DNA of 64,000 nt from positions 1 through 64,000 of IMG/VR virus record IMGVR_UViG_3300028615_000137, one strand, 5' to 3'. Position numbers and translations under genes: made by a program. Positions 1-64,000 of the stretch are shown in pieces (position 1 is the first letter of the stretch; each line of letters opens with the position of its first letter). A model generated the notes under the pieces. That model had not been told where the DNA came from, did not search any database, and saw nothing but the letters and a program-made list of their open reading frames with translations. This DNA is from a virus.

Positions 1-1
1 T

Positions 2-244
2 CGACAAGAACTTATCGAAAAGTATGAAAAGGGGGAAAGGGATTTTGAAGGGGTAGATCTCAGCTATGCGGATCTGGGTTACCTCAATCTCAAGGATGCA
101 AACTTCGACTGGGCAAATCTTGAAGGTGCAAATCTCGAGAATGCGGAGTTCAGATACACAAAACTTGAAAATGCGAATCTCAAGAATGCAGATCTTGAAG
201 GTGCCGATCTATACTGTGCGAACCTCGAAGGTGCAAATCGTTAG
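2..244 (+). CDS. pentapeptide repeat protein, 5' end cut by window edge
   Basis: The open frame begins inside the conserved N-terminal motif (RQELIEKYEKGERDF) seen in the other members of this family, so only a few first residues are missing. About 80 residues remain, made of A(D/N)LxG-type pentapeptides, which fold as a right-handed quadrilateral beta-helix in known family members. The stop is followed at once by the first complete copy of the shared upstream module. The array therefore continues to the left of the window. Function is not shown by sequence; well-studied relatives (Qnr, MfpA) mimic DNA and bind gyrase, but that is only a family precedent. Confidence 0.85.
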   Translation, partial: RQELIEKYEKGERDFEGVDLSYADLGYLNLKDANFDWANLEGANLENAEFRYTKLENANLKNADLEGADLYCANLEGANR

Positions 245-354
245 CTGAACAATTACACTATAGGTGTAACAAATTTTAGACATTTTTCTCAGCTTGAGCT
301 TGCACAGTGGTTCCACTCTGCTAGTCTATATGTTGAGGCAAGGGAGAAAACAAA
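245..354 (+). repeat. shared upstream module, copy A
   Basis: About 105 bp before a pentapeptide gene. In order it holds the dyad TTACACTATAGGTGTAA, a TTTAGAC element, AGCTTGAGCTTGCACAG, CTAGTCTATATGTTGAGG and a purine-rich ribosome binding site (GGGAGAAAA). Near-identical copies precede the genes at 870 and 1497 and, on the other strand, the gene ending at 4614. TTGCAC followed 16 bp later by TAGTCT is a possible weak sigma-70 promoter. The copying suggests that promoter and gene duplicated as one unit. Confidence 0.8.
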
Positions 355-777
355 ATGGAAAAGAAAATGACTCGACAAGAAGTTGTACAAAAGTGTGAAA
401 ATGGGGAAATAGATTTCCGAGGCGCAGATCTCAGTGGACAGGATCTAAGCGGACTGGATCTAAGCGGAGTGGATCTCGAAGGTGTAAATCTCAAGAATGC
501 AGATCTAGAAGGGGCAGATCTCAGGGACGCAAATCTCGAGAATGCGGTTCTCAGGGACGCAAATCTCAAGGGGGCAAATCTCAGTTTTGCAAATCTCAGC
601 GGTGTAAATCTAAGGGGTGCAGATCTCGAAGGGACAATCCTTCAGGATGCGGATCTCAGGGACGCAAATCTTGAAGGTGCAATCCTTCAAGATGCGGATC
701 TCATCTGTGCAAACCTTGAAGGTGCAAACCTTGAAGGTGCGGTTATCTATCTTGGTAACAGGAAAATTACACTATAG
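355..777 (+). CDS. pentapeptide repeat protein (140 aa)
   Basis: The start ATG follows GGGAGAAAACAAA at good spacing. Residues 1-20 form the family leader (MEKKMTRQEVVQKCENGEID), and from about residue 22 nearly the whole chain is pentapeptide repeats (ADLSG, NLKNA and so on), enough for about five to six coils of a quadrilateral beta-helix. The last codons ATT ACA CTA TAG lie inside the TTACACTATAGGTGTAA dyad, so the next gene's upstream module overlaps this gene's stop. No catalytic residues or membrane segment are seen. Likely a cytoplasmic protein that binds a partner; gyrase binding is a family precedent, not shown here. Confidence 0.9.
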   Translation: MEKKMTRQEVVQKCENGEIDFRGADLSGQDLSGLDLSGVDLEGVNLKNADLEGADLRDANLENAVLRDANLKGANLSFANLSGVNLRGADLEGTILQDADLRDANLEGAILQDADLICANLEGANLEGAVIYLGNRKITL

Positions 778-869
778 GTGTAAACAATTTTTAGACAATT
801 TTCTTAGCTTGAGCTTGCACAGCGGTCAAAGGCTGCTAGTCTATATGTTGAGGCAAGGGAGAAAGCAAA
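764..869 (+). repeat. shared upstream module, copy B
   Basis: Near-identical to the module at 245-354 and 1386-1496: dyad, TTTTTAGACAATTTTC, AGCTTGAGCTTGCACAG, CTAGTCTATATGTTGAGG and a GGGAG ribosome binding site. Here it drives a gene that is not a pentapeptide protein (870-1046). The change of cargo behind a fixed upstream block suggests recombination within the array. Confidence 0.8.
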
Positions 870-1046
870 ATGGAAAACAACAGCATCATCGGCACGGTAG
901 ACTTCGAAGCGCTCAATCGCGAGATCACGAACTTCGAGCTTGCAAATGCGCAGTGGGAGGGTGATGGCGAACAGAACGAAACGGAAACTGAAATTTTGTT
1001 CACCATCGAGTTCAAGAGCCGCTTACGACACTCGGATAGAGGCTAA
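870..1046 (+). CDS. small acidic protein behind a pentapeptide-type upstream module (58 aa)
   Basis: The ATG sits exactly where pentapeptide genes start after upstream module B, with ribosome binding site GGGAGAAAG. The protein begins MENNSIIGTVDFEALNRE and is acidic, with no pentapeptide repeats, membrane segment or known motif. It is GC-richer than its neighbours. It ends just before a pentapeptide frame that has lost its start (1065-1385), so it may have replaced the N-terminal part of that gene. I do not recognise its function. Confidence 0.55.
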   Translation: MENNSIIGTVDFEALNREITNFELANAQWEGDGEQNETETEILFTIEFKSRLRHSDRG

Positions 1047-1064
1047 AGCCGAGCTAGAAGGTAG

Positions 1065-1385
1065 AGCAGCGGACTAGATCTCGGTGGGGTAGATCTCAAG
1101 GGTGCAAACTTTGAAGGTTCACTTTTAGATGGCGCAAATCTCAAGTGTGCAAATCTCAACCTTGCAGATCTCAGGTATGTAAATCTCGAGAATGCAGTTC
1201 TCAGGGACGCAAATCTTAGGGGAGCAGATCTCAGCGGTGCAAATCTCAAGGGTGCAGAAATCAGGGATGCAAACCTTGAAGGTGCAAATCTTGAATATGC
1301 AGATCTCAAGAATGCAGATCTCAGGTATGTAAATCTCAGCGGTGTAAAACTCAAGGATGCAAATCTAGAGGGTGCTGTCCGTTAG
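1065..1385 (+). pseudogene. start-less pentapeptide repeat gene remnant
   Basis: A continuous frame of 106 codons of A(D/N)LxG-type repeats ending in LEGAVR and TAG, like its neighbours. It has no start: the in-frame TAG at 1062-1064 lies just upstream, and there is no ATG, GTG or TTG before the repeats. The leader with MTRQE...GERDF is gone. The simplest reading is that the 5' part was replaced by the 58-aa gene upstream. Recombination with an intact leader could revive it, as in a cassette. Confidence 0.7.
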
Positions 1386-1496
1386 CTGAACAATTACACT
1401 ATAGGTGTAACAAATTTTTTAGACAATTTTCTTAGCTTGAGCTTGCACAGCGGTCAAAGGCTGCTAGTCTATATGCTGAGACGAGGAGAAAATTTT
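1386..1496 (+). repeat. shared upstream module, copy C
   Basis: Third plus-strand copy of the module, with the dyad, the TTTTTTAGACAATTTTC element, AGCTTGAGCTTGCACAG and CTAGTCTATATGCTGAG. It ends in a stronger ribosome binding site, GAGGAG, before the ATG at 1497. Confidence 0.8.
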
Positions 1497-1772
1497 ATGA
1501 AGAAAATGACTAGGCAAGAAATTATCGAAAAGTATGAAAAGGGGGAACGAGATTTCCAAGAGGTAGATCTTAGTGGAGTAAATCTAAGAGGACTGGATCT
1601 AAGCGGAGTAAATCTTGAAAATGCGGATCTCAAGAATGCAGATCTAGAAGGGGCAAATCTCAAGAATGCAGATCTAGAAGGGGCAAATCTCAGGTATGCA
1701 AATCTCAGGTATGCAAATCTTGAAGGCGCAAATCTACAAGATGCAAATCTTGAAGGGGTAATCTGGCGGTAA
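1497..1772 (+). CDS. pentapeptide repeat protein (91 aa)
   Basis: Start chosen at ATG 1497, which has GAGGAGAAAATTTT just before it and gives the standard leader MKKMTRQEIIEKYEKGERDF; the frame is open further upstream, but that part lies inside the shared upstream module. The repeats run from about residue 23 to the end and include tandem duplicates at DNA level (the KNADLEGANL unit occurs twice). It ends LEGVIWR, the same ending as the next gene, so the two are recent duplicates. Confidence 0.88.
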   Translation: MKKMTRQEIIEKYEKGERDFQEVDLSGVNLRGLDLSGVNLENADLKNADLEGANLKNADLEGANLRYANLRYANLEGANLQDANLEGVIWR

Positions 1773-1810
1773 CAGGAAAATTACACTATAGGTGGAAAAT
1801 GAGTAAGTAA

Positions 1811-2032
1811 ATGACAAGACTAGAAATTATAGAAAAGTATGAAAGCGGGGAACGAGATTTTCGATGGAAAAATCTAAGCGGAGTAGATCTAAGCGGAGTA
1901 GATCTAAGCGGAGTAAATCTGGAAGGTGCAGATCTAGAAGGGGCAAATCTCGAGAATGTGGTTCTCAAGGGTGCAGATCTAAGTGGGGCAGATCTCAGGT
2001 ATGCAAATCTAGAGGGGGTAATCTGGCGCTAG
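1811..2032 (+). CDS. short pentapeptide repeat protein (73 aa)
   Basis: Leader MTRLEIIEKYESGERDF, then repeats ending LEGVIWR like the gene before it. Upstream only the dyad half survives (TTACACTATAGGTGG); the rest of the module is missing. The best-placed ATG after AGGTGG opens a three-codon frame (ATG AGT AAG TAA) that stops directly before this ATG. Compared with the usual ATGAAGAAAATGAC, the start seems shifted by a small insertion. Translation could depend on re-initiation, so expression may be low. Confidence 0.75.
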   Translation: MTRLEIIEKYESGERDFRWKNLSGVDLSGVDLSGVNLEGADLEGANLENVVLKGADLSGADLRYANLEGVIWR

Positions 2033-2206
2033 TGGGGTCTCGCCTGGGTGGCAACTAGGGGATACTTGTAAGGAGGCTTAGACGGGCGTATGGAAGGCTT
2101 CACGCACCTGTTAGAGCGTCTTGGCAGGGGAGAATAACGCTTGAGTATACAATCGGGAAAACAAGGGGTGTGACATTTTGACAATTTGTGTGGTAGAGTT
2201 GGTGAC

Positions 2207-3007
2207 ATGAAGGGTCAACGAATGACGCCAAAAGAGTACGAGTTGTGGCTCCAGGCGTTCCGCGAATGTGGGGAAAATTGGTCGCGTGTAGCCCGTTGGA
2301 TCCAAAAGAGAGTGCCGGGTCGTGAGGCGACAACTGCTCAAGTTGTCAAGAGGGGTTACCAAAAAGGTTGGCCAAATCACGATGGTGATTTTCCCCCTAT
2401 TTTCGAAGTGTTAGCGGCTGAGACTGCGAAAGCGGAAGCCGAGATAGCGAAAAAAACTCGGCTAGCGATCGTGGAAGATGCGATAGCGGGCGATGCCGAC
2501 GCCATTGCACTCGCGCATGACTATCAGGTCCAAGCCAAAGCAGAAGAAGGCATTTTAGTAGGAAAAGCAAGGAAAAACTTGCTTGAAGTCATGGATTCGT
2601 CAAAAAATCTGCTAACTGGAATAAACCGATTGTCTGCAAGTGTTGGAAAACATTTGGAAAGAATGGAAATCGATTCCGATGATCCCGAAGGCGCCACAAA
2701 TGCGGTTCAGCTATTGTGGAGAGCGTCGACGGCCCTTCGAGCCGCTACGGCGGCAACAAAAGACGTCCTAGAGTGCGAGCGGCTTGTGATGAATAGGCCC
2801 ACTACAGTGGTCGAGCACCGGGTTGGAGCCAGTGCAACCACTGAAGAAACGCTCAGGCATATCCAAAAGAACTACGAGAATTCGATCCGAATGCAGGAAC
2901 GGATAGCCAGACGGGAGCGCTTGGAAGCCGAACTCGAAGAAAAACATAAGAAAACCTACATTGATGTAGAAGTGCTAGACACTGGAAAGCTTGAAGAAAG
3001 CGAATAG
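2207..3007 (+). CDS. HTH-like DNA-binding protein, possibly terminase-small-subunit-like
   Basis: I do not recognise this protein with certainty. Starting at ATG 2207 it has 266 aa; ATG 2222 has a better site (AAGGG, 7 bp spacing), so either start may be used. The N-terminal 50 residues (MTPKEYELW...WSRVARWIQKR...TAQVVKRGYQKGWP) look like a helix-turn-helix. The middle is helical and alanine-rich, and the C-terminus is a charged coil. An HTH head followed by helical oligomerisation segments fits small terminases, but no large terminase is in the window. GC content is clearly above that of most neighbours, which suggests separate origin. A perfect TTGACA lies at 2178-2183 without a convincing -10. 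Confidence 0.6.
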   Translation: MKGQRMTPKEYELWLQAFRECGENWSRVARWIQKRVPGREATTAQVVKRGYQKGWPNHDGDFPPIFEVLAAETAKAEAEIAKKTRLAIVEDAIAGDADAIALAHDYQVQAKAEEGILVGKARKNLLEVMDSSKNLLTGINRLSASVGKHLERMEIDSDDPEGATNAVQLLWRASTALRAATAATKDVLECERLVMNRPTTVVEHRVGASATTEETLRHIQKNYENSIRMQERIARRERLEAELEEKHKKTYIDVEVLDTGKLEESE

Positions 3008-3048
3008 TTTCCAAAAGTCGAAAAAATTTGTAAACCTTGAGTTAAATC

Positions 3049-3086
3049 TTTGGCTTAGCTTGTGCATTAGCACATCATGTGCCAAA
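3049..3086. repeat. hairpin repeat 1
   Basis: Outer arms TTTGGC and GCCAAA enclose an inner palindrome TGTGCATTAGCACA (3061-3074). It shares the core AGCTTGTGCATTAGCA with the second hairpin about 270 bp away. Confidence 0.55.
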
Positions 3087-3253
3087 TTGTCTAAACTGTG
3101 GCAAAAAAGTCACGCAATTGCGCACCATGTAAGAAAGCACTTATGTGCAAATCTGCCATAGTACTTTGCCCATTTGTAGTACCATTACCCTACAAGTATA
3201 TCGATCCTCCCTAGGCTTATATACACCCAACTATGGCAGAAATGCACATCTTA

Positions 3254-3267
3254 CCATACATGTATGG
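3254..3267. repeat. 14-bp perfect palindrome
   Basis: CCATACATGTATGG reads the same on both strands. Its length and place in non-coding DNA fit a dimer-binding site, but no matching second copy was found. Confidence 0.5.
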
Positions 3268-3315
3268 CCATTATGGGCCCTGGTAGGTGCATGTGTGCAC
3301 ATCCGGGCTTGATAC

Positions 3316-3352
3316 TTGGCACGAGCTTGTGCATTAGCAAGTTGTGTGCCAA
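3316..3352. repeat. hairpin repeat 2
   Basis: Outer arms TTGGCAC and GTGCCAA, inner CTTG and CAAG, loop TGCATTAG. Same core as the hairpin at 3049-3086. There is no T-run after it, so it is not an intrinsic terminator. Confidence 0.55.
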
Positions 3353-3420
3353 TTAGGTAACACCTGAAAAATGATCAAAAAAACAATTGCCTCCAGAACA
3401 GCGCCTGCTAGGATATAGGT

Positions 3421-3579
3421 ATGACTAACGCAGATATTCATGTGTATCAGACTAGGGACGGCTGCTATAGGTGTAGGGTCACATATGGTAACACCACTGT
3501 GTACACTGGTAAACACATCACCCTATATGCGGCTGTGTGGAATGCTGCTAAGCTAGCAGAGAAGGGAAAGAATGGATAA
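3421..3579 (+). CDS. small protein of unknown function (52 aa)
   Basis: ATG preceded by AGGATATAGG. The product begins MTNADIHVYQTRDGCYRC and ends AKLAEKGKNG. The mix of aromatic residues and a central beta-like part (YRCRVTYGNTTVYTG) followed by a helix (LYAAVWNAAKLAEK) looks like a folded domain, not chance. Two cysteines are seen, no known motif. It stands alone in the non-coding region. Confidence 0.5.
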   Translation: MTNADIHVYQTRDGCYRCRVTYGNTTVYTGKHITLYAAVWNAAKLAEKGKNG

Positions 3580-3708
3580 TATGGAAACTATGAAAATGAC
3601 TTGGGGTGCAAGAGTAGTGCCATTCTTGTACTAATGATACCTAACCCCGTAGCTCACCCCAAGCGGCGCTTGATAGCTTGTGAGATGTGAACGCCTGGTG
3701 ATGAAGTG

Positions 3709-3724
3709 TGTTTCACGTGGAACA
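3709..3724. promoter_or_regulatory. parS-like centromere site
   Basis: TGTTTCACGTGGAACA differs at one base from the common bacterial consensus TGTTTCACGTGAAACA and is a mixture of known functional variants. parS is the loading site for the ParB CTPase clamp that takes part in chromosome and plasmid segregation. No ParB or ParA gene is visible in this window. A 16-bp match of this quality by chance in 64 kb is improbable. Binding is inferred, not shown. Confidence 0.6.
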
Positions 3725-3729
3725 TTCAG

Positions 3730-3778
3730 GGTAATCACTTACACTATCGTACAGTGTAGGTAATCACCCACACTGTGG
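3730..3778. repeat. iteron-like direct repeats with dyads
   Basis: Two copies of GGTAATCACYYACACT start 29 bp apart (3730 and 3759). Between them TACACT and AGTGTA form a perfect inverted repeat with a 7-bp spacer, and the second copy runs into the palindrome CCACACTGTGG (3768-3778). The half-site TTACACTAT is also the left half of the dyad near the pentapeptide genes. It lies 6 bp from the parS-like site, which suggests one composite cis element. Confidence 0.5.
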
Positions 3779-3880
3779 AACAAGGTGGGTAACTGTAGGT
3801 TAACGTAAGGTAATAACTTTTTTCGCCTACAGTTTCCCCGAATTGGGCTCACTCGTTTGCCCAGTGCAGGACCACACAGA

Positions 3881-3956
3881 TTTTTTTACAATTTTCTGAC
3901 AAAATTTGCTAATATACCACTAAAATCAGCTACAGAGATTTGATATTTTTTTTTTT
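3881..3956. repeat. T-rich 75-bp repeat, copy 1
   Basis: Almost identical to 4541-4615, and its first half recurs at 5601-5645. It begins with a T-run and TACAATTTTCTGACAAAATT, then GCTAATATACCACT, and ends in another T-run. The other two copies lie just upstream of minus-strand pentapeptide genes; this one lies beyond the 3' end of the last of them. Confidence 0.75.
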
Positions 3957-4011
3957 ACAATTTTCTGAGAAAAATGTCTAAAAATTGTTTACACCTATAG
4001 TGTAAATATCC

Positions 4012-4512
4012 TTAGCTATGGATGGTACCATTGAGATTTGCACCTTCTAGATCTGCCCCACTTAGATTTGCATGCTGAAGATCTGCAAACCTGAGATCTG
4101 CCCATTTGAGATCTGCCCATTTGAGATCCGCACCCTTGAGATTTGCGCCTTTGAGTTCTGCAAAGCTGAAATTTGCACCCCGAAGATCTGCACCTTCTAG
4201 ATCTGCACAGTAGAGAACCACACCCTTGAGAACTGCAAACCTGAGATCTACCCTTTCAAGATCTGCCCCACTGAGATTTGCACCCCTGAGAACTGCACCC
4301 TTGAGATTTGCCCCTTCGAGTTCTGCATTCTTGAGAACTGCAAACCTGAGTTCTGCACAGTAGAGATTTGCATGCTGAAGATTTGCTGTTCTAAGATCCA
4401 CTCCACTTAGATCTACTCCACTTAGATCTACTCCGCTGAGATCTGCACCTCGGAAATCTCTTTCCCCATTTTCATACTTTTCTATTAATTCTTCTCTTGT
4501 CATTTTCTTCAT
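4012..4512 (-). CDS. pentapeptide repeat protein (166 aa)
   Basis: Leader MKKMTREELIEKYENGERDF, then about 28 pentapeptides (ADLSG VDLSG, NLQHA, LYCAE and so on) to the C-terminus, enough for about seven coils of a quadrilateral beta-helix. It is the last gene of the long leftward transcription unit. The start lies after GGTAGAAAATTTT. The dyad relative TTTACACCTATAGTGTAAA sits just past its 3' end. No catalytic or membrane features. Confidence 0.9.
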   Translation of the reverse strand: MKKMTREELIEKYENGERDFRGADLSGVDLSGVDLSGVDLRTANLQHANLYCAELRFAVLKNAELEGANLKGAVLRGANLSGADLERVDLRFAVLKGVVLYCADLEGADLRGANFSFAELKGANLKGADLKWADLKWADLRFADLQHANLSGADLEGANLNGTIHS

Positions 4513-4540
4513 AAAATTTTCTACCTATATTGTAATTTTT

Positions 4541-4615
4541 TTTTTTTACAATTTTCTGACAAAATTTGCTAATATACCACTAAAATCAGCTACAGAGATT
4601 TGATATTTTTTTTTT
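4541..4615. repeat. T-rich 75-bp repeat, copy 2
   Basis: Matches 3881-3956 nearly base for base. It lies between two minus-strand pentapeptide genes and runs into the stop end of the upstream one. Read on the minus strand it includes GGTATATTAGC and TTGTCA, possible promoter parts, but spacing is poor. Confidence 0.75.
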
Positions 4616-4952
4616 ATTCGACCTGGATAAACTTTTTGCCATAAATTATTACACGTACCCCTTCAAGGTTTGCATTCTTGAGAACTGCCCTTTCGAGATC
4701 TGCATTTTCGAGATCTGCATACCTGAGAACTGCAAAGCTGAGATCTGCATTTTCGAGATCTGCATACCTGAGAACTGCAAAGCTGAGATCTGCCCCTTCA
4801 AGGTTTGCGTCCCTTAGTTCTGCCCCACTTAGATTTGCGTTCCTTAGTTCTGCACCCTTGAGATCTACTCCACTAAGATCTGCGCCTCGGAAATCTCTTT
4901 CCCCATTTTCATACTTTTCTATTAATTCTTCTCTTGTCATTTTCTTTTCCAT
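4614..4952 (-). CDS. pentapeptide repeat protein (112 aa)
   Basis: Leader MEKKMTREELIEKYENGERDF, repeats to about residue 98, then a non-repeat tail (VRVIIYGKKFIQVE) not shared with the other members. A 15-residue unit (LSFAVLRYADLENAD) occurs twice in tandem at DNA level. Its upstream DNA is the reverse-strand copy of the shared module, ending in GGGAGAAAACAAA before the ATG, as for the gene at 355. Confidence 0.9.
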   Translation of the reverse strand: MEKKMTREELIEKYENGERDFRGADLSGVDLKGAELRNANLSGAELRDANLEGADLSFAVLRYADLENADLSFAVLRYADLENADLERAVLKNANLEGVRVIIYGKKFIQVE

Positions 4953-5064
4953 TTTGTTTTCTCCCTTGCCTCAACATATAGACTAGCAGCCTTTGACCGC
5001 TGTGCAAGCTCAAGCTCAAAAAATTGTCTAAAAAATTGTTTACACCTATAGTGTAATTGTTCAG
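4953..5064 (-). repeat. shared upstream module, copy D (minus strand)
   Basis: Reverse-complement copy of the modules at 245, 764 and 1386: dyad TTACACTATAGGTGTAA, TTTTTTAGACAATTTTT, GAGCTTGAGCTTGCACAG, CTAGTCTATATGTTGAGG and GGGAGAAAAC. The presence on both strands shows the two facing arrays arose by copying or inversion. Confidence 0.8.
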
Positions 5065-5577
5065 CTAACGGAAGGCACCTTCTAGGTTTGCACCATTGAG
5101 ATTTGCACCTTCTAGATTCGCCCTTTCGAGATCTGCACCTTCAAGGTTCGCACCCTTGAGATTTGAATAGCTGAGGTCTGCAAACCTGAGATCTGCACCC
5201 TCTAGAACTGCCCCACTGAGATCTGCTCCCGCTAGATCTGCACCCCTAAGATCTGCATACCAGAGATCTGCATATTCAAGATCTGCATTCTTGAGATTTG
5301 CAAAGCCGAGTTTTGCATTCTCGAGATTTGCATATTCAAGATTCGCATGTCTGAGTTCTGCACCCTTGAGATTTGCATTCTTGAGATTTGCATTCTTGAG
5401 ATTTGCAAAGCCGAGTTTTGCATTCTCGAGGTTTGCAAATAGGAGATTTACTCTGCTTAGATCCAGTCCGCTGAGAACCAGTTCGCTTAGATCTACTCCA
5501 CTAAGATCTGCGCCTCGGAAATCTCTTTCCCCATTTTCATACTTTTGCACAACTTCTTCTCTAGTCATTTTCTTCAT
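5065..5577 (-). CDS. pentapeptide repeat protein (170 aa)
   Basis: Leader MKKMTREEVVQKYENGERDF, then about 29 repeats, ending LEGAFR. The ENAKLGFANLKNA unit is duplicated inside the gene, as expected for unequal recombination among short repeats. The 5' flank is the variant TTACAATATAGGTAGAAAATTTT, shared with the gene ending at 4012, so minus-strand genes use two kinds of upstream sequence. Confidence 0.9.
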   Translation of the reverse strand: MKKMTREEVVQKYENGERDFRGADLSGVDLSELVLSGLDLSRVNLLFANLENAKLGFANLKNANLKNANLKGAELRHANLEYANLENAKLGFANLKNADLEYADLWYADLRGADLAGADLSGAVLEGADLRFADLSYSNLKGANLEGADLERANLEGANLNGANLEGAFR

Positions 5578-5600
5578 AAAATTTTCTACCTATATTGTAA

Positions 5601-5645
5601 TTTTTTTTTTTACAATTTTCTGACAAAATTTGCTAATATACCACT
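5601..5645. repeat. T-rich repeat, partial copy 3
   Basis: The first 45 bp or so match the repeats at 3881 and 4541 and end at ATATACCACT, after which the sequence changes to the end of the neighbouring gene. Confidence 0.65.
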
Positions 5646-5653
5646 TTCTTTCC

Positions 5654-6166
5654 TTAGACCAGTGGTAGCCCCATAGTTTGTTGATCGCGGAAGCCGCCAT
5701 CAAGATTTGCGAAACTGAGATCTGCTCTTTTAAAAACTGCCCCTCTGAAATCTGCACCCCTAAGATCTGCATACATAATATTTGCATCCCTGAGATTTGC
5801 ATATTCAAGATTCGCATGTCTGAGTTCTGCACAATTTAGGTTTGCATACCTGAGGTATGCACGGCTAAGTTTTGCACCTTCTAGATTTGCATATTCTAGA
5901 TCTGCACGGTAGAGATTTGCACCTTCTAGGAATGTACCTTCAAGATTTACACGGTAGAGATCTGCAAGGTTGAGATTTGCACACTTGAGAACCGCATTGC
6001 TAAGATTTGCACACTTGAGAACCGCATTGCTAAGATCTGCATAGCTGAGATTTGCTGATCTAAGATCCAGTCCTCTTAGATTTACTCCACTAAGATCTAC
6101 TTCTTGGAAATCTCTTTCCCCATTTTCGTACTTTTGTACAACTTCTTTTCTAGTCATTTTCTTCAT
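5654..6166 (-). CDS. pentapeptide repeat protein with unrelated C-terminal tail (170 aa)
   Basis: Leader MKKMTRKEVVQKYENGERDF, then repeats with more aromatic and hydrophobic variation than the others (YRVNL, SRAYL) and a non-repeat tail FRDQQTMGLPLV. The repeats are less alike to each other than in the remaining genes, so this may be an older member. It follows the cysteine-rich gene at 6179 by 12 bp and is likely in the same leftward operon. Confidence 0.88.
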   Translation of the reverse strand: MKKMTRKEVVQKYENGERDFQEVDLSGVNLRGLDLRSANLSYADLSNAVLKCANLSNAVLKCANLNLADLYRVNLEGTFLEGANLYRADLEYANLEGAKLSRAYLRYANLNCAELRHANLEYANLRDANIMYADLRGADFRGAVFKRADLSFANLDGGFRDQQTMGLPLV

Positions 6167-6178
6167 AAAATTTTACTT

Positions 6179-6364
6179 TCACCCTTGCTTTTCTTCGTAA
6201 AGTGGCAGCATAGGATACGGACATAGTTCTGCTAGTGTCCTGCTGCTAAGACTCAAGCCAAATCCACAACTTTTCTTCAATGCCTCTGGATGTGCGCAAT
6301 ATGGTCCATCTGGGTCGCAACCACCAAATTGACAAGTGTAACATTTACGTTCAACTTTATTCAT
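6179..6364 (-). CDS. cysteine-rich small protein (61 aa)
   Basis: ATG at 6364 chosen; a GTG three codons upstream is possible and would overlap the previous stop. Seven cysteines in CYTCQFGGCDPDGPYC and later SCGFG and LCPYP suggest one or two metal sites. Proteins of this look are common in phages, without known role. Confidence 0.75.
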   Translation of the reverse strand: MNKVERKCYTCQFGGCDPDGPYCAHPEALKKSCGFGLSLSSRTLAELCPYPMLPLYEEKQG

Positions 6365-6369
6365 TTCCT

Positions 6370-6786
6370 TCACCGATCGAATTTGGTCTCTATCCCTATC
6401 AACAGCTTATTTCTATAATCGTCCAAAGCTTCTTGAGGAGTATCAAAACATTCACTAACCACGTCGTCAGAGTCGAAGACTACATATTTATTAGAATAGG
6501 TAGAATTAAGAAACAAATCGAAATGTTCGATTTGCCAATGTTCATATAATTCGTCCCAAATGAAAGTAATCTCTTTTCCATACCAAGTAAGAGTAATATT
6601 TTCTTGGGATTCATCCCCCTTATTCGTAGGTTCCGAATTATTCCAAACGATATCTAGAAACTTCTCCATTTCTGCTTGACTAAAAATAAGTACATTATTG
6701 GGCAATCCGCAGACTATGTCAAAAACTTTATGCTTTGAATCTTCAAAAATATAATAGAGTTTTTCACCTATTTGTATCGGTTTCAT
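6370..6786 (-). CDS. unknown acidic protein (138 aa)
   Basis: I do not recognise this protein. It is acidic and rich in aromatics (YYIF, WYGKEITFIWDELYEHWQIEHFDLF), likely a small soluble beta/alpha domain. The C-terminal half has a pattern (VVFDSDDVVSECFDTPQEALDDYRN) as in proteins with a two-strand plus helix unit. The gene overlaps its upstream neighbour by 4 bp, so translation is probably coupled. Confidence 0.75.
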   Translation of the reverse strand: MKPIQIGEKLYYIFEDSKHKVFDIVCGLPNNVLIFSQAEMEKFLDIVWNNSEPTNKGDESQENITLTWYGKEITFIWDELYEHWQIEHFDLFLNSTYSNKYVVFDSDDVVSECFDTPQEALDDYRNKLLIGIETKFDR

Positions 6787-7091
6787 TGCAATCCTAGATC
6801 CTCACTATCATTTATATAATGTAGCGGATTATAGCCGCTGTCCAAGCTTATATTTAAATTTTTTGCCATATTTAGAAAATCTTGATCGTCTGTCAGAATT
6901 TTGAACATATCTTCTTCTAATTCAAAATACACATCGGAATGTTTACCAAGAATTTCACCAAAATAAACTACTGTACATTTTCCAATTTCTTCTTGAAGTT
7001 TGCTCCACTCGTTTTCGTTTAGAACAAACCTTCCACTTACGACACCAAGGCGACCATAATCTACAAACATTTCAATAAAATAATTTTTCAT
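6783..7091 (-). CDS. unknown acidic protein (102 aa)
   Basis: Unrecognised. Begins MKNYFIEMFVDYGRLGVVSG and continues as an acidic alpha/beta-looking chain without transmembrane segments. Its start overlaps the stop of the upstream 58-aa gene (ATGA), and its stop overlaps the next gene, so it sits in a translationally coupled run. Confidence 0.75.
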   Translation of the reverse strand: MKNYFIEMFVDYGRLGVVSGRFVLNENEWSKLQEEIGKCTVVYFGEILGKHSDVYFELEEDMFKILTDDQDFLNMAKNLNISLDSGYNPLHYINDSEDLGLQ

Positions 7092-7264
7092 TTTAAAAGT
7101 CTTTCTAAAGATTTGGTAATCGAATCCATTCTTTTTACATTACATTCAAAGCACCAGAATGGGGACCACCGGGTTCCGGCCGGATTATTACATTCAATAG
7201 TAATGCATGTCTTACCTGTATGATATTTCTTACTATTACCTTCATGTTTAGGATCGTTATACAT
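7088..7264 (-). CDS. small zinc-finger-like protein (58 aa)
   Basis: ATG preceded by a very strong ribosome binding site (AGGAGGAAAG). The sequence has CITIEC and CFEC, a CX4C...CX2C arrangement around NNPAGTRWSPFW, typical of a small zinc ribbon of phage proteins. It ends with a basic helix (RMDSITKSLERLLK). The stop overlaps the next start by ATGA. Confidence 0.7.
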   Translation of the reverse strand: MYNDPKHEGNSKKYHTGKTCITIECNNPAGTRWSPFWCFECNVKRMDSITKSLERLLK

Positions 7265-7342
7265 TCTATTTTCTTTCCTCCTCTTTTGTACAATTGTCTA
7301 AAACTCCACTTGTCAATCTCACTTCCCTATTTATAAAATTAG

Positions 7343-7415
7343 TGGGTCGTACAAGAATCGAACTTGTAACCGCCCGGTTAAAAGCCGGATGCTCTGCCAA
7401 TTGAGCTAACGACCC
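7343..7415 (-). tRNA. tRNA-Lys (anticodon UUU)
   Basis: Full cloverleaf on the minus strand: 7-bp acceptor GGGTCGT/ACGACCC, D arm GCTC...GAGC, anticodon loop CTTTTAA, T arm ACAAG-TTCGAAT-CTTGT, discriminator A. The 3' CCA is not encoded, so it needs a CCA-adding enzyme. UUU reads AAA and AAG, both very frequent in this AT-rich genome. Confidence 0.95.
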
Positions 7416-7421
7416 TAAAAT

Positions 7422-7616
7422 TCATCCTTCTTCATTGTATCCTACCGTTCTAAACTTATATAGCCACAAGCACTGTTTGCATTGTAGCTCTTCTTTCATA
7501 CTGTGCAACTCTTTTAGAGTCCTAACAGCGCGTCTACCTTCCGTCGAACGGCTTCGATAACAAAATAGCGTCTTGCCGTCTTCAGTCAGATGTATCTTTT
7601 TTACAGAATTTCTCAT
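7422..7616 (-). CDS. unknown small basic protein (64 aa)
   Basis: Begins MRNSVKKIHLTEDGKTLFCY and has a CKQCLW motif near residue 47. Basic, soluble, unrecognised. It overlaps the 56-aa gene upstream by 35 bp and ends 7 bp before the tRNA-Lys 5' end. Confidence 0.65.
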   Translation of the reverse strand: MRNSVKKIHLTEDGKTLFCYRSRSTEGRRAVRTLKELHSMKEELQCKQCLWLYKFRTVGYNEEG

Positions 7617-7752
7617 ACAAAAACTTCAAAATCTCTACTTTTCCTAGTTGTTCGTAATATCTAGGTGTGCATCTATCTGAACCGTCACTTATCTTATCCA
7701 AGTCGTCTAAATGTGCACAATACATTTCTTCTAGCTTTGTTTCAATGCTCAT
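7582..7752 (-). CDS. unknown small helical protein (56 aa)
   Basis: Frame from ATG 7752 to TGA 7582: MSIETKLEEMYCAHLDDLDK, then DRCTPRYYEQLGKVEILKFL. Mostly helical and acidic, unknown. The start overlaps the end of the HAD-like gene by 11 bp and the 3' part overlaps the next gene by 35 bp, consistent with the tight packing here. Confidence 0.6.
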   Translation of the reverse strand: MSIETKLEEMYCAHLDDLDKISDGSDRCTPRYYEQLGKVEILKFLYEKFCKKDTSD

Positions 7753-8344
7753 TATTTACTTTCTTTACGAAATTTTTAATGTCGTCATAACTATTGGGAT
7801 ACATAATTATTTTAGTATCATCCGGCAACAACAATTCTAATGAATAATAGTTTTTATCATTCATTCCAAAAAAATCTATTACAAATTCTGTATCTTCTTT
7901 GAAAACGTTCGAATAATAATCATTTACTATTGTTACTAAATCGCCAACGTTAAAATCTTCTTCGGATTCTTGCATCCAAGGTTTAAAAGTTTTCAAATAC
8001 TCGATTGATGGAAAAATTCCTTCGAATCTAAAAGCTTTATCGTCTATGTAAATATCAGCAAAAGGCTTACAAAATGGAAAATCTATTCTATCAATTTGAC
8101 TTGGTAATACACCTTGGCGACCTAACCATCTTTGCATTTGCAAAACGTCCCTTGATTCCACATTTCTACACGAGAAGATATTGACTTCAAAATCGTCGCT
8201 ATCAACGAGCTTAATCAAAAAATCGATGGCATCTTGTACTGGAGGATCTGTAATAGGTACCCCCGGCCCTTCATATCCAGATTTAAAGCTATTTAAAACT
8301 CCGTCGAAGTCTATACTGACTATTGTTCTTCGTTTACTATTCAT
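7742..8344 (-). CDS. HAD-like phosphatase with extra C-terminal domain (200 aa)
   Basis: Residues 9-16 (VSIDFDGVL) match HAD motif I, where the first Asp is the nucleophile and the second the acid/base, and IYIDDKAF near residue 100 matches the late metal-binding acidic motif. Small HAD proteins of this kind in phages are often phosphatases of nucleotides or polynucleotide ends; the substrate is not shown. From about residue 125 a second domain starts (EEDFNVGDLVTIVNDYYSN), SH3/KOW-like by its GDLV pattern. It is unusual to see this tail. Confidence 0.8.
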   Translation of the reverse strand: MNSKRRTIVSIDFDGVLNSFKSGYEGPGVPITDPPVQDAIDFLIKLVDSDDFEVNIFSCRNVESRDVLQMQRWLGRQGVLPSQIDRIDFPFCKPFADIYIDDKAFRFEGIFPSIEYLKTFKPWMQESEEDFNVGDLVTIVNDYYSNVFKEDTEFVIDFFGMNDKNYYSLELLLPDDTKIIMYPNSYDDIKNFVKKVNNEH

Positions 8345-8356
8345 TGTTTAACTCTT

Positions 8357-8401
8357 ATTTAAGATTTAGTAATAGATTATTCATATCTTTTTTATTCATA
8401 T
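8357..8401 (-). CDS. possible 14-codon leader ORF
   Basis: ATG after GGAGAAATAAT, a good ribosome binding site, encodes MNKKDMNNLLLNLK and stops 12 bp before the HAD-like gene start. It lies just after the tRNA-Arg. It may only keep ribosomes flowing into the next gene after tRNA processing. Confidence 0.3.
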
Positions 8402-8419
8402 TATTTCTCCTAAAATTAG

Positions 8420-8493
8420 CAGAACGTATAGGACTCGAACCTATAACCTACAGCTTAGAAGGCTGTTGCTCTATCCCGTTGAGCTAACGTTCC
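8420..8493 (-). tRNA. tRNA-Arg (anticodon UCU)
   Basis: Cloverleaf on the minus strand: acceptor GGAACGT/ACGTTCT with a G-U first pair, D arm GCTC...GAGC, anticodon loop CTTCTAA, T arm ATAGG-TTCGAGT-CCTAT, discriminator G. No encoded CCA. UCU decodes AGA/AGG, which the phage uses heavily. The 5' end overlaps the stop of the upstream coding gene by 10 bp. Confidence 0.95.
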
Positions 8494-8792
8494 TTATTAA
8501 AATCTTTTTCAATTTCTTTTAATATATCGTAAACTTCTTTTGAAGTGGTTTCTTTTTCCCCTATTTTCTTTATCATTTCTGGTCTTTGATTTTTATACGG
8601 CGAAAATCTGGCTGTACTAGTAAAACTAGTAGGATTTTCGCCGCCAATTTTGAGAGAACTTTGTTGATACTCATGATGATGCAATTGTAGATATTCCCGT
8701 AGTTCTTTTATTTCAGCTTTCAAGGACATAATTTCTTCACGAAGAATAGAACGCAATTCGGAAATCTCGTTAAAAGCATCAGGCATTTTCAA
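8484..8792 (-). CDS. coiled-coil small protein (102 aa)
   Basis: The N-terminal half (EISELRSILREEIMSLKAEIKELREYLQ) has clear heptad character, followed by a His-rich turn (LHHHEYQQ) and a basic middle, then a C-terminal helix. Unknown role. Its last codons lie within the tRNA-Arg acceptor strand, so RNA processing of the tRNA would cut this message at its stop. Confidence 0.7.
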   Translation of the reverse strand: MKMPDAFNEISELRSILREEIMSLKAEIKELREYLQLHHHEYQQSSLKIGGENPTSFTSTARFSPYKNQRPEMIKKIGEKETTSKEVYDILKEIEKDFNKER

Positions 8793-8982
8793 TTTCCTTC
8801 AACAGTCTGGCTCGCTCTTTCTTAGCTCCAATGTTCTTTCCGAGACGCTTGTCCAGCCGCTTAATCTGTTGCTTTGGAGTAAGATTATCGCGAACCTTCA
8901 TACGTTCTTCGTGTTCAAAGCGCTTTTGCTTTCTTTTATCTTCAGCGCGAACGTTACCAAACTTTGTCTTACGTATTTCCAT
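8779..8982 (-). CDS. small highly basic protein (67 aa)
   Basis: Start taken at ATG 8982 (MEIRKTKFGNVRAEDKRKQK); a GTG at 9009 would add nine residues but overlap the previous gene by 41 bp. Rich in Lys/Arg with two helices, suggesting nucleic acid binding. Unrecognised. Confidence 0.65.
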   Translation of the reverse strand: MEIRKTKFGNVRAEDKRKQKRFEHEERMKVRDNLTPKQQIKRLDKRLGKNIGAKKERARLLKEIENA

Positions 8983-9331
8983 TGTTAAATACCCATTCCC
9001 CTTCTTCACCTTTAACCAAGAATTTTTGGTTTATATGTTTTCTTATCACAGATTTAACTAAAAGCAAGGCATAATTCATAGCTTCTTTATCATTTTTCTG
9101 ACCCATAAGAAACTCGGAAACTGCTGTAGTAACCAATCGCTTATAAAGTTCTGGAACATCTTTTTCAAAGATTAGGTAGATACCGTTGTCGTTATCAAAC
9201 CAAGCGATTGATATTTCGGGAATTTCTCTATCTGGATTTGTTACTTCGCTATAACAAGTTCCTAATTTCGAGTCCCGAATTATTGGAGCTCCAACGTAAT
9301 ATAGTGTAGGAGTTTTTTCTTCACTCGACAT
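8969..9331 (-). CDS. unknown protein (120 aa)
   Basis: Begins MSSEEKTPTLYYVGAPIIRD and has a beta-rich N-terminus (SIAWFDNDNGIYLIFEKD) followed by helices. No known motif seen. It overlaps the nucleotidyltransferase-like gene upstream by 11 bp and the basic gene downstream by 14 bp. Confidence 0.7.
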   Translation of the reverse strand: MSSEEKTPTLYYVGAPIIRDSKLGTCYSEVTNPDREIPEISIAWFDNDNGIYLIFEKDVPELYKRLVTTAVSEFLMGQKNDKEAMNYALLLVKSVIRKHINQKFLVKGEEGEWVFNNGNT

Positions 9332-9989
9332 ATTTAATATCCGAACGAATTAGCTTTGAATCATTTGCTATCGAATACAAAAAGTAATTTAAACAACCGG
9401 AACAAATTTCATACCCTTGATTTTGATATTTAAACATACGTCGAAGAGTAGATAAACCGAAAGTAATTTCGTTAATTACCATTCGCTTTCTGCCCACGTC
9501 CCAAAGTGTATAATCGCCCGTATGTAGCCTAAAGTCCGTAGGACCTTCCTTACTCAAAGCAAACTGACACAACGTGAAATCGAAAGTGTCCAACAAATTT
9601 TCTACGCAATCATAAAACCCAATGTTTATAAGTTGAATTTTATATTCTTTATCATAAAATGTTTCCGCTTCGTTTCCAATTAAAAATGTTGGTTCCTTTG
9701 AATGGGTAAATTTATAGGTAATTGCATGAGCATTTTCTTCAATCAATTCATGGCCCATTTTTTCAATGTTTTTCTTTAATTCATCAAATTGAACAGAATT
9801 ATGGCAGAAAAAGTCGATATCGCCTTTATCTAGCGGTTGTTTCGTAAGAAGACGTCTTAACAATCCTCCCGCTATCCAAGGACCTTCGTCGATTTTTCCC
9901 ACGTGTGGAAGATTTTCCAATAAATAGTACAATTCTACAAGATCAATATCACTTCTAGCACAAATTTCACTTAGATTATATGTCTGCAT
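9321..9989 (-). CDS. nucleotidyltransferase-like protein (222 aa)
   Basis: Residues 42-61 (AGGLLRRLLTKQPLDKGDID) fit the pol-beta type nucleotidyltransferase signature hGG-x(n)-DhD, where the two Asp bind metal. The family adds nucleotides to RNA, proteins or small molecules. This copy lacks the long RNA-binding C-terminus of CCA-adding enzymes, so a CCA role for the two CCA-less tRNAs nearby is only a thought. A later ICSGCL may bind metal. Start ATG follows the small membrane gene with a 14-bp overlap. Confidence 0.75.
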   Translation of the reverse strand: MQTYNLSEICARSDIDLVELYYLLENLPHVGKIDEGPWIAGGLLRRLLTKQPLDKGDIDFFCHNSVQFDELKKNIEKMGHELIEENAHAITYKFTHSKEPTFLIGNEAETFYDKEYKIQLINIGFYDCVENLLDTFDFTLCQFALSKEGPTDFRLHTGDYTLWDVGRKRMVINEITFGLSTLRRMFKYQNQGYEICSGCLNYFLYSIANDSKLIRSDIKYVE

Positions 9990-10110
9990 TTTCTTTCAAA
10001 TATTCCTTTACACAGCGTTCTATTTCTTTGCGACAAATTTTAAGAATAAAAGGTATGCTAAATCCTATTATCCCGACCAATACTAATGTATAAAATGTTT
10101 CGTCCATCAT
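9976..10110 (-). CDS. small single-pass membrane protein (44 aa)
   Basis: From ATG 10110 (MMDETFYTLVLVGIIGFSIP) one hydrophobic segment of about 18 residues is followed by a charged helix (KICRKEIERCVKEYLKENAD). The topology suggests an inner membrane protein with cytoplasmic tail. Overlaps both neighbours by short ATGA-type junctions. Function unknown. Confidence 0.6.
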   Translation of the reverse strand: MMDETFYTLVLVGIIGFSIPFILKICRKEIERCVKEYLKENADI

Positions 10111-10304
10111 AGTTCTATTTTTGGCATGTATTTTCTATACAATGCTTCTCCAATCTCTGCTTCAACTTCTTTCAATTTTTCTCTTATTGCATTTCTTTCC
10201 TTTTCGCCACGATTGAATCTAATCGCATCACCTTCTCGGTAATACCAATCGTGTCTCTTCAGAAGAGTTTCCAATTCTTCTATTTTTTCTTTATTTATTG
10301 ACAT
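10107..10304 (-). CDS. small coiled-coil protein (65 aa)
   Basis: Start at ATG 10304 (MSINKEKIEELETLLKRHDW); a GTG three codons upstream is possible. Two charged helices with heptads flank YYREGDAIRFNRGEKER. Unrecognised. The stop overlaps the start of the next gene. Confidence 0.65.
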   Translation of the reverse strand: MSINKEKIEELETLLKRHDWYYREGDAIRFNRGEKERNAIREKLKEVEAEIGEALYRKYMPKIEL

Positions 10305-10537
10305 CCCTTGCACTTACCAGGCTTAGATTGAAAGATAGCAGAACCGTCTGGATGTACAATAGAAATCAACTGCGGTTTAACATTTTCTTTAAAGTCTTGT
10401 TGCATTCTTTCTTCAGCTAATTCTTTAACACTGGGATAAGCATGCATTGCTTCTTCTGATAACAAAATGATTCTGCGCATATTTGACCAGGCATAAATCC
10501 CGTTACGTATTTCCCATATTGCTTTGTAATATTTCAT
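10295..10537 (-). CDS. unknown small protein with C-terminal CxxC (80 aa)
   Basis: Begins [20 protein letters not shown] and ends with KCKGCQ, a possible metal or redox CxxC. Its start overlaps the stop of the GMP-reductase-like gene by 4 bp, so the two are likely translated together, perhaps with linked function. Confidence 0.65.
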   Translation of the reverse strand: MKYYKAIWEIRNGIYAWSNMRRIILLSEEAMHAYPSVKELAEERMQQDFKENVKPQLISIVHPDGSAIFQSKPGKCKGCQ

Positions 10538-11556
10538 TCGATCAAATGGGGGTGAGATTCCCGCGTGCCATTAGTACTTACTTTGACAAATTTAGCATTT
10601 TCTCTAAGTTGCGCTAAATCCGAGGCTCCGCAGTAGGACATTCCAGACCTGACACCGTCCATAATCGAATAGAGTACTTTACTTACTTTACCCTTATAAG
10701 GAACCAAAGTTTCAGCCCCTTCAATATGCTCAATCTCTGAATTGGCTTGTTCTTTGGAAGCATAAGAAGCACTTCCCCTATATATTTTGTACAATTTTCC
10801 ATTATGCTTTATTACATTTCCAGGAGTTTCGTCTGTACCAGCCAGCATCGAGCCTAACATAACCGCATTGGCACCCGCTGCTAGGCATTTTACGATGTCG
10901 CCAGAACTCCTAATGCCCCCATCGGCTATTATTCCGACTTCATGAGTATCTGTATATCGCCTTTCTTGGGCAATATCCAGGACACTTTGCAATGTAGGAT
11001 ATCCACATCCTGTTTGAATGCGAGTCGTACAAAGACTACCGCCACCGATACCTACTTTTACAGCAATTCTACTAAAATCGCTTTCTTCTATAGATTTAAT
11101 CAAAAATTTATAGGCTTCTTTAGTAGCAATATTGCCTACGATTACGTTTATTTTTGGAAAATTTTGTAGGATTTCTTTCAGAACTTTCAACGTTCGATTG
11201 CTATGGGCATGCGCAACGTCGATGCAAACCAACTTCACAGTATCACAACTATGAATTCTATCTATCCAATCATAGTCAATGCCCACTGAAATTCCGCACG
11301 TGCACATTGTCACTTGTCTTGCTTGTTGATCAACACTATTAAATCGATGAATAATGCCCAATCCACCGTGTGCATGCATCGTGCTTGCCATTTTCCATTC
11401 GCAAATAGTAGCCATGTTTGCGGCAATAATTGGCATCGTTACATGTATGTTGCCAATTCTCGAACTGGTATCTATATTCTTTCGACTTTCTATATCACTA
11501 CGGTTAGGAACCAATAGAACATCGTCGAATGTTACAGCTTCTGTCACACATACCAT
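10534..11556 (-). CDS. IMP dehydrogenase/GMP reductase family enzyme, likely GMP reductase (340 aa)
   Basis: A TIM-barrel purine enzyme. It starts close to the conserved FDDVLLVP, has the catalytic loop [17 protein letters not shown] with Cys176 as nucleophile, the phosphate site [12 protein letters not shown] and GSMLAGTDE. The CBS domains of IMPDH are absent, and the flap between YRGSASY and VPYKGKV is short, without the Arg-Tyr pair that IMPDH uses, which favours GMP reductase (GMP to IMP, NADPH). The C-terminus (SGMSYCGA...RESHPH) reads like IMPDH. Either way it would shift the purine pool during infection. It sits with a dCMP deaminase and ThyA, so the phage steers both pools. Confidence 0.88.
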
Positions 11557-11708
11557 GAAAATAATTCTTCCTTTTTTTCTACTTCTTTAGGGATATTATC
11601 GATCAAATTATCGTTTGCTTCTTTTAACGTGTCGCCAACTCCATAATATTTTCCTACTATGACGATAAAATTATTCTTTTCTGTGCTATAAAAGCTTTTA
11701 AAAATCAT
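11544..11708 (-). CDS. unknown small protein (54 aa)
   Basis: From ATG 11708 the frame reads MIFKSFYSTEKNNFIVIVGK, then GVGDTLKEANDNLIDNI, and stops 13 bp inside the next gene. The strand-strand-helix pattern resembles small HicB-like folds, but no firm assignment is possible. Three overlapping ATGs (ATGAATGAATG) precede it; only the third opens this frame. Confidence 0.55.
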   Translation of the reverse strand: MIFKSFYSTEKNNFIVIVGKYYGVGDTLKEANDNLIDNIPKEVEKKEELFSWYV

Positions 11709-11712
11709 TCAT

Positions 11713-11922
11713 TCATTCTCCCTTCAAATATTCTTCGGCGGATTCGTACTGTATTTCGATGATCTGTCTAAAATATAGATAATCATTTTCCGCTCTACAC
11801 GAAAAATTACAGTTATCGCCATGACAATGACGTATTTCCCTATTATGCTGAGTCATTTCTGTTCCGTAATAATGACAACCGCACTTTGGACACGTGAACT
11901 CTAGATATTTTGAAACTTTCAT
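11713..11922 (-). CDS. small zinc-ribbon protein (69 aa)
   Basis: CPKCGCHYYGTEM at residues 11-23 followed by CHGDNCNFSC gives a four- to six-ligand metal site, as in small phage zinc-binding proteins. The C-terminal part is an acidic helix (YESAEEYLKGE). Role unknown. Confidence 0.75.
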   Translation of the reverse strand: MKVSKYLEFTCPKCGCHYYGTEMTQHNREIRHCHGDNCNFSCRAENDYLYFRQIIEIQYESAEEYLKGE

Positions 11923-11956
11923 ATTATTTTTTTAGCAAATAACGAAAGTTATGCAA

Positions 11957-12502
11957 TCAAATTAACGAAATTAAATTTTCTACATCTCCGAAAAGTGCAG
12001 GAAAGTAATCCCATGCATCTACACCCACGTGTATACAATTTCCTTGTATCTTTTTCTTGCTGTGTGTGTGGCCGTGTATAAGCACTTCACCCTTGTTCTT
12101 TTGGGGTCTGCGACCTTCGAAGCGCTTATCTTTACTGTCTGGTAAATAGGGGAAATGGTTAACTCTGCAAGTTTTTCCACCTATGTTGGTAACAAATTCT
12201 TCCAAGACCAAATCGAACCCCATTTTTGCCATTCTGCTTTGACTGCTATCGTGATTGCCCCTAACCAATATTTTATAGCCATTTAATTTGTACATTATTT
12301 TGTTTTTGGCATAGTCTGGAGCACAAAAAAAGCAATCCCCTGTCCATACAACTACATCTTCTTTGCCAATTACTTGGTTATAACGAAAGATTAATTCATC
12401 TTCCATGTGCAATATTGTTGTAAATGGTCGTTGGCAAAAGCCAATGATATTGTGATGGCCAAAATGGGGATCACTAAAAAATGCTTTTATCAGCTTATTC
12501 AT
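11957..12502 (-). CDS. calcineurin-like metallophosphoesterase (181 aa)
   Basis: Start set at ATG 12502 (MNKLIKAFF), just after the previous stop. All metal-binding motifs are present: SDPHFGH (D-x-H), WTGDCF, VRGNHDS (GNHD), VNHFPYLP and HGHTHSKK. These bind two metal ions and cleave phosphoesters. The substrate is unclear; phage members of this group act on nucleotides or act as DNA/RNA phosphatases. The family is widespread in phage nucleotide operons such as this one. Confidence 0.9.
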   Translation of the reverse strand: MNKLIKAFFSDPHFGHHNIIGFCQRPFTTILHMEDELIFRYNQVIGKEDVVVWTGDCFFCAPDYAKNKIMYKLNGYKILVRGNHDSSQSRMAKMGFDLVLEEFVTNIGGKTCRVNHFPYLPDSKDKRFEGRRPQKNKGEVLIHGHTHSKKKIQGNCIHVGVDAWDYFPALFGDVENLISLI

Positions 12503-12504
12503 GT

Positions 12505-12705
12505 TTAAAAAATATATGCGCTCAAAACACCTATAAAAGCGCTTTGTATACCAATTACTACCCAAAGCGCCATGAACCTATCTTCATGTTTTTCAGAAGT
12601 TTTCATATGCTCTTCTTTCCAATTTCTTAAATTGTTTATGCAATCTTCCAACAAATTAATTTTGACTTCCATCTTTTGCATTAGGGCCCTGTCTTCTCTA
12701 TTCAT
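12505..12705 (-). CDS. coiled coil plus one transmembrane helix (66 aa)
   Basis: An N-terminal charged coiled coil (DRALMQKMEVKINLLEDCIN), a linker, and one C-terminal hydrophobic helix (ALWVVIGIQSAFIGVLSAYI). This plan resembles XhlA-type holin accessory proteins, but those normally sit in lysis cassettes. Here the gene is in an early-type operon without an endolysin, so the assignment stays open. Confidence 0.65.
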   Translation of the reverse strand: MNREDRALMQKMEVKINLLEDCINNLRNWKEEHMKTSEKHEDRFMALWVVIGIQSAFIGVLSAYIF

Positions 12706-13111
12706 TGTTTTCCTCTTTCGGTGGTATGTGTGCTAAATCGTTTCTGTTCAAATACTCTACACCCAATGCTCGAAATACATAATCGATTATAGATGTAGAA
12801 AATTTTATATTTTCATGCCCTCTGACAGAGCCAGAAGGCTCAAATCTTGTAAAGGTAAAATGTTCTACGAACGTTTCCAAAGGAACACCGTGTTGTAATC
12901 CTATTGATACGGCGCGTGTGAAACAATTGATCAATGATTGATCTACGTTTCCTTCCTTATTCACATTCAAGAAGATTTCCCCTGGTTGTCCAGTATCATA
13001 TTCACCAATAGTCAAAAATATTCTCCTATCGCCAATTTCAACTTCTTGAATATGACTATTGCGCTTCTTAGGCAATTTATGTCTAGTAGTATTTGGGGGC
13101 CCAAATTTCAT
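12698..13111 (-). CDS. stand-alone TSCPD domain protein (137 aa)
   Basis: The stretch GQPGEIFLNVNKEGNVDQSL, ISIGLQHGVPLE-like core (AVSIGLQHGVPLETFVEHF), FTRFEPSGSV and the IIDYVFRALGVEYL end match the TSCPD domain, which normally forms the C-terminal end of class II (B12-dependent) ribonucleotide reductases. Here the catalytic barrel is absent and the domain is a complete gene with its own start and stop. It may bind nucleotides or modulate the host reductase. It overlaps its neighbours by 1 and 8 bp in a nucleotide-metabolism run. Confidence 0.8.
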   Translation of the reverse strand: MKFGPPNTTRHKLPKKRNSHIQEVEIGDRRIFLTIGEYDTGQPGEIFLNVNKEGNVDQSLINCFTRAVSIGLQHGVPLETFVEHFTFTRFEPSGSVRGHENIKFSTSIIDYVFRALGVEYLNRNDLAHIPPKEENNE

Positions 13112-13515
13112 TAATTTTTCCTCGGAAGGATGTAAACGTGAATGATCATATTTTCTTGTCTAGCCTTCCTAATCATATCTAAAGTGCCGGTACTTTCCGC
13201 GTCCCATATTGCGACACAAGCATCACCGTATTTAGCCATCGCGGAATTTCGCTTTACACCTGCACTAAAATCTTTTTTGCCAGTTACTTCGTTGACCCAC
13301 TTCGCCTCAAATCGTTTTACATCTATACCTCTTTTTTGAGCCCATTTTTCACCCAATCTATCGGCTCCTCTAGCAGAGCCGCTAACAACTTCACATATGT
13401 CTTTATGCGAAGTTGTACAATATAGTTGTATAAATTCTGCCATGGCAGCATCCACGTCTTCTTGTTTGACGTTTTCTCTACTTCCAGCTACGACAACTTT
13501 CATATCACTAAACAT
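13111..13515 (-). CDS. SLOG-family nucleotide-binding protein, DUF2493/YspA type (134 aa)
   Basis: VVVAGSRENV at the N-terminus, EVVSGSARGADRLGEKWA in the middle and GVKRNSAMAKYGDACVAIWD near the end match the Rossmann-like SLOG/DUF2493 fold. Members are thought to bind nucleotide-derived ligands; some SLOG domains sense signals in anti-phage systems. The start may be ATG 13515 or ATG 13503 (MKVVVAGSR); the first has AAGG at usable spacing. A nucleotide-processing or counter-defence role is an inference from family and neighbours. Confidence 0.82.
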   Translation of the reverse strand: MFSDMKVVVAGSRENVKQEDVDAAMAEFIQLYCTTSHKDICEVVSGSARGADRLGEKWAQKRGIDVKRFEAKWVNEVTGKKDFSAGVKRNSAMAKYGDACVAIWDAESTGTLDMIRKARQENMIIHVYILPRKN

Positions 13516-13939
13516 TTCTCACCTTTTTATATGTATTAAATAGCGAAATTATTTGAAGATCCGGTTCCCCATAAAATTCACTAAAAAGTATATCTCTAAT
13601 TCCTACGCTATATATCGCCTTTAAACAGTCAAAGCAAGGTTCGGTCGTGCAATATAGCTTGGAATCTTCTAGACGTATACCATTTTTTGCAGCTTGGAAG
13701 ATAGCATTTTGTTCGGCGTGAATTGTTCTCTTACAGTGACCATCAATCATTAGATGACCAACGTCGTCGCAATGTTCTTCATTTGGTAGAGAACCATTGT
13801 ATCCAGTACTCAATATAGTTTTATCTCTAACTATTACCGCGCCGACGTGTTTCCTGGCACACGTGGCTCTTGTTGCTACCATCTTTGCTATGTCGATGAA
13901 GTAATTGTCCCAATCTTTTCTTGTTTCTTGCTTTACCAA
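13508..13939 (-). CDS. dCMP deaminase (143 aa)
   Basis: Zinc cytidine/deoxycytidylate deaminase: HAEQN at 74-78 and PCFDC at 101-105 hold the catalytic Glu and the zinc ligands. N-terminal WDNYFIDIA and GYNGSLP are typical of ComE/DCTD-type dCMP deaminases. It makes dUMP from dCMP, which ThyA (15347) then methylates. The start is a TTG; no ATG lies before the conserved Trp. It may be coupled to the overlapping membrane-like frame upstream. Confidence 0.92.
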   Translation of the reverse strand: MVKQETRKDWDNYFIDIAKMVATRATCARKHVGAVIVRDKTILSTGYNGSLPNEEHCDDVGHLMIDGHCKRTIHAEQNAIFQAAKNGIRLEDSKLYCTTEPCFDCLKAIYSVGIRDILFSEFYGEPDLQIISLFNTYKKVRNV

Positions 13940-14072
13940 TTTCGTAAACCCCCGAGAATATTACAATAGCACCAACAAAACCTATATAAAGAGAAAATAT
14001 TATAGATATTATTGGCAAAGATATACATGCGGCCAACGCTGCAAAACAAAGCCAAAACAAGTTATGAATCAT
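13827..14072 (-). CDS. possible small membrane protein at head of leftward operon (81 aa)
   Basis: The first 50 residues are strongly hydrophobic (LFWLCFAALAACISLPIISI and GFVGAIVIFSGVY), suggesting two membrane helices, followed by a basic tail. The ATG lies 7 bp after the -10 box, so its A would be about +1: a leaderless message. Against it, the last third overlaps the deaminase by 113 bp in another frame and there is no ribosome binding site. Confidence 0.4.
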   Translation of the reverse strand: MIHNLFWLCFAALAACISLPIISIIFSLYIGFVGAIVIFSGVYEIGKARNKKRLGQLLHRHSKDGSNKSHVCQETRRRGNS

Positions 14073-14079
14073 GAAAAAT

Positions 14080-14107
14080 ATTATATCAAGTACTTTTTAC
14101 TATGCAA
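14080..14107 (-). promoter_or_regulatory. sigma-70 type promoter for the leftward operon
   Basis: TTGCAT, 16-bp spacer, TATAAT on the minus strand. It lies in the 87-bp gap between leftward and rightward operons. All leftward genes from 14072 to 4012 can be read from it, although internal promoters probably exist. Expected start of transcription is near 14072. Confidence 0.7.
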
Positions 14108-14159
14108 TAACTTTTTTTCCGTTTATTATAGAAATTCGGAAATATAAACGAGGTTTTAC
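14108..14159 (+). promoter_or_regulatory. possible rightward promoter and ribosome binding site
   Basis: A TATTAT hexamer near 14125-14130 with a weak TATGCA 17 bp upstream could start rightward transcription; CGAGG before ATG 14160 is the ribosome binding site. The two promoters overlap, which would make the switch mutually influenced. Confidence 0.35.
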
Positions 14160-14390
14160 ATGGCAAAAGGTATTTTAGAATTTGAACTTCCAGTCGAACA
14201 AGTCGAATTTGACATGGCACAAGACGGATTGCGTGCTATAAACGTTTTGTACTCTATGGACCAACACCTAAGGGGGTTGATAAAGTACACAGAACTCCCA
14301 GATGAAGTTAACGAAATGGTTATGGAAATAAGAGAAAAGCTCTTCGAGTTAATCGAAGAAGAGAATGTTAGACATATTTTTGGAGATTAA
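14160..14390 (+). CDS. conserved small phage protein (76 aa)
   Basis: MAKGILEFELPVEQVEFDMA with LRGLIKYTE and a C-terminal EIREKLFELIEEEN matches a group of small acidic proteins common in phages of many hosts, of unknown function. It is first in the rightward operon, 3 bp before the next gene. Confidence 0.8.
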   Translation: MAKGILEFELPVEQVEFDMAQDGLRAINVLYSMDQHLRGLIKYTELPDEVNEMVMEIREKLFELIEEENVRHIFGD

Positions 14391-14392
14391 AA

Positions 14393-14923
14393 ATGGACGA
14401 AAAGACAAAGAAGGCATACGAAAATGTAAAGAAATTCCGGGAGACGGCAGGATATCGTTCAATGGATGCGATATTGAAAATTGCAAATATAGAAATTGCT
14501 GCATCTATCCTACCTCGAGTCGATAGCACTCTTCCGATGACTTGGATGGTGAGAATTTGCCGCGAAGGTAAGTATTATTACGGACCCCATGCCCCCTATG
14601 AAGAAGAGTTGCAAGATTGGAGACAAGAAAATTCGCATCTACCATTGGAAAAATATTGTCCAAATTTGGCTGATTTTGTAGCTACTATTCTCACTACAAT
14701 TTCGTTGGCCGTTAATTACAGCAAAGAAGATTGGGCCAATTCTCAACTTGGACATGCTTCAGGGTACGAAGCTCTAAGAGAAGAATTTGATATTTTTAAG
14801 AGTTTCTTCGATAAAAAAGAATTTGAGTATTTGGTTTATTTCTTAGCAGCCGCACAAGTTGAATTGGTAGAACAAGATCGATTTGACGAGATGAAGAAAG
14901 AAAATAAACTTATCTTAAATTAA
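14393..14923 (+). CDS. unknown helical protein (176 aa)
   Basis: Unrecognised. Predominantly helical, soluble, with aromatic patches (GKYYYGPHAPYEEELQDW). The C-terminal half (YEALREEFDIFKSFFDKKEF) could pack as a helical bundle. Placed between two short zinc/unknown genes with 1-3 bp gaps, so part of one transcription unit. Confidence 0.75.
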   Translation: MDEKTKKAYENVKKFRETAGYRSMDAILKIANIEIAASILPRVDSTLPMTWMVRICREGKYYYGPHAPYEEELQDWRQENSHLPLEKYCPNLADFVATILTTISLAVNYSKEDWANSQLGHASGYEALREEFDIFKSFFDKKEFEYLVYFLAAAQVELVEQDRFDEMKKENKLILN

Positions 14924-14924
14924 T

Positions 14925-15107
14925 ATGCGGAAAAACAAAAAGAGATATAAATCTACCATTCGTAAATGCGTAGCTTGTGATGTTATTGCAAGTAAGCATA
15001 TAGATGGAAAATCAGTATGCACACTTTGCTATAAATTATATAAACACAATCGTAAATTGTTTCATCAATGTGTAGAAGAAATGGATCGACTAAATGGCAT
15101 GGGATAA
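14925..15107 (+). CDS. small zinc-finger protein (60 aa)
   Basis: CVACDVIASKHIDGKSVCTL gives a CX2C...CX2C site (Cys 15, 18, 32, 35 by eye) in a strongly basic chain, so RNA or DNA binding is plausible. Overlaps the next gene by 14 bp. Confidence 0.75.
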   Translation: MRKNKKRYKSTIRKCVACDVIASKHIDGKSVCTLCYKLYKHNRKLFHQCVEEMDRLNGMG

Positions 15108-15360
15108 TACGACTTTAGAAATAAGTGCTGTTGACGGCAAAATAATCATTAATCAAATAAGAAGCGGCATGTTCCGAGAATCATTTTGTTGTTTGGATCA
15201 AACTATCGGCAGTTTTATTAGAGCGTGCTCTAGCGGCGTTGTAAATTTTGGCAATAGAAATTTTAAAATAAAATTTACAGATGAAGAAATACAAAATATT
15301 TATGGCGGATTTTCAATAGAGAAAATAGTAAAGGTAGAGCGAGAAAATGACTTTTTATAA
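15094..15360 (+). CDS. unknown small protein (88 aa)
   Basis: Begins MAWDNTTLEISAVDGKIIIN; alternating hydrophobic pattern suggests a beta-rich domain. No motif seen. Overlaps the ThyA start by 14 bp, indicating coupling to it. Confidence 0.7.
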   Translation: MAWDNTTLEISAVDGKIIINQIRSGMFRESFCCLDQTIGSFIRACSSGVVNFGNRNFKIKFTDEEIQNIYGGFSIEKIVKVERENDFL

Positions 15361-16147
15361 TGAGTTGGTATATTTAAATCTTCTAGAAAAAATTCTAGTT
15401 AATGGAAGTGTAAAAAGCGATCGAACTGGTACTGGCACGAGAAGTCTCTTTGGTCAAACCATGCGCTTTGATTTGCGCGATAGTTTTCCGCTTTTGACTA
15501 CGAAAAAAATGTATTGGAAAGGTATAGTACACGAACTATTGTGGTTCCTTTCTGGCAGCACCAACATTGATTATTTAAAGCAAAATAAAGTCAATATTTG
15601 GAATGAATGGGCAGATGAAACGGGAGAATTGGGTCCTGTTTACGGCTTTCAATGGAGAAATTTCAACAATCAAAATGTTGATCAAATATCTGAATTGATA
15701 ACTTCTTTGAAAACTAACCCCGATTCCAGGCGACATATTGTTACTGCTTGGAATCCCGCACAAATACACGAAATGAATTTGCCACCATGTCACATGATGT
15801 TTCAATGTTATGTCGATAATGGCTATCTTTCTCTAATGATGTATCAAAGAAGTGCCGATATGTTCCTCGGAATGCCTTTTAACATCGCTAGTTACGCTTT
15901 GTTGACTCATATGATAGCACATGTATGTAATCTAAAGGCTGACAAATTAATTATCACAGTGGGCGATGCTCACATATATTCTAACCATATAGAACAATGT
16001 TACGAGCAGATCGGACGTGAAATGTATCTTGGTCCTACTTTGCAACTCAATTCTAATATAAAAGATATTTTTTGCTTTACTTTCGATCACATTATGCTAA
16101 AAAATTATAAGAGTCGTCCAAAACTTAAGGGAGAAATTGCAGTATGA
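15347..16147 (+). CDS. thyA: thymidylate synthase
   Basis: 266 aa, the normal length for bacterial ThyA (264 in E. coli). Signature parts are all present: SDRTGTGTRSLFG, FPLLTTKK, ELLWFLSGSTN, GPVYGFQWR, SRRHIVTAWNP, the catalytic Cys148 in LPPCHMMFQ, QRSADMFLGMPFNIASY and GDAHIYSNH. It methylates dUMP to dTMP with methylene-tetrahydrofolate. With the dCMP deaminase read from the other side of the divergent promoter it completes a short dTMP route. No dUTPase was found in the window. Confidence 0.97.
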   Translation: MTFYNELVYLNLLEKILVNGSVKSDRTGTGTRSLFGQTMRFDLRDSFPLLTTKKMYWKGIVHELLWFLSGSTNIDYLKQNKVNIWNEWADETGELGPVYGFQWRNFNNQNVDQISELITSLKTNPDSRRHIVTAWNPAQIHEMNLPPCHMMFQCYVDNGYLSLMMYQRSADMFLGMPFNIASYALLTHMIAHVCNLKADKLIITVGDAHIYSNHIEQCYEQIGREMYLGPTLQLNSNIKDIFCFTFDHIMLKNYKSRPKLKGEIAV

Positions 16148-16368
16148 GTATTTTCGATACGAAAAAAGCGAAATTTTGTTACAAGCTGAAGCGACGAATT
16201 GACGATGTACAATTTAATAGACCATATGAAGATTATGTCTTTTCTACCAATCTTCCCAATGGTCAAAAGAAGTTTTTTTCTCTACCTTTTCCGATCGATA
16301 ATCCGCCTACGGCAGAAGACGTCAAGGTGATGGTAGAACATAAAATCAATAAGATTTTGAACACTTAA
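16144..16368 (+). CDS. unknown small basic protein (74 aa)
   Basis: Its ATG overlaps the thyA stop (GTATGA). Sequence MSIFDTKKAKFCYKLKRRID, soluble, unknown. Probably translated with thyA. Confidence 0.7.
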   Translation: MSIFDTKKAKFCYKLKRRIDDVQFNRPYEDYVFSTNLPNGQKKFFSLPFPIDNPPTAEDVKVMVEHKINKILNT

Positions 16369-16390
16369 TTATTTTTGGTAATATTAAAGT

Positions 16391-16681
16391 ATGGAATTTA
16401 GTAAAGCCGAAAAGGCGGAATTAAAAAGGCAAACTTTAGAATGCCAAATTCTAATAGCTTTACTACCATTCAAAAAGGCAGAACACTTTCATAGCGACTT
16501 TGCTAAATGGGTAAGTGATAAATACAGGGAAGCATTTTTACAAGACGAAAAAATCTCTACGAAAGTGCCAAGAGTTTTGCGAAGCGTTAATACGAAGAAA
16601 TTTTATGTTCAAGTCGAATTCGTACACGAAAACGATAGAGAATGTCGAACAGATCAATTCTCTAAAGCTGCTCAATCCTGA
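16391..16681 (+). CDS. unknown protein, possible first half of a frameshifted sigma-like protein (96 aa)
   Basis: Starts MEFSKAEKAELKRQTLECQI and has a helical N-terminus followed by a beta-like part (VNTKKFYVQVEFVHEN). Its end reads GCT CAA TCC TGA G. The next gene is in the +1 frame and lacks an ATG close to this stop, and TCC TGA is the kind of site where +1 slipping is known in other systems. It may therefore be a separate protein, the N-terminal part of a fusion, or both. Confidence 0.7.
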   Translation: MEFSKAEKAELKRQTLECQILIALLPFKKAEHFHSDFAKWVSDKYREAFLQDEKISTKVPRVLRSVNTKKFYVQVEFVHENDRECRTDQFSKAAQS

Positions 16682-17492
16682 GAATTCCGATTTAAGAATA
16701 AAGCTAGAAAATTATACAAAAAGTATAGCCAATAATCTAGCAGTATTCTCAGTTTTTTGGAAGAAAAACGGCGGGAAAAATGTTTGGTTGCTCAACCCAG
16801 CCTGGAAAAACTTCCACAAGGATTATTGGGGGGATAATTTAGTAGTATTTGCAGTAGTTTACAGTCAACAAGAAATAAATCTAGCCTTGAAAGAAGGTTA
16901 CACTTCTGTTATAAATTATTCTTTAATTCCATCTAAGGAAAATTTATCTTTTGAAGAGGCTTTAGATTTGGCTAGAAAATGTTCCTTGTGCAAAGAAAGC
17001 GGTCACGACCGCAGACGTTGCGAGTTACGCAACAAAGTAGAAAAGAATTCTCCAGACCCATGGCACGACTTGGAATGGAACGAGCATTTGGATGCTATGA
17101 AAATAGTCGCCGAAAATCCAAATGGTATGACTCTTGAAGAAATTGGAGCTACTTTGGGCATCACCAGAGAGCGTGTAAGACAAATTGAATATCAAGCGCT
17201 AGAAAAGTTGATCGTAGACGGGTTTGGTTATGATGTATCTGTAATGAATTCTATAAAAAAGAAGTACGAAAGTGGCAAAATTCCCGATACTGTCATGAGA
17301 GATTTACTAGACTGCACACAAGAAGATATTTCAACTAGATTAGACGGTATCGTGTCCCATTCTATAGACGGATTTTTCTTCAGATTTTTAGAATGCGAAA
17401 AATGTCAAGAAACTTTTGTTCGACTTTCTGGTCGCCAGAGATATTGCGAGATTTGTCGGCCAGAAATTAGAGACCGCAGGAAAATTTCATGA
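16605..17492 (+). CDS. sigma-region-4 protein with CCHC zinc knuckle (295 aa from ATG 16605)
   Basis: Residues 126-139 (CSLCKESGHDRRRC) form a CX2CX4HX4C zinc knuckle, rare outside eukaryotic and retroviral RNA-binding proteins. Residues 175-202 hold EIGATLGITRERVRQIE, a close match to the sigma-70 region 4.2 helix-turn-helix that binds the -35 element. Four cysteines near the end (CEKC, CEIC) make a zinc ribbon. Regions 2 and 3 are not seen, so it may be a modified sigma factor or a promoter-redirecting protein. The true start is uncertain: ATG 16605 overlaps the previous gene by 77 bp, and +1 frameshifting is an alternative. Confidence 0.78.
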   Translation: MFKSNSYTKTIENVEQINSLKLLNPENSDLRIKLENYTKSIANNLAVFSVFWKKNGGKNVWLLNPAWKNFHKDYWGDNLVVFAVVYSQQEINLALKEGYTSVINYSLIPSKENLSFEEALDLARKCSLCKESGHDRRRCELRNKVEKNSPDPWHDLEWNEHLDAMKIVAENPNGMTLEEIGATLGITRERVRQIEYQALEKLIVDGFGYDVSVMNSIKKKYESGKIPDTVMRDLLDCTQEDISTRLDGIVSHSIDGFFFRFLECEKCQETFVRLSGRQRYCEICRPEIRDRRKIS

Positions 17493-18112
17493 AAGTTATA
17501 AATCGTACTCATTACGATACGAGAAAACTTAGAAAAATATTCTGCGAAGTACATAATAGAACTGCCAAATATGAAGGCAAATTGCCTACCTGGCAGGACT
17601 TGAAGGTAGAAGTAGTTTACGGCAATTATACTGGAGACGCTTGGCTAAAAGGCGAACCAAGGCCAGAAATAGAAGTTAGAATACCCAAAAATGACGCTAG
17701 TTGTCGATGGCTGGCCATGTTATTCGATCATGAGTTGTTGCATACCTATGGGTATGATCACGACCGCATGGGTCCTATTAGGTGGCTTAACGAAGGCATC
17801 CTAACTAACTATGATTGGATTTATAAATTCTTTGATAAAGATTTGGTACCTGTAGGTAAAAGAAAGAAAGAAAAGAAGAAGGCTACTAAATTACAATTAC
17901 AATTGCAGAGACAAAAAAAGGTGCTAAAACGAGAAAAAGAATGGAAAAAGCGTTTAGAAAAAGCTGAAAAAGCTTGGTATAAAGCAGAAGAAACTTTAGA
18001 AAAAATAAAAAGACAGAAGAAATATTACGAAAAAGTTATCAAAGAGAGTAGAGAAAATGAACAAAGAAAAATTCAAGAATCTTGCAAGCAACATGACTGT
18101 CGGTCAAATTAA
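17489..18112 (+). CDS. SprT-like zinc metallopeptidase with coiled-coil tail (207 aa)
   Basis: HELLH at 81-85 with a further His91 (HELLHTYGYDH) gives the zinc-binding and catalytic site of SprT/Spartan-like and related peptidases. From about residue 125 the chain is a long, very basic coiled coil (KKRLEKAEKAWYKAEETLEK), possibly for nucleic acid or partner binding. It starts 4 bp inside the sigma-like gene. The target is unknown; the fold is often linked to DNA-bound proteins. Confidence 0.8.
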   Translation: MKVINRTHYDTRKLRKIFCEVHNRTAKYEGKLPTWQDLKVEVVYGNYTGDAWLKGEPRPEIEVRIPKNDASCRWLAMLFDHELLHTYGYDHDRMGPIRWLNEGILTNYDWIYKFFDKDLVPVGKRKKEKKKATKLQLQLQRQKKVLKREKEWKKRLEKAEKAWYKAEETLEKIKRQKKYYEKVIKESRENEQRKIQESCKQHDCRSN

Positions 18113-18278
18113 ATATTATATACAGAATGAAATTGGCGTTTTTCGCATAGCAAAAGTGAGTCGAAACCTTTTTACAGTTACTTGTAAGAGAAAAGATTCC
18201 GAAAAATTGAATATTTTCTCATTGATCTCTGCCGAAAATGAATACATAATTACTAATAGAGATGATTATGTGGCCTAA
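18057..18278 (+). CDS. unknown small protein (73 aa)
   Basis: ATG after GAGAAA, 56 bp inside the peptidase gene. MNKEKFKNLASNMTVGQIKY then beta-like segments (NLFTVTCKRKD). Unrecognised; reading frame is well kept after the overlap. Confidence 0.65.
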   Translation: MNKEKFKNLASNMTVGQIKYYIQNEIGVFRIAKVSRNLFTVTCKRKDSEKLNIFSLISAENEYIITNRDDYVA

Positions 18279-18483
18279 AGCAAAAGCGAAGAAATCTGAA
18301 CCAATTTACGTTAAAGTTCAGGTTATTGAACCGATTGTTGAAACGAAGCTTCTGGAAAATGCTGAAAAGGATACCAAAGTGGTAGAATATCATTATGGAT
18401 ACGAGAAATACCGACAAATGCAAGAAGAAGTTGAGTGCGGCAAAATCCGATTGGAAAGAAGCAAAAAATTGGTTTCTCTATGA
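18262..18483 (+). CDS. unknown small protein (73 aa)
   Basis: Two possible starts (ATG 18262, ATG 18268). Sequence with KAKAKKSEPIYVKVQVIEPI, then VVEYHYGYEKYRQMQEEVEC. The last 29 codons overlap the next frame; since that frame also looks real, a long overlap or a frameshift is possible. Confidence 0.55.
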   Translation: MIMWPKAKAKKSEPIYVKVQVIEPIVETKLLENAEKDTKVVEYHYGYEKYRQMQEEVECGKIRLERSKKLVSL

Positions 18484-18580
18484 TTATTGGATTAGAAAGT
18501 ATGCTAAACATTTAGCTAAAAGGGCTAGACGTAGATTGAATAAGGCAGAAATAAATGAACAAAAAGCCGACATGTTGTAG
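18395..18580 (+). CDS. small basic aromatic protein (61 aa)
   Basis: Helical and strongly basic: SDWKEAKNWFLYDYWIRKYA, AKRARRRLNKAE. May begin at TTG 18431 to shorten the 89-bp overlap with the previous gene. Likely nucleic acid or membrane surface binding; unknown. Confidence 0.5.
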   Translation: MDTRNTDKCKKKLSAAKSDWKEAKNWFLYDYWIRKYAKHLAKRARRRLNKAEINEQKADML

Positions 18581-18764
18581 TTGCGGATATCCGTGCGATT
18601 ACGTTGGATTGTACACCGTAGAAGGATGTACTAATCCAGATTGTCAATTTTATCAGGAAGTTGATACCATCCCCTGTCCGATGCCAGATTGGTTTGGGGC
18701 ATCCCAAGAAATGCAAGACTTCATTGATTATTTAAACGGGATGGATAATGATTCGGCGGATTAG
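18555..18764 (+). CDS. small zinc-binding protein (69 aa)
   Basis: CCSCGYPCDYVGLYTVEGC followed by CQFYQEV; cysteines spaced like a two-knuckle zinc ribbon. Acidic C-terminus (FIDYLNGMDNDSAD). Overlaps both neighbours. Unknown role. Confidence 0.7.
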   Translation: MNKKPTCCSCGYPCDYVGLYTVEGCTNPDCQFYQEVDTIPCPMPDWFGASQEMQDFIDYLNGMDNDSAD

Positions 18765-19266
18765 TATCACGTTATTGTTTATTTGTTCTTTTACCTTCGT
18801 TGGCTCTTGCAAAGGCGCGCAACTGGTGCGCAAACCCTTAGCATCCGATTATATGGTCGTTGCTAACATGACATTAAATGAATGGGTTAAAGCTGGGAAG
18901 CTATTCAACAGGACATGTTGGTCGTCTATGAAGGATTCTAGAGTTCTCGTGGCCGGTTGGGATTTGTTCGATAAATATTGTCGAATAGAAGAACCAATTT
19001 CTGGTTCAATTTCTAGAATTAAAACTCCAGTTTCTGCTGGCGGAACGCTCTATGGATGTCATACTATATATGACGGAAGTTCGCTGATACTTATCGACAA
19101 ATCATTAAACTACAACGAAAGATTGAAAACTTTAGCGCATGAATACCTTCATTTATTGGGAAAATGCTCGTTAGATCCTCTTGGAACGGATGGTAAACAT
19201 TTAGATGTAGTGAGATGGAAAATAATTCTTCCAATCTTAGAACGAGAAATTGACAGAATTTATTAA
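18748..19266 (+). CDS. predicted lipoprotein metallopeptidase (172 aa)
   Basis: An N-terminal signal (MIRRISITLLFICSFTFVGS) ends in a lipobox, VGSC, with the lipid-accepting Cys at 21. HEYLH at 131-135 followed by LLG is a zinc peptidase HExxH site. The mature protein would be outside the cytoplasm, tethered to a membrane, which implies a host with Sec and lipoprotein processing. It may clip surface or periplasmic proteins, for example in superinfection exclusion or release; this is inference. Confidence 0.75.
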   Translation: MIRRISITLLFICSFTFVGSCKGAQLVRKPLASDYMVVANMTLNEWVKAGKLFNRTCWSSMKDSRVLVAGWDLFDKYCRIEEPISGSISRIKTPVSAGGTLYGCHTIYDGSSLILIDKSLNYNERLKTLAHEYLHLLGKCSLDPLGTDGKHLDVVRWKIILPILEREIDRIY

Positions 19267-19274
19267 GACTAGAA

Positions 19275-19427
19275 ATGAAAAATTCTATTAAAGAAAAAAT
19301 GAAAAAAGTACGCAAACTAAATATTGAAACAAAGAATATTGCTACAAGGACTACCAGTACGATAAATGCATGGAAAGTCGTCTTTAATATCAAAGATAAA
19401 AATCTAAAGGGTGTAAGCCGCGAATAA
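19275..19427 (+). CDS. small highly basic protein (50 aa)
   Basis: MKNSIKEKMKKVRKLNIETK then a Thr/Ser-rich centre and NIKDKNLKGVSRE. Net charge is strongly positive. Last gene of the operon, 25 bp before the terminator. Unknown. Confidence 0.55.
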   Translation: MKNSIKEKMKKVRKLNIETKNIATRTTSTINAWKVVFNIKDKNLKGVSRE

Positions 19428-19451
19428 TTGACATAATCGTTATCTATTAAT

Positions 19452-19488
19452 AACCTACGTCTTATAAAGGAAGGGACGTAGGTTTTTT
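19452..19488 (+). terminator. intrinsic terminator directly before the next start
   Basis: AACCTACGTC and GACGTAGGTT form a perfect 10-bp stem with a 13-nt loop, then six T. It closes the rightward metabolic operon. The loop contains AAAGGAAGG, and the next ATG follows the T-run with no gap, so the hairpin may also hide or present a ribosome binding site. TTGACA at 19428-19433 could start a transcript through the hairpin. Confidence 0.85.
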
Positions 19489-19734
19489 ATGGCCAAAAAG
19501 GAAAGGGATCGTCGTATACATCGCAATGCGATAGTGCTTAGATGTACAGACGCCCAACATGCTGCACTTAAGAGGTTTGTAGAAAAAATTAACGAAGATA
19601 GAAAATCTAAAGGTAAAAAAGAAATAGCACTTTCTACTTGGATTAGAGAATTTGTCTTGTTAGAAACTGGGAACGCTCGCCTTTCAGAAGACGAATACCT
19701 GAAGACTATCTTAGCTTTAACCAAAAAGAGCTAA
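19489..19734 (+). CDS. ribbon-helix-helix-like small regulator (81 aa)
   Basis: HRNAIVLRCTDAQHAALKRF followed by a helix and ALSTWIREFVLLETG fits a MobC/Arc-type pattern: a beta strand, helix, turn, helix. Such proteins bind DNA as dimers. It stands alone between a terminator and a dyad (19748-19775) that could be its operator. Confidence 0.65.
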   Translation: MAKKERDRRIHRNAIVLRCTDAQHAALKRFVEKINEDRKSKGKKEIALSTWIREFVLLETGNARLSEDEYLKTILALTKKS

Positions 19735-19747
19735 AAATAGGAAAATA

Positions 19748-19775
19748 TTTAGTATTTCGGTATGATGATACTAAA
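19748..19775. promoter_or_regulatory. dyad upstream of the virion operon
   Basis: TTTAGTAT and ATACTAAA form a perfect 8-bp inverted repeat with a 12-bp spacer that contains TATGAT, a possible -10 box. It sits just before the first gene of the head module, so it may be an operator or a transcript hairpin. Confidence 0.4.
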
Positions 19776-19786
19776 GGAACCGGAAA

Positions 19787-20131
19787 ATGCGGAATAGATA
19801 CAATTTTGACCTAAAAGTCTACGAATTGCCGCATAAAAATCCCTCTTCGTTAAAAGAGTCAGAAGAAAATAAAAATTTAATTCCTTTGGACTCCGAGTTC
19901 CCCAATTTTGTAGTAAGAGCCGGACAATTGGATAAAGCTCTTAAATTGGCGAAAGAACACATTATTTCTAAAGGCAAAGAAATTAGATCTTGCAGCGTTT
20001 CAAATAAGGGAACCATTGTAGCAGTAGTTTATAGCAAAAAAGATACAAATTTTCCAAAACCATTATTATTCGAAAGCAGAGTAAAAACAGTTGCAAAGCC
20101 TAGAATTAGACGCCGAAGGAAAGTCAAATGA
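19787..20131 (+). CDS. unknown basic protein preceding portal (114 aa)
   Basis: MRNRYNFDLKVYELPHKNPS, central helix AGQLDKALKLAKEHIISKGK, C-terminal tract rich in Arg/Lys (RIRRRRKVK). Overlaps the portal start by 4 bp. May bind DNA or the portal; not recognised. Confidence 0.75.
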   Translation: MRNRYNFDLKVYELPHKNPSSLKESEENKNLIPLDSEFPNFVVRAGQLDKALKLAKEHIISKGKEIRSCSVSNKGTIVAVVYSKKDTNFPKPLLFESRVKTVAKPRIRRRRKVK

Positions 20132-21906
20132 AAATTAGGAAAAAGACCAACGGCGATATTTCAACGCGTAGAAATGCCTTGGTGAAGGCACATTTTCTAC
20201 AAGGAAACCCAGCAATTTCGAATGTTAAGCCTACTGAGACGGAACTACGAAATCAAGATATTTTTCGCAATCATGGCACCCTACCTGCTCCTTATGTAGC
20301 AGAAACTCTGATAAAAATTTTCGAACACTCGAACGCTCTACGACAAAATATTGACGCTTATGCATTCAATATTGATGGACAAGGCCACACTTTTAAGCCA
20401 ATAATCGATTTAGATTCCGACGACGCAGAAGACCAAATTTCCATTTCCTTGTTTTTGGAAAAGGCTCATAAAAATGGTTCTATTAAAGGCATAGATTTAC
20501 CTTCAGATAAAGAAGTAGCAGAAAAAAAGAAAGAAATAGAAAAAGAAATTCTTGTAGAAAAATCTATACTCAAAACTTTTTTCGACTCTTGTTGCCCTGA
20601 CAGAAGCTTTCCTTCATTGCGCAAAGAAACGAGACAGGATACTGAAGTTACGGGCAATGCATATTGGGAAGTAATTAGAAACGCCAAAGGAATAATTGCA
20701 GAGATCAATTTGATTCCTTGTTGGACTGTTAGGCTATTGCCTCTACAAGAAAAGAACGAATCTGTAGAAATAAGAGAAAAGTTTAAAGATACGCAGTTTA
20801 GCTACTCACACAGAAAAGTCAACAGACGATTTCGAAAATTCGTTCAAGTATTTAACAATATAACTGTTTGGTTTAAACAACTTGGTGATCCGAGAATAAT
20901 GTCCAGCGCTACTGGCAAATATTACCAAACAGTAGAAAATTTGCAAAAAGCGGAACCGGGTGTAGCTCCCGCAACGGAAATTTGGCATCACAGAATACCT
21001 ACAAGCCGTAGTCCATATGGCATTCCTCGATGGATTGGCAGTTTGATTTCGGTCTTAGGCTCTAGGGAAGCAGAAGAGGTAAATCTTCTATATTTTCAAA
21101 ACAAATCTGTTCCGCCTATGGCAATTTTGGTATCTGGTGGGAGATTGAATGAGGAATCCATACACAGAATCGAAAACTACATCGAGAATCAAATTCGGGG
21201 TAAGAAAAATTTCCATAAAATTATGGTGTTAGAGGCCGAACCGGCCGAAATTGGCGCTGCGTTAGATTCTGGTACTGGCCGCATTAAAATGCAACTAATT
21301 CCGTTGACTTCCGCTCAACATAACGATGCTCTGTTTCAAAAATACGACGAAAGAAACATAGACAAAGTCGGCATGCAATTTAGATTGCCTCGTTTGCTTA
21401 GAGGCGATATTCGCGATTTCAACAGAGGTACCGCAGATGCTGCTATAGCCTTTGCTGAAGTTCAAGTTTTCGCACCCATCCGAGACGAATTCGATTGGTT
21501 AATAAACAAAATTCTTCTACCAGAGTTGGATATTAAATATCACGTTTTCCGTTCAAATTCTCCGATTACAAGAGATCCTGAGAAGTTGGCTCAAATGATA
21601 GCCAAACTTGCGGAACAAGTTCTTACTCCGGAAGAAGCCAGAGATTTGGCAGAAGACGTTTTCAACAAACCTTTCAATAAGTTAGATACTACTTGGACTA
21701 AGATTCCACAAAAACTCCTTATTGAAGGTATTACTCCGGAAACAACTTCTGAGGATATAGACGAGGCGCGAAGAGCACTTAAACAAGTGCGACAAGGGAA
21801 AGTACAAACTCAAACGTCCCAAGATGCTTCGGAACAGAATGCTGACAAAAAGTCTTCGAATAAAGAAGAACCTAAAAATAATAAAGAAACTAAGGAAAAG
21901 GGGTAA
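20128..21906 (+). CDS. portal protein, PBSX type (592 aa)
   Basis: The middle contains EIWHHRIPTSRSPYGIPRW, EAEEVNLLYFQNKSVPPMAI and RNIDKVGMQFRLPRLLRGD, hallmarks of PBSX/XkdE-type portal proteins, and TGNAYWEVIRNAKG near residue 180. The portal forms the dodecamer at the capsid vertex through which DNA is packaged and leaves. The length is on the high side, with a disordered Lys/Gln-rich C-terminus. The large terminase that should act with it is not in the window before it, an unusual separation. Confidence 0.9.
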   Translation: MKIRKKTNGDISTRRNALVKAHFLQGNPAISNVKPTETELRNQDIFRNHGTLPAPYVAETLIKIFEHSNALRQNIDAYAFNIDGQGHTFKPIIDLDSDDAEDQISISLFLEKAHKNGSIKGIDLPSDKEVAEKKKEIEKEILVEKSILKTFFDSCCPDRSFPSLRKETRQDTEVTGNAYWEVIRNAKGIIAEINLIPCWTVRLLPLQEKNESVEIREKFKDTQFSYSHRKVNRRFRKFVQVFNNITVWFKQLGDPRIMSSATGKYYQTVENLQKAEPGVAPATEIWHHRIPTSRSPYGIPRWIGSLISVLGSREAEEVNLLYFQNKSVPPMAILVSGGRLNEESIHRIENYIENQIRGKKNFHKIMVLEAEPAEIGAALDSGTGRIKMQLIPLTSAQHNDALFQKYDERNIDKVGMQFRLPRLLRGDIRDFNRGTADAAIAFAEVQVFAPIRDEFDWLINKILLPELDIKYHVFRSNSPITRDPEKLAQMIAKLAEQVLTPEEARDLAEDVFNKPFNKLDTTWTKIPQKLLIEGITPETTSEDIDEARRALKQVRQGKVQTQTSQDASEQNADKKSSNKEEPKNNKETKEKG

Positions 21907-22244
21907 TGAATCAAAATTTTGAACAATTTATGAGTGGCGAATTGCCAAAAATGGTGACAGCAGAGTGGTATGGTAGGATTCAGAAAAGTTTTTCTACTAC
22001 TATTCGAAACTCGTTTATTGACGACGGTTCTACGCCTACAAGAGATGAAATAAAGCGAAGATTCGCTATTTGCATGAATTTATTCTGTATTCTCAGACGA
22101 GAGTTGAATAAGGCTGTTCCAAGGTGCTTGGACGAAATTCCAATTGGTCTTAGAGCCGCTTTAGACGGGACTAGTTGGGAACCAGACGGAGAAAAAGACA
22201 GGAAATGTTGGATTCCTGGAGATCCCTTAGATTTCATGAAATGA
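21906..22244 (+). CDS. unknown head-module protein (112 aa)
   Basis: Starts on the portal stop (TAATG). MNQNFEQFMSGELPKMVTAE, helical, with WEPDGEKDRKCWIPGDPLDF near the end. Unknown; position suggests a head-assembly accessory. Confidence 0.7.
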   Translation: MNQNFEQFMSGELPKMVTAEWYGRIQKSFSTTIRNSFIDDGSTPTRDEIKRRFAICMNLFCILRRELNKAVPRCLDEIPIGLRAALDGTSWEPDGEKDRKCWIPGDPLDFMK

Positions 22245-22315
22245 ACGAAATCTTGAGACTTTATGAAATATTTGCGACTATTATAGGAGAATTTAAGTCT
22301 CCCTTGAAAGGTTAA
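22241..22315 (+). CDS. possible 24-codon ORF
   Basis: ATGA overlap with the previous stop and a mixed helical peptide (MNEILRLYEIFATIIGEF). It fills the gap before the next gene. It may be a real microprotein or just chance. Confidence 0.3.
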   Translation: MNEILRLYEIFATIIGEFKSPLKG

Positions 22316-22324
22316 TGAGAAAAA

Positions 22325-23068
22325 ATGACTGAGACGCTTAAAAAGTTGGCTGAACTTCTGGAAACGCTTAATGCGCCGGAAGTTTCTAGTGATGAAGATT
22401 ACGTTAGTCTTGCTACTCCTAATGATGTTGAAAAGTTTTTGGTTGAGCATGTTGAAGAACTTGCTAAAGCCGAAGGCGAGGAACAAAGCGCTCGTGCGCG
22501 ACATTTACTTTACGCAATTGAAGAGATTAACAAGGCATTTGACGCGCAGAGTTGGGCTTCTGATAAATTCTCTGGTGATGTTCCAGTTCCCGCTCCTGCT
22601 AAGCTTCGCATGTTCAAAGATCCCGGGCAATGGCCGCACACCATGTCGACCAAAAATGTGACGTCGGAAACCGTTCCTGGTGCTAGTGGTGCAAACTACA
22701 CTCCCGATAGTCAGCCAATGCAGCCAGCTTTTACAGGCACTCGTTCCAATAGTGGTGATAAGCAGCCCCCCGCCAAGAGCATGGGTCCAAGTGGCAACCC
22801 GTGGGTTCCGCCGGCTTCGAATTTTGCTAAGGCTGTGAGCGAAGCTACTGAAATGCTGAAAGCTTTGTTAAACAAAGAAGACGCGACCGAAGAGACAAAG
22901 GTTGCCGATGCAGAGACAAAAACTGAAGAACCCACCGTTCAAAATGATGAAACAACTGTTGTTAAGGCGGATGAAGAGAATTGGGCGACTGATTTGAATA
23001 CTCCTGAGTTTTTAGGCGAGGAAAATTCCGAAGATAATAGCGTTTTCGTTTGGCCAGACCACGGCTAA
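22325..23068 (+). CDS. unknown head-module protein with low-complexity tail (247 aa)
   Basis: N-terminal helices (LKKLAELLETLNAPE), a Pro/Gly/Ser-rich middle (SMGPSGNPWVPPASNF) and an acidic tail rich in Glu, Asp and Thr. Placed between portal and protease, where minor head or scaffold-related proteins lie. I do not recognise it. Confidence 0.7.
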   Translation: MTETLKKLAELLETLNAPEVSSDEDYVSLATPNDVEKFLVEHVEELAKAEGEEQSARARHLLYAIEEINKAFDAQSWASDKFSGDVPVPAPAKLRMFKDPGQWPHTMSTKNVTSETVPGASGANYTPDSQPMQPAFTGTRSNSGDKQPPAKSMGPSGNPWVPPASNFAKAVSEATEMLKALLNKEDATEETKVADAETKTEEPTVQNDETTVVKADEENWATDLNTPEFLGEENSEDNSVFVWPDHG

Positions 23069-23071
23069 TTT

Positions 23072-24250
23072 ATGCGAACAAGAGTTAAAAAGACAAAAAT
23101 CGAGAAAAGTGCTGCTCCAAAAGTAGAGGAGCAGCACGATTCTATCGAAAAAAAGATAGTCCAGCAAAACGATCAATGGTGTGTTGTATCAGAATCTGGT
23201 CGTAATATGGGCTGTTATGACAGTAAGTCTGAAGCTGTCGAAAGACTTCGGCAAATTGAAGCTCATAAGTCTTCTGAAGATAAATTGCCTAAAATTCTAT
23301 CCTGGGAAGCTGTTCGCACGGGAATGATTGATTCCGAAGGGAGTGGTCTACCGGAAAGTCTCGAAAAAGATGTTCCGCCAGAATTCAGATTCTGGAATCT
23401 GGAAAAAGAGGAAGATAAGAAAGCTTGTCGAGATGCTTTGGTAGAAGCTCAACTTTTTACCGAAGAGACTATTAAAGAAGTCAACGGCGAATTGCGAAGG
23501 GTAGAATATCACGAATGTGTGAAAATGTTTCTACCACCCGAATATGACACGGAAATTGCTCCCGTTGTACCCAGTAGAAAGCGACCGATTGAAAAAGTTG
23601 CTTCGTATTTGAAAGAAAACGATGAAGATGTCGTTCTTTTTGATGAACAAGTAACTTCGGCTGTGGGCTTAGTTTCGATTTTGGAAAAAGTTCAGACTCT
23701 GAAGAGTCCGTGGATTGTAGCCACCAAAAATAATAAAGAAAATAAAGAACTTTTCAAGCCTTATGGCGGATTTGTGCTGAAATCTGACCACAATATTCTA
23801 TTTGCCACTTCGGCAGAAATAGAATTTGAAGATTTAATCGAGCGAGTCACTACCACTAAGGAAGAAGACATTCTTACCAAGGCTTTTGAGCATGTTTCAA
23901 TTCTCAAAGGCGGGGAAGAGCGCATTATCTACGGAATTGTGCTCGAACCAGACGAGGTAGATTCGCAGAATGATACGGTTTCTAAAGACGAAATTCGCCA
24001 AGCTTGCCACAAATTTATGGAAGAATTTGGCAATCTTGGCCTTCAACACCAGGAAATGATTACTGGAAAAATTAAACTTCTGGAGAATTTTATAGCTCCT
24101 GTAGATTTCGTAGTCGACGGCCAATCAGTCAAAGAAGGCACTTGGCTCATGAAAGAGCGAGTTATCGACGACGATTTATGGGAAAAAGTTAAAAAAGGCG
24201 AAATCACTGGATATTCTATTGGTGGTTCTGCGCGGAGGATACCGGTATAA
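23072..24250 (+). CDS. XkdF-type prohead protease (392 aa)
   Basis: The C-terminal third (GIVLEPDEVDSQNDTVSKDE, LGLQHQEM, TWLMKERVIDDDLW, EITGYSIGGSARR) matches the XkdF/Peptidase_S78-2 group of prohead serine proteases; the His in LQHQ and the Ser in GYSIG are the likely catalytic pair. The N-terminal part has a small unit (QWCVVSESGRNMGCYDSKSE) seen in other phage structural proteins. It would cleave scaffold and perhaps capsid during head maturation. Confidence 0.82.
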   Translation: MRTRVKKTKIEKSAAPKVEEQHDSIEKKIVQQNDQWCVVSESGRNMGCYDSKSEAVERLRQIEAHKSSEDKLPKILSWEAVRTGMIDSEGSGLPESLEKDVPPEFRFWNLEKEEDKKACRDALVEAQLFTEETIKEVNGELRRVEYHECVKMFLPPEYDTEIAPVVPSRKRPIEKVASYLKENDEDVVLFDEQVTSAVGLVSILEKVQTLKSPWIVATKNNKENKELFKPYGGFVLKSDHNILFATSAEIEFEDLIERVTTTKEEDILTKAFEHVSILKGGEERIIYGIVLEPDEVDSQNDTVSKDEIRQACHKFMEEFGNLGLQHQEMITGKIKLLENFIAPVDFVVDGQSVKEGTWLMKERVIDDDLWEKVKKGEITGYSIGGSARRIPV

Positions 24251-24254
24251 AACT

Positions 24255-24263
24255 TGCTATAAT
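24255..24263 (+). promoter_or_regulatory. extended -10 promoter before scaffold/capsid
   Basis: TGCTATAAT is a perfect extended -10 element. The -35 region is weak, as usual for extended -10 promoters. It lies 35 bp before the scaffold-like gene and could raise expression of scaffold and capsid. Confidence 0.45.
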
Positions 24264-24298
24264 CCATATTTTCCATGTTACATTTATATTTATAAAAC

Positions 24299-25183
24299 AT
24301 GTCTTACCGCAAAGATAAAAAAATTACTAAACTTCAAGACTTAGAAGTCCATGAAGTTTCAATTGTTGATCGTCCTGCAAACCAACGCCGTTTTCTGACG
24401 GTCAAAAATGCTGCTGATCAAGCAGGCGAAGAAATTGATAGTGACGAGCAAGGCAACTTAGTCACGAAGCCAAAGGCGGTAGAAAAGAACATTCTCGCTC
24501 TTAGCGAAGAGCTTAAGATGGAAGCTTATAACACTCTTCCAAGAATTTGTAGACGGCTGGATACACTTTACACGGTTATCGAATATGCCAACTGGGCAGA
24601 AGAAGGTCCCGGCGGTCTAGCTAAGCTTGTTGGCAAAGAAATGCAAGATTTGGCTAAGGGTATGGACGAACTTGGTAAAAAATTTGGTTCGGTTGAAAAA
24701 AGCGATTCGGTTCCTGAAGATTTGGAAAAACATTTTGCTGAACTTGCATCCGAAATCAAGAAAGATAATTCAGAAATTAACGAAACTAAGCTTCAAGGGT
24801 TGGTAGAAATCCTTGAACAAAAAGTTCAAAAAGAAGGACAAGAACAGATGTCTAATAAAGAGGAAAATACTCTTGAAGCTATTCACGGTCTTTTGGCCAA
24901 TCTTACTCAGACGCTTCAGGGTGATGCTGATAAGTGCGTGATCAAGTCTGAAGAGACTGAGACTGAAGATAACTCGGAAGAGAATTTTAACGACGCTATC
25001 AAAGAGTTTAAGAACACAGTCGAGACAATGAAGAGCCAGCTTGAAGAGAAAGATGCTCGGATTGCAGAGCTTGAAAAAGCTGCTCCTCTTAGTAACGGTG
25101 TTGTAGCAGAACAAGTCGAAAAAGAAGATACCGACGATGAACTGTGGCCCTACGACATGAACGAAAGTTCGGAAAAATTTTAA
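24299..25183 (+). CDS. scaffold-like protein (294 aa)
   Basis: Near the N-terminus it has LEVHEVSIVDRPANQRRFLT, a motif commonly found at the junction of phage prohead proteases and scaffolds. The rest is acidic and helical with a long coiled coil (ETMKSQLEEKDARIAELEKA), as in internal scaffolding proteins. It sits between protease and capsid genes, the normal place. An in-frame ATG near codon 184 (MSNKEENTLEAIHG) could give a shorter scaffold form. Confidence 0.7.
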   Translation: MSYRKDKKITKLQDLEVHEVSIVDRPANQRRFLTVKNAADQAGEEIDSDEQGNLVTKPKAVEKNILALSEELKMEAYNTLPRICRRLDTLYTVIEYANWAEEGPGGLAKLVGKEMQDLAKGMDELGKKFGSVEKSDSVPEDLEKHFAELASEIKKDNSEINETKLQGLVEILEQKVQKEGQEQMSNKEENTLEAIHGLLANLTQTLQGDADKCVIKSEETETEDNSEENFNDAIKEFKNTVETMKSQLEEKDARIAELEKAAPLSNGVVAEQVEKEDTDDELWPYDMNESSEKF

Positions 25184-25231
25184 TTTGCTGGTCCCCGCGA
25201 TCGGTTTAACTAGAAAATAAGGAAATAAACA

Positions 25232-26182
25232 ATGTCTGATAATATGGATAACAGGACTCTGCTAGAAAAGGCGGATTTGGCCCTATCAGATCTGACGGGG
25301 ACAGCGGGTGCTATGGTCCCTGCACAGGCGAAAAAGTTCATTCGACTGTTGATTCGTCAGAGTGAAATCTTGGGAATGGCGCAAGTTAAGCCGATGGCTA
25401 GCTTCAAACAGCGTCTTGAGAAGGTTCGTTTCGGTAGTCGCATTCTTCGTGCTGGCACAGAAGCAACTGCTTTGTCGGCCGGCGACCGCTCGAAGGTCGA
25501 TCTTAGTCAAGTTGAGTTGGATGCCCAGCTCTTCAAGGCGCAGGTTGATCTGAACAACGAAGTCTTAGAGGATTCGATAGAACAGCGCATGTTGCTTCAG
25601 ACGACCATGGATATCATGGGTGACGCGGTTTCGCGTGATATGGACGAGGTTATTATTAACGGCGATACTAGTTCGGGTGACACATTCTTGGCCAAATTCG
25701 ACGGCATGCTCGCCGCGGCTACTTCTAACGTGGTCGCTTTGGGCCCAACTTCGCTAGATACGCCTGTTCTTAAGGCAATGCTTAAGACAATGCCAAAGGA
25801 ATTCATTCGTAATAAGAAAAAGCTTCGTTACCTCACGGCTATGGATGCTGAGACTGATTACCGCGATACGCTTAGTGAGCGAGCGACGGTGGCTGGCGAT
25901 AAGTTCCTGCTCAACGACGCCCCCGTTATGTACTCGGGCGTGCCCATTCAAGATGTTCCCATGTTTCCCGAAGATCTGAATCTTCACGGTGGGAGCAACG
26001 AAACTAACGTGATTCTTACGGACCCCAAGAACATTTGTGTTGGTGTGTGGCGCAAGATTCAGGTTGAAACTGATAAGGATGTCGAGAGTGGCGTTCTTAA
26101 GGTCGTTACGACCATGCGTTTCGATTTCAAGTATGTGCACGAGCCGGCTGTTGTCAAGGCTACGGGCATTACGCTTAGCTAA
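25232..26182 (+). CDS. major capsid protein, HK97 fold (316 aa)
   Basis: Typical tailed-phage capsid sequence: RFGSRILRAGTEATALSAGD (E-loop area), MGDAVSRDMDEVIINGDTSS (spine helix end) and RYLTAMDAETDYRDTL, with GVPIQDVPMF near the end. A strong ribosome binding site (AAGGAAATAAAC) precedes it. Codon use is more GC-ending than in neighbours, as seen for highly expressed genes. A strong terminator follows at once, so it is probably the most abundant message. Confidence 0.88.
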   Translation: MSDNMDNRTLLEKADLALSDLTGTAGAMVPAQAKKFIRLLIRQSEILGMAQVKPMASFKQRLEKVRFGSRILRAGTEATALSAGDRSKVDLSQVELDAQLFKAQVDLNNEVLEDSIEQRMLLQTTMDIMGDAVSRDMDEVIINGDTSSGDTFLAKFDGMLAAATSNVVALGPTSLDTPVLKAMLKTMPKEFIRNKKKLRYLTAMDAETDYRDTLSERATVAGDKFLLNDAPVMYSGVPIQDVPMFPEDLNLHGGSNETNVILTDPKNICVGVWRKIQVETDKDVESGVLKVVTTMRFDFKYVHEPAVVKATGITLS

Positions 26183-26196
26183 TTTCTCGCGTTTGC

Positions 26197-26235
26197 AAAA
26201 GTGAGGAGTCGACGAGGCTCCTCACTTTTCTTTCT
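26197..26235 (+). terminator. intrinsic terminator after the capsid gene
   Basis: AAAAGTGAGGAG and CTCCTCACTTTT make a 12-bp stem with a 9-nt loop, followed by a T-rich tract. It separates capsid transcription from the downstream genes. Confidence 0.9.
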
Positions 26236-26260
26236 TTTCATTCTAAAAAAGGAATAAAAA

Positions 26261-26479
26261 ATGGCTACTGTAAATAGCAAGTTTGGTCGTGCGGGAGCAA
26301 ATCTAGGCTCTGGTCAGCCACGACTATCGGCCGTTTTGGTCGATTTGGCCACCGATCTGGATGCCATCTTCACCAATTTTGATGCTCTGTTGGCTAAGTT
26401 GGATTCAGACGCCGGTGTTACTGATACAGATTACGCTTCCACCCTTGCCGTGGGCAATCCGAATCACCAGTCAGAGTAA
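26261..26479 (+). CDS. small structural-like protein (72 aa)
   Basis: Ala/Asp-rich sequence MATVNSKFGRAGANLGSGQP, then LVDLATDLDAIFTNFDALLA. The place after the capsid gene, its own terminator and the codon use suggest a virion component such as a decoration protein. Similar LEADL-type helices occur near the start of the 27166 product. Unconfirmed. Confidence 0.65.
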   Translation: MATVNSKFGRAGANLGSGQPRLSAVLVDLATDLDAIFTNFDALLAKLDSDAGVTDTDYASTLAVGNPNHQSE

Positions 26480-26497
26480 TTGACTTTTTAAATGCAA

Positions 26498-26544
26498 ATA
26501 GTTATTGTTATTTCATCAAATAGCAATAACTATTTTTTTTTTTT
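26498..26544 (+). terminator. intrinsic terminator
   Basis: ATAGTTATTG and CAATAACTAT form a 10-bp stem, extended inside by TATTT/AAATA, with a run of about twelve T. Confidence 0.88.
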
Positions 26545-26558
26545 CTTAAAGGGGAACA

Positions 26559-26915
26559 ATGAAGCGACAAAAAGAAGAAGCTTATAAGCTAGTTAGAATT
26601 AAGCCTTACAACAAGGCCATGAATCATTTAGTTCGGCGGTATACTACCGAAGGATTCGTGTTTCGTGAAGACGCTGGTTGGTATGCGGTACCTGCTAGTG
26701 TGGCCAATAGATTGGCGAACCATTTGCAAAATCCTAATCTTCCTTCTGGTCCAAAAGTTTTCGATATCGTGAACGATCGCGAAGAAGCCAAGGCACTCGA
26801 AAAAAAGATTGCTGAAGAGACGAAGCAAGTTGAACGAGGTACGGTCGAAGAGCCTATTCGTGTTCATATGGCTCGCCCCGGACGCAAGTCAAATAAGGGT
26901 AAGAAGGGGGAATAA
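26559..26915 (+). CDS. unknown basic head-module protein (118 aa)
   Basis: AAAGGGG before ATG. MKRQKEEAYKLVRIKPYNKA, then GWYAVPASVANRLANHLQNP and a basic Gly/Lys tail (ARPGRKSNKGKKGE). The middle part resembles small virion-associated domains, but no family is certain. Confidence 0.7.
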   Translation: MKRQKEEAYKLVRIKPYNKAMNHLVRRYTTEGFVFREDAGWYAVPASVANRLANHLQNPNLPSGPKVFDIVNDREEAKALEKKIAEETKQVERGTVEEPIRVHMARPGRKSNKGKKGE

Positions 26916-26917
26916 TT

Positions 26918-27088
26918 ATGACCAAGGAATGGTTGGAAGAGCAAATTAAAAATTGTTTAGACGCTTCCGAAGCTTACGAAAAGCAAGCTGTAAAACTTCG
27001 CGACGAAGCCAAACATCAATTTGGTATGGCCAAAGCTTACAGCGAAATGCACAAAAAGCTTACCGAAGAAGAAAGTTCCGATAGCTAA
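26918..27088 (+). CDS. small helical protein (56 aa)
   Basis: MTKEWLEEQIKNCLDASEAY followed by a second charged helix (MAKAYSEMHKKLTEEESSDS). The ribosome binding site AAGGGGG lies inside the previous gene. Unknown. Confidence 0.65.
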   Translation: MTKEWLEEQIKNCLDASEAYEKQAVKLRDEAKHQFGMAKAYSEMHKKLTEEESSDS

Positions 27089-27092
27089 AAAA

Positions 27093-27123
27093 TTGGCGTT
27101 TTTATAAAAAATCGACCTATAAT
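27093..27123 (+). promoter_or_regulatory. possible promoter before the 27166 gene
   Basis: TTGGCG, 19-bp spacer, perfect TATAAT. It would start a message about 40 bp before the next gene, which itself ends with a terminator. Confidence 0.4.
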
Positions 27124-27165
27124 TATTTTAGAACGTTCCTATAAAGGGGAGAAAATGAGTTAAAA

Positions 27166-28752
27166 ATGGGTCGAACTTTTATACGTCAAGTGTCTCAGAT
27201 CCAAGGCTCTGACACCTATGATGATACTTTAGCGGCTGGTTCTACACTAGAATCTAACGCCGCCGACTTGGAAGCGGATCTTAACGGTCTTCGTTCACAA
27301 GTTGAAAAAATTATTGATAATACCGGTAACTGGTATGACGCGCTCGCTACGGTCAATTCGAAGCAGCGTTCTTTGAAAGATCTTAATACGGATCTAGACG
27401 ACATCGAAGAAAAGCGACTTATCTGTCCAGTTCAGGTTCTGACTAATATTACTGTTCCCGCTTCGCAGAATTATGTCGTCCTCTCACAGGCCGGCGCAGA
27501 AACTCCTTCTGATGTGGCTGCTGTAGATGGTGGCACAGCTTTGGGTGCCATCGTTGCTACTTTGGCTGGCGATGTCGGCACAGCCGCTACTACCGAAGTT
27601 GCCGGCTCCAATGCTCTATCGCCCAAGAACTTGGTAATTATTCGCGATGCAACTACCAAGGATGCAATCACGAGTTCAAACGGTTACGAGATTTTTGGTT
27701 TAATTCAAGCCGAAAACGGTGTTATCGACGGCGATGCTTTCAACGACATAGATCACCAAGTCCAAATTTCTTTCGTAGAAAATGATGGCTCTGACGATCT
27801 AACCCTTGTTGCGGCTGGCGACATCGAGAATAAGGTAATCGAATATGTCTACGGCAAGCGTATTACTCTTGATACGTTGCCTGAGCAATGTTCGTTCCCG
27901 CCGGTTCAGTTCTCTGACCAAGTTGCTTCTGTTGACGTTACTTTGGATAACGCAATTGATAACCAGGGCGCCACTGTGGCTACACAAGATACCAATATTT
28001 CCATCAAGCTAGATACTGCTGGCGTTTACTGGGAGTGGCAAGACGATCTTTCGGCTAGCCTTTTCCGTGTGACCGAAGGCTCCGCTGGCGGAACTAGCGA
28101 CGTCACTATTGGTTCTGACGTCGACACCTACAATAACAATGCTATCGACGTCGATTTCGACAACGGAATTTCCGTTGATACTGGTGCTGCTGGTACTACA
28201 ATTAACATTGGAGTCACTGCCAATCAGATCGATGCTGGCGGTGTTCTTAGTATTCTTTCTGGTGGTGGCGCCGATCTTAGTTTGGCAGCTGCTCTAGAAT
28301 TGAATCTTACAGATAGCTATCGTGCGGGTTCTACTTGGTCTTTGGCCGATGGTATTGCTCTTGCGAATAGTTCGGCTGAATGGTCAGCTTTCGAAACGGC
28401 ATTTGGCGAGGTTTCTCTTCTCAATGCTATCGAACAAGCTAAGACTAGTTCATCTGCTGCCAAGTACGTTGCTGTATTGACTGCCGCTGTTCCTGCTGAC
28501 ACTAACGTTACAGGTGCAGGCGGTTCACCAAACTTAGACGCACAGCTTGGCGACTATAGCGGTGTTACCTTTGTCGATGATGTCGACGTTTTCCTGAACG
28601 GCGTATTGCTTCGCAATGGTGCAAATGCCGCGGCAAATAACGATGTCTACCCTGGCGATACCCCGGCCGACGGCGATCTTAAATTCGAGTTTGCTGTTAC
28701 CAACGCCGGTGATACTCCTGATGTCATTACCATGATGATTCGCGGTGGCTAA
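27166..28752 (+). CDS. large Asp/Thr/Ala-rich virion protein (528 aa)
   Basis: Beta-rich, low in Lys, with many GxDV and NT repeats, typical of extended virion proteins. The C-terminal part has DVDVFLNGVLLRNGANAAAN, a pattern found in fibre and decoration proteins. It has its own promoter, strong codon bias and terminator, so it is likely abundant, perhaps a head decoration or fibre. The best-spaced ATG after AAAGGGGAG opens only ATG AGT TAA; the real start lies 11 bp further on. Confidence 0.72.
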   Translation: MGRTFIRQVSQIQGSDTYDDTLAAGSTLESNAADLEADLNGLRSQVEKIIDNTGNWYDALATVNSKQRSLKDLNTDLDDIEEKRLICPVQVLTNITVPASQNYVVLSQAGAETPSDVAAVDGGTALGAIVATLAGDVGTAATTEVAGSNALSPKNLVIIRDATTKDAITSSNGYEIFGLIQAENGVIDGDAFNDIDHQVQISFVENDGSDDLTLVAAGDIENKVIEYVYGKRITLDTLPEQCSFPPVQFSDQVASVDVTLDNAIDNQGATVATQDTNISIKLDTAGVYWEWQDDLSASLFRVTEGSAGGTSDVTIGSDVDTYNNNAIDVDFDNGISVDTGAAGTTINIGVTANQIDAGGVLSILSGGGADLSLAAALELNLTDSYRAGSTWSLADGIALANSSAEWSAFETAFGEVSLLNAIEQAKTSSSAAKYVAVLTAAVPADTNVTGAGGSPNLDAQLGDYSGVTFVDDVDVFLNGVLLRNGANAAANNDVYPGDTPADGDLKFEFAVTNAGDTPDVITMMIRGG

Positions 28753-28789
28753 TTTTTAGCCTAAAAAGCTAAAAAATATATAAGAAAAG

Positions 28790-28823
28790 GCCTAGAAGGT
28801 AAACTTATCTTCTAGGCTTTTTT
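28790..28823 (+). terminator. intrinsic terminator
   Basis: GCCTAGAAG and CTTCTAGGC make a 9-bp stem with a 10-nt loop and six T. A smaller hairpin (TTTTTAGC/GCTAAAAA) lies just upstream. Confidence 0.88.
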
Positions 28824-28858
28824 GCGTTATTATTACATTAAAGAAAGGGGTATATTCG

Positions 28859-29419
28859 ATGAATATCGATAAAGCTGAGTTGCAAAAAATGCTGCTCAAT
28901 AATATGGGCGCAGATGTCGAAGACAGAAAAGATGCAGCCCAAAAGGAATTAAATCAATATGAAGGCGGTATAAGCGCTCTTAGAACCGCCAAAACAAATA
29001 TTGAACAGCTTCATGAACATTTGAAGTTAGACGTCAGAGAAGGCCGTATAAGCGGACTAATTGACCCTGTAGATGTTGAAAAAGAAGTTCATAAATGGAT
29101 TAACAGGGCAGCTGATATTGTCGAAAATTTGGCACTTGGCTCCGAAACTAGGAAGTTGCAAACTATGGGTCGAGTAATGGCACTCGACGATATGGTTTTG
29201 ATTCATTCGAAGAAAATTGAAGAAATTGACCGTAAGTTAGCGAATTACAAGAAATATTTAGAAAGTGCTTCAGAAAATAGTGAAGTTTCTGAAAATTCTG
29301 GAATTCCTAGAAAAAGACCAGATGGTGTTCATCCAGGAAATCCCATAGCAGAACGCAAAAAGAAAAGTACAAAGAGAAAATCTTCTAGGAAAAAGACAGA
29401 AAAAACGACTGAAAGTTAA
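28859..29419 (+). CDS. unknown helical protein with basic tail (186 aa)
   Basis: First two thirds helical (KMLLNNMGADVEDRKDAAQK), then a disordered Ser/Lys-rich tail (KKKSTKRKSSRKKTEK). It begins the long fibre-type run, 35 bp after the terminator, and ends on the next start. It could be a linker or assembly protein. Confidence 0.7.
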   Translation: MNIDKAELQKMLLNNMGADVEDRKDAAQKELNQYEGGISALRTAKTNIEQLHEHLKLDVREGRISGLIDPVDVEKEVHKWINRAADIVENLALGSETRKLQTMGRVMALDDMVLIHSKKIEEIDRKLANYKKYLESASENSEVSENSGIPRKRPDGVHPGNPIAERKKKSTKRKSSRKKTEKTTES

Positions 29420-29898
29420 TGCCTCGTACACCAGACAGATTTGGTGGACGGAGAGAAGAAGTCGAAATAACTAATATCACTTCTTTTAATACTGAAGGTC
29501 TCTACTTCACCGGTAACCTAACCAATGGTAATGCTTCGCCCATTACTCAAGGTATGGTTGTCTATATAAGTAATAGTTTGACTGTAGACAAAGCTTTAGC
29601 AAACTCACTAAATTCATCGAATTGGTATGGAATCGTCACAAGTTCTTCCATAGCCCCTTCTTCTAGCGGTTCCATAGCATTCGATGGTGTAGTGGTAATA
29701 CCAAATTCCCGTCAGAGTGGCGAAACTTGGTCATATAACGATAGAATATATGTAAGCCCTAGTACTGCTGGTGATTTGACAAAAATCGTGCCAAATTCAA
29801 GTGGTACTTTCGTGGCGGAAATTGGCATTTGTATAAATACTCCGGGTGGTGGGGATGCAATAGTCGCACTACACCGGAAAGCAATCACAGCAAATTAG
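29419..29898 (+). CDS. virion surface domain protein (159 aa)
   Basis: It contains ITQGMVVYISNSLTVDKALA, SYNDRIYVSPSTAGDLTK and AEIGICINTPGGGDAIVALH. The same domain forms the C-terminus of the next protein, so one is a copy of the other. The domain resembles the DUF2190-like capsid/fibre surface fold, by pattern only. Confidence 0.72.
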   Translation: MPRTPDRFGGRREEVEITNITSFNTEGLYFTGNLTNGNASPITQGMVVYISNSLTVDKALANSLNSSNWYGIVTSSSIAPSSSGSIAFDGVVVIPNSRQSGETWSYNDRIYVSPSTAGDLTKIVPNSSGTFVAEIGICINTPGGGDAIVALHRKAITAN

Positions 29899-29905
29899 GT
29901 AAAAA

Positions 29906-32641
29906 ATGACTAAGCTTTTAGAGTTTGATTCTTCATTAGGCATTAACACTATTGTAGATCATGTAACTTTGGCCGAGGTATCGGATCCAGGTACTGTAGC
30001 AGATACCGGATTTATCTACGCCAAAGACGTTTCCGGCGCTACGGAATTGTTTTATTATGACGATAGTGGTCAAAGTGTCCAAATTACTGACAACGGTTCG
30101 GTTATTGTCGGTTCGCATGCTGCTAGCCATATACAAGGTGGTAGCGATGAAGTCGACGGAGATCAACTGGATATTGATTTTACTCCTAGCAATTACTCTC
30201 CTGATACTACTCCAGGCGAAGTAAGTGATGTCGATCATTTATCGGCTCATTTAGCGGGCATTGATAATGCCTTGCCGAAAGCTGCCGGTAACGGTAGTTA
30301 CATTTTTGGTACGCTTTCTGGCGACCAATCTACTGGTTTGACAAATGGCGATCCCATTCAGTGGGATACCGACAGTTCGTCTGCTGGTAATGATATTACC
30401 CTGGATGGAGTAACTAATGTTGGTCGTTTTACGCTGGCAGCCGGTAAAACATATAAGCTGTCTGCTATGTTACAGGCAGTTTTCAGCGGTTCAAGTGGAA
30501 CTGCAACTTTTCAATGGTATAACGTAACTGGCGCTGCTTATATTGGTAAGCAGCATACCGCTGTACCAATGAATTCGACAAATTTGTCGAATATTGCTTC
30601 TCCGGCAGTTGCTTACGTTACTCCTTCCGTTAGTACGGATGTAGAACTTCGTCTTAACGGCATTCCTACATCGCTAAGTTCTATTGAATCTGACACGTCT
30701 TGGGCTACGATTGAAGCCGTCCATGGCAATGGGCTATTCGCGGGCAGTTACCTATATGCTAGTATGACCGTCAACAGCCAATCGATTTCTAACGGTGGTA
30801 CTATTGAATACGATGAAGTACTCAATAGCAACGGCGATAGTATTTCGTTGGATACATCGACCAATGTCGGTCGATTTACCTTGTCTGGCGGTCGTAATTA
30901 TAGAATTACTACTCAAATTGCTGCTACACATACTGGTGATAACACCGTAGTTCACTGGAATTTGTATAGTGTAACCGGCGCAGCTGTTATAGGTAATTGC
31001 GTCGGTATGACTGCTAAGGGCAATGTTGGTGGTCCAGACGACCCCAGATCGAATGCTCCCATATTGAGTTATGTCGTTTCGCCTACGACAGATACCGAAT
31101 ACGAAATCCGTATGAACGGTACGGGAGCCGATGCTGTTTATGGTCTGCCCACTTGGTTGATGGTAGAAGAAATTGCCCAACCAATGGAAGAGAAGAGCTA
31201 CACATTTGCTGTTCTTTCCGGCGATCAAAGTTCTTTTCTTGGCGCTAACGATCCCGTTCAATTTGATACAGATTCGTATGCACAGGGTAATGCTATCGGC
31301 GCAGTCAGCTCAAATAGTTGGACCCTTGAAGCTGATAGAAGTTATGTGTTGAAGGCGCATCTTTCTGCTGTATTTAGTGGTGCTACTGGCGTTCTTGAAT
31401 ATCAATGGTACGACACTACGAATACAACATTTATTGGTAAGAAAGCCGTTCTTCGAGCACAAACCAATACAACAGATGCCAACTCCAATGAAGAGGCTAT
31501 GGCGGTATTCCAGCCTGGAAGTGCCGTGACCGTAGAATTGAGAGTTGTCGCTAGCACTGCTATTACTTTGGTAGAATCGGACGAGTCTTGGGCTACTATC
31601 GAGACGATTGACGGCGTTGCTGGTGGTGGGATTAATCACGCTACTACACATCTACTTGGCGGAAACGACGAGATTGATGCTGACCAACTCGGAATTGATT
31701 TTACTCCCAGTAACTATACTCCTTCTGTTACACCCGCCGAAGTCGACGATCTAGATCATCTTACAGCCCACCTTGCGGGTATTGACGATGCTCTTGCTGC
31801 TGGTTCGGGCGATGTCAACGGCCCCGGTTCTTCGACTGACAATTCTATTGTCCGTTGGGACGGAACCTCTGGCGATACTATCCAGAATTCTGGCGTTTCG
31901 ATCGATGATTCGAATAACCTTGTGCTCCCTGGTTCGATGCGACTGGGAGAGGTTTCGGATCCGACAAACGTTGCCGATACCGGCTTTGTTTACGTAAAAG
32001 ATGATGGTGGTGACACCGAACTTTACTTCATGGACGATGGTGGCGCTGTTGTTCAACTTACCAACGACGGTACTCTTGTTGACCACGCTTCTGCCCATAT
32101 TCAGGGTGGAACCGATGAAATTGATGGCGACCAGTTAGATATCGACTTTACTCCCACTAACTACTCTCCTGATACTACTCCAGGCGAAGTAAGTGATGTT
32201 GACCATCTTAGCGCACATCTTGCCGGTATCGATAACGCTTTGGCTGGCGTCGATAATACCATTACTCTTACTAACGATAATGCTAGTGCTGCTACACAAG
32301 GCATGGTCGTGTATATCAGCGGGGACGGTTCTTTCGACTTGGCGGATGCCGATGCCGCGTCAACAGCAAGAGCTTTTGGTATTGTTGCAGATGCTAGTAT
32401 CGCTTCGGCTGGTTCTGGTGAAGTCGCTTACACTGGCACGGCGACTGTTCCTTCTGCAAGACAAAACGGCGTTTGGACCGCGGGCGATCGAATTTATGTC
32501 GATACGACGGCTGGTGATATGACCAACAGCGCGCCTACCGCAGGCGGAACTTATGTGGCCATGATTGGTATTTGTATCAATACTCCTGGTGGTGGCGATG
32601 CTACCGTAGCAATTGTGAGAGAGCCGCTTATCGCCAACTAA
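29906..32641 (+). CDS. large modular fibre-like protein (911 aa)
   Basis: Built of repeated modules. An N-terminal unit (DTGFIYAKDVSGATELFYYD) recurs near residue 680. A second module, HIQGGSDEVDGDQLDIDFTP through HLSAHLAGIDNAL, occurs three times (about residues 70, 580, 725). Between them are three beta-sandwich-like domains with TFQWYNVTGAAYIGK-type cores. The C-terminus copies the 29419 product. This plan fits a long trimeric fibre or whisker. A 38-bp stretch is identical at 30194-30231 and 32162-32199, evidence of recent recombination. Confidence 0.78.
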   Translation: MTKLLEFDSSLGINTIVDHVTLAEVSDPGTVADTGFIYAKDVSGATELFYYDDSGQSVQITDNGSVIVGSHAASHIQGGSDEVDGDQLDIDFTPSNYSPDTTPGEVSDVDHLSAHLAGIDNALPKAAGNGSYIFGTLSGDQSTGLTNGDPIQWDTDSSSAGNDITLDGVTNVGRFTLAAGKTYKLSAMLQAVFSGSSGTATFQWYNVTGAAYIGKQHTAVPMNSTNLSNIASPAVAYVTPSVSTDVELRLNGIPTSLSSIESDTSWATIEAVHGNGLFAGSYLYASMTVNSQSISNGGTIEYDEVLNSNGDSISLDTSTNVGRFTLSGGRNYRITTQIAATHTGDNTVVHWNLYSVTGAAVIGNCVGMTAKGNVGGPDDPRSNAPILSYVVSPTTDTEYEIRMNGTGADAVYGLPTWLMVEEIAQPMEEKSYTFAVLSGDQSSFLGANDPVQFDTDSYAQGNAIGAVSSNSWTLEADRSYVLKAHLSAVFSGATGVLEYQWYDTTNTTFIGKKAVLRAQTNTTDANSNEEAMAVFQPGSAVTVELRVVASTAITLVESDESWATIETIDGVAGGGINHATTHLLGGNDEIDADQLGIDFTPSNYTPSVTPAEVDDLDHLTAHLAGIDDALAAGSGDVNGPGSSTDNSIVRWDGTSGDTIQNSGVSIDDSNNLVLPGSMRLGEVSDPTNVADTGFVYVKDDGGDTELYFMDDGGAVVQLTNDGTLVDHASAHIQGGTDEIDGDQLDIDFTPTNYSPDTTPGEVSDVDHLSAHLAGIDNALAGVDNTITLTNDNASAATQGMVVYISGDGSFDLADADAASTARAFGIVADASIASAGSGEVAYTGTATVPSARQNGVWTAGDRIYVDTTAGDMTNSAPTAGGTYVAMIGICINTPGGGDATVAIVREPLIAN

Positions 32642-32669
32642 TTTTTGTAAAAACTATTACGTAAAATTA

Positions 32670-32703
32670 GACAGCGGTAGTTCTTTATAGGGTTACCGCT
32701 GTC
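32670..32703 (+). repeat. intergenic hairpin without T-run
   Basis: GACAGCGGTA and TACCGCTGTC form a perfect 10-bp stem, loop 14 nt. It is followed by GTTCT, not a T-run, so it may be a weak terminator or an RNA-processing or stabilising structure before the next start at 32716. Confidence 0.65.
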
Positions 32704-32715
32704 GTTCTATAAACT

Positions 32716-33720
32716 ATGACCAAACAATTAGAATATGATGCTACTTTGGGTGTGTATAGGGCACGCGAAGAATCTTCTCTACAAGAAACTTCCGACCCAA
32801 CCAACGCAAGCGATACAGGGTTTATTTACACAAAAGACGTAAGTGGCAGCACAGAATTATTCTACATTGACGATTCGGGTAATGTTACGCAATTAACCGA
32901 CAGTGGTAAACTGTACGGACCAATTGATATACCATCTGGAACTTCTAATTTATTTTCTGGAGCAGAAATTGATTTTAATAGCGGCTCTACAGTACATTTT
33001 AATGCCGCTGGTGCAAATGTATGTTTCCATAATGGTTTTGATGTCGACGGTGGTTTAGCTAGAGTATTTAATGGAGCTGAATTGCAAATAAATTCTGACG
33101 GCATATTTGATTGCAATGCTTTGGGCTCTAACGTGACTTTTGCCAACGGTTTAACCATTGAAAATGCCGATTTAGATTTGGAAAGTACAGCTAGGATCGA
33201 CGCCAAGAGCGGTTCGATAATTCAAATCGATTCTGGAGCCTTTTTAGACTGTAATGGAAATATTGAAGATATAAGCTTTGCAAATGGATTTATTTTCGAA
33301 AATAGAATCAACGATCCTTCAGCACCGGAATCTAATATAGGGCTGTTATATTCAAGAACCAAAAACACTATAATGGAATTATTTTTCATGGATAGCGAAG
33401 GTCAGATTTCGCAATTAACAGCGAATGGAGCCTTGGTAAAATGGAATGTAACAGATACAAAGACTACAAATTATACCGCTGACTTTGACGATTTTGTAAA
33501 AACGGACAGTACGAGCGGTGGATTTACTATAACTTTACCAGAACAAACAAATGATAGTTCTACAGGAACGGAAATTTGCGTCTGGAACATAGCAGGAACC
33601 AATACGGTTACAGTTGCTGCTAGTGGTAGTGACACCATAAACGGACCAACAACTTTGAATGCCGTAGACGACAGCATCAAATACGTTTCCGATGGCAATG
33701 GTAACTGGTACGGGAGGTAA
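32716..33720 (+). CDS. fibre-like protein with attachment module (334 aa)
   Basis: The first 60 residues hold SDPTNASDTGFIYTKDVSGS, the same module as in the 29906 product, and a second version (YSRTKNTIMELFFMDSEGQI) lies near residue 215. Between them, short repeats (NSGSTVHFNAAGANVCF) suggest a beta-helix stalk. The end (ICVWNIAGTNTVTVAASGSD) is a common fibre C-terminal fold. Confidence 0.72.
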   Translation: MTKQLEYDATLGVYRAREESSLQETSDPTNASDTGFIYTKDVSGSTELFYIDDSGNVTQLTDSGKLYGPIDIPSGTSNLFSGAEIDFNSGSTVHFNAAGANVCFHNGFDVDGGLARVFNGAELQINSDGIFDCNALGSNVTFANGLTIENADLDLESTARIDAKSGSIIQIDSGAFLDCNGNIEDISFANGFIFENRINDPSAPESNIGLLYSRTKNTIMELFFMDSEGQISQLTANGALVKWNVTDTKTTNYTADFDDFVKTDSTSGGFTITLPEQTNDSSTGTEICVWNIAGTNTVTVAASGSDTINGPTTLNAVDDSIKYVSDGNGNWYGR

Positions 33721-33723
33721 CAA

Positions 33724-34134
33724 ATGAGCTTTGGTAGTGGTTATTTTGGAAGTGGTGCTATGGGCAGCACTGGAGTTAGTAGCGGCTCCCCTTGCTCGGG
33801 TTCCAGCGACTGTAATGATCCGTTACCTCCTGTAGTAAACAATTTTGTTCCGCCAAATTTTTCGGAAATAACTCCAGAACAATTGATTCAATTTGACGTA
33901 ACAGACAACAAAATTTTTAGAGCAATTTTTGTAGTTGCGGGTTATGCAAGCACTGGCTTATACGAAATTGTTCACGATGGAACGAATTTTTCCCCATTTT
34001 ATCAGGCTGGTTCTACTAGAAGTATTATTCCCAATGGATTTCGATACTTTGTAAAAAGATTTAATGGTTGGCCTAGTAGCCCGATTATTAGGGTATATGC
34101 TATCGACGGTGGCGGAAATCAAGCAATTCCGTAA
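33724..34134 (+). CDS. fibre-module protein with Gly/Ser N-terminus (136 aa)
   Basis: MSFGSGYFGSGAMGSTGVSS and a CSGSSDC pair, then a beta domain (FRAIFVVAGYASTGLYEIVH). Three bases after the previous stop. Likely a small virion component; not recognised. Confidence 0.65.
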   Translation: MSFGSGYFGSGAMGSTGVSSGSPCSGSSDCNDPLPPVVNNFVPPNFSEITPEQLIQFDVTDNKIFRAIFVVAGYASTGLYEIVHDGTNFSPFYQAGSTRSIIPNGFRYFVKRFNGWPSSPIIRVYAIDGGGNQAIP

Positions 34135-34153
34135 TTTATGATAGGATTATAGT

Positions 34154-36808
34154 ATGGGTTTAATGAAAATCGATCAAACGGGATTACCAGCCGGTACTCC
34201 TGGCGAATCTCGTTCTGATGGTCTGGATACCGGAGCGCAAGTTACTCTAACTAGCACTACACCCGGCACTACTCATGAATTCAGATTTTTGTGGCATCCT
34301 ACTGCTGATACAGACGCAGTTTCTAGTTTAGTGCAAACTGGCAGCCCTGAAGTGTGGACATTTAGCCCTACTGCGGGCGTGTACGGAAGCTACCTAATTG
34401 AACTAATCGTAGACGAAGGCTTGGCAACAGAAAGTCGCGAACGAAGAATTTTTGGCATAAGAACGCCAAATCGCGGTCTGTTAATTCCTGCCTGGAACGA
34501 AGGGGCAGACCCCAACGGGTCTTTAGTAAATTTGGGTCCGCTAGTCGTCAAAGCTTCTACCATGAACGAAAACGGTAATGCAACCGGATGGTGGTTAGCT
34601 TTTGAAGAGGCTTTATTAGATTTAGATGATGCTGGCGCGGGTGGCGGTGGAACCGACATCGAAGTTTTGGATGAAGGTGGAAGTCTGACTTCTGCTCTTG
34701 AATCTATAGATTTTGTTGGTACTGGTGTCGAAGCGACGAACGTAGGTGGGGCAGTTACGGTAACTGTAAATCTGCCAGCGGGTTCTCCAATAGAAGCGTT
34801 GGACGAAGATGTTAGTTTGAACGCCGATATCACTTCGCTAAATTTTAAAGGTGAAGGTGTAACGGCAACTAACATAGGTCAAGATATAACAGTAACCGTT
34901 CCTGGCGTTGAAGTCACTCAAAGAAATTTACACGATCTTACTCACGATCCAGAAGGTCTATGGCAATTTAGCCCAAATCCAGATTTAGTAGCTGATTTAC
35001 CTTGGCGTTCTGATGTCAGTCCGAATGATCACGGCGGATTTGGAAACGTGGCAGGAGCGTTAAGAGTAACAAAAGGTCCTGCTCCAAATACTTCCGCATT
35101 GTTTCTAGACGGCGGAACTAGATTAGTAAATTCTGCTGGTGGTACTGAAATTGACCCTCCTTCTGTGGGTGTTGCAATTTCGGTAGAAGCTCTAATCTTT
35201 TTGAACACCTTTGTAGGAACCGGCGAATTTGCTCATATTTTTGAATTTGGTTCTTCTGGCGAGACTTTAAATGACAATGTTCTGTATGGATTACAACTTT
35301 GGCAGAATAACAGATTGATAGCATACTGGGAAACGGGTAATGGTACTCAAAATCAGTTAGTTCCGGCCGATTTGTATGCCCTACCGATTGGAGAATGGAT
35401 ACACGTAGCATTCACAATGAGTGCTGGTGGCGTTGGCAATACTACAGTTAGATTGTATGTCAACGGCGAAATGATAGCCGAAGATACTTCCGCCAACCAT
35501 TCGGACGGTGGGGTAAACGGCAAACTATATATCGGCGGAAGTGTAGAGTCTGGAGCGGATTTCTTTAGCGGCTGCTTGTCGTCTCTCAAAGTAATTTATG
35601 GCACAGAATTAACTCCGCAACAGGTAGCTGACGAAGCTAGATTTACCTTACCCGAACAAATAGGTTTGGCGGATGGATTTGCTCCGCGTCTTCATGATAC
35701 TACTCACAATCCTGTCGGTTTATGGCAATTGGATGGTAATCTTCTGGATAGCTCGGGCAATGGCTTAACATTAGATTCTGTCTCAGGCTCCGAACAATAT
35801 GGTTCTGCCGTTTCGAGTAAAAATAGCGCTGCTTATTTTGACGGTTCGACTATTATTTCTCGTTCAATTCACGATTCTATTTTAGCTTTAGATGAAGATG
35901 TTACATTAGAATTATTGTGCTTTCCGGTAGAATTTCAATCGGGCGGTTCTAATCCCGTTGTAGCAAATTTTGGTGCAGTGGGCGAAACTGCCGCTGATAA
36001 CATCCTATACCAAATCTATTTTCAAGCTGCTGCTCCTGGAAATAGACTTAGAGGATTCTGGGAAGCCGGAGCGGGAGGAAACGTTGCCGTATCGCCAGAT
36101 ATGCCAAGAATATTAGCTCCTGGTCGGTGGCATCATATAGCTTTTACCAGAGAAAATGGCCTAGGTAAAATTTATCACAATGGTAAAAAGCTCAAAGAAA
36201 CTGCTGGTACAGAGCCAATAGGCGAAGGTACCAATAGTGTGATGACTTTGGGAGGTTCTGGCGAGACTGGATATGGAAACTTTAAAGGCTTCCTAAGTTC
36301 TGTAAAAGTTATTCCCTTTGCTCTAAACCAAGAACAAATTCTCAAAGAAGTAGAAAGAACTCTGCCAGAAGTTGTATCAAGAACTCCCGTATTACAATTC
36401 GGCGACGACCATAGTATTCAAACGGATATTAGACTTAGACAGACTAGCTTAACTTCTCCGCAAACTGCTCAGACGATGAATTTCAATGTTTCTGAAGATG
36501 GTTGGTATAGAATCGGTTGGTTAATACAACGAAGAATGGATACCACTACAGGACAACTAGAATATTCCATAGACGTAGACGATACGACCAATATTTTCAA
36601 AGCTCCCGGCGGAGAAGATAGAGCTTTGATCGAAGTATCGGACGTCGATAATAGATTATTCGATAGTGGGTTTTCTACAGTATTTTTGACTGCTGGCGCG
36701 CATGTTCTTAAAATTAAGTGGCAAGTCACTTCTGGAGCTACAGCAACTATTTACGAATCTAGGTTGGAAGTATTCAGAACTACTGCCGTTGAACAGGTTA
36801 TTTCCTAA
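34154..36808 (+). CDS. virion protein with two LamG-like domains (884 aa)
   Basis: Two concanavalin/LamG-type domains: about residues 255-500 and 515-740. Each starts HDxTHxPxGLWQ, includes YGLQLWQNNRLIAYWETGNG or its partner, the EWIHVAFTM / RWHHIAFTR core and a KLYIGGSVESG strand, and ends SSLKVI. N-terminal units (VLDEGGSLTSALESIDFVGT and EALDEDVSLNADITSLNFKG) repeat and recur in the 40414 product. LamG folds bind glycans, so receptor binding is a fair inference. Confidence 0.78.
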   Translation: MGLMKIDQTGLPAGTPGESRSDGLDTGAQVTLTSTTPGTTHEFRFLWHPTADTDAVSSLVQTGSPEVWTFSPTAGVYGSYLIELIVDEGLATESRERRIFGIRTPNRGLLIPAWNEGADPNGSLVNLGPLVVKASTMNENGNATGWWLAFEEALLDLDDAGAGGGGTDIEVLDEGGSLTSALESIDFVGTGVEATNVGGAVTVTVNLPAGSPIEALDEDVSLNADITSLNFKGEGVTATNIGQDITVTVPGVEVTQRNLHDLTHDPEGLWQFSPNPDLVADLPWRSDVSPNDHGGFGNVAGALRVTKGPAPNTSALFLDGGTRLVNSAGGTEIDPPSVGVAISVEALIFLNTFVGTGEFAHIFEFGSSGETLNDNVLYGLQLWQNNRLIAYWETGNGTQNQLVPADLYALPIGEWIHVAFTMSAGGVGNTTVRLYVNGEMIAEDTSANHSDGGVNGKLYIGGSVESGADFFSGCLSSLKVIYGTELTPQQVADEARFTLPEQIGLADGFAPRLHDTTHNPVGLWQLDGNLLDSSGNGLTLDSVSGSEQYGSAVSSKNSAAYFDGSTIISRSIHDSILALDEDVTLELLCFPVEFQSGGSNPVVANFGAVGETAADNILYQIYFQAAAPGNRLRGFWEAGAGGNVAVSPDMPRILAPGRWHHIAFTRENGLGKIYHNGKKLKETAGTEPIGEGTNSVMTLGGSGETGYGNFKGFLSSVKVIPFALNQEQILKEVERTLPEVVSRTPVLQFGDDHSIQTDIRLRQTSLTSPQTAQTMNFNVSEDGWYRIGWLIQRRMDTTTGQLEYSIDVDDTTNIFKAPGGEDRALIEVSDVDNRLFDSGFSTVFLTAGAHVLKIKWQVTSGATATIYESRLEVFRTTAVEQVIS

Positions 36809-38667
36809 TGACGACTAAATATACATATTCCAAAACAAGCGATACTGCTAATGGCTATGTAGATATCCTAGCATTGGGACAGCAAATACAATCATTAGAA
36901 TTGTCGGGTGTCTATCTCGGTATAAATATCATAAACGATGATATTGAGATACTTTTCAATCAAGCATTAACTGCTGGAGAACAAACGCAATTAGATTCGG
37001 TGGTTAGTACCCACGACGGTCAAGCAATACAAGGCTTGGGAACAAATAAAAATACCAGAAATCCTAATGTCAATGACGATACTACTAAGGGATTTAGAGT
37101 AGGTTCCCATTGGTATAATACTCAAGCGTTATCTGCATGGATTTGTTTAGACGCTTCCCAAGGTGCTGCAATCTGGAAAGAAATTAGCACATCTTATATT
37201 GGCGATTTGGGCGATCAACTTACGTCCCATTTAGAAGATGAAAATAATCCACATTCTGTAAATTTGAATGATATTGGACCATTTAATTTAGCCAATTTAA
37301 ATGCTAATATCAACGATGCTAATTTAGATGATAGCGACAGCCCAAGAACTCCTACTTCACATTCTACTTCGCATGAAGCGGATGGAAGTGACGAAATAGA
37401 CGGCGATAAATTAGATATTGATTTTGTACCCCAAAATTATGTTCCTAATACCGAACCAAGCGAAGTTGATAGTTCAAATCATCTTACTGCTCATTTAAAG
37501 GGTATCGATGAACTCATTAATCAAAGCGATGTTACTGGCCCTGAAAATTCTACCGATAATGCGGTTGTTAGATTTGATGGAACAGGTGGTAAGCAAATAC
37601 AGGATTCCACAGTTACTATCGACGACGCTGGAAATTTGTCGGTTCCAGGAACTGTCAATGGTCGCGATATTTCTGCTGACGGCACAAATCTTGATACTCA
37701 TATCGCTGACAATAGCAATCCTCACGGGATTACTCTCGCTACCTTGGAACATTGTACTCTTAGTGAGCTTAACGCCCTAATAGACAATGCAAATTTGGAC
37801 GATTTAAGCGAATCTAGAACCCCTACTTCACATTCTACTTCACATGAAGCCGATGGAAGCGACGAATTAGTTTTACAAAATTTAAGCAGTGGTGGCGCTT
37901 CAAGTGGTGAACATCCTGTTGCAGATGGAGCTGGCGGTTGGAATTTGGTTCCAGTTAGTCAGTACCAATTAAACTCTGAGAAAGGTCAAGCGAACGGGTA
38001 TGCAAGTCTAGATGGTAGTGCCGAAATCGCTGACGTTACACATGGCGCCCGCGGCGGAGGTTCCTTGCATACAACTGCTACCGATTCTGCAAATGGCTTT
38101 ATGTCGGCTGCCGACAAAGCCAAGCTTGATGGTATTGCAGACAATGCCGAGGTAGACAACAAAGATGCAAAAGTAAGTTCTAATGACACAAGCCCGGGAT
38201 TTTTGTCAACTAAGCTTGTCGCGGGTGCAAATATAACTCTGACGGAACAAAACGACGGAGGTAACGAAACATTAGAAATTTCCGCCGCTTCTGGCGGAGG
38301 CGGTAGTGTAATAACACAATCTGCTGCAACAAATGAGATTTCCACAGGTTCGGAAAGTTTCGTTTCGATGCCAGACATGAGCCAAACGCCAGGAGCCGGC
38401 AATTTTAAAATTGAATTCTCTTCAACTATTTGGAATACGAGCAATGACGGTAGTATTTATATAGCAATTTTTGTAGACGGTTCAAAAATTGCACATTCGG
38501 AAAGAATGCAACGATTAGATGCTGCTTATTACCAAGGCGTTGGAAATATACAAACACAAGCTTATGTCACAGTTAGTGCCGATCAAGTCGTAGAAATACG
38601 CTGGAAGAAGGGTCCTTTTGGCACTGCTTATGCGAATAATAGATCTATGATTCTTACTAAGGTTTAA
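36808..38667 (+). CDS. modular fibre-like protein (619 aa)
   Basis: Starts on the stop of the gene before. It contains SHSTSHEADGSDEIDGDKLD with the NYVPNTEPSEV and HLTAHLKGIDEL end, the same module as in the 29906 product, and a shortened copy near residue 345. GPENSTDNAVVRFDGTGG also matches that protein. The middle has a TADKAKLDGI-like unit common in fibres of many phages. The C-terminal 120 residues form a separate beta domain. Confidence 0.75.
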   Translation: MTTKYTYSKTSDTANGYVDILALGQQIQSLELSGVYLGINIINDDIEILFNQALTAGEQTQLDSVVSTHDGQAIQGLGTNKNTRNPNVNDDTTKGFRVGSHWYNTQALSAWICLDASQGAAIWKEISTSYIGDLGDQLTSHLEDENNPHSVNLNDIGPFNLANLNANINDANLDDSDSPRTPTSHSTSHEADGSDEIDGDKLDIDFVPQNYVPNTEPSEVDSSNHLTAHLKGIDELINQSDVTGPENSTDNAVVRFDGTGGKQIQDSTVTIDDAGNLSVPGTVNGRDISADGTNLDTHIADNSNPHGITLATLEHCTLSELNALIDNANLDDLSESRTPTSHSTSHEADGSDELVLQNLSSGGASSGEHPVADGAGGWNLVPVSQYQLNSEKGQANGYASLDGSAEIADVTHGARGGGSLHTTATDSANGFMSAADKAKLDGIADNAEVDNKDAKVSSNDTSPGFLSTKLVAGANITLTEQNDGGNETLEISAASGGGGSVITQSAATNEISTGSESFVSMPDMSQTPGAGNFKIEFSSTIWNTSNDGSIYIAIFVDGSKIAHSERMQRLDAAYYQGVGNIQTQAYVTVSADQVVEIRWKKGPFGTAYANNRSMILTKV

Positions 38668-38669
38668 AG

Positions 38670-39536
38670 ATGGCTGCTACAAAATATTCCTATTCTATTT
38701 CGAACGATTTTCCAGATTCGCTGGTCAATCCAGACAAACTAAAGTCTGAGATTGTTGCAAGTTCAATAAGCATCGCCTTAGATTATATAGAAACAAACGG
38801 AGATGTTTGCGACATTTGGTTTAAGGATTCTCTTCCGCCTGCCGATAAGTCCACTCTAGACAATAATACCACTTCGCCAGCGGGTGGTTTAATAGCAGCG
38901 CATGATAACACGCCTAACGAAAAAGAAACTTCTCCAGTTTTAATTGAAGAAGAGCACGTAAAAACGGGGGGTCACTATCAAGCTAAAGGTTGGAAAGATA
39001 ATATTCCTGCTAGCGTCGGTTGGCATGAGTTTCCCGACATTTCGTTTCCATATGGAGTAAACATACTCTCAGCCGAGGCTTATTGTTCTCCTGAAAACGA
39101 TGGAGATCATTTTGAATTTCAAATTGCTCCTGACACAATAGTTGGAAACATCACGGTGGATGTTTCTGCTTCTGACACAATATTTATAGTTTCGGATTCT
39201 GTAATAGAAAATGTCTATGTAGGAGTTCATGTAAAATTAGATGATGGCACCAATATCGACGATTGCGGCGAAATTATTGCAATAGATAAGAATAATAATC
39301 AAATTACTGTCGAAACTGCTGCCGTCAATTCATTTACCGCCGCTACTCCTACAAATGTAAAAATGACCATTTTTCAAGCGAAAAATATTCACTTGAAAAA
39401 TGGTCACAGAATTATTCTAGGCGAATCGAAAATAGGTGCAAGCTACGTCCCTGCAAATACTGTTATGAGATTTCGATATTATAACAGTGAAGCCGCGGCC
39501 AAATCTTTCGATTTCTTCTTCGAACTTCTTTACTAA
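38670..39536 (+). CDS. fibre-module protein (288 aa)
   Basis: Begins MAATKYSYSISNDFPDSLVN, close to the beginning of the 36808 product (MTTKYTYSKTSDTANGYVDI), so the two share an N-terminal attachment part. The C-terminal half is beta-rich (ITVDVSASDTIFIVSDSVIE). Ends on the patatin start. Confidence 0.7.
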   Translation: MAATKYSYSISNDFPDSLVNPDKLKSEIVASSISIALDYIETNGDVCDIWFKDSLPPADKSTLDNNTTSPAGGLIAAHDNTPNEKETSPVLIEEEHVKTGGHYQAKGWKDNIPASVGWHEFPDISFPYGVNILSAEAYCSPENDGDHFEFQIAPDTIVGNITVDVSASDTIFIVSDSVIENVYVGVHVKLDDGTNIDDCGEIIAIDKNNNQITVETAAVNSFTAATPTNVKMTIFQAKNIHLKNGHRIILGESKIGASYVPANTVMRFRYYNSEAAAKSFDFFFELLY

Positions 39537-40405
39537 TGCGTGCTTTAGTACTAAGCGGCGGGGGCTCGAAAGGTCAATTCCAAGTAGGTGCGTTGAAGCA
39601 TTTACTTTATGATCTTGGCGAACAATACGACCTACTCTGCGGCGTTAGTGTTGGAGCTTTAGTCGCTTCTTTCTTGGCGCAATATCCTTTGGGTCAAGAA
39701 AAGCAAGCATATAAAGATCTAGAAGAATTATTTTCTGGCGTTGAAAATAAAGACATTTGGAAACGCTGGTTTCCCTTCGGAAAATTACACGGTCTGCCTT
39801 TAGATTTTTGGCCATTTTCTAAAATGAAAAAGTCTAGTTTTGTTAACAGCAAACCGCTACAAGAATTAGTCGGCAGCAAGTTAAACATAAAACGCATAAA
39901 AAAATCCGGTAGGCAATTGATTGTCGGTGCCGTCAACCTGAAAACTGGCGAATACAATACATTTGACCAAGAACATAGACCGTTATCTAAAGCTGTATTA
40001 GCTTCGTCTTCTTTCCCGGCGTTTTTCCTACCAGTCCTTATACAAAATGATTTGTGGACCGACGGCGGAATTAGAACTGTAACTCCGATTAAAGCAGCTA
40101 TCGATAACGGTGCGACAGAAATTGATATAATTATGTGTTCCCCGGAAAATGTTCAACAAAATTTTAAAAGAAGTCCGTCTGCTTTCGACGTAGCAATTCG
40201 CTCTATTGATATTATGATGGATCAAGTCATTGACGATGACCTAGATAAAGCTCTGTTGAACAATCAAATCGAAGGCAAGAAAAAAATAAAATTTAAAGTG
40301 ATTAGGCCAGATTTTCAGTTGAACGAAGATTCTCTAAATTTCAATCCTAAGGAAGCCAAAAAGCTACAACATTTAGGATACATGAAAGCCGTAGAAGTTA
40401 TCTAA
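39536..40405 (+). CDS. patatin-like phospholipase (289 aa)
   Basis: All patatin motifs are visible: the oxyanion loop GGGSKGQFQVG at 8-18, the nucleophile elbow GVSVG with Ser38, SSSFPAFF, and the catalytic DGG at 176-178. The enzyme hydrolyses acyl chains of lipids, with a Ser-Asp dyad. There is no signal peptide. Its start overlaps the upstream fibre gene (TAATG) and it is followed by another fibre gene, so it is made with the virion. It might be carried in the particle to open a lipid envelope or membrane, or help lysis. CBASS-type host defences also use patatins, so a link to defence is possible but unproven. Confidence 0.88.
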   Translation: MRALVLSGGGSKGQFQVGALKHLLYDLGEQYDLLCGVSVGALVASFLAQYPLGQEKQAYKDLEELFSGVENKDIWKRWFPFGKLHGLPLDFWPFSKMKKSSFVNSKPLQELVGSKLNIKRIKKSGRQLIVGAVNLKTGEYNTFDQEHRPLSKAVLASSSFPAFFLPVLIQNDLWTDGGIRTVTPIKAAIDNGATEIDIIMCSPENVQQNFKRSPSAFDVAIRSIDIMMDQVIDDDLDKALLNNQIEGKKKIKFKVIRPDFQLNEDSLNFNPKEAKKLQHLGYMKAVEVI

Positions 40406-40413
40406 GGTGAAAA

Positions 40414-42393
40414 ATGAGCAATACCGTCACAGAAGATCTTACTTCGCAAGTAGATGGTGTAACTACAACATTCACCACTTCACAGACTTTCATAGCCGAT
40501 AGTCTAGAAGTACATCTAAACGGCAATAGATTAAGAGCTGGTGTAGATTTCGAAGAAGATCCCGGTCTATCTTCTTTTACTTTTATTGCTACTCCGCTCA
40601 CGGCTCCATTTGCTACAGATTTTCTAGCGGTTCAATATGAGATTGTTTCAGTCGGAGGCGGGGGCAGCGTAGGAGTCTTAGACGAAGGTGTCCCCATAGG
40701 AAACTTCGACTCTTTAGATTTTAAGGGAGTAGGCGTTACAGCTTTGCCCGATGGGACTACAGCTTGTATTTTCATTCCACCGCCAGAATTCCTCTCTCAT
40801 TGGAATACGTCGGATGGCTCAAACGGAGATCAATTCGTAACTAACGATATTACTAGCAAATTGGTCCACGTTAGCACCCCTTCTGGCGGCGAAGGTAGTC
40901 CATTTAAAACTAATGGTTGGGAAAATACGAACAGACAAGGTCACCTACCCCAAATTGTAACCATCGAAACACCTGGTGATACAACCGGGTTTGGTGGCGA
41001 TAGTACGATGACTGTCGATGTATACGAAGCCGACGGTTCAACATTAATAGAAAGTTTTACTACTCCTGCTATAACTGAGAACGGCACATTTTCTTCTGGA
41101 AATATCACCGTTACCATTTCAAACTATGGGCCAGATTCATCTAGATTCAAAGCCAAGGCTGTAGTAGAAGTAGACATAGATTTAGCCTTTACTGGAATAG
41201 GTCAAGACGGTGGAAGATATCATATCGAAGTTACACACACTACAGACTCGACTACAGACGGAAACGGACCGTTTGTATACATCCAACCTGACATTTTCCT
41301 TGACACTAACCAAACTACGCCTAGCATTAACGGAACTACAAGCATTGCAGAAAGAGCAGGTTTCGTTGTTACAAAACATTTGTCGGGGCTCGAATACTAT
41401 ACAATCGGAAGTCAATTCACTGTCGACGTCACTGATATCGACGACTTCAACGAAAATTCTCACAGAATAGATGAAAGTTTAGTTATAGACGGCAGCGAAT
41501 ATGGTTTGCCTAGTTTAAGTCATTCGCCATTTGGAGTAGGTTCAGCTAATTTCATAGGTTGGAGCAATAATCATGACCAAAACGATGTTGACTATAGCAA
41601 AGAAGATTGGACGATCAACGCCGCTAATTTCCGCTATATTGGTCCTAGTGGAAATATATCTGCCCTACCTCGCGATCCTTGGGCTAATGGTAGCTCTTCA
41701 AATAGTCCAAACAATAATATCCTGGTAGATACATATGGCATACAAAGTACAGACACTTACGAACCATTTGTTGACGAAGCAAGAAGAGAATTGGACGATT
41801 TTTCTGGTGCCGGGTCGTTTGATAGCGTGGGTTCGCTTTTGGCAGGCGAGGCTATGGTTTTCAATGATCAACTCATTTCGCCGCAATCGTCGACTTACGT
41901 TAGAAGCGATGGACCCAATTCACCAAATACCGATTGGTCTACTTTTGATCCTGGCATCAATCCCAACTATACTGGCTTGGTTGTTCCGGTAAAATATAAT
42001 AGAAGATTTACACAAGCCAGCGGAATAAATATTCCAAGTTTCACCATGGTTTTTAGTGGTACTTTCGTCGGAGGCAACGCACTTGCTGATTTGATCTCTA
42101 ACGACTTGGAAATTCTAATCTATAGAATTGCTATACCAAGTGGAACACCTGGCGTGTTTGGTCCGCCGCCCGGCAATACTAGACCGCTTAGGCTCCACGA
42201 ACCATTTAACTTTGCCCTGTATGACGACGGTCTTACAATTCCAGGATCTGGCATACGTCTAGGAGCTTCTTCGGGTAACACCATTGAAGCTACTTTTGGC
42301 ACCGGAACTCCAGCCGATACAGGGTTCTATATGTGCCTCTTTATAAACAACTCAACTATCAAAATTGGTAGTATTTCTGTAACATTAAACTAA
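40414..42393 (+). CDS. fibre-like protein (659 aa)
   Basis: The N-terminus has VDGVTTTFTTSQTFIADSLE and HLNGNRLRAGVDF, a common fibre head-binding pattern, then VGVLDEGVPIGNFDSLDFKG, the unit shared with the 34154 product. The large beta-rich remainder (about 500 residues) has no catalytic motif. It could be a receptor-binding tip. Confidence 0.72.
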   Translation: MSNTVTEDLTSQVDGVTTTFTTSQTFIADSLEVHLNGNRLRAGVDFEEDPGLSSFTFIATPLTAPFATDFLAVQYEIVSVGGGGSVGVLDEGVPIGNFDSLDFKGVGVTALPDGTTACIFIPPPEFLSHWNTSDGSNGDQFVTNDITSKLVHVSTPSGGEGSPFKTNGWENTNRQGHLPQIVTIETPGDTTGFGGDSTMTVDVYEADGSTLIESFTTPAITENGTFSSGNITVTISNYGPDSSRFKAKAVVEVDIDLAFTGIGQDGGRYHIEVTHTTDSTTDGNGPFVYIQPDIFLDTNQTTPSINGTTSIAERAGFVVTKHLSGLEYYTIGSQFTVDVTDIDDFNENSHRIDESLVIDGSEYGLPSLSHSPFGVGSANFIGWSNNHDQNDVDYSKEDWTINAANFRYIGPSGNISALPRDPWANGSSSNSPNNNILVDTYGIQSTDTYEPFVDEARRELDDFSGAGSFDSVGSLLAGEAMVFNDQLISPQSSTYVRSDGPNSPNTDWSTFDPGINPNYTGLVVPVKYNRRFTQASGINIPSFTMVFSGTFVGGNALADLISNDLEILIYRIAIPSGTPGVFGPPPGNTRPLRLHEPFNFALYDDGLTIPGSGIRLGASSGNTIEATFGTGTPADTGFYMCLFINNSTIKIGSISVTLN

Positions 42394-42395
42394 TA

Positions 42396-42548
42396 ATGTA
42401 TTCTAAGCCTATAAAAATAAAAAGCAAAGACAACAACAAGGTAACTGTAAGTTTAAGAACTTCGGAAAATTCCGTTATAGTTGTAGAAGTTAATCGTAAG
42501 GATTTAGAAAAGGCGATTAGCGAATATAGAGCTGAATTGGATAGCTAA
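42396..42548 (+). CDS. small protein in fibre module (50 aa)
   Basis: MYSKPIKIKSKDNNKVTVSL, two to three strands followed by a helix (KDLEKAISEYRAELDS). ATG lies 2 bp after the previous stop; its stop shares bases with the next start (TAATG). May be a fibre assembly chaperone, by position only. Confidence 0.6.
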   Translation: MYSKPIKIKSKDNNKVTVSLRTSENSVIVVEVNRKDLEKAISEYRAELDS

Positions 42549-43237
42549 TGGGTTATTCTGCTTTAGAAAGAACAAAGATTGCAGAAAAGTTTCTACAAAC
42601 AGGAACTTTTGATAGCGATCCTCGAACTCAAGGCTATGAGTCAACTAACTTAGCTGAATTATCATTATACGGTTCGAAAATTTGGCTCCAAGAAGAACTG
42701 CTTAGAAATAATCCAGCTCCCAACATTGCTACTGCCAACTCTCTTACCGCGTCTGGTGGAAACTTAGACGGGGTGGTAGCAAATTACACCGGGGCTGAAG
42801 CGAGAAAATTGACCGCTCTTCCCGGTATCGATTTCACGTGGGTTGTTCTAGACGACCCCGACAATCCAAATTTCCAAAATAGATTGAAAAATTGGATCCA
42901 ACCTACAATGATTCCACAATCGAATGGTCTGCCGTCGTTTGGATTTGCCACAAGATTGTACGACGGGGATCCAAATTCTGGTGGTACTGAAATTCTGACC
43001 AGTGATGGTCAAACTGGCATCGGGCTAAATGCTGCAAGCGCTTGGTTCTTTCAACCGGCTGGTGGTGTTCTTGGAATTTCAGACGATTTTTACAGTGAAA
43101 CTGGAATAGACTCAAATACTTTTGAGCCTTGGATTGAAGGATTTCAATACATTGGAAGAACTGCCCTAGATTCAATAACAACAGAAGATACCGCTATTGT
43201 GGTAGCATCGGGTATAGACCCAGATTTGGTGTGTTAA
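42548..43237 (+). CDS. unknown virion-module protein (229 aa)
   Basis: MGYSALERTKIAEKFLQTGT, then a mixed alpha/beta chain with many Gly/Pro turns (GATRLYDGD-like FATRLYDGDPNSGGTEIL). It closes the fibre insertion just before the connector gene. Not recognised. Confidence 0.65.
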   Translation: MGYSALERTKIAEKFLQTGTFDSDPRTQGYESTNLAELSLYGSKIWLQEELLRNNPAPNIATANSLTASGGNLDGVVANYTGAEARKLTALPGIDFTWVVLDDPDNPNFQNRLKNWIQPTMIPQSNGLPSFGFATRLYDGDPNSGGTEILTSDGQTGIGLNAASAWFFQPAGGVLGISDDFYSETGIDSNTFEPWIEGFQYIGRTALDSITTEDTAIVVASGIDPDLVC

Positions 43238-43238
43238 A

Positions 43239-44366
43239 ATGGCCAGTATTAGCAGATTGCAGACGTCTGATTGCGATAATCCAATTTTAGATGTTTTTAT
43301 TACGCAAAATGGGCAAAAAATAGACGTTTCTAGTCTCGAATTTCAGATTTTCGAGAATGTCTCAAATCCAGGTTCGCCAGTGCAGGTTTTCCCGGCTACT
43401 GCTGGCGCTCGAGAAGCTGTTGATTTAAACCTATGCCCCGTGGGGCAGAAGCTGTCTACCGGCCGTTACGTGGCCAACTGGACGGTTCCAGTGACCGAAT
43501 TAATAGGACCACACATAATTAAGTGGTTTTTCAAAGTCACCCCTGCGTCAAACGAGAATGTTTTTAGCGAAGAATTTGAAGTTCTTGCCGAAGGCGTGGG
43601 CGCAGGAGACATTGGTTATACCACGATTCAATGTCTCCGTGATGAAGGGGTATCTGAAAGTTTGTACAGTGATGATTTCCTTACTAGGCGAATAGCGCTG
43701 GTGACAGAACAGATCGAAATGTACACGGGTAGATTTTTTACCCCACGAACATTGACGTTTCGCGTCGATGGCAAAGACCATCCAGAAATCTTGCTATATC
43801 ATCCAATTATCGAAATTTCTGATGTAAAAATTATCCACGAAAATCCGTTCAATCCGAATTCCTCTTTGGTTAACTTGGATAATCTGGTTATTTACAACCG
43901 CCATTTGACCCAAGGATTGAGGCAACCAGACGACCGCAACAACCCAAGAATTTCATTTGAAACGAGTTTTCATTATCACCATTTTGTTAATGAACTCTAC
44001 GAACACGATTTTTACATTTCTCATTTTCCCAGAGGAAAACAAAACATCGAAATTACTGGAGTTTTTGGATATACAGACCCAGACGGCACCGCTTACGGCA
44101 AGACTCCAGAGCTAATAAAACACGTGGCAAATTTGATGGTCATACGGGAGCTAAATTCATTAGCTGATACAGGGGCTCGTGACGATGCAATTTGGTATCG
44201 ACGTCGTACCACAGAATTCCGCACGCGAGACCAGTCTGTAAAATATAGTCCGCTGAACGCCGGTGAGCTTGCAAGAAATATGCCATACACAGCTTTTACA
44301 GGCGATCCTGAGATAGACCGAATTTTGTTAAGATTTTCCAGACTACCAGCTTTCGGGGCTGCGTAA
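43239..44366 (+). CDS. head-tail connector protein (375 aa)
   Basis: The first 120 residues look like an Ig-like beta-sandwich. From about residue 130 (IQCLRDEGVSESLYSDDFLT) follows the helical pattern of gp6/gp15-type connectors: EQIEMYTGRFFTPRTLTFRV and VFGYTDPDGTAYGKTPELIK. Connectors bind below the portal and close the DNA channel. The fusion of an Ig-like domain to the connector is unusual. Confidence 0.7.
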   Translation: MASISRLQTSDCDNPILDVFITQNGQKIDVSSLEFQIFENVSNPGSPVQVFPATAGAREAVDLNLCPVGQKLSTGRYVANWTVPVTELIGPHIIKWFFKVTPASNENVFSEEFEVLAEGVGAGDIGYTTIQCLRDEGVSESLYSDDFLTRRIALVTEQIEMYTGRFFTPRTLTFRVDGKDHPEILLYHPIIEISDVKIIHENPFNPNSSLVNLDNLVIYNRHLTQGLRQPDDRNNPRISFETSFHYHHFVNELYEHDFYISHFPRGKQNIEITGVFGYTDPDGTAYGKTPELIKHVANLMVIRELNSLADTGARDDAIWYRRRTTEFRTRDQSVKYSPLNAGELARNMPYTAFTGDPEIDRILLRFSRLPAFGAA

Positions 44367-44887
44367 TGAGCAGAGGAAAAATAATATTTCCTTTTGTCTT
44401 AACAATAGGACAATTAGATACCGAAGCTACAGCGGCAGACCCAGACGGAGCGGGTCCATTAACGTCTGGTTATGATGATATTTTCAGAGAGCCAGTGGCA
44501 GTTCCAACTCCTGGCGATCAAGATGGTGTAGTAGCAAGGGAAGAAAATGTTATAACCGTTCGGGGACAATTTGAGCCGGGTGATGTAGAAATTCAAAACA
44601 ATATGCTGTCCGGCAATTCGCCAGAAGGGCAATTAATAGCGTGGGTCCATTTTAGCGAATTGCAATTAAATGGATTATTGGATGATAACGGCCAAGCCAT
44701 GATTCGCAACAACGACCGTCTTATCCAAATTGATACCGTAGATGGTCTCTTCGTTCAAAGCTTTCCAGATCCTCCCGGTATGTATGCAATAACAGTTTCG
44801 CCGCGTGGTTGGGGTTTGGGTAATCCAGCCAGGAGAAACTTACTTAAAATAATCTTCGAACCACGTCTTCAATCTGTAAGAGGATAA
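44366..44887 (+). CDS. neck/head-closure-like protein (173 aa)
   Basis: MSRGKIIFPFVLTIGQLDTE, beta-rich with EENVITVRGQFEPGDVEIQN and LQLNGLLDDNGQAMIRNNDR. Order (connector, this, gp10/gpS-like, terminator) matches head-closure proteins, and the beta-rich make-up fits. No direct motif. Confidence 0.65.
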   Translation: MSRGKIIFPFVLTIGQLDTEATAADPDGAGPLTSGYDDIFREPVAVPTPGDQDGVVAREENVITVRGQFEPGDVEIQNNMLSGNSPEGQLIAWVHFSELQLNGLLDDNGQAMIRNNDRLIQIDTVDGLFVQSFPDPPGMYAITVSPRGWGLGNPARRNLLKIIFEPRLQSVRG

Positions 44888-45484
44888 ATGAAAATCAAAC
44901 TTACAGGTCAATGGAAGAAAGCTCAAAAGATTCTCGATAAAGGAGCACAACGAGTCGAGTTGTCTAAACGAAAGATAATGGCTTCTGAAGCAAAATTTTA
45001 TGCGCAGAAAATTAAAGAAGGTTTAGAATCTCAAGCTCCTGGAAAAAAACCTATAAAACCTCCCGCGGAAAGTACTTTAATAAGCCGCGAATTTAAGGGC
45101 TTTAATTCGACCAAGTCTCTTATTGTAAGGCGCGATTTAGTAAATTCTATAACAGATATTGTTAAAGGCGATAAAGCCTTTGCAGGAATTCCCAAATCTG
45201 CCAGAGGTACTGACGGTCAGAACCTAGCTAAAATTGGAGAAATAAACGAAAAAGGTAAAAACGGAATTGTTATAGAAATAACTCCAAAAATGCGAAAACT
45301 ATTTGGTGCGATGTTTGCCGGTTCCGATAACGAAAGTCCTGGGAAGAAGAAGGTTATAATTGTAAATATTCCAGCTAGGCCGTTTATAACTCCGGTTCTA
45401 GAAACGTACGGCAAAGCTTCTGTTGCAATACCCAGAATAGCGAAGAAATTTTCATTCTTTACAGCTTTTATGTTTGGGAAATAA
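44888..45484 (+). CDS. tail completion / neck protein, HK97 gp10-like (198 aa)
   Basis: Basic, MKIKLTGQWKKAQKILDKGA, with KPIKPPAESTLISREFKG and the motif NIPARPFITPVLETYG near the C-terminus, which is characteristic of gp10/gpS-type virion morphogenesis proteins. It joins the head to the tail. Confidence 0.7.
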   Translation: MKIKLTGQWKKAQKILDKGAQRVELSKRKIMASEAKFYAQKIKEGLESQAPGKKPIKPPAESTLISREFKGFNSTKSLIVRRDLVNSITDIVKGDKAFAGIPKSARGTDGQNLAKIGEINEKGKNGIVIEITPKMRKLFGAMFAGSDNESPGKKKVIIVNIPARPFITPVLETYGKASVAIPRIAKKFSFFTAFMFGK

Positions 45485-45485
45485 T

Positions 45486-46469
45486 ATGGCAATACCTACT
45501 ATTATAAATATTGTTCCGCCGGAAGCACCTACTTCTGGTAGAAAAATTATAGAAATTTACGGTTCTAATTTCAGACAGCTTAGTCCGTTAAATTCAAATT
45601 TCCCTCCATTTGAACCGGCCCCGCCTTCGGTAGAAGTATTGTTCGGCGACGAACCGGCAACGGAAGTACAAATAATTCGGTCTAATTTACTTCGGGTATT
45701 GCCTCCAATATCTCCTATACCTGCTACTGAGTCTTCTAATTATGGTTCGGGGACCGTTGATGTAACCGTAAGAAATATAGACGATTCAGGAATAGCGATA
45801 CCGGGCGAAGAAGTAATTTTGGCAGATGGATTCGAATACAAGCATCCTGGGTTGGATTCTGTTACCAGTAGTGAATTAGCAATGTTGGTTACGGCTCTGA
45901 TTAAAGACATGCGGAAGCAAATTATTCCGAATGTATTATTGGGCCAGCACACGGAATATGATTCAGATTCTACAGATTCATACAACATTACTGATGTGGG
46001 TAAACTCCCCGCAATTGTTCTGACCGGTCCAGAAATTCCAGAAAATCGGTTTTATTCATATAATTACAGCGAATCGGTGCCGGCAAGCGACAATAATACT
46101 TATGAAGTGCGCCATCCTTATACAGTTGATGTTAAATTTGGTGTAGTCGGAATTACGGACCTAAAACATGTCCTACTAAATCTCATGTCCCATTTCACCA
46201 CTTACATGCGCAGAAACAAATTTTTCAGGATGTTGCGCTGTCCCGACGATCCAAGTCAAGGGATTATTGAATATGAGCTAGATTTTGACGTAGACGGTGA
46301 CCTAAGAGCACGAACCCGAGCAAACAACAGTAATATCCAAAGTTTCGTGGGCTCAATAATTCTCAGAGGATTCAACGTAGAAGGCTTTGCCGGCTTTGAT
46401 CTAGACGAAGTTATCCAAATTAATAACGATATTGACATAATCGACATAACAATTAGTCAAACTTCCTAG
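45486..46469 (+). CDS. IPT/TIG-domain protein fused to tail-terminator-like domain (327 aa)
   Basis: Start at ATG 45486, one base after the previous stop. Residues 1-115 (IINIVPPEAPTSGRKIIEIY, GTVDVTVRNIDDSG) form an IPT/TIG Ig-like domain. The remaining part (LAMLVTALIKDMRKQIIPNV, HVLLNLMSHFTTYMRRNKFF) has the look of a tail terminator. The gene sits just before the sheath, as tail terminators do. Confidence 0.68.
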   Translation: MAIPTIINIVPPEAPTSGRKIIEIYGSNFRQLSPLNSNFPPFEPAPPSVEVLFGDEPATEVQIIRSNLLRVLPPISPIPATESSNYGSGTVDVTVRNIDDSGIAIPGEEVILADGFEYKHPGLDSVTSSELAMLVTALIKDMRKQIIPNVLLGQHTEYDSDSTDSYNITDVGKLPAIVLTGPEIPENRFYSYNYSESVPASDNNTYEVRHPYTVDVKFGVVGITDLKHVLLNLMSHFTTYMRRNKFFRMLRCPDDPSQGIIEYELDFDVDGDLRARTRANNSNIQSFVGSIILRGFNVEGFAGFDLDEVIQINNDIDIIDITISQTS

Positions 46470-46521
46470 TTTTTTCAATTATATATATAATGAAATGTAA
46501 GTATAAAGGGGAAAATTCCTA

Positions 46522-46830
46522 ATGGCCGAAATGGTAGAATTAAAAAATATTGCAAAACCCCGGCGGATGTTAGTGCTAAATTTGGACAAAAATATAGCAA
46601 ATATTCCCGTAAAAACTACGGTAGTTGTAGAAAATAAACAAGGAGAACGTAGACAAAAGCGGGTGAGTGCATTGGTTCCGGATTCGTTACGCATTCCGTC
46701 TGGCCATACCATAAAAGTTTCTAAAAAAATTAGCGAGTGTACTGCGATACAGAAAGCACTAACTCGCAGAGAATTAACCCTTAAGTCCGTTAAAAGTGAA
46801 ACAACAAAGCGGACTCGTAATAAAAGGTAA
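46522..46830 (+). CDS. small basic protein before sheath (102 aa)
   Basis: AAAGGGG ribosome binding site. MAEMVELKNIAKPRRMLVLN, beta-like start, very basic end (SVKSETTKRTRNKR). TATAAT at 46486-46491 may be a promoter. Many myoviruses carry a small gene here, unknown function. Confidence 0.65.
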   Translation: MAEMVELKNIAKPRRMLVLNLDKNIANIPVKTTVVVENKQGERRQKRVSALVPDSLRIPSGHTIKVSKKISECTAIQKALTRRELTLKSVKSETTKRTRNKR

Positions 46831-46836
46831 TCAGAA

Positions 46837-49059
46837 ATGAGTCAAGAATTACTCAGTAGTAAAGTTGTCGTGGTTGAAGAACAGCCGCGAGTGCGCTCGA
46901 TTCAGGGCGTGCAAACATCTATCGCCGCATTCGTTGGCGTGACCGAAAGGGGTCCGCTTGGTGAAGCCACGCTACTCACTTCGTTTGACGAATATCGCGC
47001 TGTCTTCGGCGGTTATACCACTGATAGCGACGTTGCAACGGCAGTAAGCAGTTTTTTCGAAGAAGGCGGAAATTTCTGTTACGTAATCCGTACAGTGCAC
47101 TACACCGATCCTTCGAATCCGAATTCCAAAACTTCTGTCAAAGCAGGTACTACACTCCAAACGGCTGCCGCTGGTGCCACAGCCGGTGTTGTTCTTGGCA
47201 CGAACACAGAGCCTTTCAACTTCGAAGGCAACAATCAACTAGATATTGATGTCGACGGCGCTGGTACTGAAAACGTCGTTTTCACCGCCACCAGTGCAAG
47301 TCGTACGAGTGGAAACGCAGAAACTTTTGCTCTATCTAACGGCGAAACTCTTACTGTTGATATCGACGGTACAGGTGTTCAGACAGTCGAATTCCTCACA
47401 GGCGAATTCGTTGATATAAGCAACGCCACTGCACAAGAAGTTGCCAACGTAATCAATGCCAAGCTCACGGGAGCATATTCGCTAGATTCGGGCGGTAACG
47501 TGGTTATCGCTTCTGATACTTTGGGCACAGACTCCAGTGTCGATGTTACTGGCGGTTCGGCAAACGCAGCGCTCGGGTTTACTACCGGTATAATCAGCGG
47601 TACGGGCGATGTTGGTGATATCACGGCAGTTACGGTCGCCGAAATCAAGGCGCACGTTGAAGCGGGGGTTAGTGGTTCCAGTGGCGTAACAGTTACAGAC
47701 GTTGGCGGAGCAGTTCAAATTGCTTCGAATACGACGGGTCCTAGTAGCACGATTCAAGTACTGGCTTCTTCGAGCGCTGACACCATTCTGGGTATAGACA
47801 ACGCTGTGCATTCCGGCACTTCTGGCACTCCCGTCGATACACTCGATGTAGACGGCAAAACTGACGGTGCTTATGCTAACAGCTTGAGCGTTGAGGTTAC
47901 GGCAGCCACTTCGGGCGTCTCAACCGAGTTCAATCTTTATGTCCTTGAAGACGGCGTGATTGTCGAAAATTTCCCCAATCTTACCATGGTGGATGGAGAA
48001 GCTCGTTATGTCGAGAGCATCGTCAATGCAGACAGCAATCTTATAGAAGTTACCGACTTGGATGCAGGAGTCGCTAATCAGCGCCCCGCCAATGCCACTA
48101 CGCCGCTTACTGGTGGTGATGATGGTCTTGTTGGTCTTACCGATGCCGATTTCATTGGAGATTCTACGGGCGAGACTGGTATCAAGGCACTGGATAACGT
48201 TCAGAACGTTAACATTCTCTGTGTTCCTGGGCAGTCAACGGCTGCTATTTACACTGCGATGATCAACTATTGCGAAACTACTCGTGATATGAGCATGTTT
48301 CCAATCCTCGATCCTCCTGCTGACCAAAGCTATAGCGAGATTGTTACATTCTTCAATAGTGCAGGTTTGGCAGGTCTTAGTGAATTTGGCGCATTTTACT
48401 GGCCGCGAGTTAAGGTTGTAAATCCTGCTCCTGCTGTTTTTGGCGATGTTGCTAACATTAATGTCAATCCCTCAGGTCTGTTGGCTGGTCTTTACGCAAG
48501 AGTTGATGGTTCGCGCCCTGGTGGCGTTTACATTCCTCCCGCTGGAATCGAAAATGGGCAACTTCGTAGTGCGGTTGGTCTAGAGACTGATGATGTTTTG
48601 GACGAAGCCAAGCGCGATTTTGTTGCTCCGAATCGAATCAACATCATTACAACTTATCCTGGTGCTCCAATTTTCGTTGATGGCAGCTATGTGCTAAAGG
48701 GAAATGGTAATTTCCCGTTCATTTCACAGCGCAGAGGTGCAATCTTCATTGAGCAGTCGATTAAGCAGGGCATCGAATTTGCTCGTCACCAAAACAATAA
48801 TGCCAAACTTCGCCGAGAAGTTGAGCGGACTGTTCGCGGATTCTTGCTTGTTCAAATGAACAACGGAGCCTTTTCGACGACAGATCCGAGCACAGCATTC
48901 TTCGTCGCATTCAACGATGCGCTTAATCCACCTTCGGAAGTTTCTGCTGGTCGACTCAACGGTCGGGTTGGCTTGGCTTTCAACACACCGGCTGTTTGGA
49001 TTATTGTCCGGTTTAGCAAAGATACTAGGGCTCTTGAAGCGGAACTTCAACAGAGCTAA
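46837..49059 (+). CDS. tail sheath protein (740 aa)
   Basis: N-terminus RSIQGVQTSIAAFVGVTERG and C-terminus YVLKGNGNFPFISQRRGAIF, QGIEFARHQNNNAKLRREVE, SAGRLNGRVGLAFNTPAVWI are diagnostic for contractile sheaths. The protein is long (usual 370-500 aa in small myoviruses) because of an inserted region at about residues 95-340 made of repeated units (ATAQEVANVINAKLTGAYSL) that resemble flagellin hook IN motifs and would decorate the outside. Codon use is that of a highly expressed gene. Confidence 0.93.
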   Translation: MSQELLSSKVVVVEEQPRVRSIQGVQTSIAAFVGVTERGPLGEATLLTSFDEYRAVFGGYTTDSDVATAVSSFFEEGGNFCYVIRTVHYTDPSNPNSKTSVKAGTTLQTAAAGATAGVVLGTNTEPFNFEGNNQLDIDVDGAGTENVVFTATSASRTSGNAETFALSNGETLTVDIDGTGVQTVEFLTGEFVDISNATAQEVANVINAKLTGAYSLDSGGNVVIASDTLGTDSSVDVTGGSANAALGFTTGIISGTGDVGDITAVTVAEIKAHVEAGVSGSSGVTVTDVGGAVQIASNTTGPSSTIQVLASSSADTILGIDNAVHSGTSGTPVDTLDVDGKTDGAYANSLSVEVTAATSGVSTEFNLYVLEDGVIVENFPNLTMVDGEARYVESIVNADSNLIEVTDLDAGVANQRPANATTPLTGGDDGLVGLTDADFIGDSTGETGIKALDNVQNVNILCVPGQSTAAIYTAMINYCETTRDMSMFPILDPPADQSYSEIVTFFNSAGLAGLSEFGAFYWPRVKVVNPAPAVFGDVANINVNPSGLLAGLYARVDGSRPGGVYIPPAGIENGQLRSAVGLETDDVLDEAKRDFVAPNRINIITTYPGAPIFVDGSYVLKGNGNFPFISQRRGAIFIEQSIKQGIEFARHQNNNAKLRREVERTVRGFLLVQMNNGAFSTTDPSTAFFVAFNDALNPPSEVSAGRLNGRVGLAFNTPAVWIIVRFSKDTRALEAELQQS

Positions 49060-49082
49060 ATTTTTAGGAGAATTAATATAAA

Positions 49083-49550
49083 ATGGCTGTTGTTGGTACT
49101 CCCAGAGTTTTTCACAAGAAATTTTCCTTCGTCGTAGAGATTGAAGGGGTGGCTGTTGCTGCATTCAACAAATGTTCATCGCTCGAAGCGGAAATTGCTA
49201 AGGTGGAATATTATGAAGGTGGCGCGGTTATTCCCGATAAGTCGCCTGGACGAATTACTATCAGCGATATTACGCTAGAGCGCGGTACTGCCAAAGGCGA
49301 TTCCGATCTTTATAATTGGTGGCTCGATGTTATCAACATGAGCGCCAACCAAGGCTTGATTGATAACTTCTACAAGCGTGAAGTTGAAATTTTGCAGCTG
49401 GATCGAGATGGCGATGTTCTTCATCGTTGGCTTTTGCACAACTGTTGGCCTACCAAGTTTGTTGGCGGCGAATGGGACAACGATGCCGACGAGAACGTTA
49501 TCGAAATGCTGACTCTTACTATGGATACATTTGATAAGGCTAACGCTTAA
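49083..49550 (+). CDS. tail tube protein, T4 gp19-like (155 aa)
   Basis: HKKFSFVVEIEGVAVAAFNK, KVEYYEGGAVIPDKSPGRIT and NCWPTKFVGGEWDNDADENV match the T4 gp19-type tube/conserved tail family. It stacks as hexamers inside the sheath. Directly after the sheath gene, as usual. Confidence 0.92.
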   Translation: MAVVGTPRVFHKKFSFVVEIEGVAVAAFNKCSSLEAEIAKVEYYEGGAVIPDKSPGRITISDITLERGTAKGDSDLYNWWLDVINMSANQGLIDNFYKREVEILQLDRDGDVLHRWLLHNCWPTKFVGGEWDNDADENVIEMLTLTMDTFDKANA

Positions 49551-49579
49551 TTTTTTTAGACAAATAAAGGGGATTGTCA

Positions 49580-50341
49580 ATGTTAGTTCATTGTCCTAGT
49601 GGTCTGAAAGGCCATATTAGAAAACTGAAGGGTTCAGAAGCCAATATTCTAGCAGACCGAAAGGCTGCTAGAAAAGGCGATACATACAATCAGATTCTTT
49701 CCGCCTGTTGGGAATCTATAGAAGATCCGGGTCCCTACGATTTTACTGACAAAGTAAACTGGGATAAGGTGCTGGTTTGCGATCGTTTTTATATTCTTAC
49801 ACGAATTAGGATTCATACCTTTGGTTCCGAATACGATTTCAAACTAAAGTGTCCGGCATGCGACAAAAAGTTTGATTACGAAATTGATTTAGAAAATGAT
49901 CTGGATGTATATGCATTGCCAGACGAATCTAAAAATAAGATCAAAGAAGGCGAAAACTGCTTCGAAACAGAACTTGGCGATAAAAAACTCTGCTTTTCTC
50001 TAGCTACAGGAGCTACTGAAAAGAAAGCTTCAAAAATTCTAGAAAAAAAGACAGACGAAATTATCACGCAAAGCTTGGCAACTCGGATTCTATCGATTGA
50101 AGACGTCGAAAAGCGAGATATTCCAAACTTCCTAAAAAGCGTTGATCTTGATGAACAACTTGGCTTGATCGAGGAAATGGATAACTTCGACGGCGGTATC
50201 GAGACTACCATTGAAGTAGCTTGTGCACATTGCGACGAAGAATTCGAACTACAACTCCCTTTCGAGGGGGAGGGTTTTTGGCTTCCACGCAAATCCAGCA
50301 AGAAGAAGTCCAGGAACTCTCGGAAACTCCATCGCGGGTAA
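49580..50341 (+). CDS. tail assembly chaperone, short frame (253 aa)
   Basis: Start at ATG 49580 with AAAGGGG before it. Contains two CxxC pairs (CPACDKKFDYEIDL and CAHCDEEFELQLPF) that fit a T4 gp26/gp51-like baseplate-chaperone zinc site. Between tube and tape measure, the normal chaperone place. At GAG GGT TTT TGG (50270-50281) the heptamer GGGTTTT can slip by -1 into the next frame. The unshifted product ends with a basic tail (RKSSKKKSRNSRKLHRG). Confidence 0.85.
   Translation: MLVHCPSGLKGHIRKLKGSEANILADRKAARKGDTYNQILSACWESIEDPGPYDFTDKVNWDKVLVCDRFYILTRIRIHTFGSEYDFKLKCPACDKKFDYEIDLENDLDVYALPDESKNKIKEGENCFETELGDKKLCFSLATGATEKKASKILEKKTDEIITQSLATRILSIEDVEKRDIPNFLKSVDLDEQLGLIEEMDNFDGGIETTIEVACAHCDEEFELQLPFEGEGFWLPRKSSKKKSRNSRKLHRG
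50272..50278 (+). promoter_or_regulatory. -1 ribosomal frameshift site GGGTTTT
   Basis: Fits X XXY YYZ in the zero frame (G GGT TTT). Placed 64 bp before the zero-frame stop, in the overlap of two frames, in the gene where such signals are expected. Confidence 0.82.
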
Positions 50342-50553
50342 ACTCGCTTGGTAACATATTCCCAATTTTTGATAAAAATTGGATTTTAAATGCCACCGCA
50401 GAATTATGTTATAATTTAAATGGTGGTAGTGGTTTCTCATTTAGTCGCCTTGACGTCTTAGATATGTCCATAGGGGAAATTGAATTTTTCCTCGAATGGT
50501 TAGACGAAAGGCGCAGAGCAGAAGCCGCGGCCATAAAATCATCCAATAAATGA
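50275..50553 (+). CDS. tail assembly chaperone, -1 frameshift extension
   Basis: After slipping at GGGTTTT the reading continues FLASTQIQQEEVQELSE to LDVLDMSIGEIEFFLEWLDE and stops before the tape measure. The fused product would have about 324 aa. The open frame has no good start of its own (ATG 50221 lies deep inside the first frame, without a site), and the second part has the helical features of GT-type extensions. Same logic as lambda G/GT. Confidence 0.82.
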   Translation, partial: FLASTQIQQEEVQELSETPSRVNSLGNIFPIFDKNWILNATAELCYNLNGGSGFSFSRLDVLDMSIGEIEFFLEWLDERRRAEAAAIKSSNK

Positions 50554-50562
50554 GGCGATATA

Positions 50563-53208
50563 ATGGCATTAAATAACTTAGGTTTAGGTCTAGTATTTAC
50601 TGCTAAAAATTTCGCTTCTCCTGTTATTTTAAAAATTAACAGAGATTTAAGCTTTCTTGAGAAACGAGCCAATAAAAGTGGTTCAAAAATAAGCAAAGCA
50701 TTTCAAGGCATCGGAACTGCTGCACTCGGTGCTTCTGCCGCTTTAGGAGTAGGCGGATTGTTGGGAACCTTTGGTTCTCTCGAAGCTGCTAAAGTTGGTG
50801 GCCGCTTTGCTCAAGGCTTGGCAAAATTGGGCAATATTTCCATGGCAACAGCGGGGCAGTTAGATGCCATGGGCGAAAAGGCGTTTGAAACTGCTATTAA
50901 AACTCAATTCTCTCCCGATCAAGCCATTGAAGGCATGACCGAACTAGCACAACAAGGGTTTGCTGCTAGAGAGGCGATGGAAGCTTTAAATCCGGTAATG
51001 GATTTGGCAGCCGGTGGCCAATTGAGCGTAGCGCAATCTTCGGCCACCGTTGGTGCTGCCCTAAACGCCTTCAGCCTATCCGCCGAACATTCTACAGAAG
51101 TAACAGATAAAATGTTCCGCATTACCCAGCTAACGGCTTTAAAAGCCGATGAATTAGAAGGTGTAATGGGTAAATTGGGCAGAACTGTAGGTATTACTGG
51201 GCAGTCTATAGACAATGCGCTGATTTCCGTAGGGTTTATACGTTCTACTGGTGTTCAGGCAACTGAAGCTGCAAACGCCGTGAGCAGAGCTTTGATCGAA
51301 GTCTCTAAAAAGGCTGATGATTTTCGAGCATTGGGCATTGAAGTAACTGATGTTAATGGAAAGTTTAGGGCCTTACCAGCTATTTTGCTAGACATGAAAA
51401 AGGGCTTAGCCGGAAGCAGAGACGAAGCCGAGCGAGCTAAGAAAGCATATGCTCTGTTGGGCAGATTTGGCGTTTCTGCCTTTGCAGCGCTAGAATCGAG
51501 ACTTAAAAAAGGCATAGTCGATCGTAAAACTGGCAAGACCTTATACGGCATTGATGCACTAGAATTGATGCAAAGGCAAATGGCCGATGCTTCCGGCACA
51601 GCTAAAAAGTTCAGAGACGATTTTCTAAATACATTCACCGGGCAAGGTGTATTACTTAGAGGCGCCGCGCAAGGTATAGCAGTGGCAGTAGGCGAACCTT
51701 TCGCCAAAATTTTAAAACCTTTGGTCGGCGGTTTGGTAGACGTATTTTCATTCTTGGCTAAAAATATTAGAGCGCTGCCTTCACCTCTAAAGAAAATTAT
51801 TGCTGCGTTCATTGCATTTACTTCTGTAACAATGTTACTAGTAGCAGCTTTAGGAATTTTGACAGTGGCCATTGGCGCCTTGATGGCTTTTGCAGCGCCA
51901 ATCCTTCTTTTCTTTGCCAAGGCTGCGATACTACTTGCTCCACTTACTCTTTTAGTAACTGGTCTAGGATTAGGAATATTCACTTTAGCTTCTGCTTTGA
52001 ATAGAGGAGCAGCCAGCAATAAATTATTAGAAAAACTAAGAATGGTTAGACTTGTATTTTCAGGTTTAATTGATCTATTTTCTGGTAAACGTTTTAGCGA
52101 AGAAGTTTCGGCCGAGTTCAAAAAAGCAGATAGTCCAGTTGCCAAATGGATAACAATATTGGGGCGTGCTGGATTTAAAATAGCTTCTTTCGTTATAGGA
52201 GTTAAAGAAGGGTTTGAAGCTGTATTAGACACGATGGGGCCAACAATAGATGCATTGGTCGAGTCTCTGAGTGGTCTTTTCAAAGAAATTTTCGCTATAG
52301 ATATTTCTAATATATTCGATGAAGAGGGAAGTGCTAGAGAAACTGGTCGTTCTATAGGTTTATTTATCGGCGACTTGGGTAAAAAGATTGTTCAAACTTT
52401 CACAGATGCGACCAATTGGTTCAAAAATTTCGTAAAATCTTTTAAGAAGTTTTATAAGTCTGACTTAGAGCCGATCATAGAAATATTTAAAGAATCTATG
52501 TCTTCCTTAGCTGACCATTTCGGCTCTGCAAATAAGAAGCAGAAAGGTTTTGTAATAGCTGCAAAAGCTATCATATCCGTCGTAAAAGCTGTGATGATTG
52601 TTTTCATCGCCTTTATCAAAATCCTAGACACTGCTCTAACACTCATTAAAGAAATTGCAGGGTTCATTAAATCTGTTACTCCAGGTCAAGGTTTAAGAAA
52701 CCAACGAAAATTGGATAGCTCTTTCGCCCCGTATGGGCGTAAGCGCACAAGAGGATTAGATGCTTTAGATAGGTCTTTACGAGAAAGCGATCCAGACTTT
52801 AAAAATAAAGCTGCTGCGTTGGCGACTAAAGCAGAAGAAAGATTTTCTTTTTCTGACCCAACGTTGCTGAAAGAAATACTACGTAGACAAGAATTTAACA
52901 GCGGAACAGACGGCGTTGGAGAACAAGCTAAAATTGGACTACAAGTTTTAGAATTTGGAAGGTTAGATTTAGCGAGTCAGATAGCAAAAGCCAATCAAGA
53001 TAAATCTTCCGTAGACTTATCTTCTATTAAAGAAAACTTGGTAGATAGCATAGTTTCTGCTGTTAGAAGTGGTATGTCTGGTGTCCAGCTAAAATCTTCC
53101 ATAAACGTCGATGGTCAATCTATCGCCAATGTCACATCTAGTGTCAACCAAAGTAATGCAGAATACTCTCACAATAACAGCAATATTGTGCACACGGAAT
53201 TAGAATAA
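50563..53208 (+). CDS. tape measure protein (881 aa)
   Basis: Tape-measure core motif in the N-terminal half: GEKAFETAIKTQFSPDQAIE, AREAMEALNPVMDLAAGGQL, FSLSAEHSTEVTDKMF and GVQATEAANAVSRALIEVSK (TP901/PhageMin type). Several hydrophobic helices follow (residues 410-470: VTMLLVAALGILTVAIGALM and more), likely inserted in the host membrane at DNA entry. At about 0.15 nm per residue the tail would be about 130 nm, an estimate only. Confidence 0.92.
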   Translation: MALNNLGLGLVFTAKNFASPVILKINRDLSFLEKRANKSGSKISKAFQGIGTAALGASAALGVGGLLGTFGSLEAAKVGGRFAQGLAKLGNISMATAGQLDAMGEKAFETAIKTQFSPDQAIEGMTELAQQGFAAREAMEALNPVMDLAAGGQLSVAQSSATVGAALNAFSLSAEHSTEVTDKMFRITQLTALKADELEGVMGKLGRTVGITGQSIDNALISVGFIRSTGVQATEAANAVSRALIEVSKKADDFRALGIEVTDVNGKFRALPAILLDMKKGLAGSRDEAERAKKAYALLGRFGVSAFAALESRLKKGIVDRKTGKTLYGIDALELMQRQMADASGTAKKFRDDFLNTFTGQGVLLRGAAQGIAVAVGEPFAKILKPLVGGLVDVFSFLAKNIRALPSPLKKIIAAFIAFTSVTMLLVAALGILTVAIGALMAFAAPILLFFAKAAILLAPLTLLVTGLGLGIFTLASALNRGAASNKLLEKLRMVRLVFSGLIDLFSGKRFSEEVSAEFKKADSPVAKWITILGRAGFKIASFVIGVKEGFEAVLDTMGPTIDALVESLSGLFKEIFAIDISNIFDEEGSARETGRSIGLFIGDLGKKIVQTFTDATNWFKNFVKSFKKFYKSDLEPIIEIFKESMSSLADHFGSANKKQKGFVIAAKAIISVVKAVMIVFIAFIKILDTALTLIKEIAGFIKSVTPGQGLRNQRKLDSSFAPYGRKRTRGLDALDRSLRESDPDFKNKAAALATKAEERFSFSDPTLLKEILRRQEFNSGTDGVGEQAKIGLQVLEFGRLDLASQIAKANQDKSSVDLSSIKENLVDSIVSAVRSGMSGVQLKSSINVDGQSIANVTSSVNQSNAEYSHNNSNIVHTELE

Positions 53209-53209
53209 T

Positions 53210-53839
53210 ATGGCAATCCAATTTATAGATCCTTCCAACGACGCAGAAGAAAGAGCCAAGAGAAACGATTTGAGTAATCGTTTTAGCAGCGCTGGTTCTA
53301 AGCGTATACAAAGAGTCTATTTTAGAGATTTGCGGCGAAAAGTAGATATAGTGTTGCCATATGTGCCTAATAAAGTATCAGAAACAATTCTAGTAGATTG
53401 GGTCCGACACAATGTAGTTGGTATGTCACATCAACCGTTGCATTATGTGGGAACGCAAAATCATAGTTTTGATTCCTTGGAACTATTCTTCAAAGCTGAA
53501 AGTACAGAAGATGTTACTAACATTGCCGAAGGGCGACGAAACTTAATGGCAGCTTGTTACCCTCTTAATGTCAACACAGACGTTGAAAGGGGTTCAGCTT
53601 CTAGATTGCTATTTATTTGGCCAAATTTATTCTCTATGACTTGTGTAATAAAAAGTCTCAGAATTACACATGAAAAATTCAATCATGAAGGTCAGCCGGT
53701 CCAATTTAGAGCCGTACTTTCCTTGGAAGAAATAAGAGATGTAAGATTAGGTTCCGAAGAAGTTGCAAACTTTGGAACGAACAGAAGTGAAACTACCAGT
53801 TCGACAGACCCATTCGACCCTAACTTAAATTTCGAATAA
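53210..53839 (+). CDS. baseplate/tail-hub assembly protein (209 aa)
   Basis: MAIQFIDPSNDAEERAKRND, VDIVLPYVPNKVSETILVDW and LRITHEKFNHEGQPVQFRAV match a group of proteins that sit between tape measure and LysM-like baseplate genes in myoviruses. Probably part of the tube-hub junction. The N-terminus is charged, the rest beta-rich. Confidence 0.75.
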   Translation: MAIQFIDPSNDAEERAKRNDLSNRFSSAGSKRIQRVYFRDLRRKVDIVLPYVPNKVSETILVDWVRHNVVGMSHQPLHYVGTQNHSFDSLELFFKAESTEDVTNIAEGRRNLMAACYPLNVNTDVERGSASRLLFIWPNLFSMTCVIKSLRITHEKFNHEGQPVQFRAVLSLEEIRDVRLGSEEVANFGTNRSETTSSTDPFDPNLNFE

Positions 53840-54180
53840 TGCCTCCCAGAAAATATTCAAAATTTACATTCAGCGATGGATATAATTTCGACGAAGAAAA
53901 GGTGATTCTTACTACACCCTTTCCTTTTCGTTATAAAAATTTCAAAGACAATCGCATTTATACTACAAGCGAAGGCGATACTCTATTCCATATTGCAGGA
54001 ATTATGTTCCGAGGCTTACCTAGACCAGTCGGCCTATGGTGGATCATAATGCATTTTCAACCAGAACCTATTCACGACCCTACTATCAAATTTCCCGCTG
54101 GAACCAGATTAGTTATTCCTAGTATAAGAACGGTAGAAGAAGAAATTTTTAACGAAACTAGACGTGATAGAGAAGAATAA
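53839..54180 (+). CDS. LysM-like/gp53-like baseplate protein (113 aa)
   Basis: YTTSEGDTLFHIAGIMFRGL is a LysM-type start (xxGDTLxxIA), and WWIIMHFQPEPIHDPTIKFP with GTRLVIPS completes it. In XkdP and T4 gp53 types such a domain links hub and wedge. Overlaps both neighbours by 1 bp. Confidence 0.8.
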   Translation: MPPRKYSKFTFSDGYNFDEEKVILTTPFPFRYKNFKDNRIYTTSEGDTLFHIAGIMFRGLPRPVGLWWIIMHFQPEPIHDPTIKFPAGTRLVIPSIRTVEEEIFNETRRDREE

Positions 54181-55502
54181 TGACTTATGATGCACCATAT
54201 TACACCATTAAAGTGGTGCCAAAAAATGGCGATCCTGTAAGGGTTGTTACAGACAAAATTAAATCTTTTAGATTTTTGGATGCTGAAAGAAAGACTGATA
54301 CATGTACCTTTACAGTAGATAATTTCAACTTAGAAAATTTTGACGATCCTTTGTTTCGCAAAGGACAACATTTAGAAATAAGTTGGGGTTACAAAGGCCG
54401 TTCTGCCCTGACAAGAAAAGCTTGTATAGTAAAAGTTAGCGGCTTTCACATACTCACTGTAGAAGCACGTTCTATTTCTATCATCATGAATACGGAACAA
54501 AAAACTCGTTGCTTCGAGAATATGACAGATTCTCAAGTTGTTAGAAAAATTCTAAACGACGATTATCCAGGAATTTTTGCACAGAGAGAACTTTTCATCC
54601 AAGAAACCAATGAAGTCGAAGAAGTGATTACGCAAGCTGGTAAAACAGACGCGCAAATGTTTCGCCGCTTAGCTGCGAGAAATGGTTACGAATTCTACGT
54701 CGACCACGAAGGGTTTCACTGGAAGCCTAGAAACCTAAACCAACGACCTATCAGAACTTATACTTGGTACGGTCCAAACAATAATCTTGGTGCCATCTTA
54801 GATTATCCTACAATAGAAAATGATATTACTGGAAAATTAGTACATGTAGTAACAAAAAGTAGAAATCCGGAAACCAAAAAAGATGTCACTGTAGAAACTG
54901 GTCAAGACGACGAAGATATCCTTTCCTTGTCCGAAGGCGCAGATATTTGCGATAATTACACAAAAGAAGATTGCAAGAGATTAATAGAATCTAGAGTTGC
55001 TAAAAAGCAAATAAGAAACACTCAATCTACGTCAGAATCTAGAGCAAAAAAAGAAAATGTTGCTAGAATAAAGCGTTCTACACATTTGACAATAAAGATG
55101 ACCTTAACTGTTCTCGGCGATCCTTTCGTCTACGCCAAGAGTGTGGTTCAAATTTTCGGAATGGGGAAGCGCTTATCAAATCTATATTATGTCACCGATG
55201 TTGAACACGTTATAGACCAAAGTGGTTACAAGACAATTTTGAAATTAAAAGGTGATGGCCACGGTGGCTGGGCCAAGCGGAGTAAATTGGCAGTTGGCCT
55301 TAGCCATATTGATAACGGCGATAAAAAGAGAAACCCAAAAAATAACAAAAGAAAACAAGAAGATCCGGGGCAAAGTACAGAAGATACAAGACTCAACCCT
55401 GTTACATTGTCGAGCGACAATTACGAAAATAGTAAAAAGGTCACACAATATATACAATCTAATGCTGTTCAACAATCTGTTCCGGAAAGCGATGTATGCT
55501 AA
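54180..55502 (+). CDS. baseplate hub protein, gpD/gp27-like (440 aa)
   Basis: Late-control gpD-type features: FRFLDAERKTDTCTFTVDNF, KGQHLEISWGYKGRS, ILTVEARSISIIM, DAQMFRRLAARNGYEFYVDH and the RTYTWYGPNNN strand. It forms the hub trimer that holds the spike. The C-terminus (after residue 375) is polar and basic. Stop overlaps the spike start. Confidence 0.87.
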   Translation: MTYDAPYYTIKVVPKNGDPVRVVTDKIKSFRFLDAERKTDTCTFTVDNFNLENFDDPLFRKGQHLEISWGYKGRSALTRKACIVKVSGFHILTVEARSISIIMNTEQKTRCFENMTDSQVVRKILNDDYPGIFAQRELFIQETNEVEEVITQAGKTDAQMFRRLAARNGYEFYVDHEGFHWKPRNLNQRPIRTYTWYGPNNNLGAILDYPTIENDITGKLVHVVTKSRNPETKKDVTVETGQDDEDILSLSEGADICDNYTKEDCKRLIESRVAKKQIRNTQSTSESRAKKENVARIKRSTHLTIKMTLTVLGDPFVYAKSVVQIFGMGKRLSNLYYVTDVEHVIDQSGYKTILKLKGDGHGGWAKRSKLAVGLSHIDNGDKKRNPKNNKRKQEDPGQSTEDTRLNPVTLSSDNYENSKKVTQYIQSNAVQQSVPESDVC

Positions 55503-56086
55503 TTACTAGAGACCCAGTATTAGAACCAGGTGAACCGTTATATGGTTTGTATGTCGGTTCGATTGTAAATCGCAACGATCCTAAAGGTTTGGGTCGTGTC
55601 AGAGTACATATACCAGGAATTACAGCACCGGAAGGAAGTGCTTGGGCTTGGCCTTTGGGCCAATCTGGCTCAGGTGGCGGTTCTATAAACGGTCAAAAAT
55701 CTAGGCAAGGATTCTTCAACATCCCAGAATTGGGCGCCGAAGTTGCGGTATTATTCAACCAAGGCGACGAAGATTACCCATATTATTTGACAGGAAACTG
55801 GGGAAGAGACGAAGTACCGGAAGCCACGGAAGGCGGAAATCCGGACATCCGAGTCATGGAATTTGGTCAATATGCCATTGTAATCGATGACAGGCCAGAG
55901 ACTAGGAGTTTTGCCATTTTAGACAAAGACGGAGATGCGAGGGTAGAATTTAATGGTGTAACCAAACAAATGCTAATAGAAACGCCCACTTCTATAACTC
56001 TTCGAGCAACTGGAGAGATAGAACTGGACGCTTTGAATATTGTACTTAATGGAAGGCCAGTTTTGGTCTCGGATGATCCAATATAA
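55496..56086 (+). CDS. baseplate spike, gpV/gp5 OB-fold type (196 aa)
   Basis: YGLYVGSIVNRNDPKGLGRV, HIPGITAPEGSAWAWPLG and VAVLFNQGDEDYPYYLTGNW are the OB-fold of phage_base_V and gp5. The C-terminal half (RVEFNGVTKQMLIETPTSIT) forms a short beta-helix needle. No lysozyme domain is present, unlike T4 gp5. Confidence 0.88.
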   Translation: MLITRDPVLEPGEPLYGLYVGSIVNRNDPKGLGRVRVHIPGITAPEGSAWAWPLGQSGSGGGSINGQKSRQGFFNIPELGAEVAVLFNQGDEDYPYYLTGNWGRDEVPEATEGGNPDIRVMEFGQYAIVIDDRPETRSFAILDKDGDARVEFNGVTKQMLIETPTSITLRATGEIELDALNIVLNGRPVLVSDDPI

Positions 56087-56799
56087 TGGCGGCGAATCAA
56101 GTCATAGTAAATTGTCCGGATTTACCAGTAGTAGCTAGGGATAAATGTCTAAGATTTCCCGGTGGCGTAGAAATTTGTCCAAACTTACCAGATTTAGTAC
56201 CCAATGGCACGCAAATTGCAAGTAGCATTCTTTCACAAGCCAATGCTGCGTTAGCCCCTTTGTCTCCAATCTTCACTATCATAGAAGTGGTCATAGCCAT
56301 TATGGAAGTGCTCAAAGCCATTCCTAAGGCCATTTCTCAACTTTCCCCTAGTCCGATACTAAGTGCTCTGAGTGATGCTATCAAAGCGGCTGCTAAGTTG
56401 CTTAAATTGCTACCCGTATTGTCTATTCCGTCCACAGTATACGATTTAATTAGTTGTGTAATCGATCAACTAAAAGCATTACAAATTGAGTTGGGTAGAT
56501 TACTATCACAAAGTTTAAAAATTACTGCCGCTAGAGCTGATGCCGTAGGTAATGTTCCTCTAATTGCCCTTATCGATTGCGCTGAAGGAAACTTAAATGT
56601 TCAATTTTTGAACATGAAAGAAAGATACGAGCCACTACTTAGATTAGTAAGTATCATTAACGATTTACTAGATCTAATCGGTCTACCCCCATTACCACTG
56701 GTTCAATTGGGAGACAGTATCGAAGAAGCCTTAGAAATTATCGACCCTCTTGTGAGCACATTAGAATCTGCTCGGGATGCTATTCCTCTTGCCTGTTGA
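56086..56799 (+). CDS. hydrophobic helical baseplate-module protein (237 aa)
   Basis: An N-terminal Cys-containing beta part (NCPDLPVVARDKCLRFPGG), then long hydrophobic helices (IFTIIEVVIAIMEVLKAIPK, ILSALSDAIKAAAKLLKLLP). Place between spike and gp25-like genes suggests a hub or needle accessory, perhaps one that meets the membrane. Not recognised. Confidence 0.7.
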   Translation: MAANQVIVNCPDLPVVARDKCLRFPGGVEICPNLPDLVPNGTQIASSILSQANAALAPLSPIFTIIEVVIAIMEVLKAIPKAISQLSPSPILSALSDAIKAAAKLLKLLPVLSIPSTVYDLISCVIDQLKALQIELGRLLSQSLKITAARADAVGNVPLIALIDCAEGNLNVQFLNMKERYEPLLRLVSIINDLLDLIGLPPLPLVQLGDSIEEALEIIDPLVSTLESARDAIPLAC

Positions 56800-57301
56800 A
56801 TCTAAATATACTCTCGTTACTCCTTCTGGTAGCAGTCCTGGATCAGGCTCTACTAGTATTCCATCATTACCATCTTTTCCAGAATTTATTGGTAAAGGAT
56901 TAATTACACCATTTCTACGTGCATCGAACGACATTCAAAATAGCGATTCTATCGACGTCATTCAATCGAATATTTCTCAAATTTTAGGCACTAGGAAAAA
57001 CGACGAGGTAAAAGCTGGAGAATTGCCCTGGAGAGATGACTTCGGTTCCCTATTGTATGAATTACGTCATGTACAAAACGACGTAATTGCTCAAGAATTG
57101 GCAAAAGTACATGTAATAGATGCTATATCCAGATGGGAACCGAGGGTAAGAATCAAAAGAGTCTTTCTCGATCGTGTCAAGGATAAAGAAAATAACGAGA
57201 CAATTTTGGAAATAAAAATTTTGTACGATATAGTGTCGACAAATCCGAATCGAAACAATGTAATCGTACCAGATGTGAATCAAACTATTTTTACATCTTA
57301 G
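56777..57301 (+). CDS. baseplate wedge protein, GPW/gp25-like (174 aa)
   Basis: The central GELPWRDDFGSLLYELRHVQ and ISRWEPRVRIKRVFLDR match the gp25/gpW lysozyme-like wedge family that starts sheath polymerisation. An N-terminal Ser/Gly-rich extension of about 40 residues is extra; the start ATG overlaps the previous gene by 23 bp. Confidence 0.88.
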   Translation: MLFLLPVESKYTLVTPSGSSPGSGSTSIPSLPSFPEFIGKGLITPFLRASNDIQNSDSIDVIQSNISQILGTRKNDEVKAGELPWRDDFGSLLYELRHVQNDVIAQELAKVHVIDAISRWEPRVRIKRVFLDRVKDKENNETILEIKILYDIVSTNPNRNNVIVPDVNQTIFTS

Positions 57302-57329
57302 TGTTACAATAATAAGAATAGTTGTACTT

Positions 57330-58835
57330 ATGGCAATTTTAGGACAAAACACAGATTATACGGATGCCGATTTCGATTCGTTACGAATTCGTCTATTCAA
57401 TTTGATTCAGTCCGTGTTTCCGGATTGGACAGAACAAAATGTTGCAAATTTCGGCAATATTTTGATCGAATTATATGCTTTCGTGGGCGACGTTTTGTGT
57501 ACTTATCAAAACAACCAAGCACTAGAATCTAGATGGACCTTAACCACACAGCGCAAGAATCTGGTCGCTTTAGCTAAGCTAATTGGTTATACCCCCTCTG
57601 GAGCTACTGCGTCTCAAGTAGATTTAAATATTTCTATCAATTCTGTAGCTCCTGCCGATGTTGACTATCCGGCGGGTAGCATTTTCAGAACTTCTGATAT
57701 AGTCAATCCAGTTACGTTTCGATTGTTAAACGACGAGACTATTACAGCTGGGCAACTTTCTATAACTGCAACCGCGGAAAATTCCGAACCACACGAAGAA
57801 ATTTTTGACTCGACAGAAAAACCAGATCAAAAAATAACATTAACAGCTACACCGTTCTTAGACGATTCGGAAGAAATCGTAGCCGACAACGGGACTTACG
57901 AAAAAGTAGATAGCTTTTTAGATAGTGCATCTACCGATTTGCATTATACCGTTTCCGTGAATCAAAACGATAAAGCTACCATCACTTTCGGCAATGGAAT
58001 ATCTGGCGCTATTCCCGTCGGTGCAATAGCTATAAATTATAAAACTGGTGGTGGTACGGCAGGTCAAGTAGATGCTAATACGGTTACTATTGTTCAAGGC
58101 TCGTATTCGGACAATTTGGGCAACCCCGTTATTACTTCTGTAAACAACCCCAGTCCATCTACGCCCGCTGTAGACAGAGAAAATATTGCACAAATAAAAG
58201 TTGCTGCGCCCAATTCGATCAAAGTGGTAAATCGAACAGTGGCCAGAGAAGATTTCGAAATCAATGCCAATAAGCTATCTTCCGTGGCTCGCTCTTTGAT
58301 GTTGACTTCGGACCAAGATCCTTCCATCGACGAGAACACCGGTTTCTTGTTTGTCATTCCTGAAGGCGGAGGCTTGCCAACTCAACAAATTAAAGACGAT
58401 GTATTGGCTCAAGTTACTGAAACTTTTCCAAGTACTTTAACCTTTCAAGTTAATGTCGTCGATCCGTTATATTTTCCAGTCGACGTAGCTGCTACAATTT
58501 ATTTTACCCCTGGCAGTAATCCAGAAACTGTGAAAAATTCGATCATTACTAATCTGACTAATTACTTTGCAATAAAAAATTCCGATGGCACTATAAACGA
58601 AAACGTTGGGTTTGGATATGACTTCGTAGAAGAAGTAGGAGCTTCTACAGGCGCATTACCCCTGTCAGATATTTACAACGTTGTCAGAGATACAATAGGC
58701 GTTAGAAAAATTTCTTCCATACCGAACGATTTCACATTGAACGAAGTGCATGCTGATGTCGAATTCTTGCTAAAAGAATTCGTTACTCTCGGCGAAGTTA
58801 CGATCATTAACGGAGATACTGGTAGCCAAGTTTAA
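57330..58835 (+). CDS. baseplate wedge protein, J/gp6-like (501 aa)
   Basis: Baseplate_J-like organisation: FDSLRIRLFNLIQSVFPDWT at the start, LALAKLIGYTPSGA-like helix (VALAKLIGYTPSGATASQVD), TGGGTAGQVDANTVTIVQGS, the VNNPSPSTPAVDRENIAQIK motif and VVNRTVAREDFEINANKLSS. It forms the wedge ring that opens on contraction. Confidence 0.9.
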   Translation: MAILGQNTDYTDADFDSLRIRLFNLIQSVFPDWTEQNVANFGNILIELYAFVGDVLCTYQNNQALESRWTLTTQRKNLVALAKLIGYTPSGATASQVDLNISINSVAPADVDYPAGSIFRTSDIVNPVTFRLLNDETITAGQLSITATAENSEPHEEIFDSTEKPDQKITLTATPFLDDSEEIVADNGTYEKVDSFLDSASTDLHYTVSVNQNDKATITFGNGISGAIPVGAIAINYKTGGGTAGQVDANTVTIVQGSYSDNLGNPVITSVNNPSPSTPAVDRENIAQIKVAAPNSIKVVNRTVAREDFEINANKLSSVARSLMLTSDQDPSIDENTGFLFVIPEGGGLPTQQIKDDVLAQVTETFPSTLTFQVNVVDPLYFPVDVAATIYFTPGSNPETVKNSIITNLTNYFAIKNSDGTINENVGFGYDFVEEVGASTGALPLSDIYNVVRDTIGVRKISSIPNDFTLNEVHADVEFLLKEFVTLGEVTIINGDTGSQV

Positions 58836-60382
58836 TGCCAAACACTTTCCAAAACAAAAGCTTCGAAGCTGAAAATCCATCTTTGCTCGGCACGCCTGAA
58901 GATTGGAACGAGAGTGTTGTTTCTAACGGCATGCGACAAGCTTTGTACGGAATTGGCGAAGGACCGGATTATAAACCGCCTTATGAACAATTTGAGAACG
59001 ATTGGAACAATCTATCTTACTTGTTTTTGTTCGACGATTTAGACTTAGACGTAGCTACATACGATTCTTCGATAGTTTTGGAAGATTTTGAAGACTATGA
59101 AGAAGGTTGGTTTAACAATCAAGATTATCTATTTGAGCTGGTTTCGATCCAAGCTTTCGTAAATGACGGTCAAGCTTTCATAGATAGTAGTATTTCAGAT
59201 ACTTATAATCTTCCCGATGGAACGAATCATTCTATCACTACTGATTTAGGTACAGCCAACACGGGGACGATTGTTGGCGATATTGCGAAATATACCACTT
59301 CTGGATTTACGGATCCTACTCTATTTTCTGGCCAAGAATCGATAGATATAACAATTGGCACAATTTTCGAAGCAGAAACTAGAACAGTAATCTTCTTTAT
59401 TGCAGATCAAACCATTAACGATGTGGTCACCAGGATAAACAACGTTATCAACCCTCTTGTTGGAACTTCAATTGGGGAAGCGTTTATAGACGGCTCCGAA
59501 ATTCGTTTCGAGGCAATAGAAAAGGGGACCGATAGCTTTCTTTTGATTGAGGGAGACCCGGCTGTAATGACCATTTTAGGTCTAGCTTCCTTTCCGCCGC
59601 AGGGAGTTAATGGTACTGGTAACGTAGGTAATTTATCTGAAATAACTACTGAAGATTTAATCAACGCTCTGAATACTCCCGCGCTTGAAACTATCGGTGT
59701 AGGAATAACATACGGAGAAAGCACCGATGTTCTTAGATTTTCCAGAACACAACATGGTACAGGGACTATAGAATTTGATTCTCCTGGTAGCGACCTTACT
59801 ACTGCTTTAGGCATAACAACGGGTGTTACTGTCGGACCTACAGGAATTTCTCCTGTCGACGAAACAACTTTTGAACAAGAGTGGAACAATACCGATTACG
59901 ATTTTGCTATTGGTTCGCTGGACGCCGCAGGAACGCAAACTTTCGAGCCCGGCAACGGTTGGTCTAATGATACATATCAATATGTACTTGGTAGCACAGA
60001 TAGAGCCGAATATTACAACGATACGAGAGACCAGGAAGATTTCGAAGATTTGGCTTCTCCATTCGACTTTATTAGCACCCTACCCAACTTTGCTATAGGT
60101 GAAATTACTATCCCAAGCCATGGCCTTAACGTGGGTGAAAGAGTAGCATTCCTAAATGAAGGTGGAAGATTACCGAGTGGTATGTCAGATAGTCCGGTAG
60201 AATCTGGTGAAGGTGGGAAAACAGAATATCCTTATGTAGTAGAATCTGTTGTTACACCAAATATAATCACTTTGAACAGTTTTGTAGGTGGGCCATTAGT
60301 CACATTTGACGATGCTGGCACCGGTGTACACTATCTTCTGAAAGATACTAACCTTTACTGGACGAAAAAACTAAACATTTAA
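58835..60382 (+). CDS. baseplate-module protein with repeated units (515 aa)
   Basis: Two versions of one motif, FENDWNNLSYLFLFDDLDLD and FEQEWNNTDYDFAIGSLDAA, lie near residues 50 and 350. A middle domain (DVVTRINNVINPLVGTSIGE, IRFEAIEKGTDSFLLIEGDP) has the IN-motif pattern also found in the sheath and the 61111 product. Acidic, beta-rich; probably a baseplate-attached surface protein. Confidence 0.7.
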   Translation: MPNTFQNKSFEAENPSLLGTPEDWNESVVSNGMRQALYGIGEGPDYKPPYEQFENDWNNLSYLFLFDDLDLDVATYDSSIVLEDFEDYEEGWFNNQDYLFELVSIQAFVNDGQAFIDSSISDTYNLPDGTNHSITTDLGTANTGTIVGDIAKYTTSGFTDPTLFSGQESIDITIGTIFEAETRTVIFFIADQTINDVVTRINNVINPLVGTSIGEAFIDGSEIRFEAIEKGTDSFLLIEGDPAVMTILGLASFPPQGVNGTGNVGNLSEITTEDLINALNTPALETIGVGITYGESTDVLRFSRTQHGTGTIEFDSPGSDLTTALGITTGVTVGPTGISPVDETTFEQEWNNTDYDFAIGSLDAAGTQTFEPGNGWSNDTYQYVLGSTDRAEYYNDTRDQEDFEDLASPFDFISTLPNFAIGEITIPSHGLNVGERVAFLNEGGRLPSGMSDSPVESGEGGKTEYPYVVESVVTPNIITLNSFVGGPLVTFDDAGTGVHYLLKDTNLYWTKKLNI

Positions 60383-60394
60383 GGTAAATATAAA

Positions 60395-61111
60395 ATGGCC
60401 GAGAGCGATTACACATTATTGGATGATTCATTGGACATTAGCAGCATCGATAGAGGAGTTACAGCCGGCGTCGCTCCCCCCAATTCTGCTGGCTCCAATA
60501 ACTTTGTCTTTGGTTTCAATTCGAAAGTCACGGCAGACGGCGCGGCAGGTTTGTTTACAAATCAAGTAAATTTTGCGCCGATGACCAAAGGTGGCAGTAT
60601 CCGCGGAGCTATTAAACGGGGTCTCAGTGGAGGAAATACGGGATTTGCTCCGATGCTATTTCTGGGGCTTCAAGGCACATCCGTTTTAGACAACGGTTAT
60701 ATTCTCGGTATAGCAGACGGGGACCCATCACATATAACCCTCAAAAAGGGTTCATTGGCTACCGGATTACCTGATCTGAATCCGGATCCAGATGGAGCTA
60801 ACGGAATTCTACTTCAAAGTGTTAAGACAGTCGATATCGACGAATGGGTGCACGTTCGTTTAGATATGATTGTTAACACAAACGGCGACGTAATTCTTCA
60901 ATGCTTTGAAAATGATCTAAATGTCAATCCAATCGGCGATCCACCTTCTTGGACTCCCATAGTTGGCATGGAGCAAATAATCGACGACGCTTTGGAAGTT
61001 ACAACGGGTTCTGCCGCTTTCACAAGTGGTAGGGCAGGCTTCGCTTTCCATAGTACAGATATTACCAGACGTGGTTATTTCGATCATATTGAAATTTTTA
61101 GACAACTGTAA
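60395..61111 (+). CDS. LamG-like virion protein (238 aa)
   Basis: MAESDYTLLDDSLDISSIDR, with FVFGFNSKVTADGAAGLFTN, VDIDEWVHVRLDMIVNTNGD and GRAGFAFHSTDITRRGYFDH, fits a concanavalin-like (LamG) sandwich. Glycan binding is possible. Near the baseplate genes it may be a short tail fibre part. Confidence 0.68.
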   Translation: MAESDYTLLDDSLDISSIDRGVTAGVAPPNSAGSNNFVFGFNSKVTADGAAGLFTNQVNFAPMTKGGSIRGAIKRGLSGGNTGFAPMLFLGLQGTSVLDNGYILGIADGDPSHITLKKGSLATGLPDLNPDPDGANGILLQSVKTVDIDEWVHVRLDMIVNTNGDVILQCFENDLNVNPIGDPPSWTPIVGMEQIIDDALEVTTGSAAFTSGRAGFAFHSTDITRRGYFDHIEIFRQL

Positions 61112-62115
61112 TGGCTACTGAACGCACAGCATTTTATACCGACTTACCAGGAGTCGAACAATCTCGAGTAGAAAATTTAAAAAATTATTCTGCTCCTGAT
61201 GGCGATGCTGTATTATGTCTAGGCAGCGATCAAAAGGGACACCAAAGGCTGTTTAAAGTTGGTGATAGCATAAGCTATTCCCAAACTGCTGATAGAGATG
61301 CTTTAGAAAATATTGTAAAGATACAATCTCGAATCAGAGGTTCTTCAAAGCTACCGATTGTTTCTACAATCACAGAGCCGTTTAACTTAGTAAATGGTGA
61401 CAATATAAACATATTACTCAATGATTCATTGATACCACAAAATGTAATTTTTTCTGACGGAAATTATGGTAGCCCCGCAGTTATATTATCAGCAAATTCC
61501 GAACCATTTACTACTGTACCGGGAGATAACCTAGTAATAGAAGTTAACGGAACTCCTAACGATATCATTTTTGGAGAAGCTGACGTTACTACTGCTGAAA
61601 ATGTTGCAGATGTTATAAACGAACAAATTAGTGGAGCTTATGCGACGGTATATGGTTCAAGTGGGAAAATTCGGCTCGTTACCAGTGCAAAAGGATCTAG
61701 TGAAACTTTAGAAATAACTGGCGGTACCGCTGCTGCAATTTTCAATTTCCCTGGTGGTGTAAACTCTGGTTCTGGTGATATTTCTTCGGCTTTGGCATAC
61801 GAAGTTGTTCAACAGATAAACGAACAGACGACTGGCTTATTAGCCGAAAGTACAGACGAAGGTGAAATTGTAATAAATTCAAACAGGGTTGGTAGAAAGA
61901 ACAAAGTAACGATTATAAGTGGAACAGCACAAAGCAAATTTAACTTTGTACAACTAGCATGGAAGTTTACTCTATTTGCCGATTCGGTAGAACAATTTTC
62001 TATAACATTTGGCCCCGGTAGAGAAAAAGATTTGTTAGATCTTGGTTCACATTTATCTAACATAGGGCCAAATTCTATTGAATTATCCTTTGAACTGAAG
62101 TTGGTGACGATATGA
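61111..62115 (+). CDS. baseplate-module protein with IN-like units (334 aa)
   Basis: Two copies of a unit: TAENVADVINEQISGAYATV with IRLVTSAKGSSETLEITGG, and YEVVQQINEQTTGLLAESTD with IVINSNRVGRKNKVTIISG. These resemble the units inserted in the sheath (46837), suggesting exchange of a surface domain. The N-terminal 85 residues are different. Confidence 0.7.
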   Translation: MATERTAFYTDLPGVEQSRVENLKNYSAPDGDAVLCLGSDQKGHQRLFKVGDSISYSQTADRDALENIVKIQSRIRGSSKLPIVSTITEPFNLVNGDNINILLNDSLIPQNVIFSDGNYGSPAVILSANSEPFTTVPGDNLVIEVNGTPNDIIFGEADVTTAENVADVINEQISGAYATVYGSSGKIRLVTSAKGSSETLEITGGTAAAIFNFPGGVNSGSGDISSALAYEVVQQINEQTTGLLAESTDEGEIVINSNRVGRKNKVTIISGTAQSKFNFVQLAWKFTLFADSVEQFSITFGPGREKDLLDLGSHLSNIGPNSIELSFELKLVTI

Positions 62116-63407
62116 GTTTCTATCTAGAGTTACCATCCGTGTATGTCGACGACTTGCAGTTTATGCAAGAAGCTACAGCCTTTTTACTACTCAATAGAAT
62201 TCCGGAACCGACAGAGACGGACGTTGCTAGCGATTCTAGCATCAAATTTACTATAGTAAATACAGATGCGACTGGAATAAGCAATCTCGATGTAGATACT
62301 TTCATAAATTCTGTTCAAGCTATAGATGATGGAAGCTTCATCAACGGCTATTCTGGTTCATTTATTCAAATAGACCCAGATACACTTTCCGTGGAAATTT
62401 TCCCTCCGTCTAACTTCAATTCGTTAGAAGAAGTCGAAGTACAAGTTGTGCACGCAGGCAATCCCGTGCTTTTAGACGAAACTTATTCGTTTTTTGCAGA
62501 GGATTTATCTTCTCCAATAATAGACGAAGTAATTACTCGAGATCAAAAAATAATAAGAGTATCGTTTAGCGAGACTCTGTCGATCGACAACATTTTTGAC
62601 ACATCCAATTATTCTATATTGAGAAGAGATGCAGATTTAAACAACTGCCCCGCTGTCAATCTATCTGTCGTCAACGTAGAACTGATAGAAGATAACGTAA
62701 TCGAAATTGAAACTGATATCGTGATGACCCCTGACGGTCCCTATACTTTAGTCATTTCGAATATTACAGATATTTTCGATAATCCTATTATAGCTCCATT
62801 CAACAATTTCGATTTTCTTGGCTTTGTACCAGAAATTCCCGATGGAAGATTCTTCGATTTATACAGGATGTTGCCTCAAAAGAATCGTGATGAAGATGCA
62901 TCTTTAGATCTTTACCGATTCATAAAATGTCTACAAGAAATTACAAACTTAAATCTGACTTCTGTGGATAGATGGACAAACATTCTAGACCCAGATTTGG
63001 CCCCAGAAAATTATTTAGACGCAATGTTGGCGGATTTGGGTAACCCATTTGATTTTGAACTCGATGTTACTCAAAAGAGAAAATTGATCAAAATTCTGCT
63101 AGCCATCTATAAACAAAAAGGCACTGCTGTAGGCATAATAAACGTAATACGTTTTTTCTTGGGCATCGAAGTAGAAATTGAGACCGCCACTGGAGAAGCC
63201 GTCTTGCTAGGCGAGGGAGTGTTAGGGGGTTCTGGAGTTGGGGAAGAAGGCGATTTCGTCTTAGGTGCGAGTATAGATTTTTTGAAATATTCTTTCATTG
63301 TGATTTCGCCTGTAACACTGGATGCTGGACAAGAAGAAATTTTGGACAAAATTGTAGACTACATGAAACCAGCTCATACACACCATATTGAGACACAACA
63401 ACCATAA
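62112..63407 (+). CDS. baseplate protein, P2 I-like, with extra N-terminal domain (431 aa)
   Basis: The C-terminal 190 residues (FDLYRMLPQKNRDEDASLDL, YLDAMLADLGNPFDFELDVT, YKQKGTAVGIINVIRFFLGI, YMKPAHTHHIET) are the P2 gpI-type tail domain that links fibres to the baseplate. The first 240 residues are an added pair of beta domains, including a Big/SbsA-like unit (IRVSFSETLSIDNIFDTSNY). Confidence 0.85.
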   Translation: MSFYLELPSVYVDDLQFMQEATAFLLLNRIPEPTETDVASDSSIKFTIVNTDATGISNLDVDTFINSVQAIDDGSFINGYSGSFIQIDPDTLSVEIFPPSNFNSLEEVEVQVVHAGNPVLLDETYSFFAEDLSSPIIDEVITRDQKIIRVSFSETLSIDNIFDTSNYSILRRDADLNNCPAVNLSVVNVELIEDNVIEIETDIVMTPDGPYTLVISNITDIFDNPIIAPFNNFDFLGFVPEIPDGRFFDLYRMLPQKNRDEDASLDLYRFIKCLQEITNLNLTSVDRWTNILDPDLAPENYLDAMLADLGNPFDFELDVTQKRKLIKILLAIYKQKGTAVGIINVIRFFLGIEVEIETATGEAVLLGEGVLGGSGVGEEGDFVLGASIDFLKYSFIVISPVTLDAGQEEILDKIVDYMKPAHTHHIETQQP

Positions 63408-63450
63408 AATGCGAAAATGTTGTAAAATATATAATATCTGGAGATATTAA

Positions 63451-64000
63451 ATGGCTGATAGGCGAGACTATTTTTACCTTCAAAAACTGACAGAAGCCGA
63501 ATTAGATGCTGGTTTTGAAGGCGTTGAACAATCGATTTTCAATATTGCCAAGGATTATAGCCTGTATGGCATAACTTCCGGCTTAGAAGTATCTGAATCC
63601 GCCGTTCCCGCAATTACCGTAGATATTAATAATGGAGTTGCATATTCAAATCTAGGAGAAAGAATTGAAATAGAAAGTCCATTGGCCGATGTTGATGTAT
63701 CTCAAGACGATGGTGCTATTTCTACGGCCGTTTCTAGCCCTGGCAACGAAAAGTACATTTCCGTATTCCTAGAGTTTGATCGATTGCTGTCAGACCCCAG
63801 AACGGATGGTAACGGCTTTGTTGTATACCACATTAGAGAAGAATCTTATCAAATTTCTATTGTACAAGGCTCTGAAGCCCCCCTTGGCACAGCGGGCAAA
63901 CCTCCACTTGATAGTGATAAAGTATTATTAGCGGACGTCAGACTTATTTTCGGTCAAACAGAAATATTAGATGCCAATATCGACACGGACCGTCGACAAT
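63451..64000 (+). CDS. fibre/baseplate-attached protein, cut by window edge
   Basis: ATG 63451 follows CTGGAGATATT. The 183 visible codons read MADRRDYFYLQKLTEAELDA, then DYSLYGITSGLEVSESAVPA and KYISVFLEFDRLLSDPRTDG. This N-terminal pattern is common in tail fibre and appendage proteins that bind the baseplate I-like protein. The gene continues past the right edge. Confidence 0.78.
   Translation, partial: MADRRDYFYLQKLTEAELDAGFEGVEQSIFNIAKDYSLYGITSGLEVSESAVPAITVDINNGVAYSNLGERIEIESPLADVDVSQDDGAISTAVSSPGNEKYISVFLEFDRLLSDPRTDGNGFVVYHIREESYQISIVQGSEAPLGTAGKPPLDSDKVLLADVRLIFGQTEILDANIDTDRRQ

Follow-up and report, generated by a model that had tools for sequence, protein, structure and literature searches.

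The window analyzed in the present study, a stretch of 64,000 nucleotides, derives from a virus record of 106,349 bp that belongs to a contractile-tailed phage. Its structural genes are arranged in the order portal (20128), protease (23072), major capsid protein, head-tail adaptor, tail sheath, tape measure (50563), and baseplate J (57330). A patatin-like gene and its neighbors are listed in Table 1. The initial annotation had placed this gene inside a fibre gene cluster. Fibre-like genes do flank the patatin; however, the cluster is bordered by the major capsid gene and the head-tail adaptor gene and is not at the usual site of tail fibres, which is 3' of the baseplate J gene. Due to this position, the fibre genes may encode head, neck, or tail appendages. 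The window also contains phage-encoded IMP dehydrogenase/GMP reductase and thymidylate synthase genes (10534-11556 and 15347-16147). Further along the record (66937-67785; L093:2937-3785), a gene with FFCHG...YCCSTG segments appeared caspase/CHAT-like by eye and had no match in PADLOC or Pfam.

Table 1. Patatin gene, its motifs, and neighboring structural genes in the window.
Feature	Position	Strand	Evidence
Major capsid protein, upstream border of the variable block	25232..26182	+	phrog_1623 virion structural protein (head and packaging, E=8e-89) and gene order
528-aa fibre-block protein	27166..28752	+	Up to 50% in common with patatin-bearing jumbo phages, core head/tail genes unmatched
884-aa protein with two Laminin_G_3 (ConA-like) domains	34154..36808	+	Domains and virion structural PHROG matches
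Fibre-like structural protein	36808..38667	+	Weak PHROG tail fibre matches
Fibre-like protein overlapping the patatin start (TAATG)	38670..39536	+	N-terminal domain also present in fibre-like genes of jumbo phages with a patatin
Stand-alone patatin (PNPLA) acyl hydrolase, 289 aa (predicted)	39536..40405	+	PF01734, E=3.3e-29; AlphaFold2 pLDDT 90.7
Oxyanion/anion-binding motif GGGSKG, residues 8-13	39557..39574	+	Sequence; G8-G10 in 81/82 family members
Catalytic Ser38 codon in GVSVG, nucleophile elbow	39647..39649	+	Ser in 80/82 family members; DSSP
Asp176-Gly-Gly codons (catalytic Asp176, 40061-40063)	40061..40069	+	Asp in 82/82 family members
659-aa protein directly 3' of the patatin	40414..42393	+	N-terminal ~80 aa form the DLTSQVDG domain
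229-aa protein between the fibre block and adaptor	42548..43237	+	phrog_33494, function unknown
Head-tail adaptor, downstream border of the variable block	43239..44366	+	phrog_442 connector; conserved in 34 loci
Tail sheath (contractile tail)	46837..49059	+	phrog_23 and phrog_17610

The start codon of the patatin overlaps the stop codon of the preceding fibre-like gene, and 8 bp separate its end from the next gene. Translational coupling within a structural/fibre module, as initially proposed, is therefore visible in the sequence. These flanks leave no space for a separate promoter immediately in front of the patatin, and matches to promoters and terminators around the gene were at the background level. 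A strong hairpin with approximately 18 paired positions is located at 39363-39407 inside the preceding gene, approximately 130 bp before the patatin start. The region around it (39345-39425) had a z-score of -6.3 against shuffled sequences, and, on the minus strand, a T-run follows the hairpin.

The patatin product matched the Pfam profile over its full length (positions 1-191 of 191; 102.9 bits against a cut-off of 27.7), which excludes a chance ORF, and no PHROG family matched it. The AlphaFold2 model (pTM 0.90) showed a complete patatin fold, in which Ser38 occupies the nucleophile elbow between a strand (33-36) and a helix (39-47) assigned by DSSP. A PDB search with this model returned 31 matches at E<=0.001, every one a patatin-type phospholipase; the top matches were CapV, PlpD, CapE, and plant patatin. 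We looked for a hydrophobic N-terminal segment or signal peptide and found none; the first strand begins at the start of the protein. The earlier description of an intact Ser-Asp patatin without a signal peptide was thus borne out. The absence of a signal peptide fits a virion protein or a cytoplasmic enzyme alike, and no virion-binding domain was found in the patatin. The protein is predicted to be a soluble acyl hydrolase with phospholipase A/lysophospholipase chemistry, which would depend on the Ser38-Asp176 dyad.

The interval between the capsid and adaptor genes spans 17 kb in the window, compared with 0.4 kb to approximately 8 kb in relatives identified through their capsid proteins. This range of sizes indicates a hypervariable accessory block, which is packed with genes for fibre-like and lectin-like proteins; in relatives, the block also carries genes for homing endonuclease-like and other enzymes. 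None of the 76 records reached via sheath or capsid similarity (72 of which were relatives by the major capsid protein) contained a patatin. The patatin-free capsid relatives first suggested that the gene was a singleton, which was overturned by relatives found through the adaptor. Among 68 further records reached in this manner, two carried a patatin, namely, L105 (8838-9716; 42% identical to the window copy) and L115 (8823-9710; 41%). In both, a fibre-like or lectin-like gene is followed by the patatin, a short DLTSQVDG gene, and the adaptor, such that the patatin is the second gene before the adaptor. The search for patatins at the same place in relatives, which the initial annotation had proposed, was thus positive. 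The DLTSQVDG domain of the protein encoded 3' of the window patatin recurs directly before the adaptor in L017, L031, L105, and L115. Overall, two of the 144 records in the window's own phage group, many of which are fragments, contained a patatin. Since most relatives in this group lack the gene, it is dispensable there.

Other ester hydrolases were detected in the capsid-adaptor block of relatives. L025 encodes an alpha/beta-hydrolase lipase (17463-18374; PF02089/PF01674) with a lipoprotein-like signal two genes before the adaptor, and the same block of a close relative encodes a SASA-type acetylesterase domain (L018:14561-15193), for which only profile positions 77-221 were matched and which may be frameshifted upstream. 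Among 14 blocks, one lipase genome (L025, with L026 as an apparent near copy) and one possibly truncated SASA gene are only suggestive of a general ester hydrolase slot. Signal or lipoprotein-like peptides in block proteins (L025:17463 and L115:7285) indicate that probable non-virion proteins are encoded in the block as well.

A scan of viral contigs with the window patatin alone gave no match. The family was found using an alignment of the three patatins from the window, L105, and L115, which identified relatives in at least 97 viral contigs; 80 were kept (33-48% identical), many of them 100-530 kb in length. Among the 82 family proteins aligned, Ser38 and Asp176 were retained in every intact copy, and the two ORFs without Ser38 were missing that region; the conservation of the dyad was therefore upheld. 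The dN/dS ratio was 0.04-0.24 among the listed pairs with unsaturated synonymous change. These comparisons show that the predicted catalytic dyad is under purifying selection. Virion-associated lipases had initially been regarded as rare; the patatin is indeed sporadic among phages of the window's group, but large phages from metagenomes carry the family widely. Two patatin genes were close together in four contigs (L182, L187, L201, and L242), and a GIY-YIG-like gene lies between the two copies in L182. No fusion of a patatin to a structural domain was seen among the members examined, a result that does not extend to longer ORFs such as that of L225. INPHARED contained no close isolate; the best matches were 22-30% identical to the window protein and no closer to other family members. 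One INPHARED patatin, from Acinetobacter phage MD-2021a (L003, CAKLQH020000002.1), was surrounded by secA, fadJ, and other chromosomal genes and was rejected as seemingly a bacterial chromosome filed as a phage.

A tree that also included cellular and other patatins showed strong clustering of the phage copies (4 changes versus 45 in shuffles) when five genome-bin copies (L255-L259) were counted as a separate group. For the three of these five that were detailed, L255, L256, and L257, the nearest tree rows were phage copies. L256 is a phage contig as judged by its neighbors, while L255 and L257 sit among bacterial genes, and exchange with delta-proteobacterial or Myxococcota genomes is therefore likely.

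The gene neighborhood was similar across the family. Of 66 patatin loci, 62 had a same-strand upstream neighbor, with a median gap of 26 bp and 16 overlaps, and 59 had a same-strand downstream neighbor, with a median gap of 24 bp; the patatin records are related, and, thus, these counts are not independent. Among 20 records of 100 kb or more with a detected sheath, 19 had the sheath gene downstream of the patatin on the same strand within 31 kb, against 1.6 expected at random, although this is not a strict probability because the limit was chosen after seeing the data and the records are related. A sheath match was absent in 24 of the 50 records scanned. The records with both genes represent several structural gene sets that are unrelated to each other. 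Within the few genes that come after the patatin, one jumbo lineage encodes an Ad2-type head-tail adaptor, a sheath stabilizer-like protein, and the sheath. The 528-aa protein of the window and the N-terminal domains of the two fibre-like proteins upstream of the patatin (36808 and 38670) have counterparts in jumbo phages that carry a patatin and show no match to the capsid, adaptor, and sheath of the window in the stretches compared. Fibre genes in common between phages with non-matching core genes point to a mobile fibre-plus-patatin cassette. The upstream fibre N-terminal domain was also considered as a common partner gene and was not accepted because its profile, found at 14 of the 66 loci, was too weak to prove this. 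In several jumbo phages, a 302-aa family (L186:8982-9890 and relatives) is encoded directly upstream of the patatin; it appeared hydrolase-like by eye and had no Pfam or PHROG match.

On the basis of these sequence comparisons, we concluded that a conserved phage patatin family of the late structural module, without a PHROG match, is real, and that many large phages encode this conserved and apparently active acyl hydrolase within their structural module. We consider there to be a nearly even chance that the patatin is an active soluble enzyme that forms part of the particle or is attached to it, as a component of the fibre or neck apparatus, and that targets lipids of the host membrane at entry. 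Virion delivery is favored because of the coupling to fibre or neck genes, the missing signal peptide, and the joint movement with fibre cassettes. Its location in the structural module in relatives as well as in the window is a feature expected of a virion-associated enzyme. Under this reading, the patatin would be a late product, translated from an mRNA shared with the fibre and neck proteins, and, once part of the virion, may attack host membrane lipids during entry. The family presumably moves with fibre cassettes between contractile-tailed phages. Points against virion delivery are that neither a virion-binding domain nor, among the members examined, a structural fusion was found, that the gene is missing from most relatives in the window's group, and that the block also encodes probable non-virion proteins.

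The location in a structural operon and a soluble enzyme without a signal peptide are also consistent with a late lysis or egress enzyme, which would degrade the inner membrane from the cytoplasm and, after membrane damage, the outer membrane, thereby releasing progeny. A precedent exists in Wolbachia phage WO, whose patatin adjoins the tail module and was proposed to have a lytic role (PMC9203015). However, no holin-like neighbor was found, and, across the family, few neighbors had a hydrophobic N-terminal segment (upstream, 4 of 73; downstream, 2 of 69). Moreover, the candidate lysis genes of the record (L093, 3.9-7.8 kb) are approximately 28 kb from the patatin; these encode small transmembrane and coiled-coil proteins and a signal-peptide protein, which were recognized by eye and received no confirmation from Pfam. 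We regard a lysis role as possible, but on balance improbable. A cytoplasmic role in host lipid remodeling, counter-defense, or superinfection exclusion is rather unlikely in our estimation. The enzyme would in this case change lipids of the membrane or receptor in the course of infection, and the gene would lie beside the fibres because receptor-linked accessory genes gather there; its sporadic occurrence in the window's group (2/144 records), the homing endonuclease-like and other enzyme genes in the hypervariable block of relatives, and close cellular relatives in delta-proteobacterial and Myxococcota contigs agree with this. However, genes for lipid remodeling or exclusion are usually early or stand-alone, whereas the patatin is coupled to structural genes across many lineages.

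Two further explanations received little weight. Burkholderia prophage patatins have been called morons (PMC2920897), and the present gene may similarly benefit a lysogen or be neutral, with no role in the phage cycle. We consider this very unlikely since the coupling to structural genes is conserved in large phages and a non-exhaustive scan of proteins recognized no lysogeny gene. It is hardly credible that the patatin is a CBASS-type effector (CapV) acquired from a host to exclude other phages. CapV was among the best sequence matches and was the best PDB fold match, and PADLOC phospholipase effectors matched the patatin (E=4e-19). However, these PADLOC matches span only the catalytic part (residues 1-191) and not a full effector, the record has no match to a SMODS nucleotidyltransferase as the CD-NTase partner, and the neighbors of the patatin are structural genes. 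We rejected this assignment.

Virion enzymes that act on sugars and peptidoglycan are well known. The presence of the same family in at least 80 other, mostly unrelated large phages, most with a similar placement, suggests an overlooked tool against host membranes. It is conceivable, although somewhat short of an even chance, that virion-delivered phospholipases are widespread in large contractile-tailed phages, move with fibre cassettes, and are used to breach or remodel the membrane of the host as the genome enters. Since the structural modules of many large phages have a conserved patatin at a comparable position, the question of a virion phospholipase becomes directly testable. Furthermore, a named family without a PHROG profile match may be used in sequence and context surveys. 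A review treats virion lipases as occasional predictions that await validation (PMC5380687). In our literature search, no account of a conserved patatin family in fibre modules was encountered; most subscription papers were outside its coverage and novelty is not proven.

Patatins have been reported in other phages. The marine megaphage Mar_Mega_1 encodes a patatin-like phospholipase, which was treated as an auxiliary metabolic or virulence gene, and the parts of that report available to us described no synteny for it (PMC9723777). The patatins of Rhodothermus phage RM378 and huge phages also belong to large phages, but are only 23-30% identical to the window copy, and the RM378 gene is located near a DNA polymerase gene, unlike the structural context of the window. 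The patatin of Wolbachia phage WO is likewise beside a virion structural module (PMC9203015). However, it belongs to a putative lytic cassette with a holin-like gene, whereas the window copy has no holin and lies between fibre and head-tail genes; in view of its fibre-like neighbors and the few hydrophobic N-termini family-wide, we did not assign it to a cassette of the WO type. The catalytic domain of PlpD, a type V-d secreted patatin of Pseudomonas aeruginosa (5fqu, 5fya), is similar (23% identity, TM 0.69), but a type V-d autotransporter was rejected because the 289-aa window protein consists of the patatin domain only, without a signal peptide, POTRA domain, or beta-barrel. The best structural match was the catalytic domain of the CBASS phospholipase CapV (8zr9, 9kej; E about 6e-14); the phage patatin is shorter, has a structural-gene context, and no cyclic-nucleotide system was found in its record. 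Plant patatin (PF01734; 1oxw, 4pkb) has the fold, GGGxxG and GxSxG motifs, and DGG dyad in common with the phage protein. In contrast to plant-type patatins, the window copy is phage-encoded, compact, and located in a fibre/neck module, and its clade has its own C-terminal DSLDF-type segment, unlike the PF01734 reference patatins.
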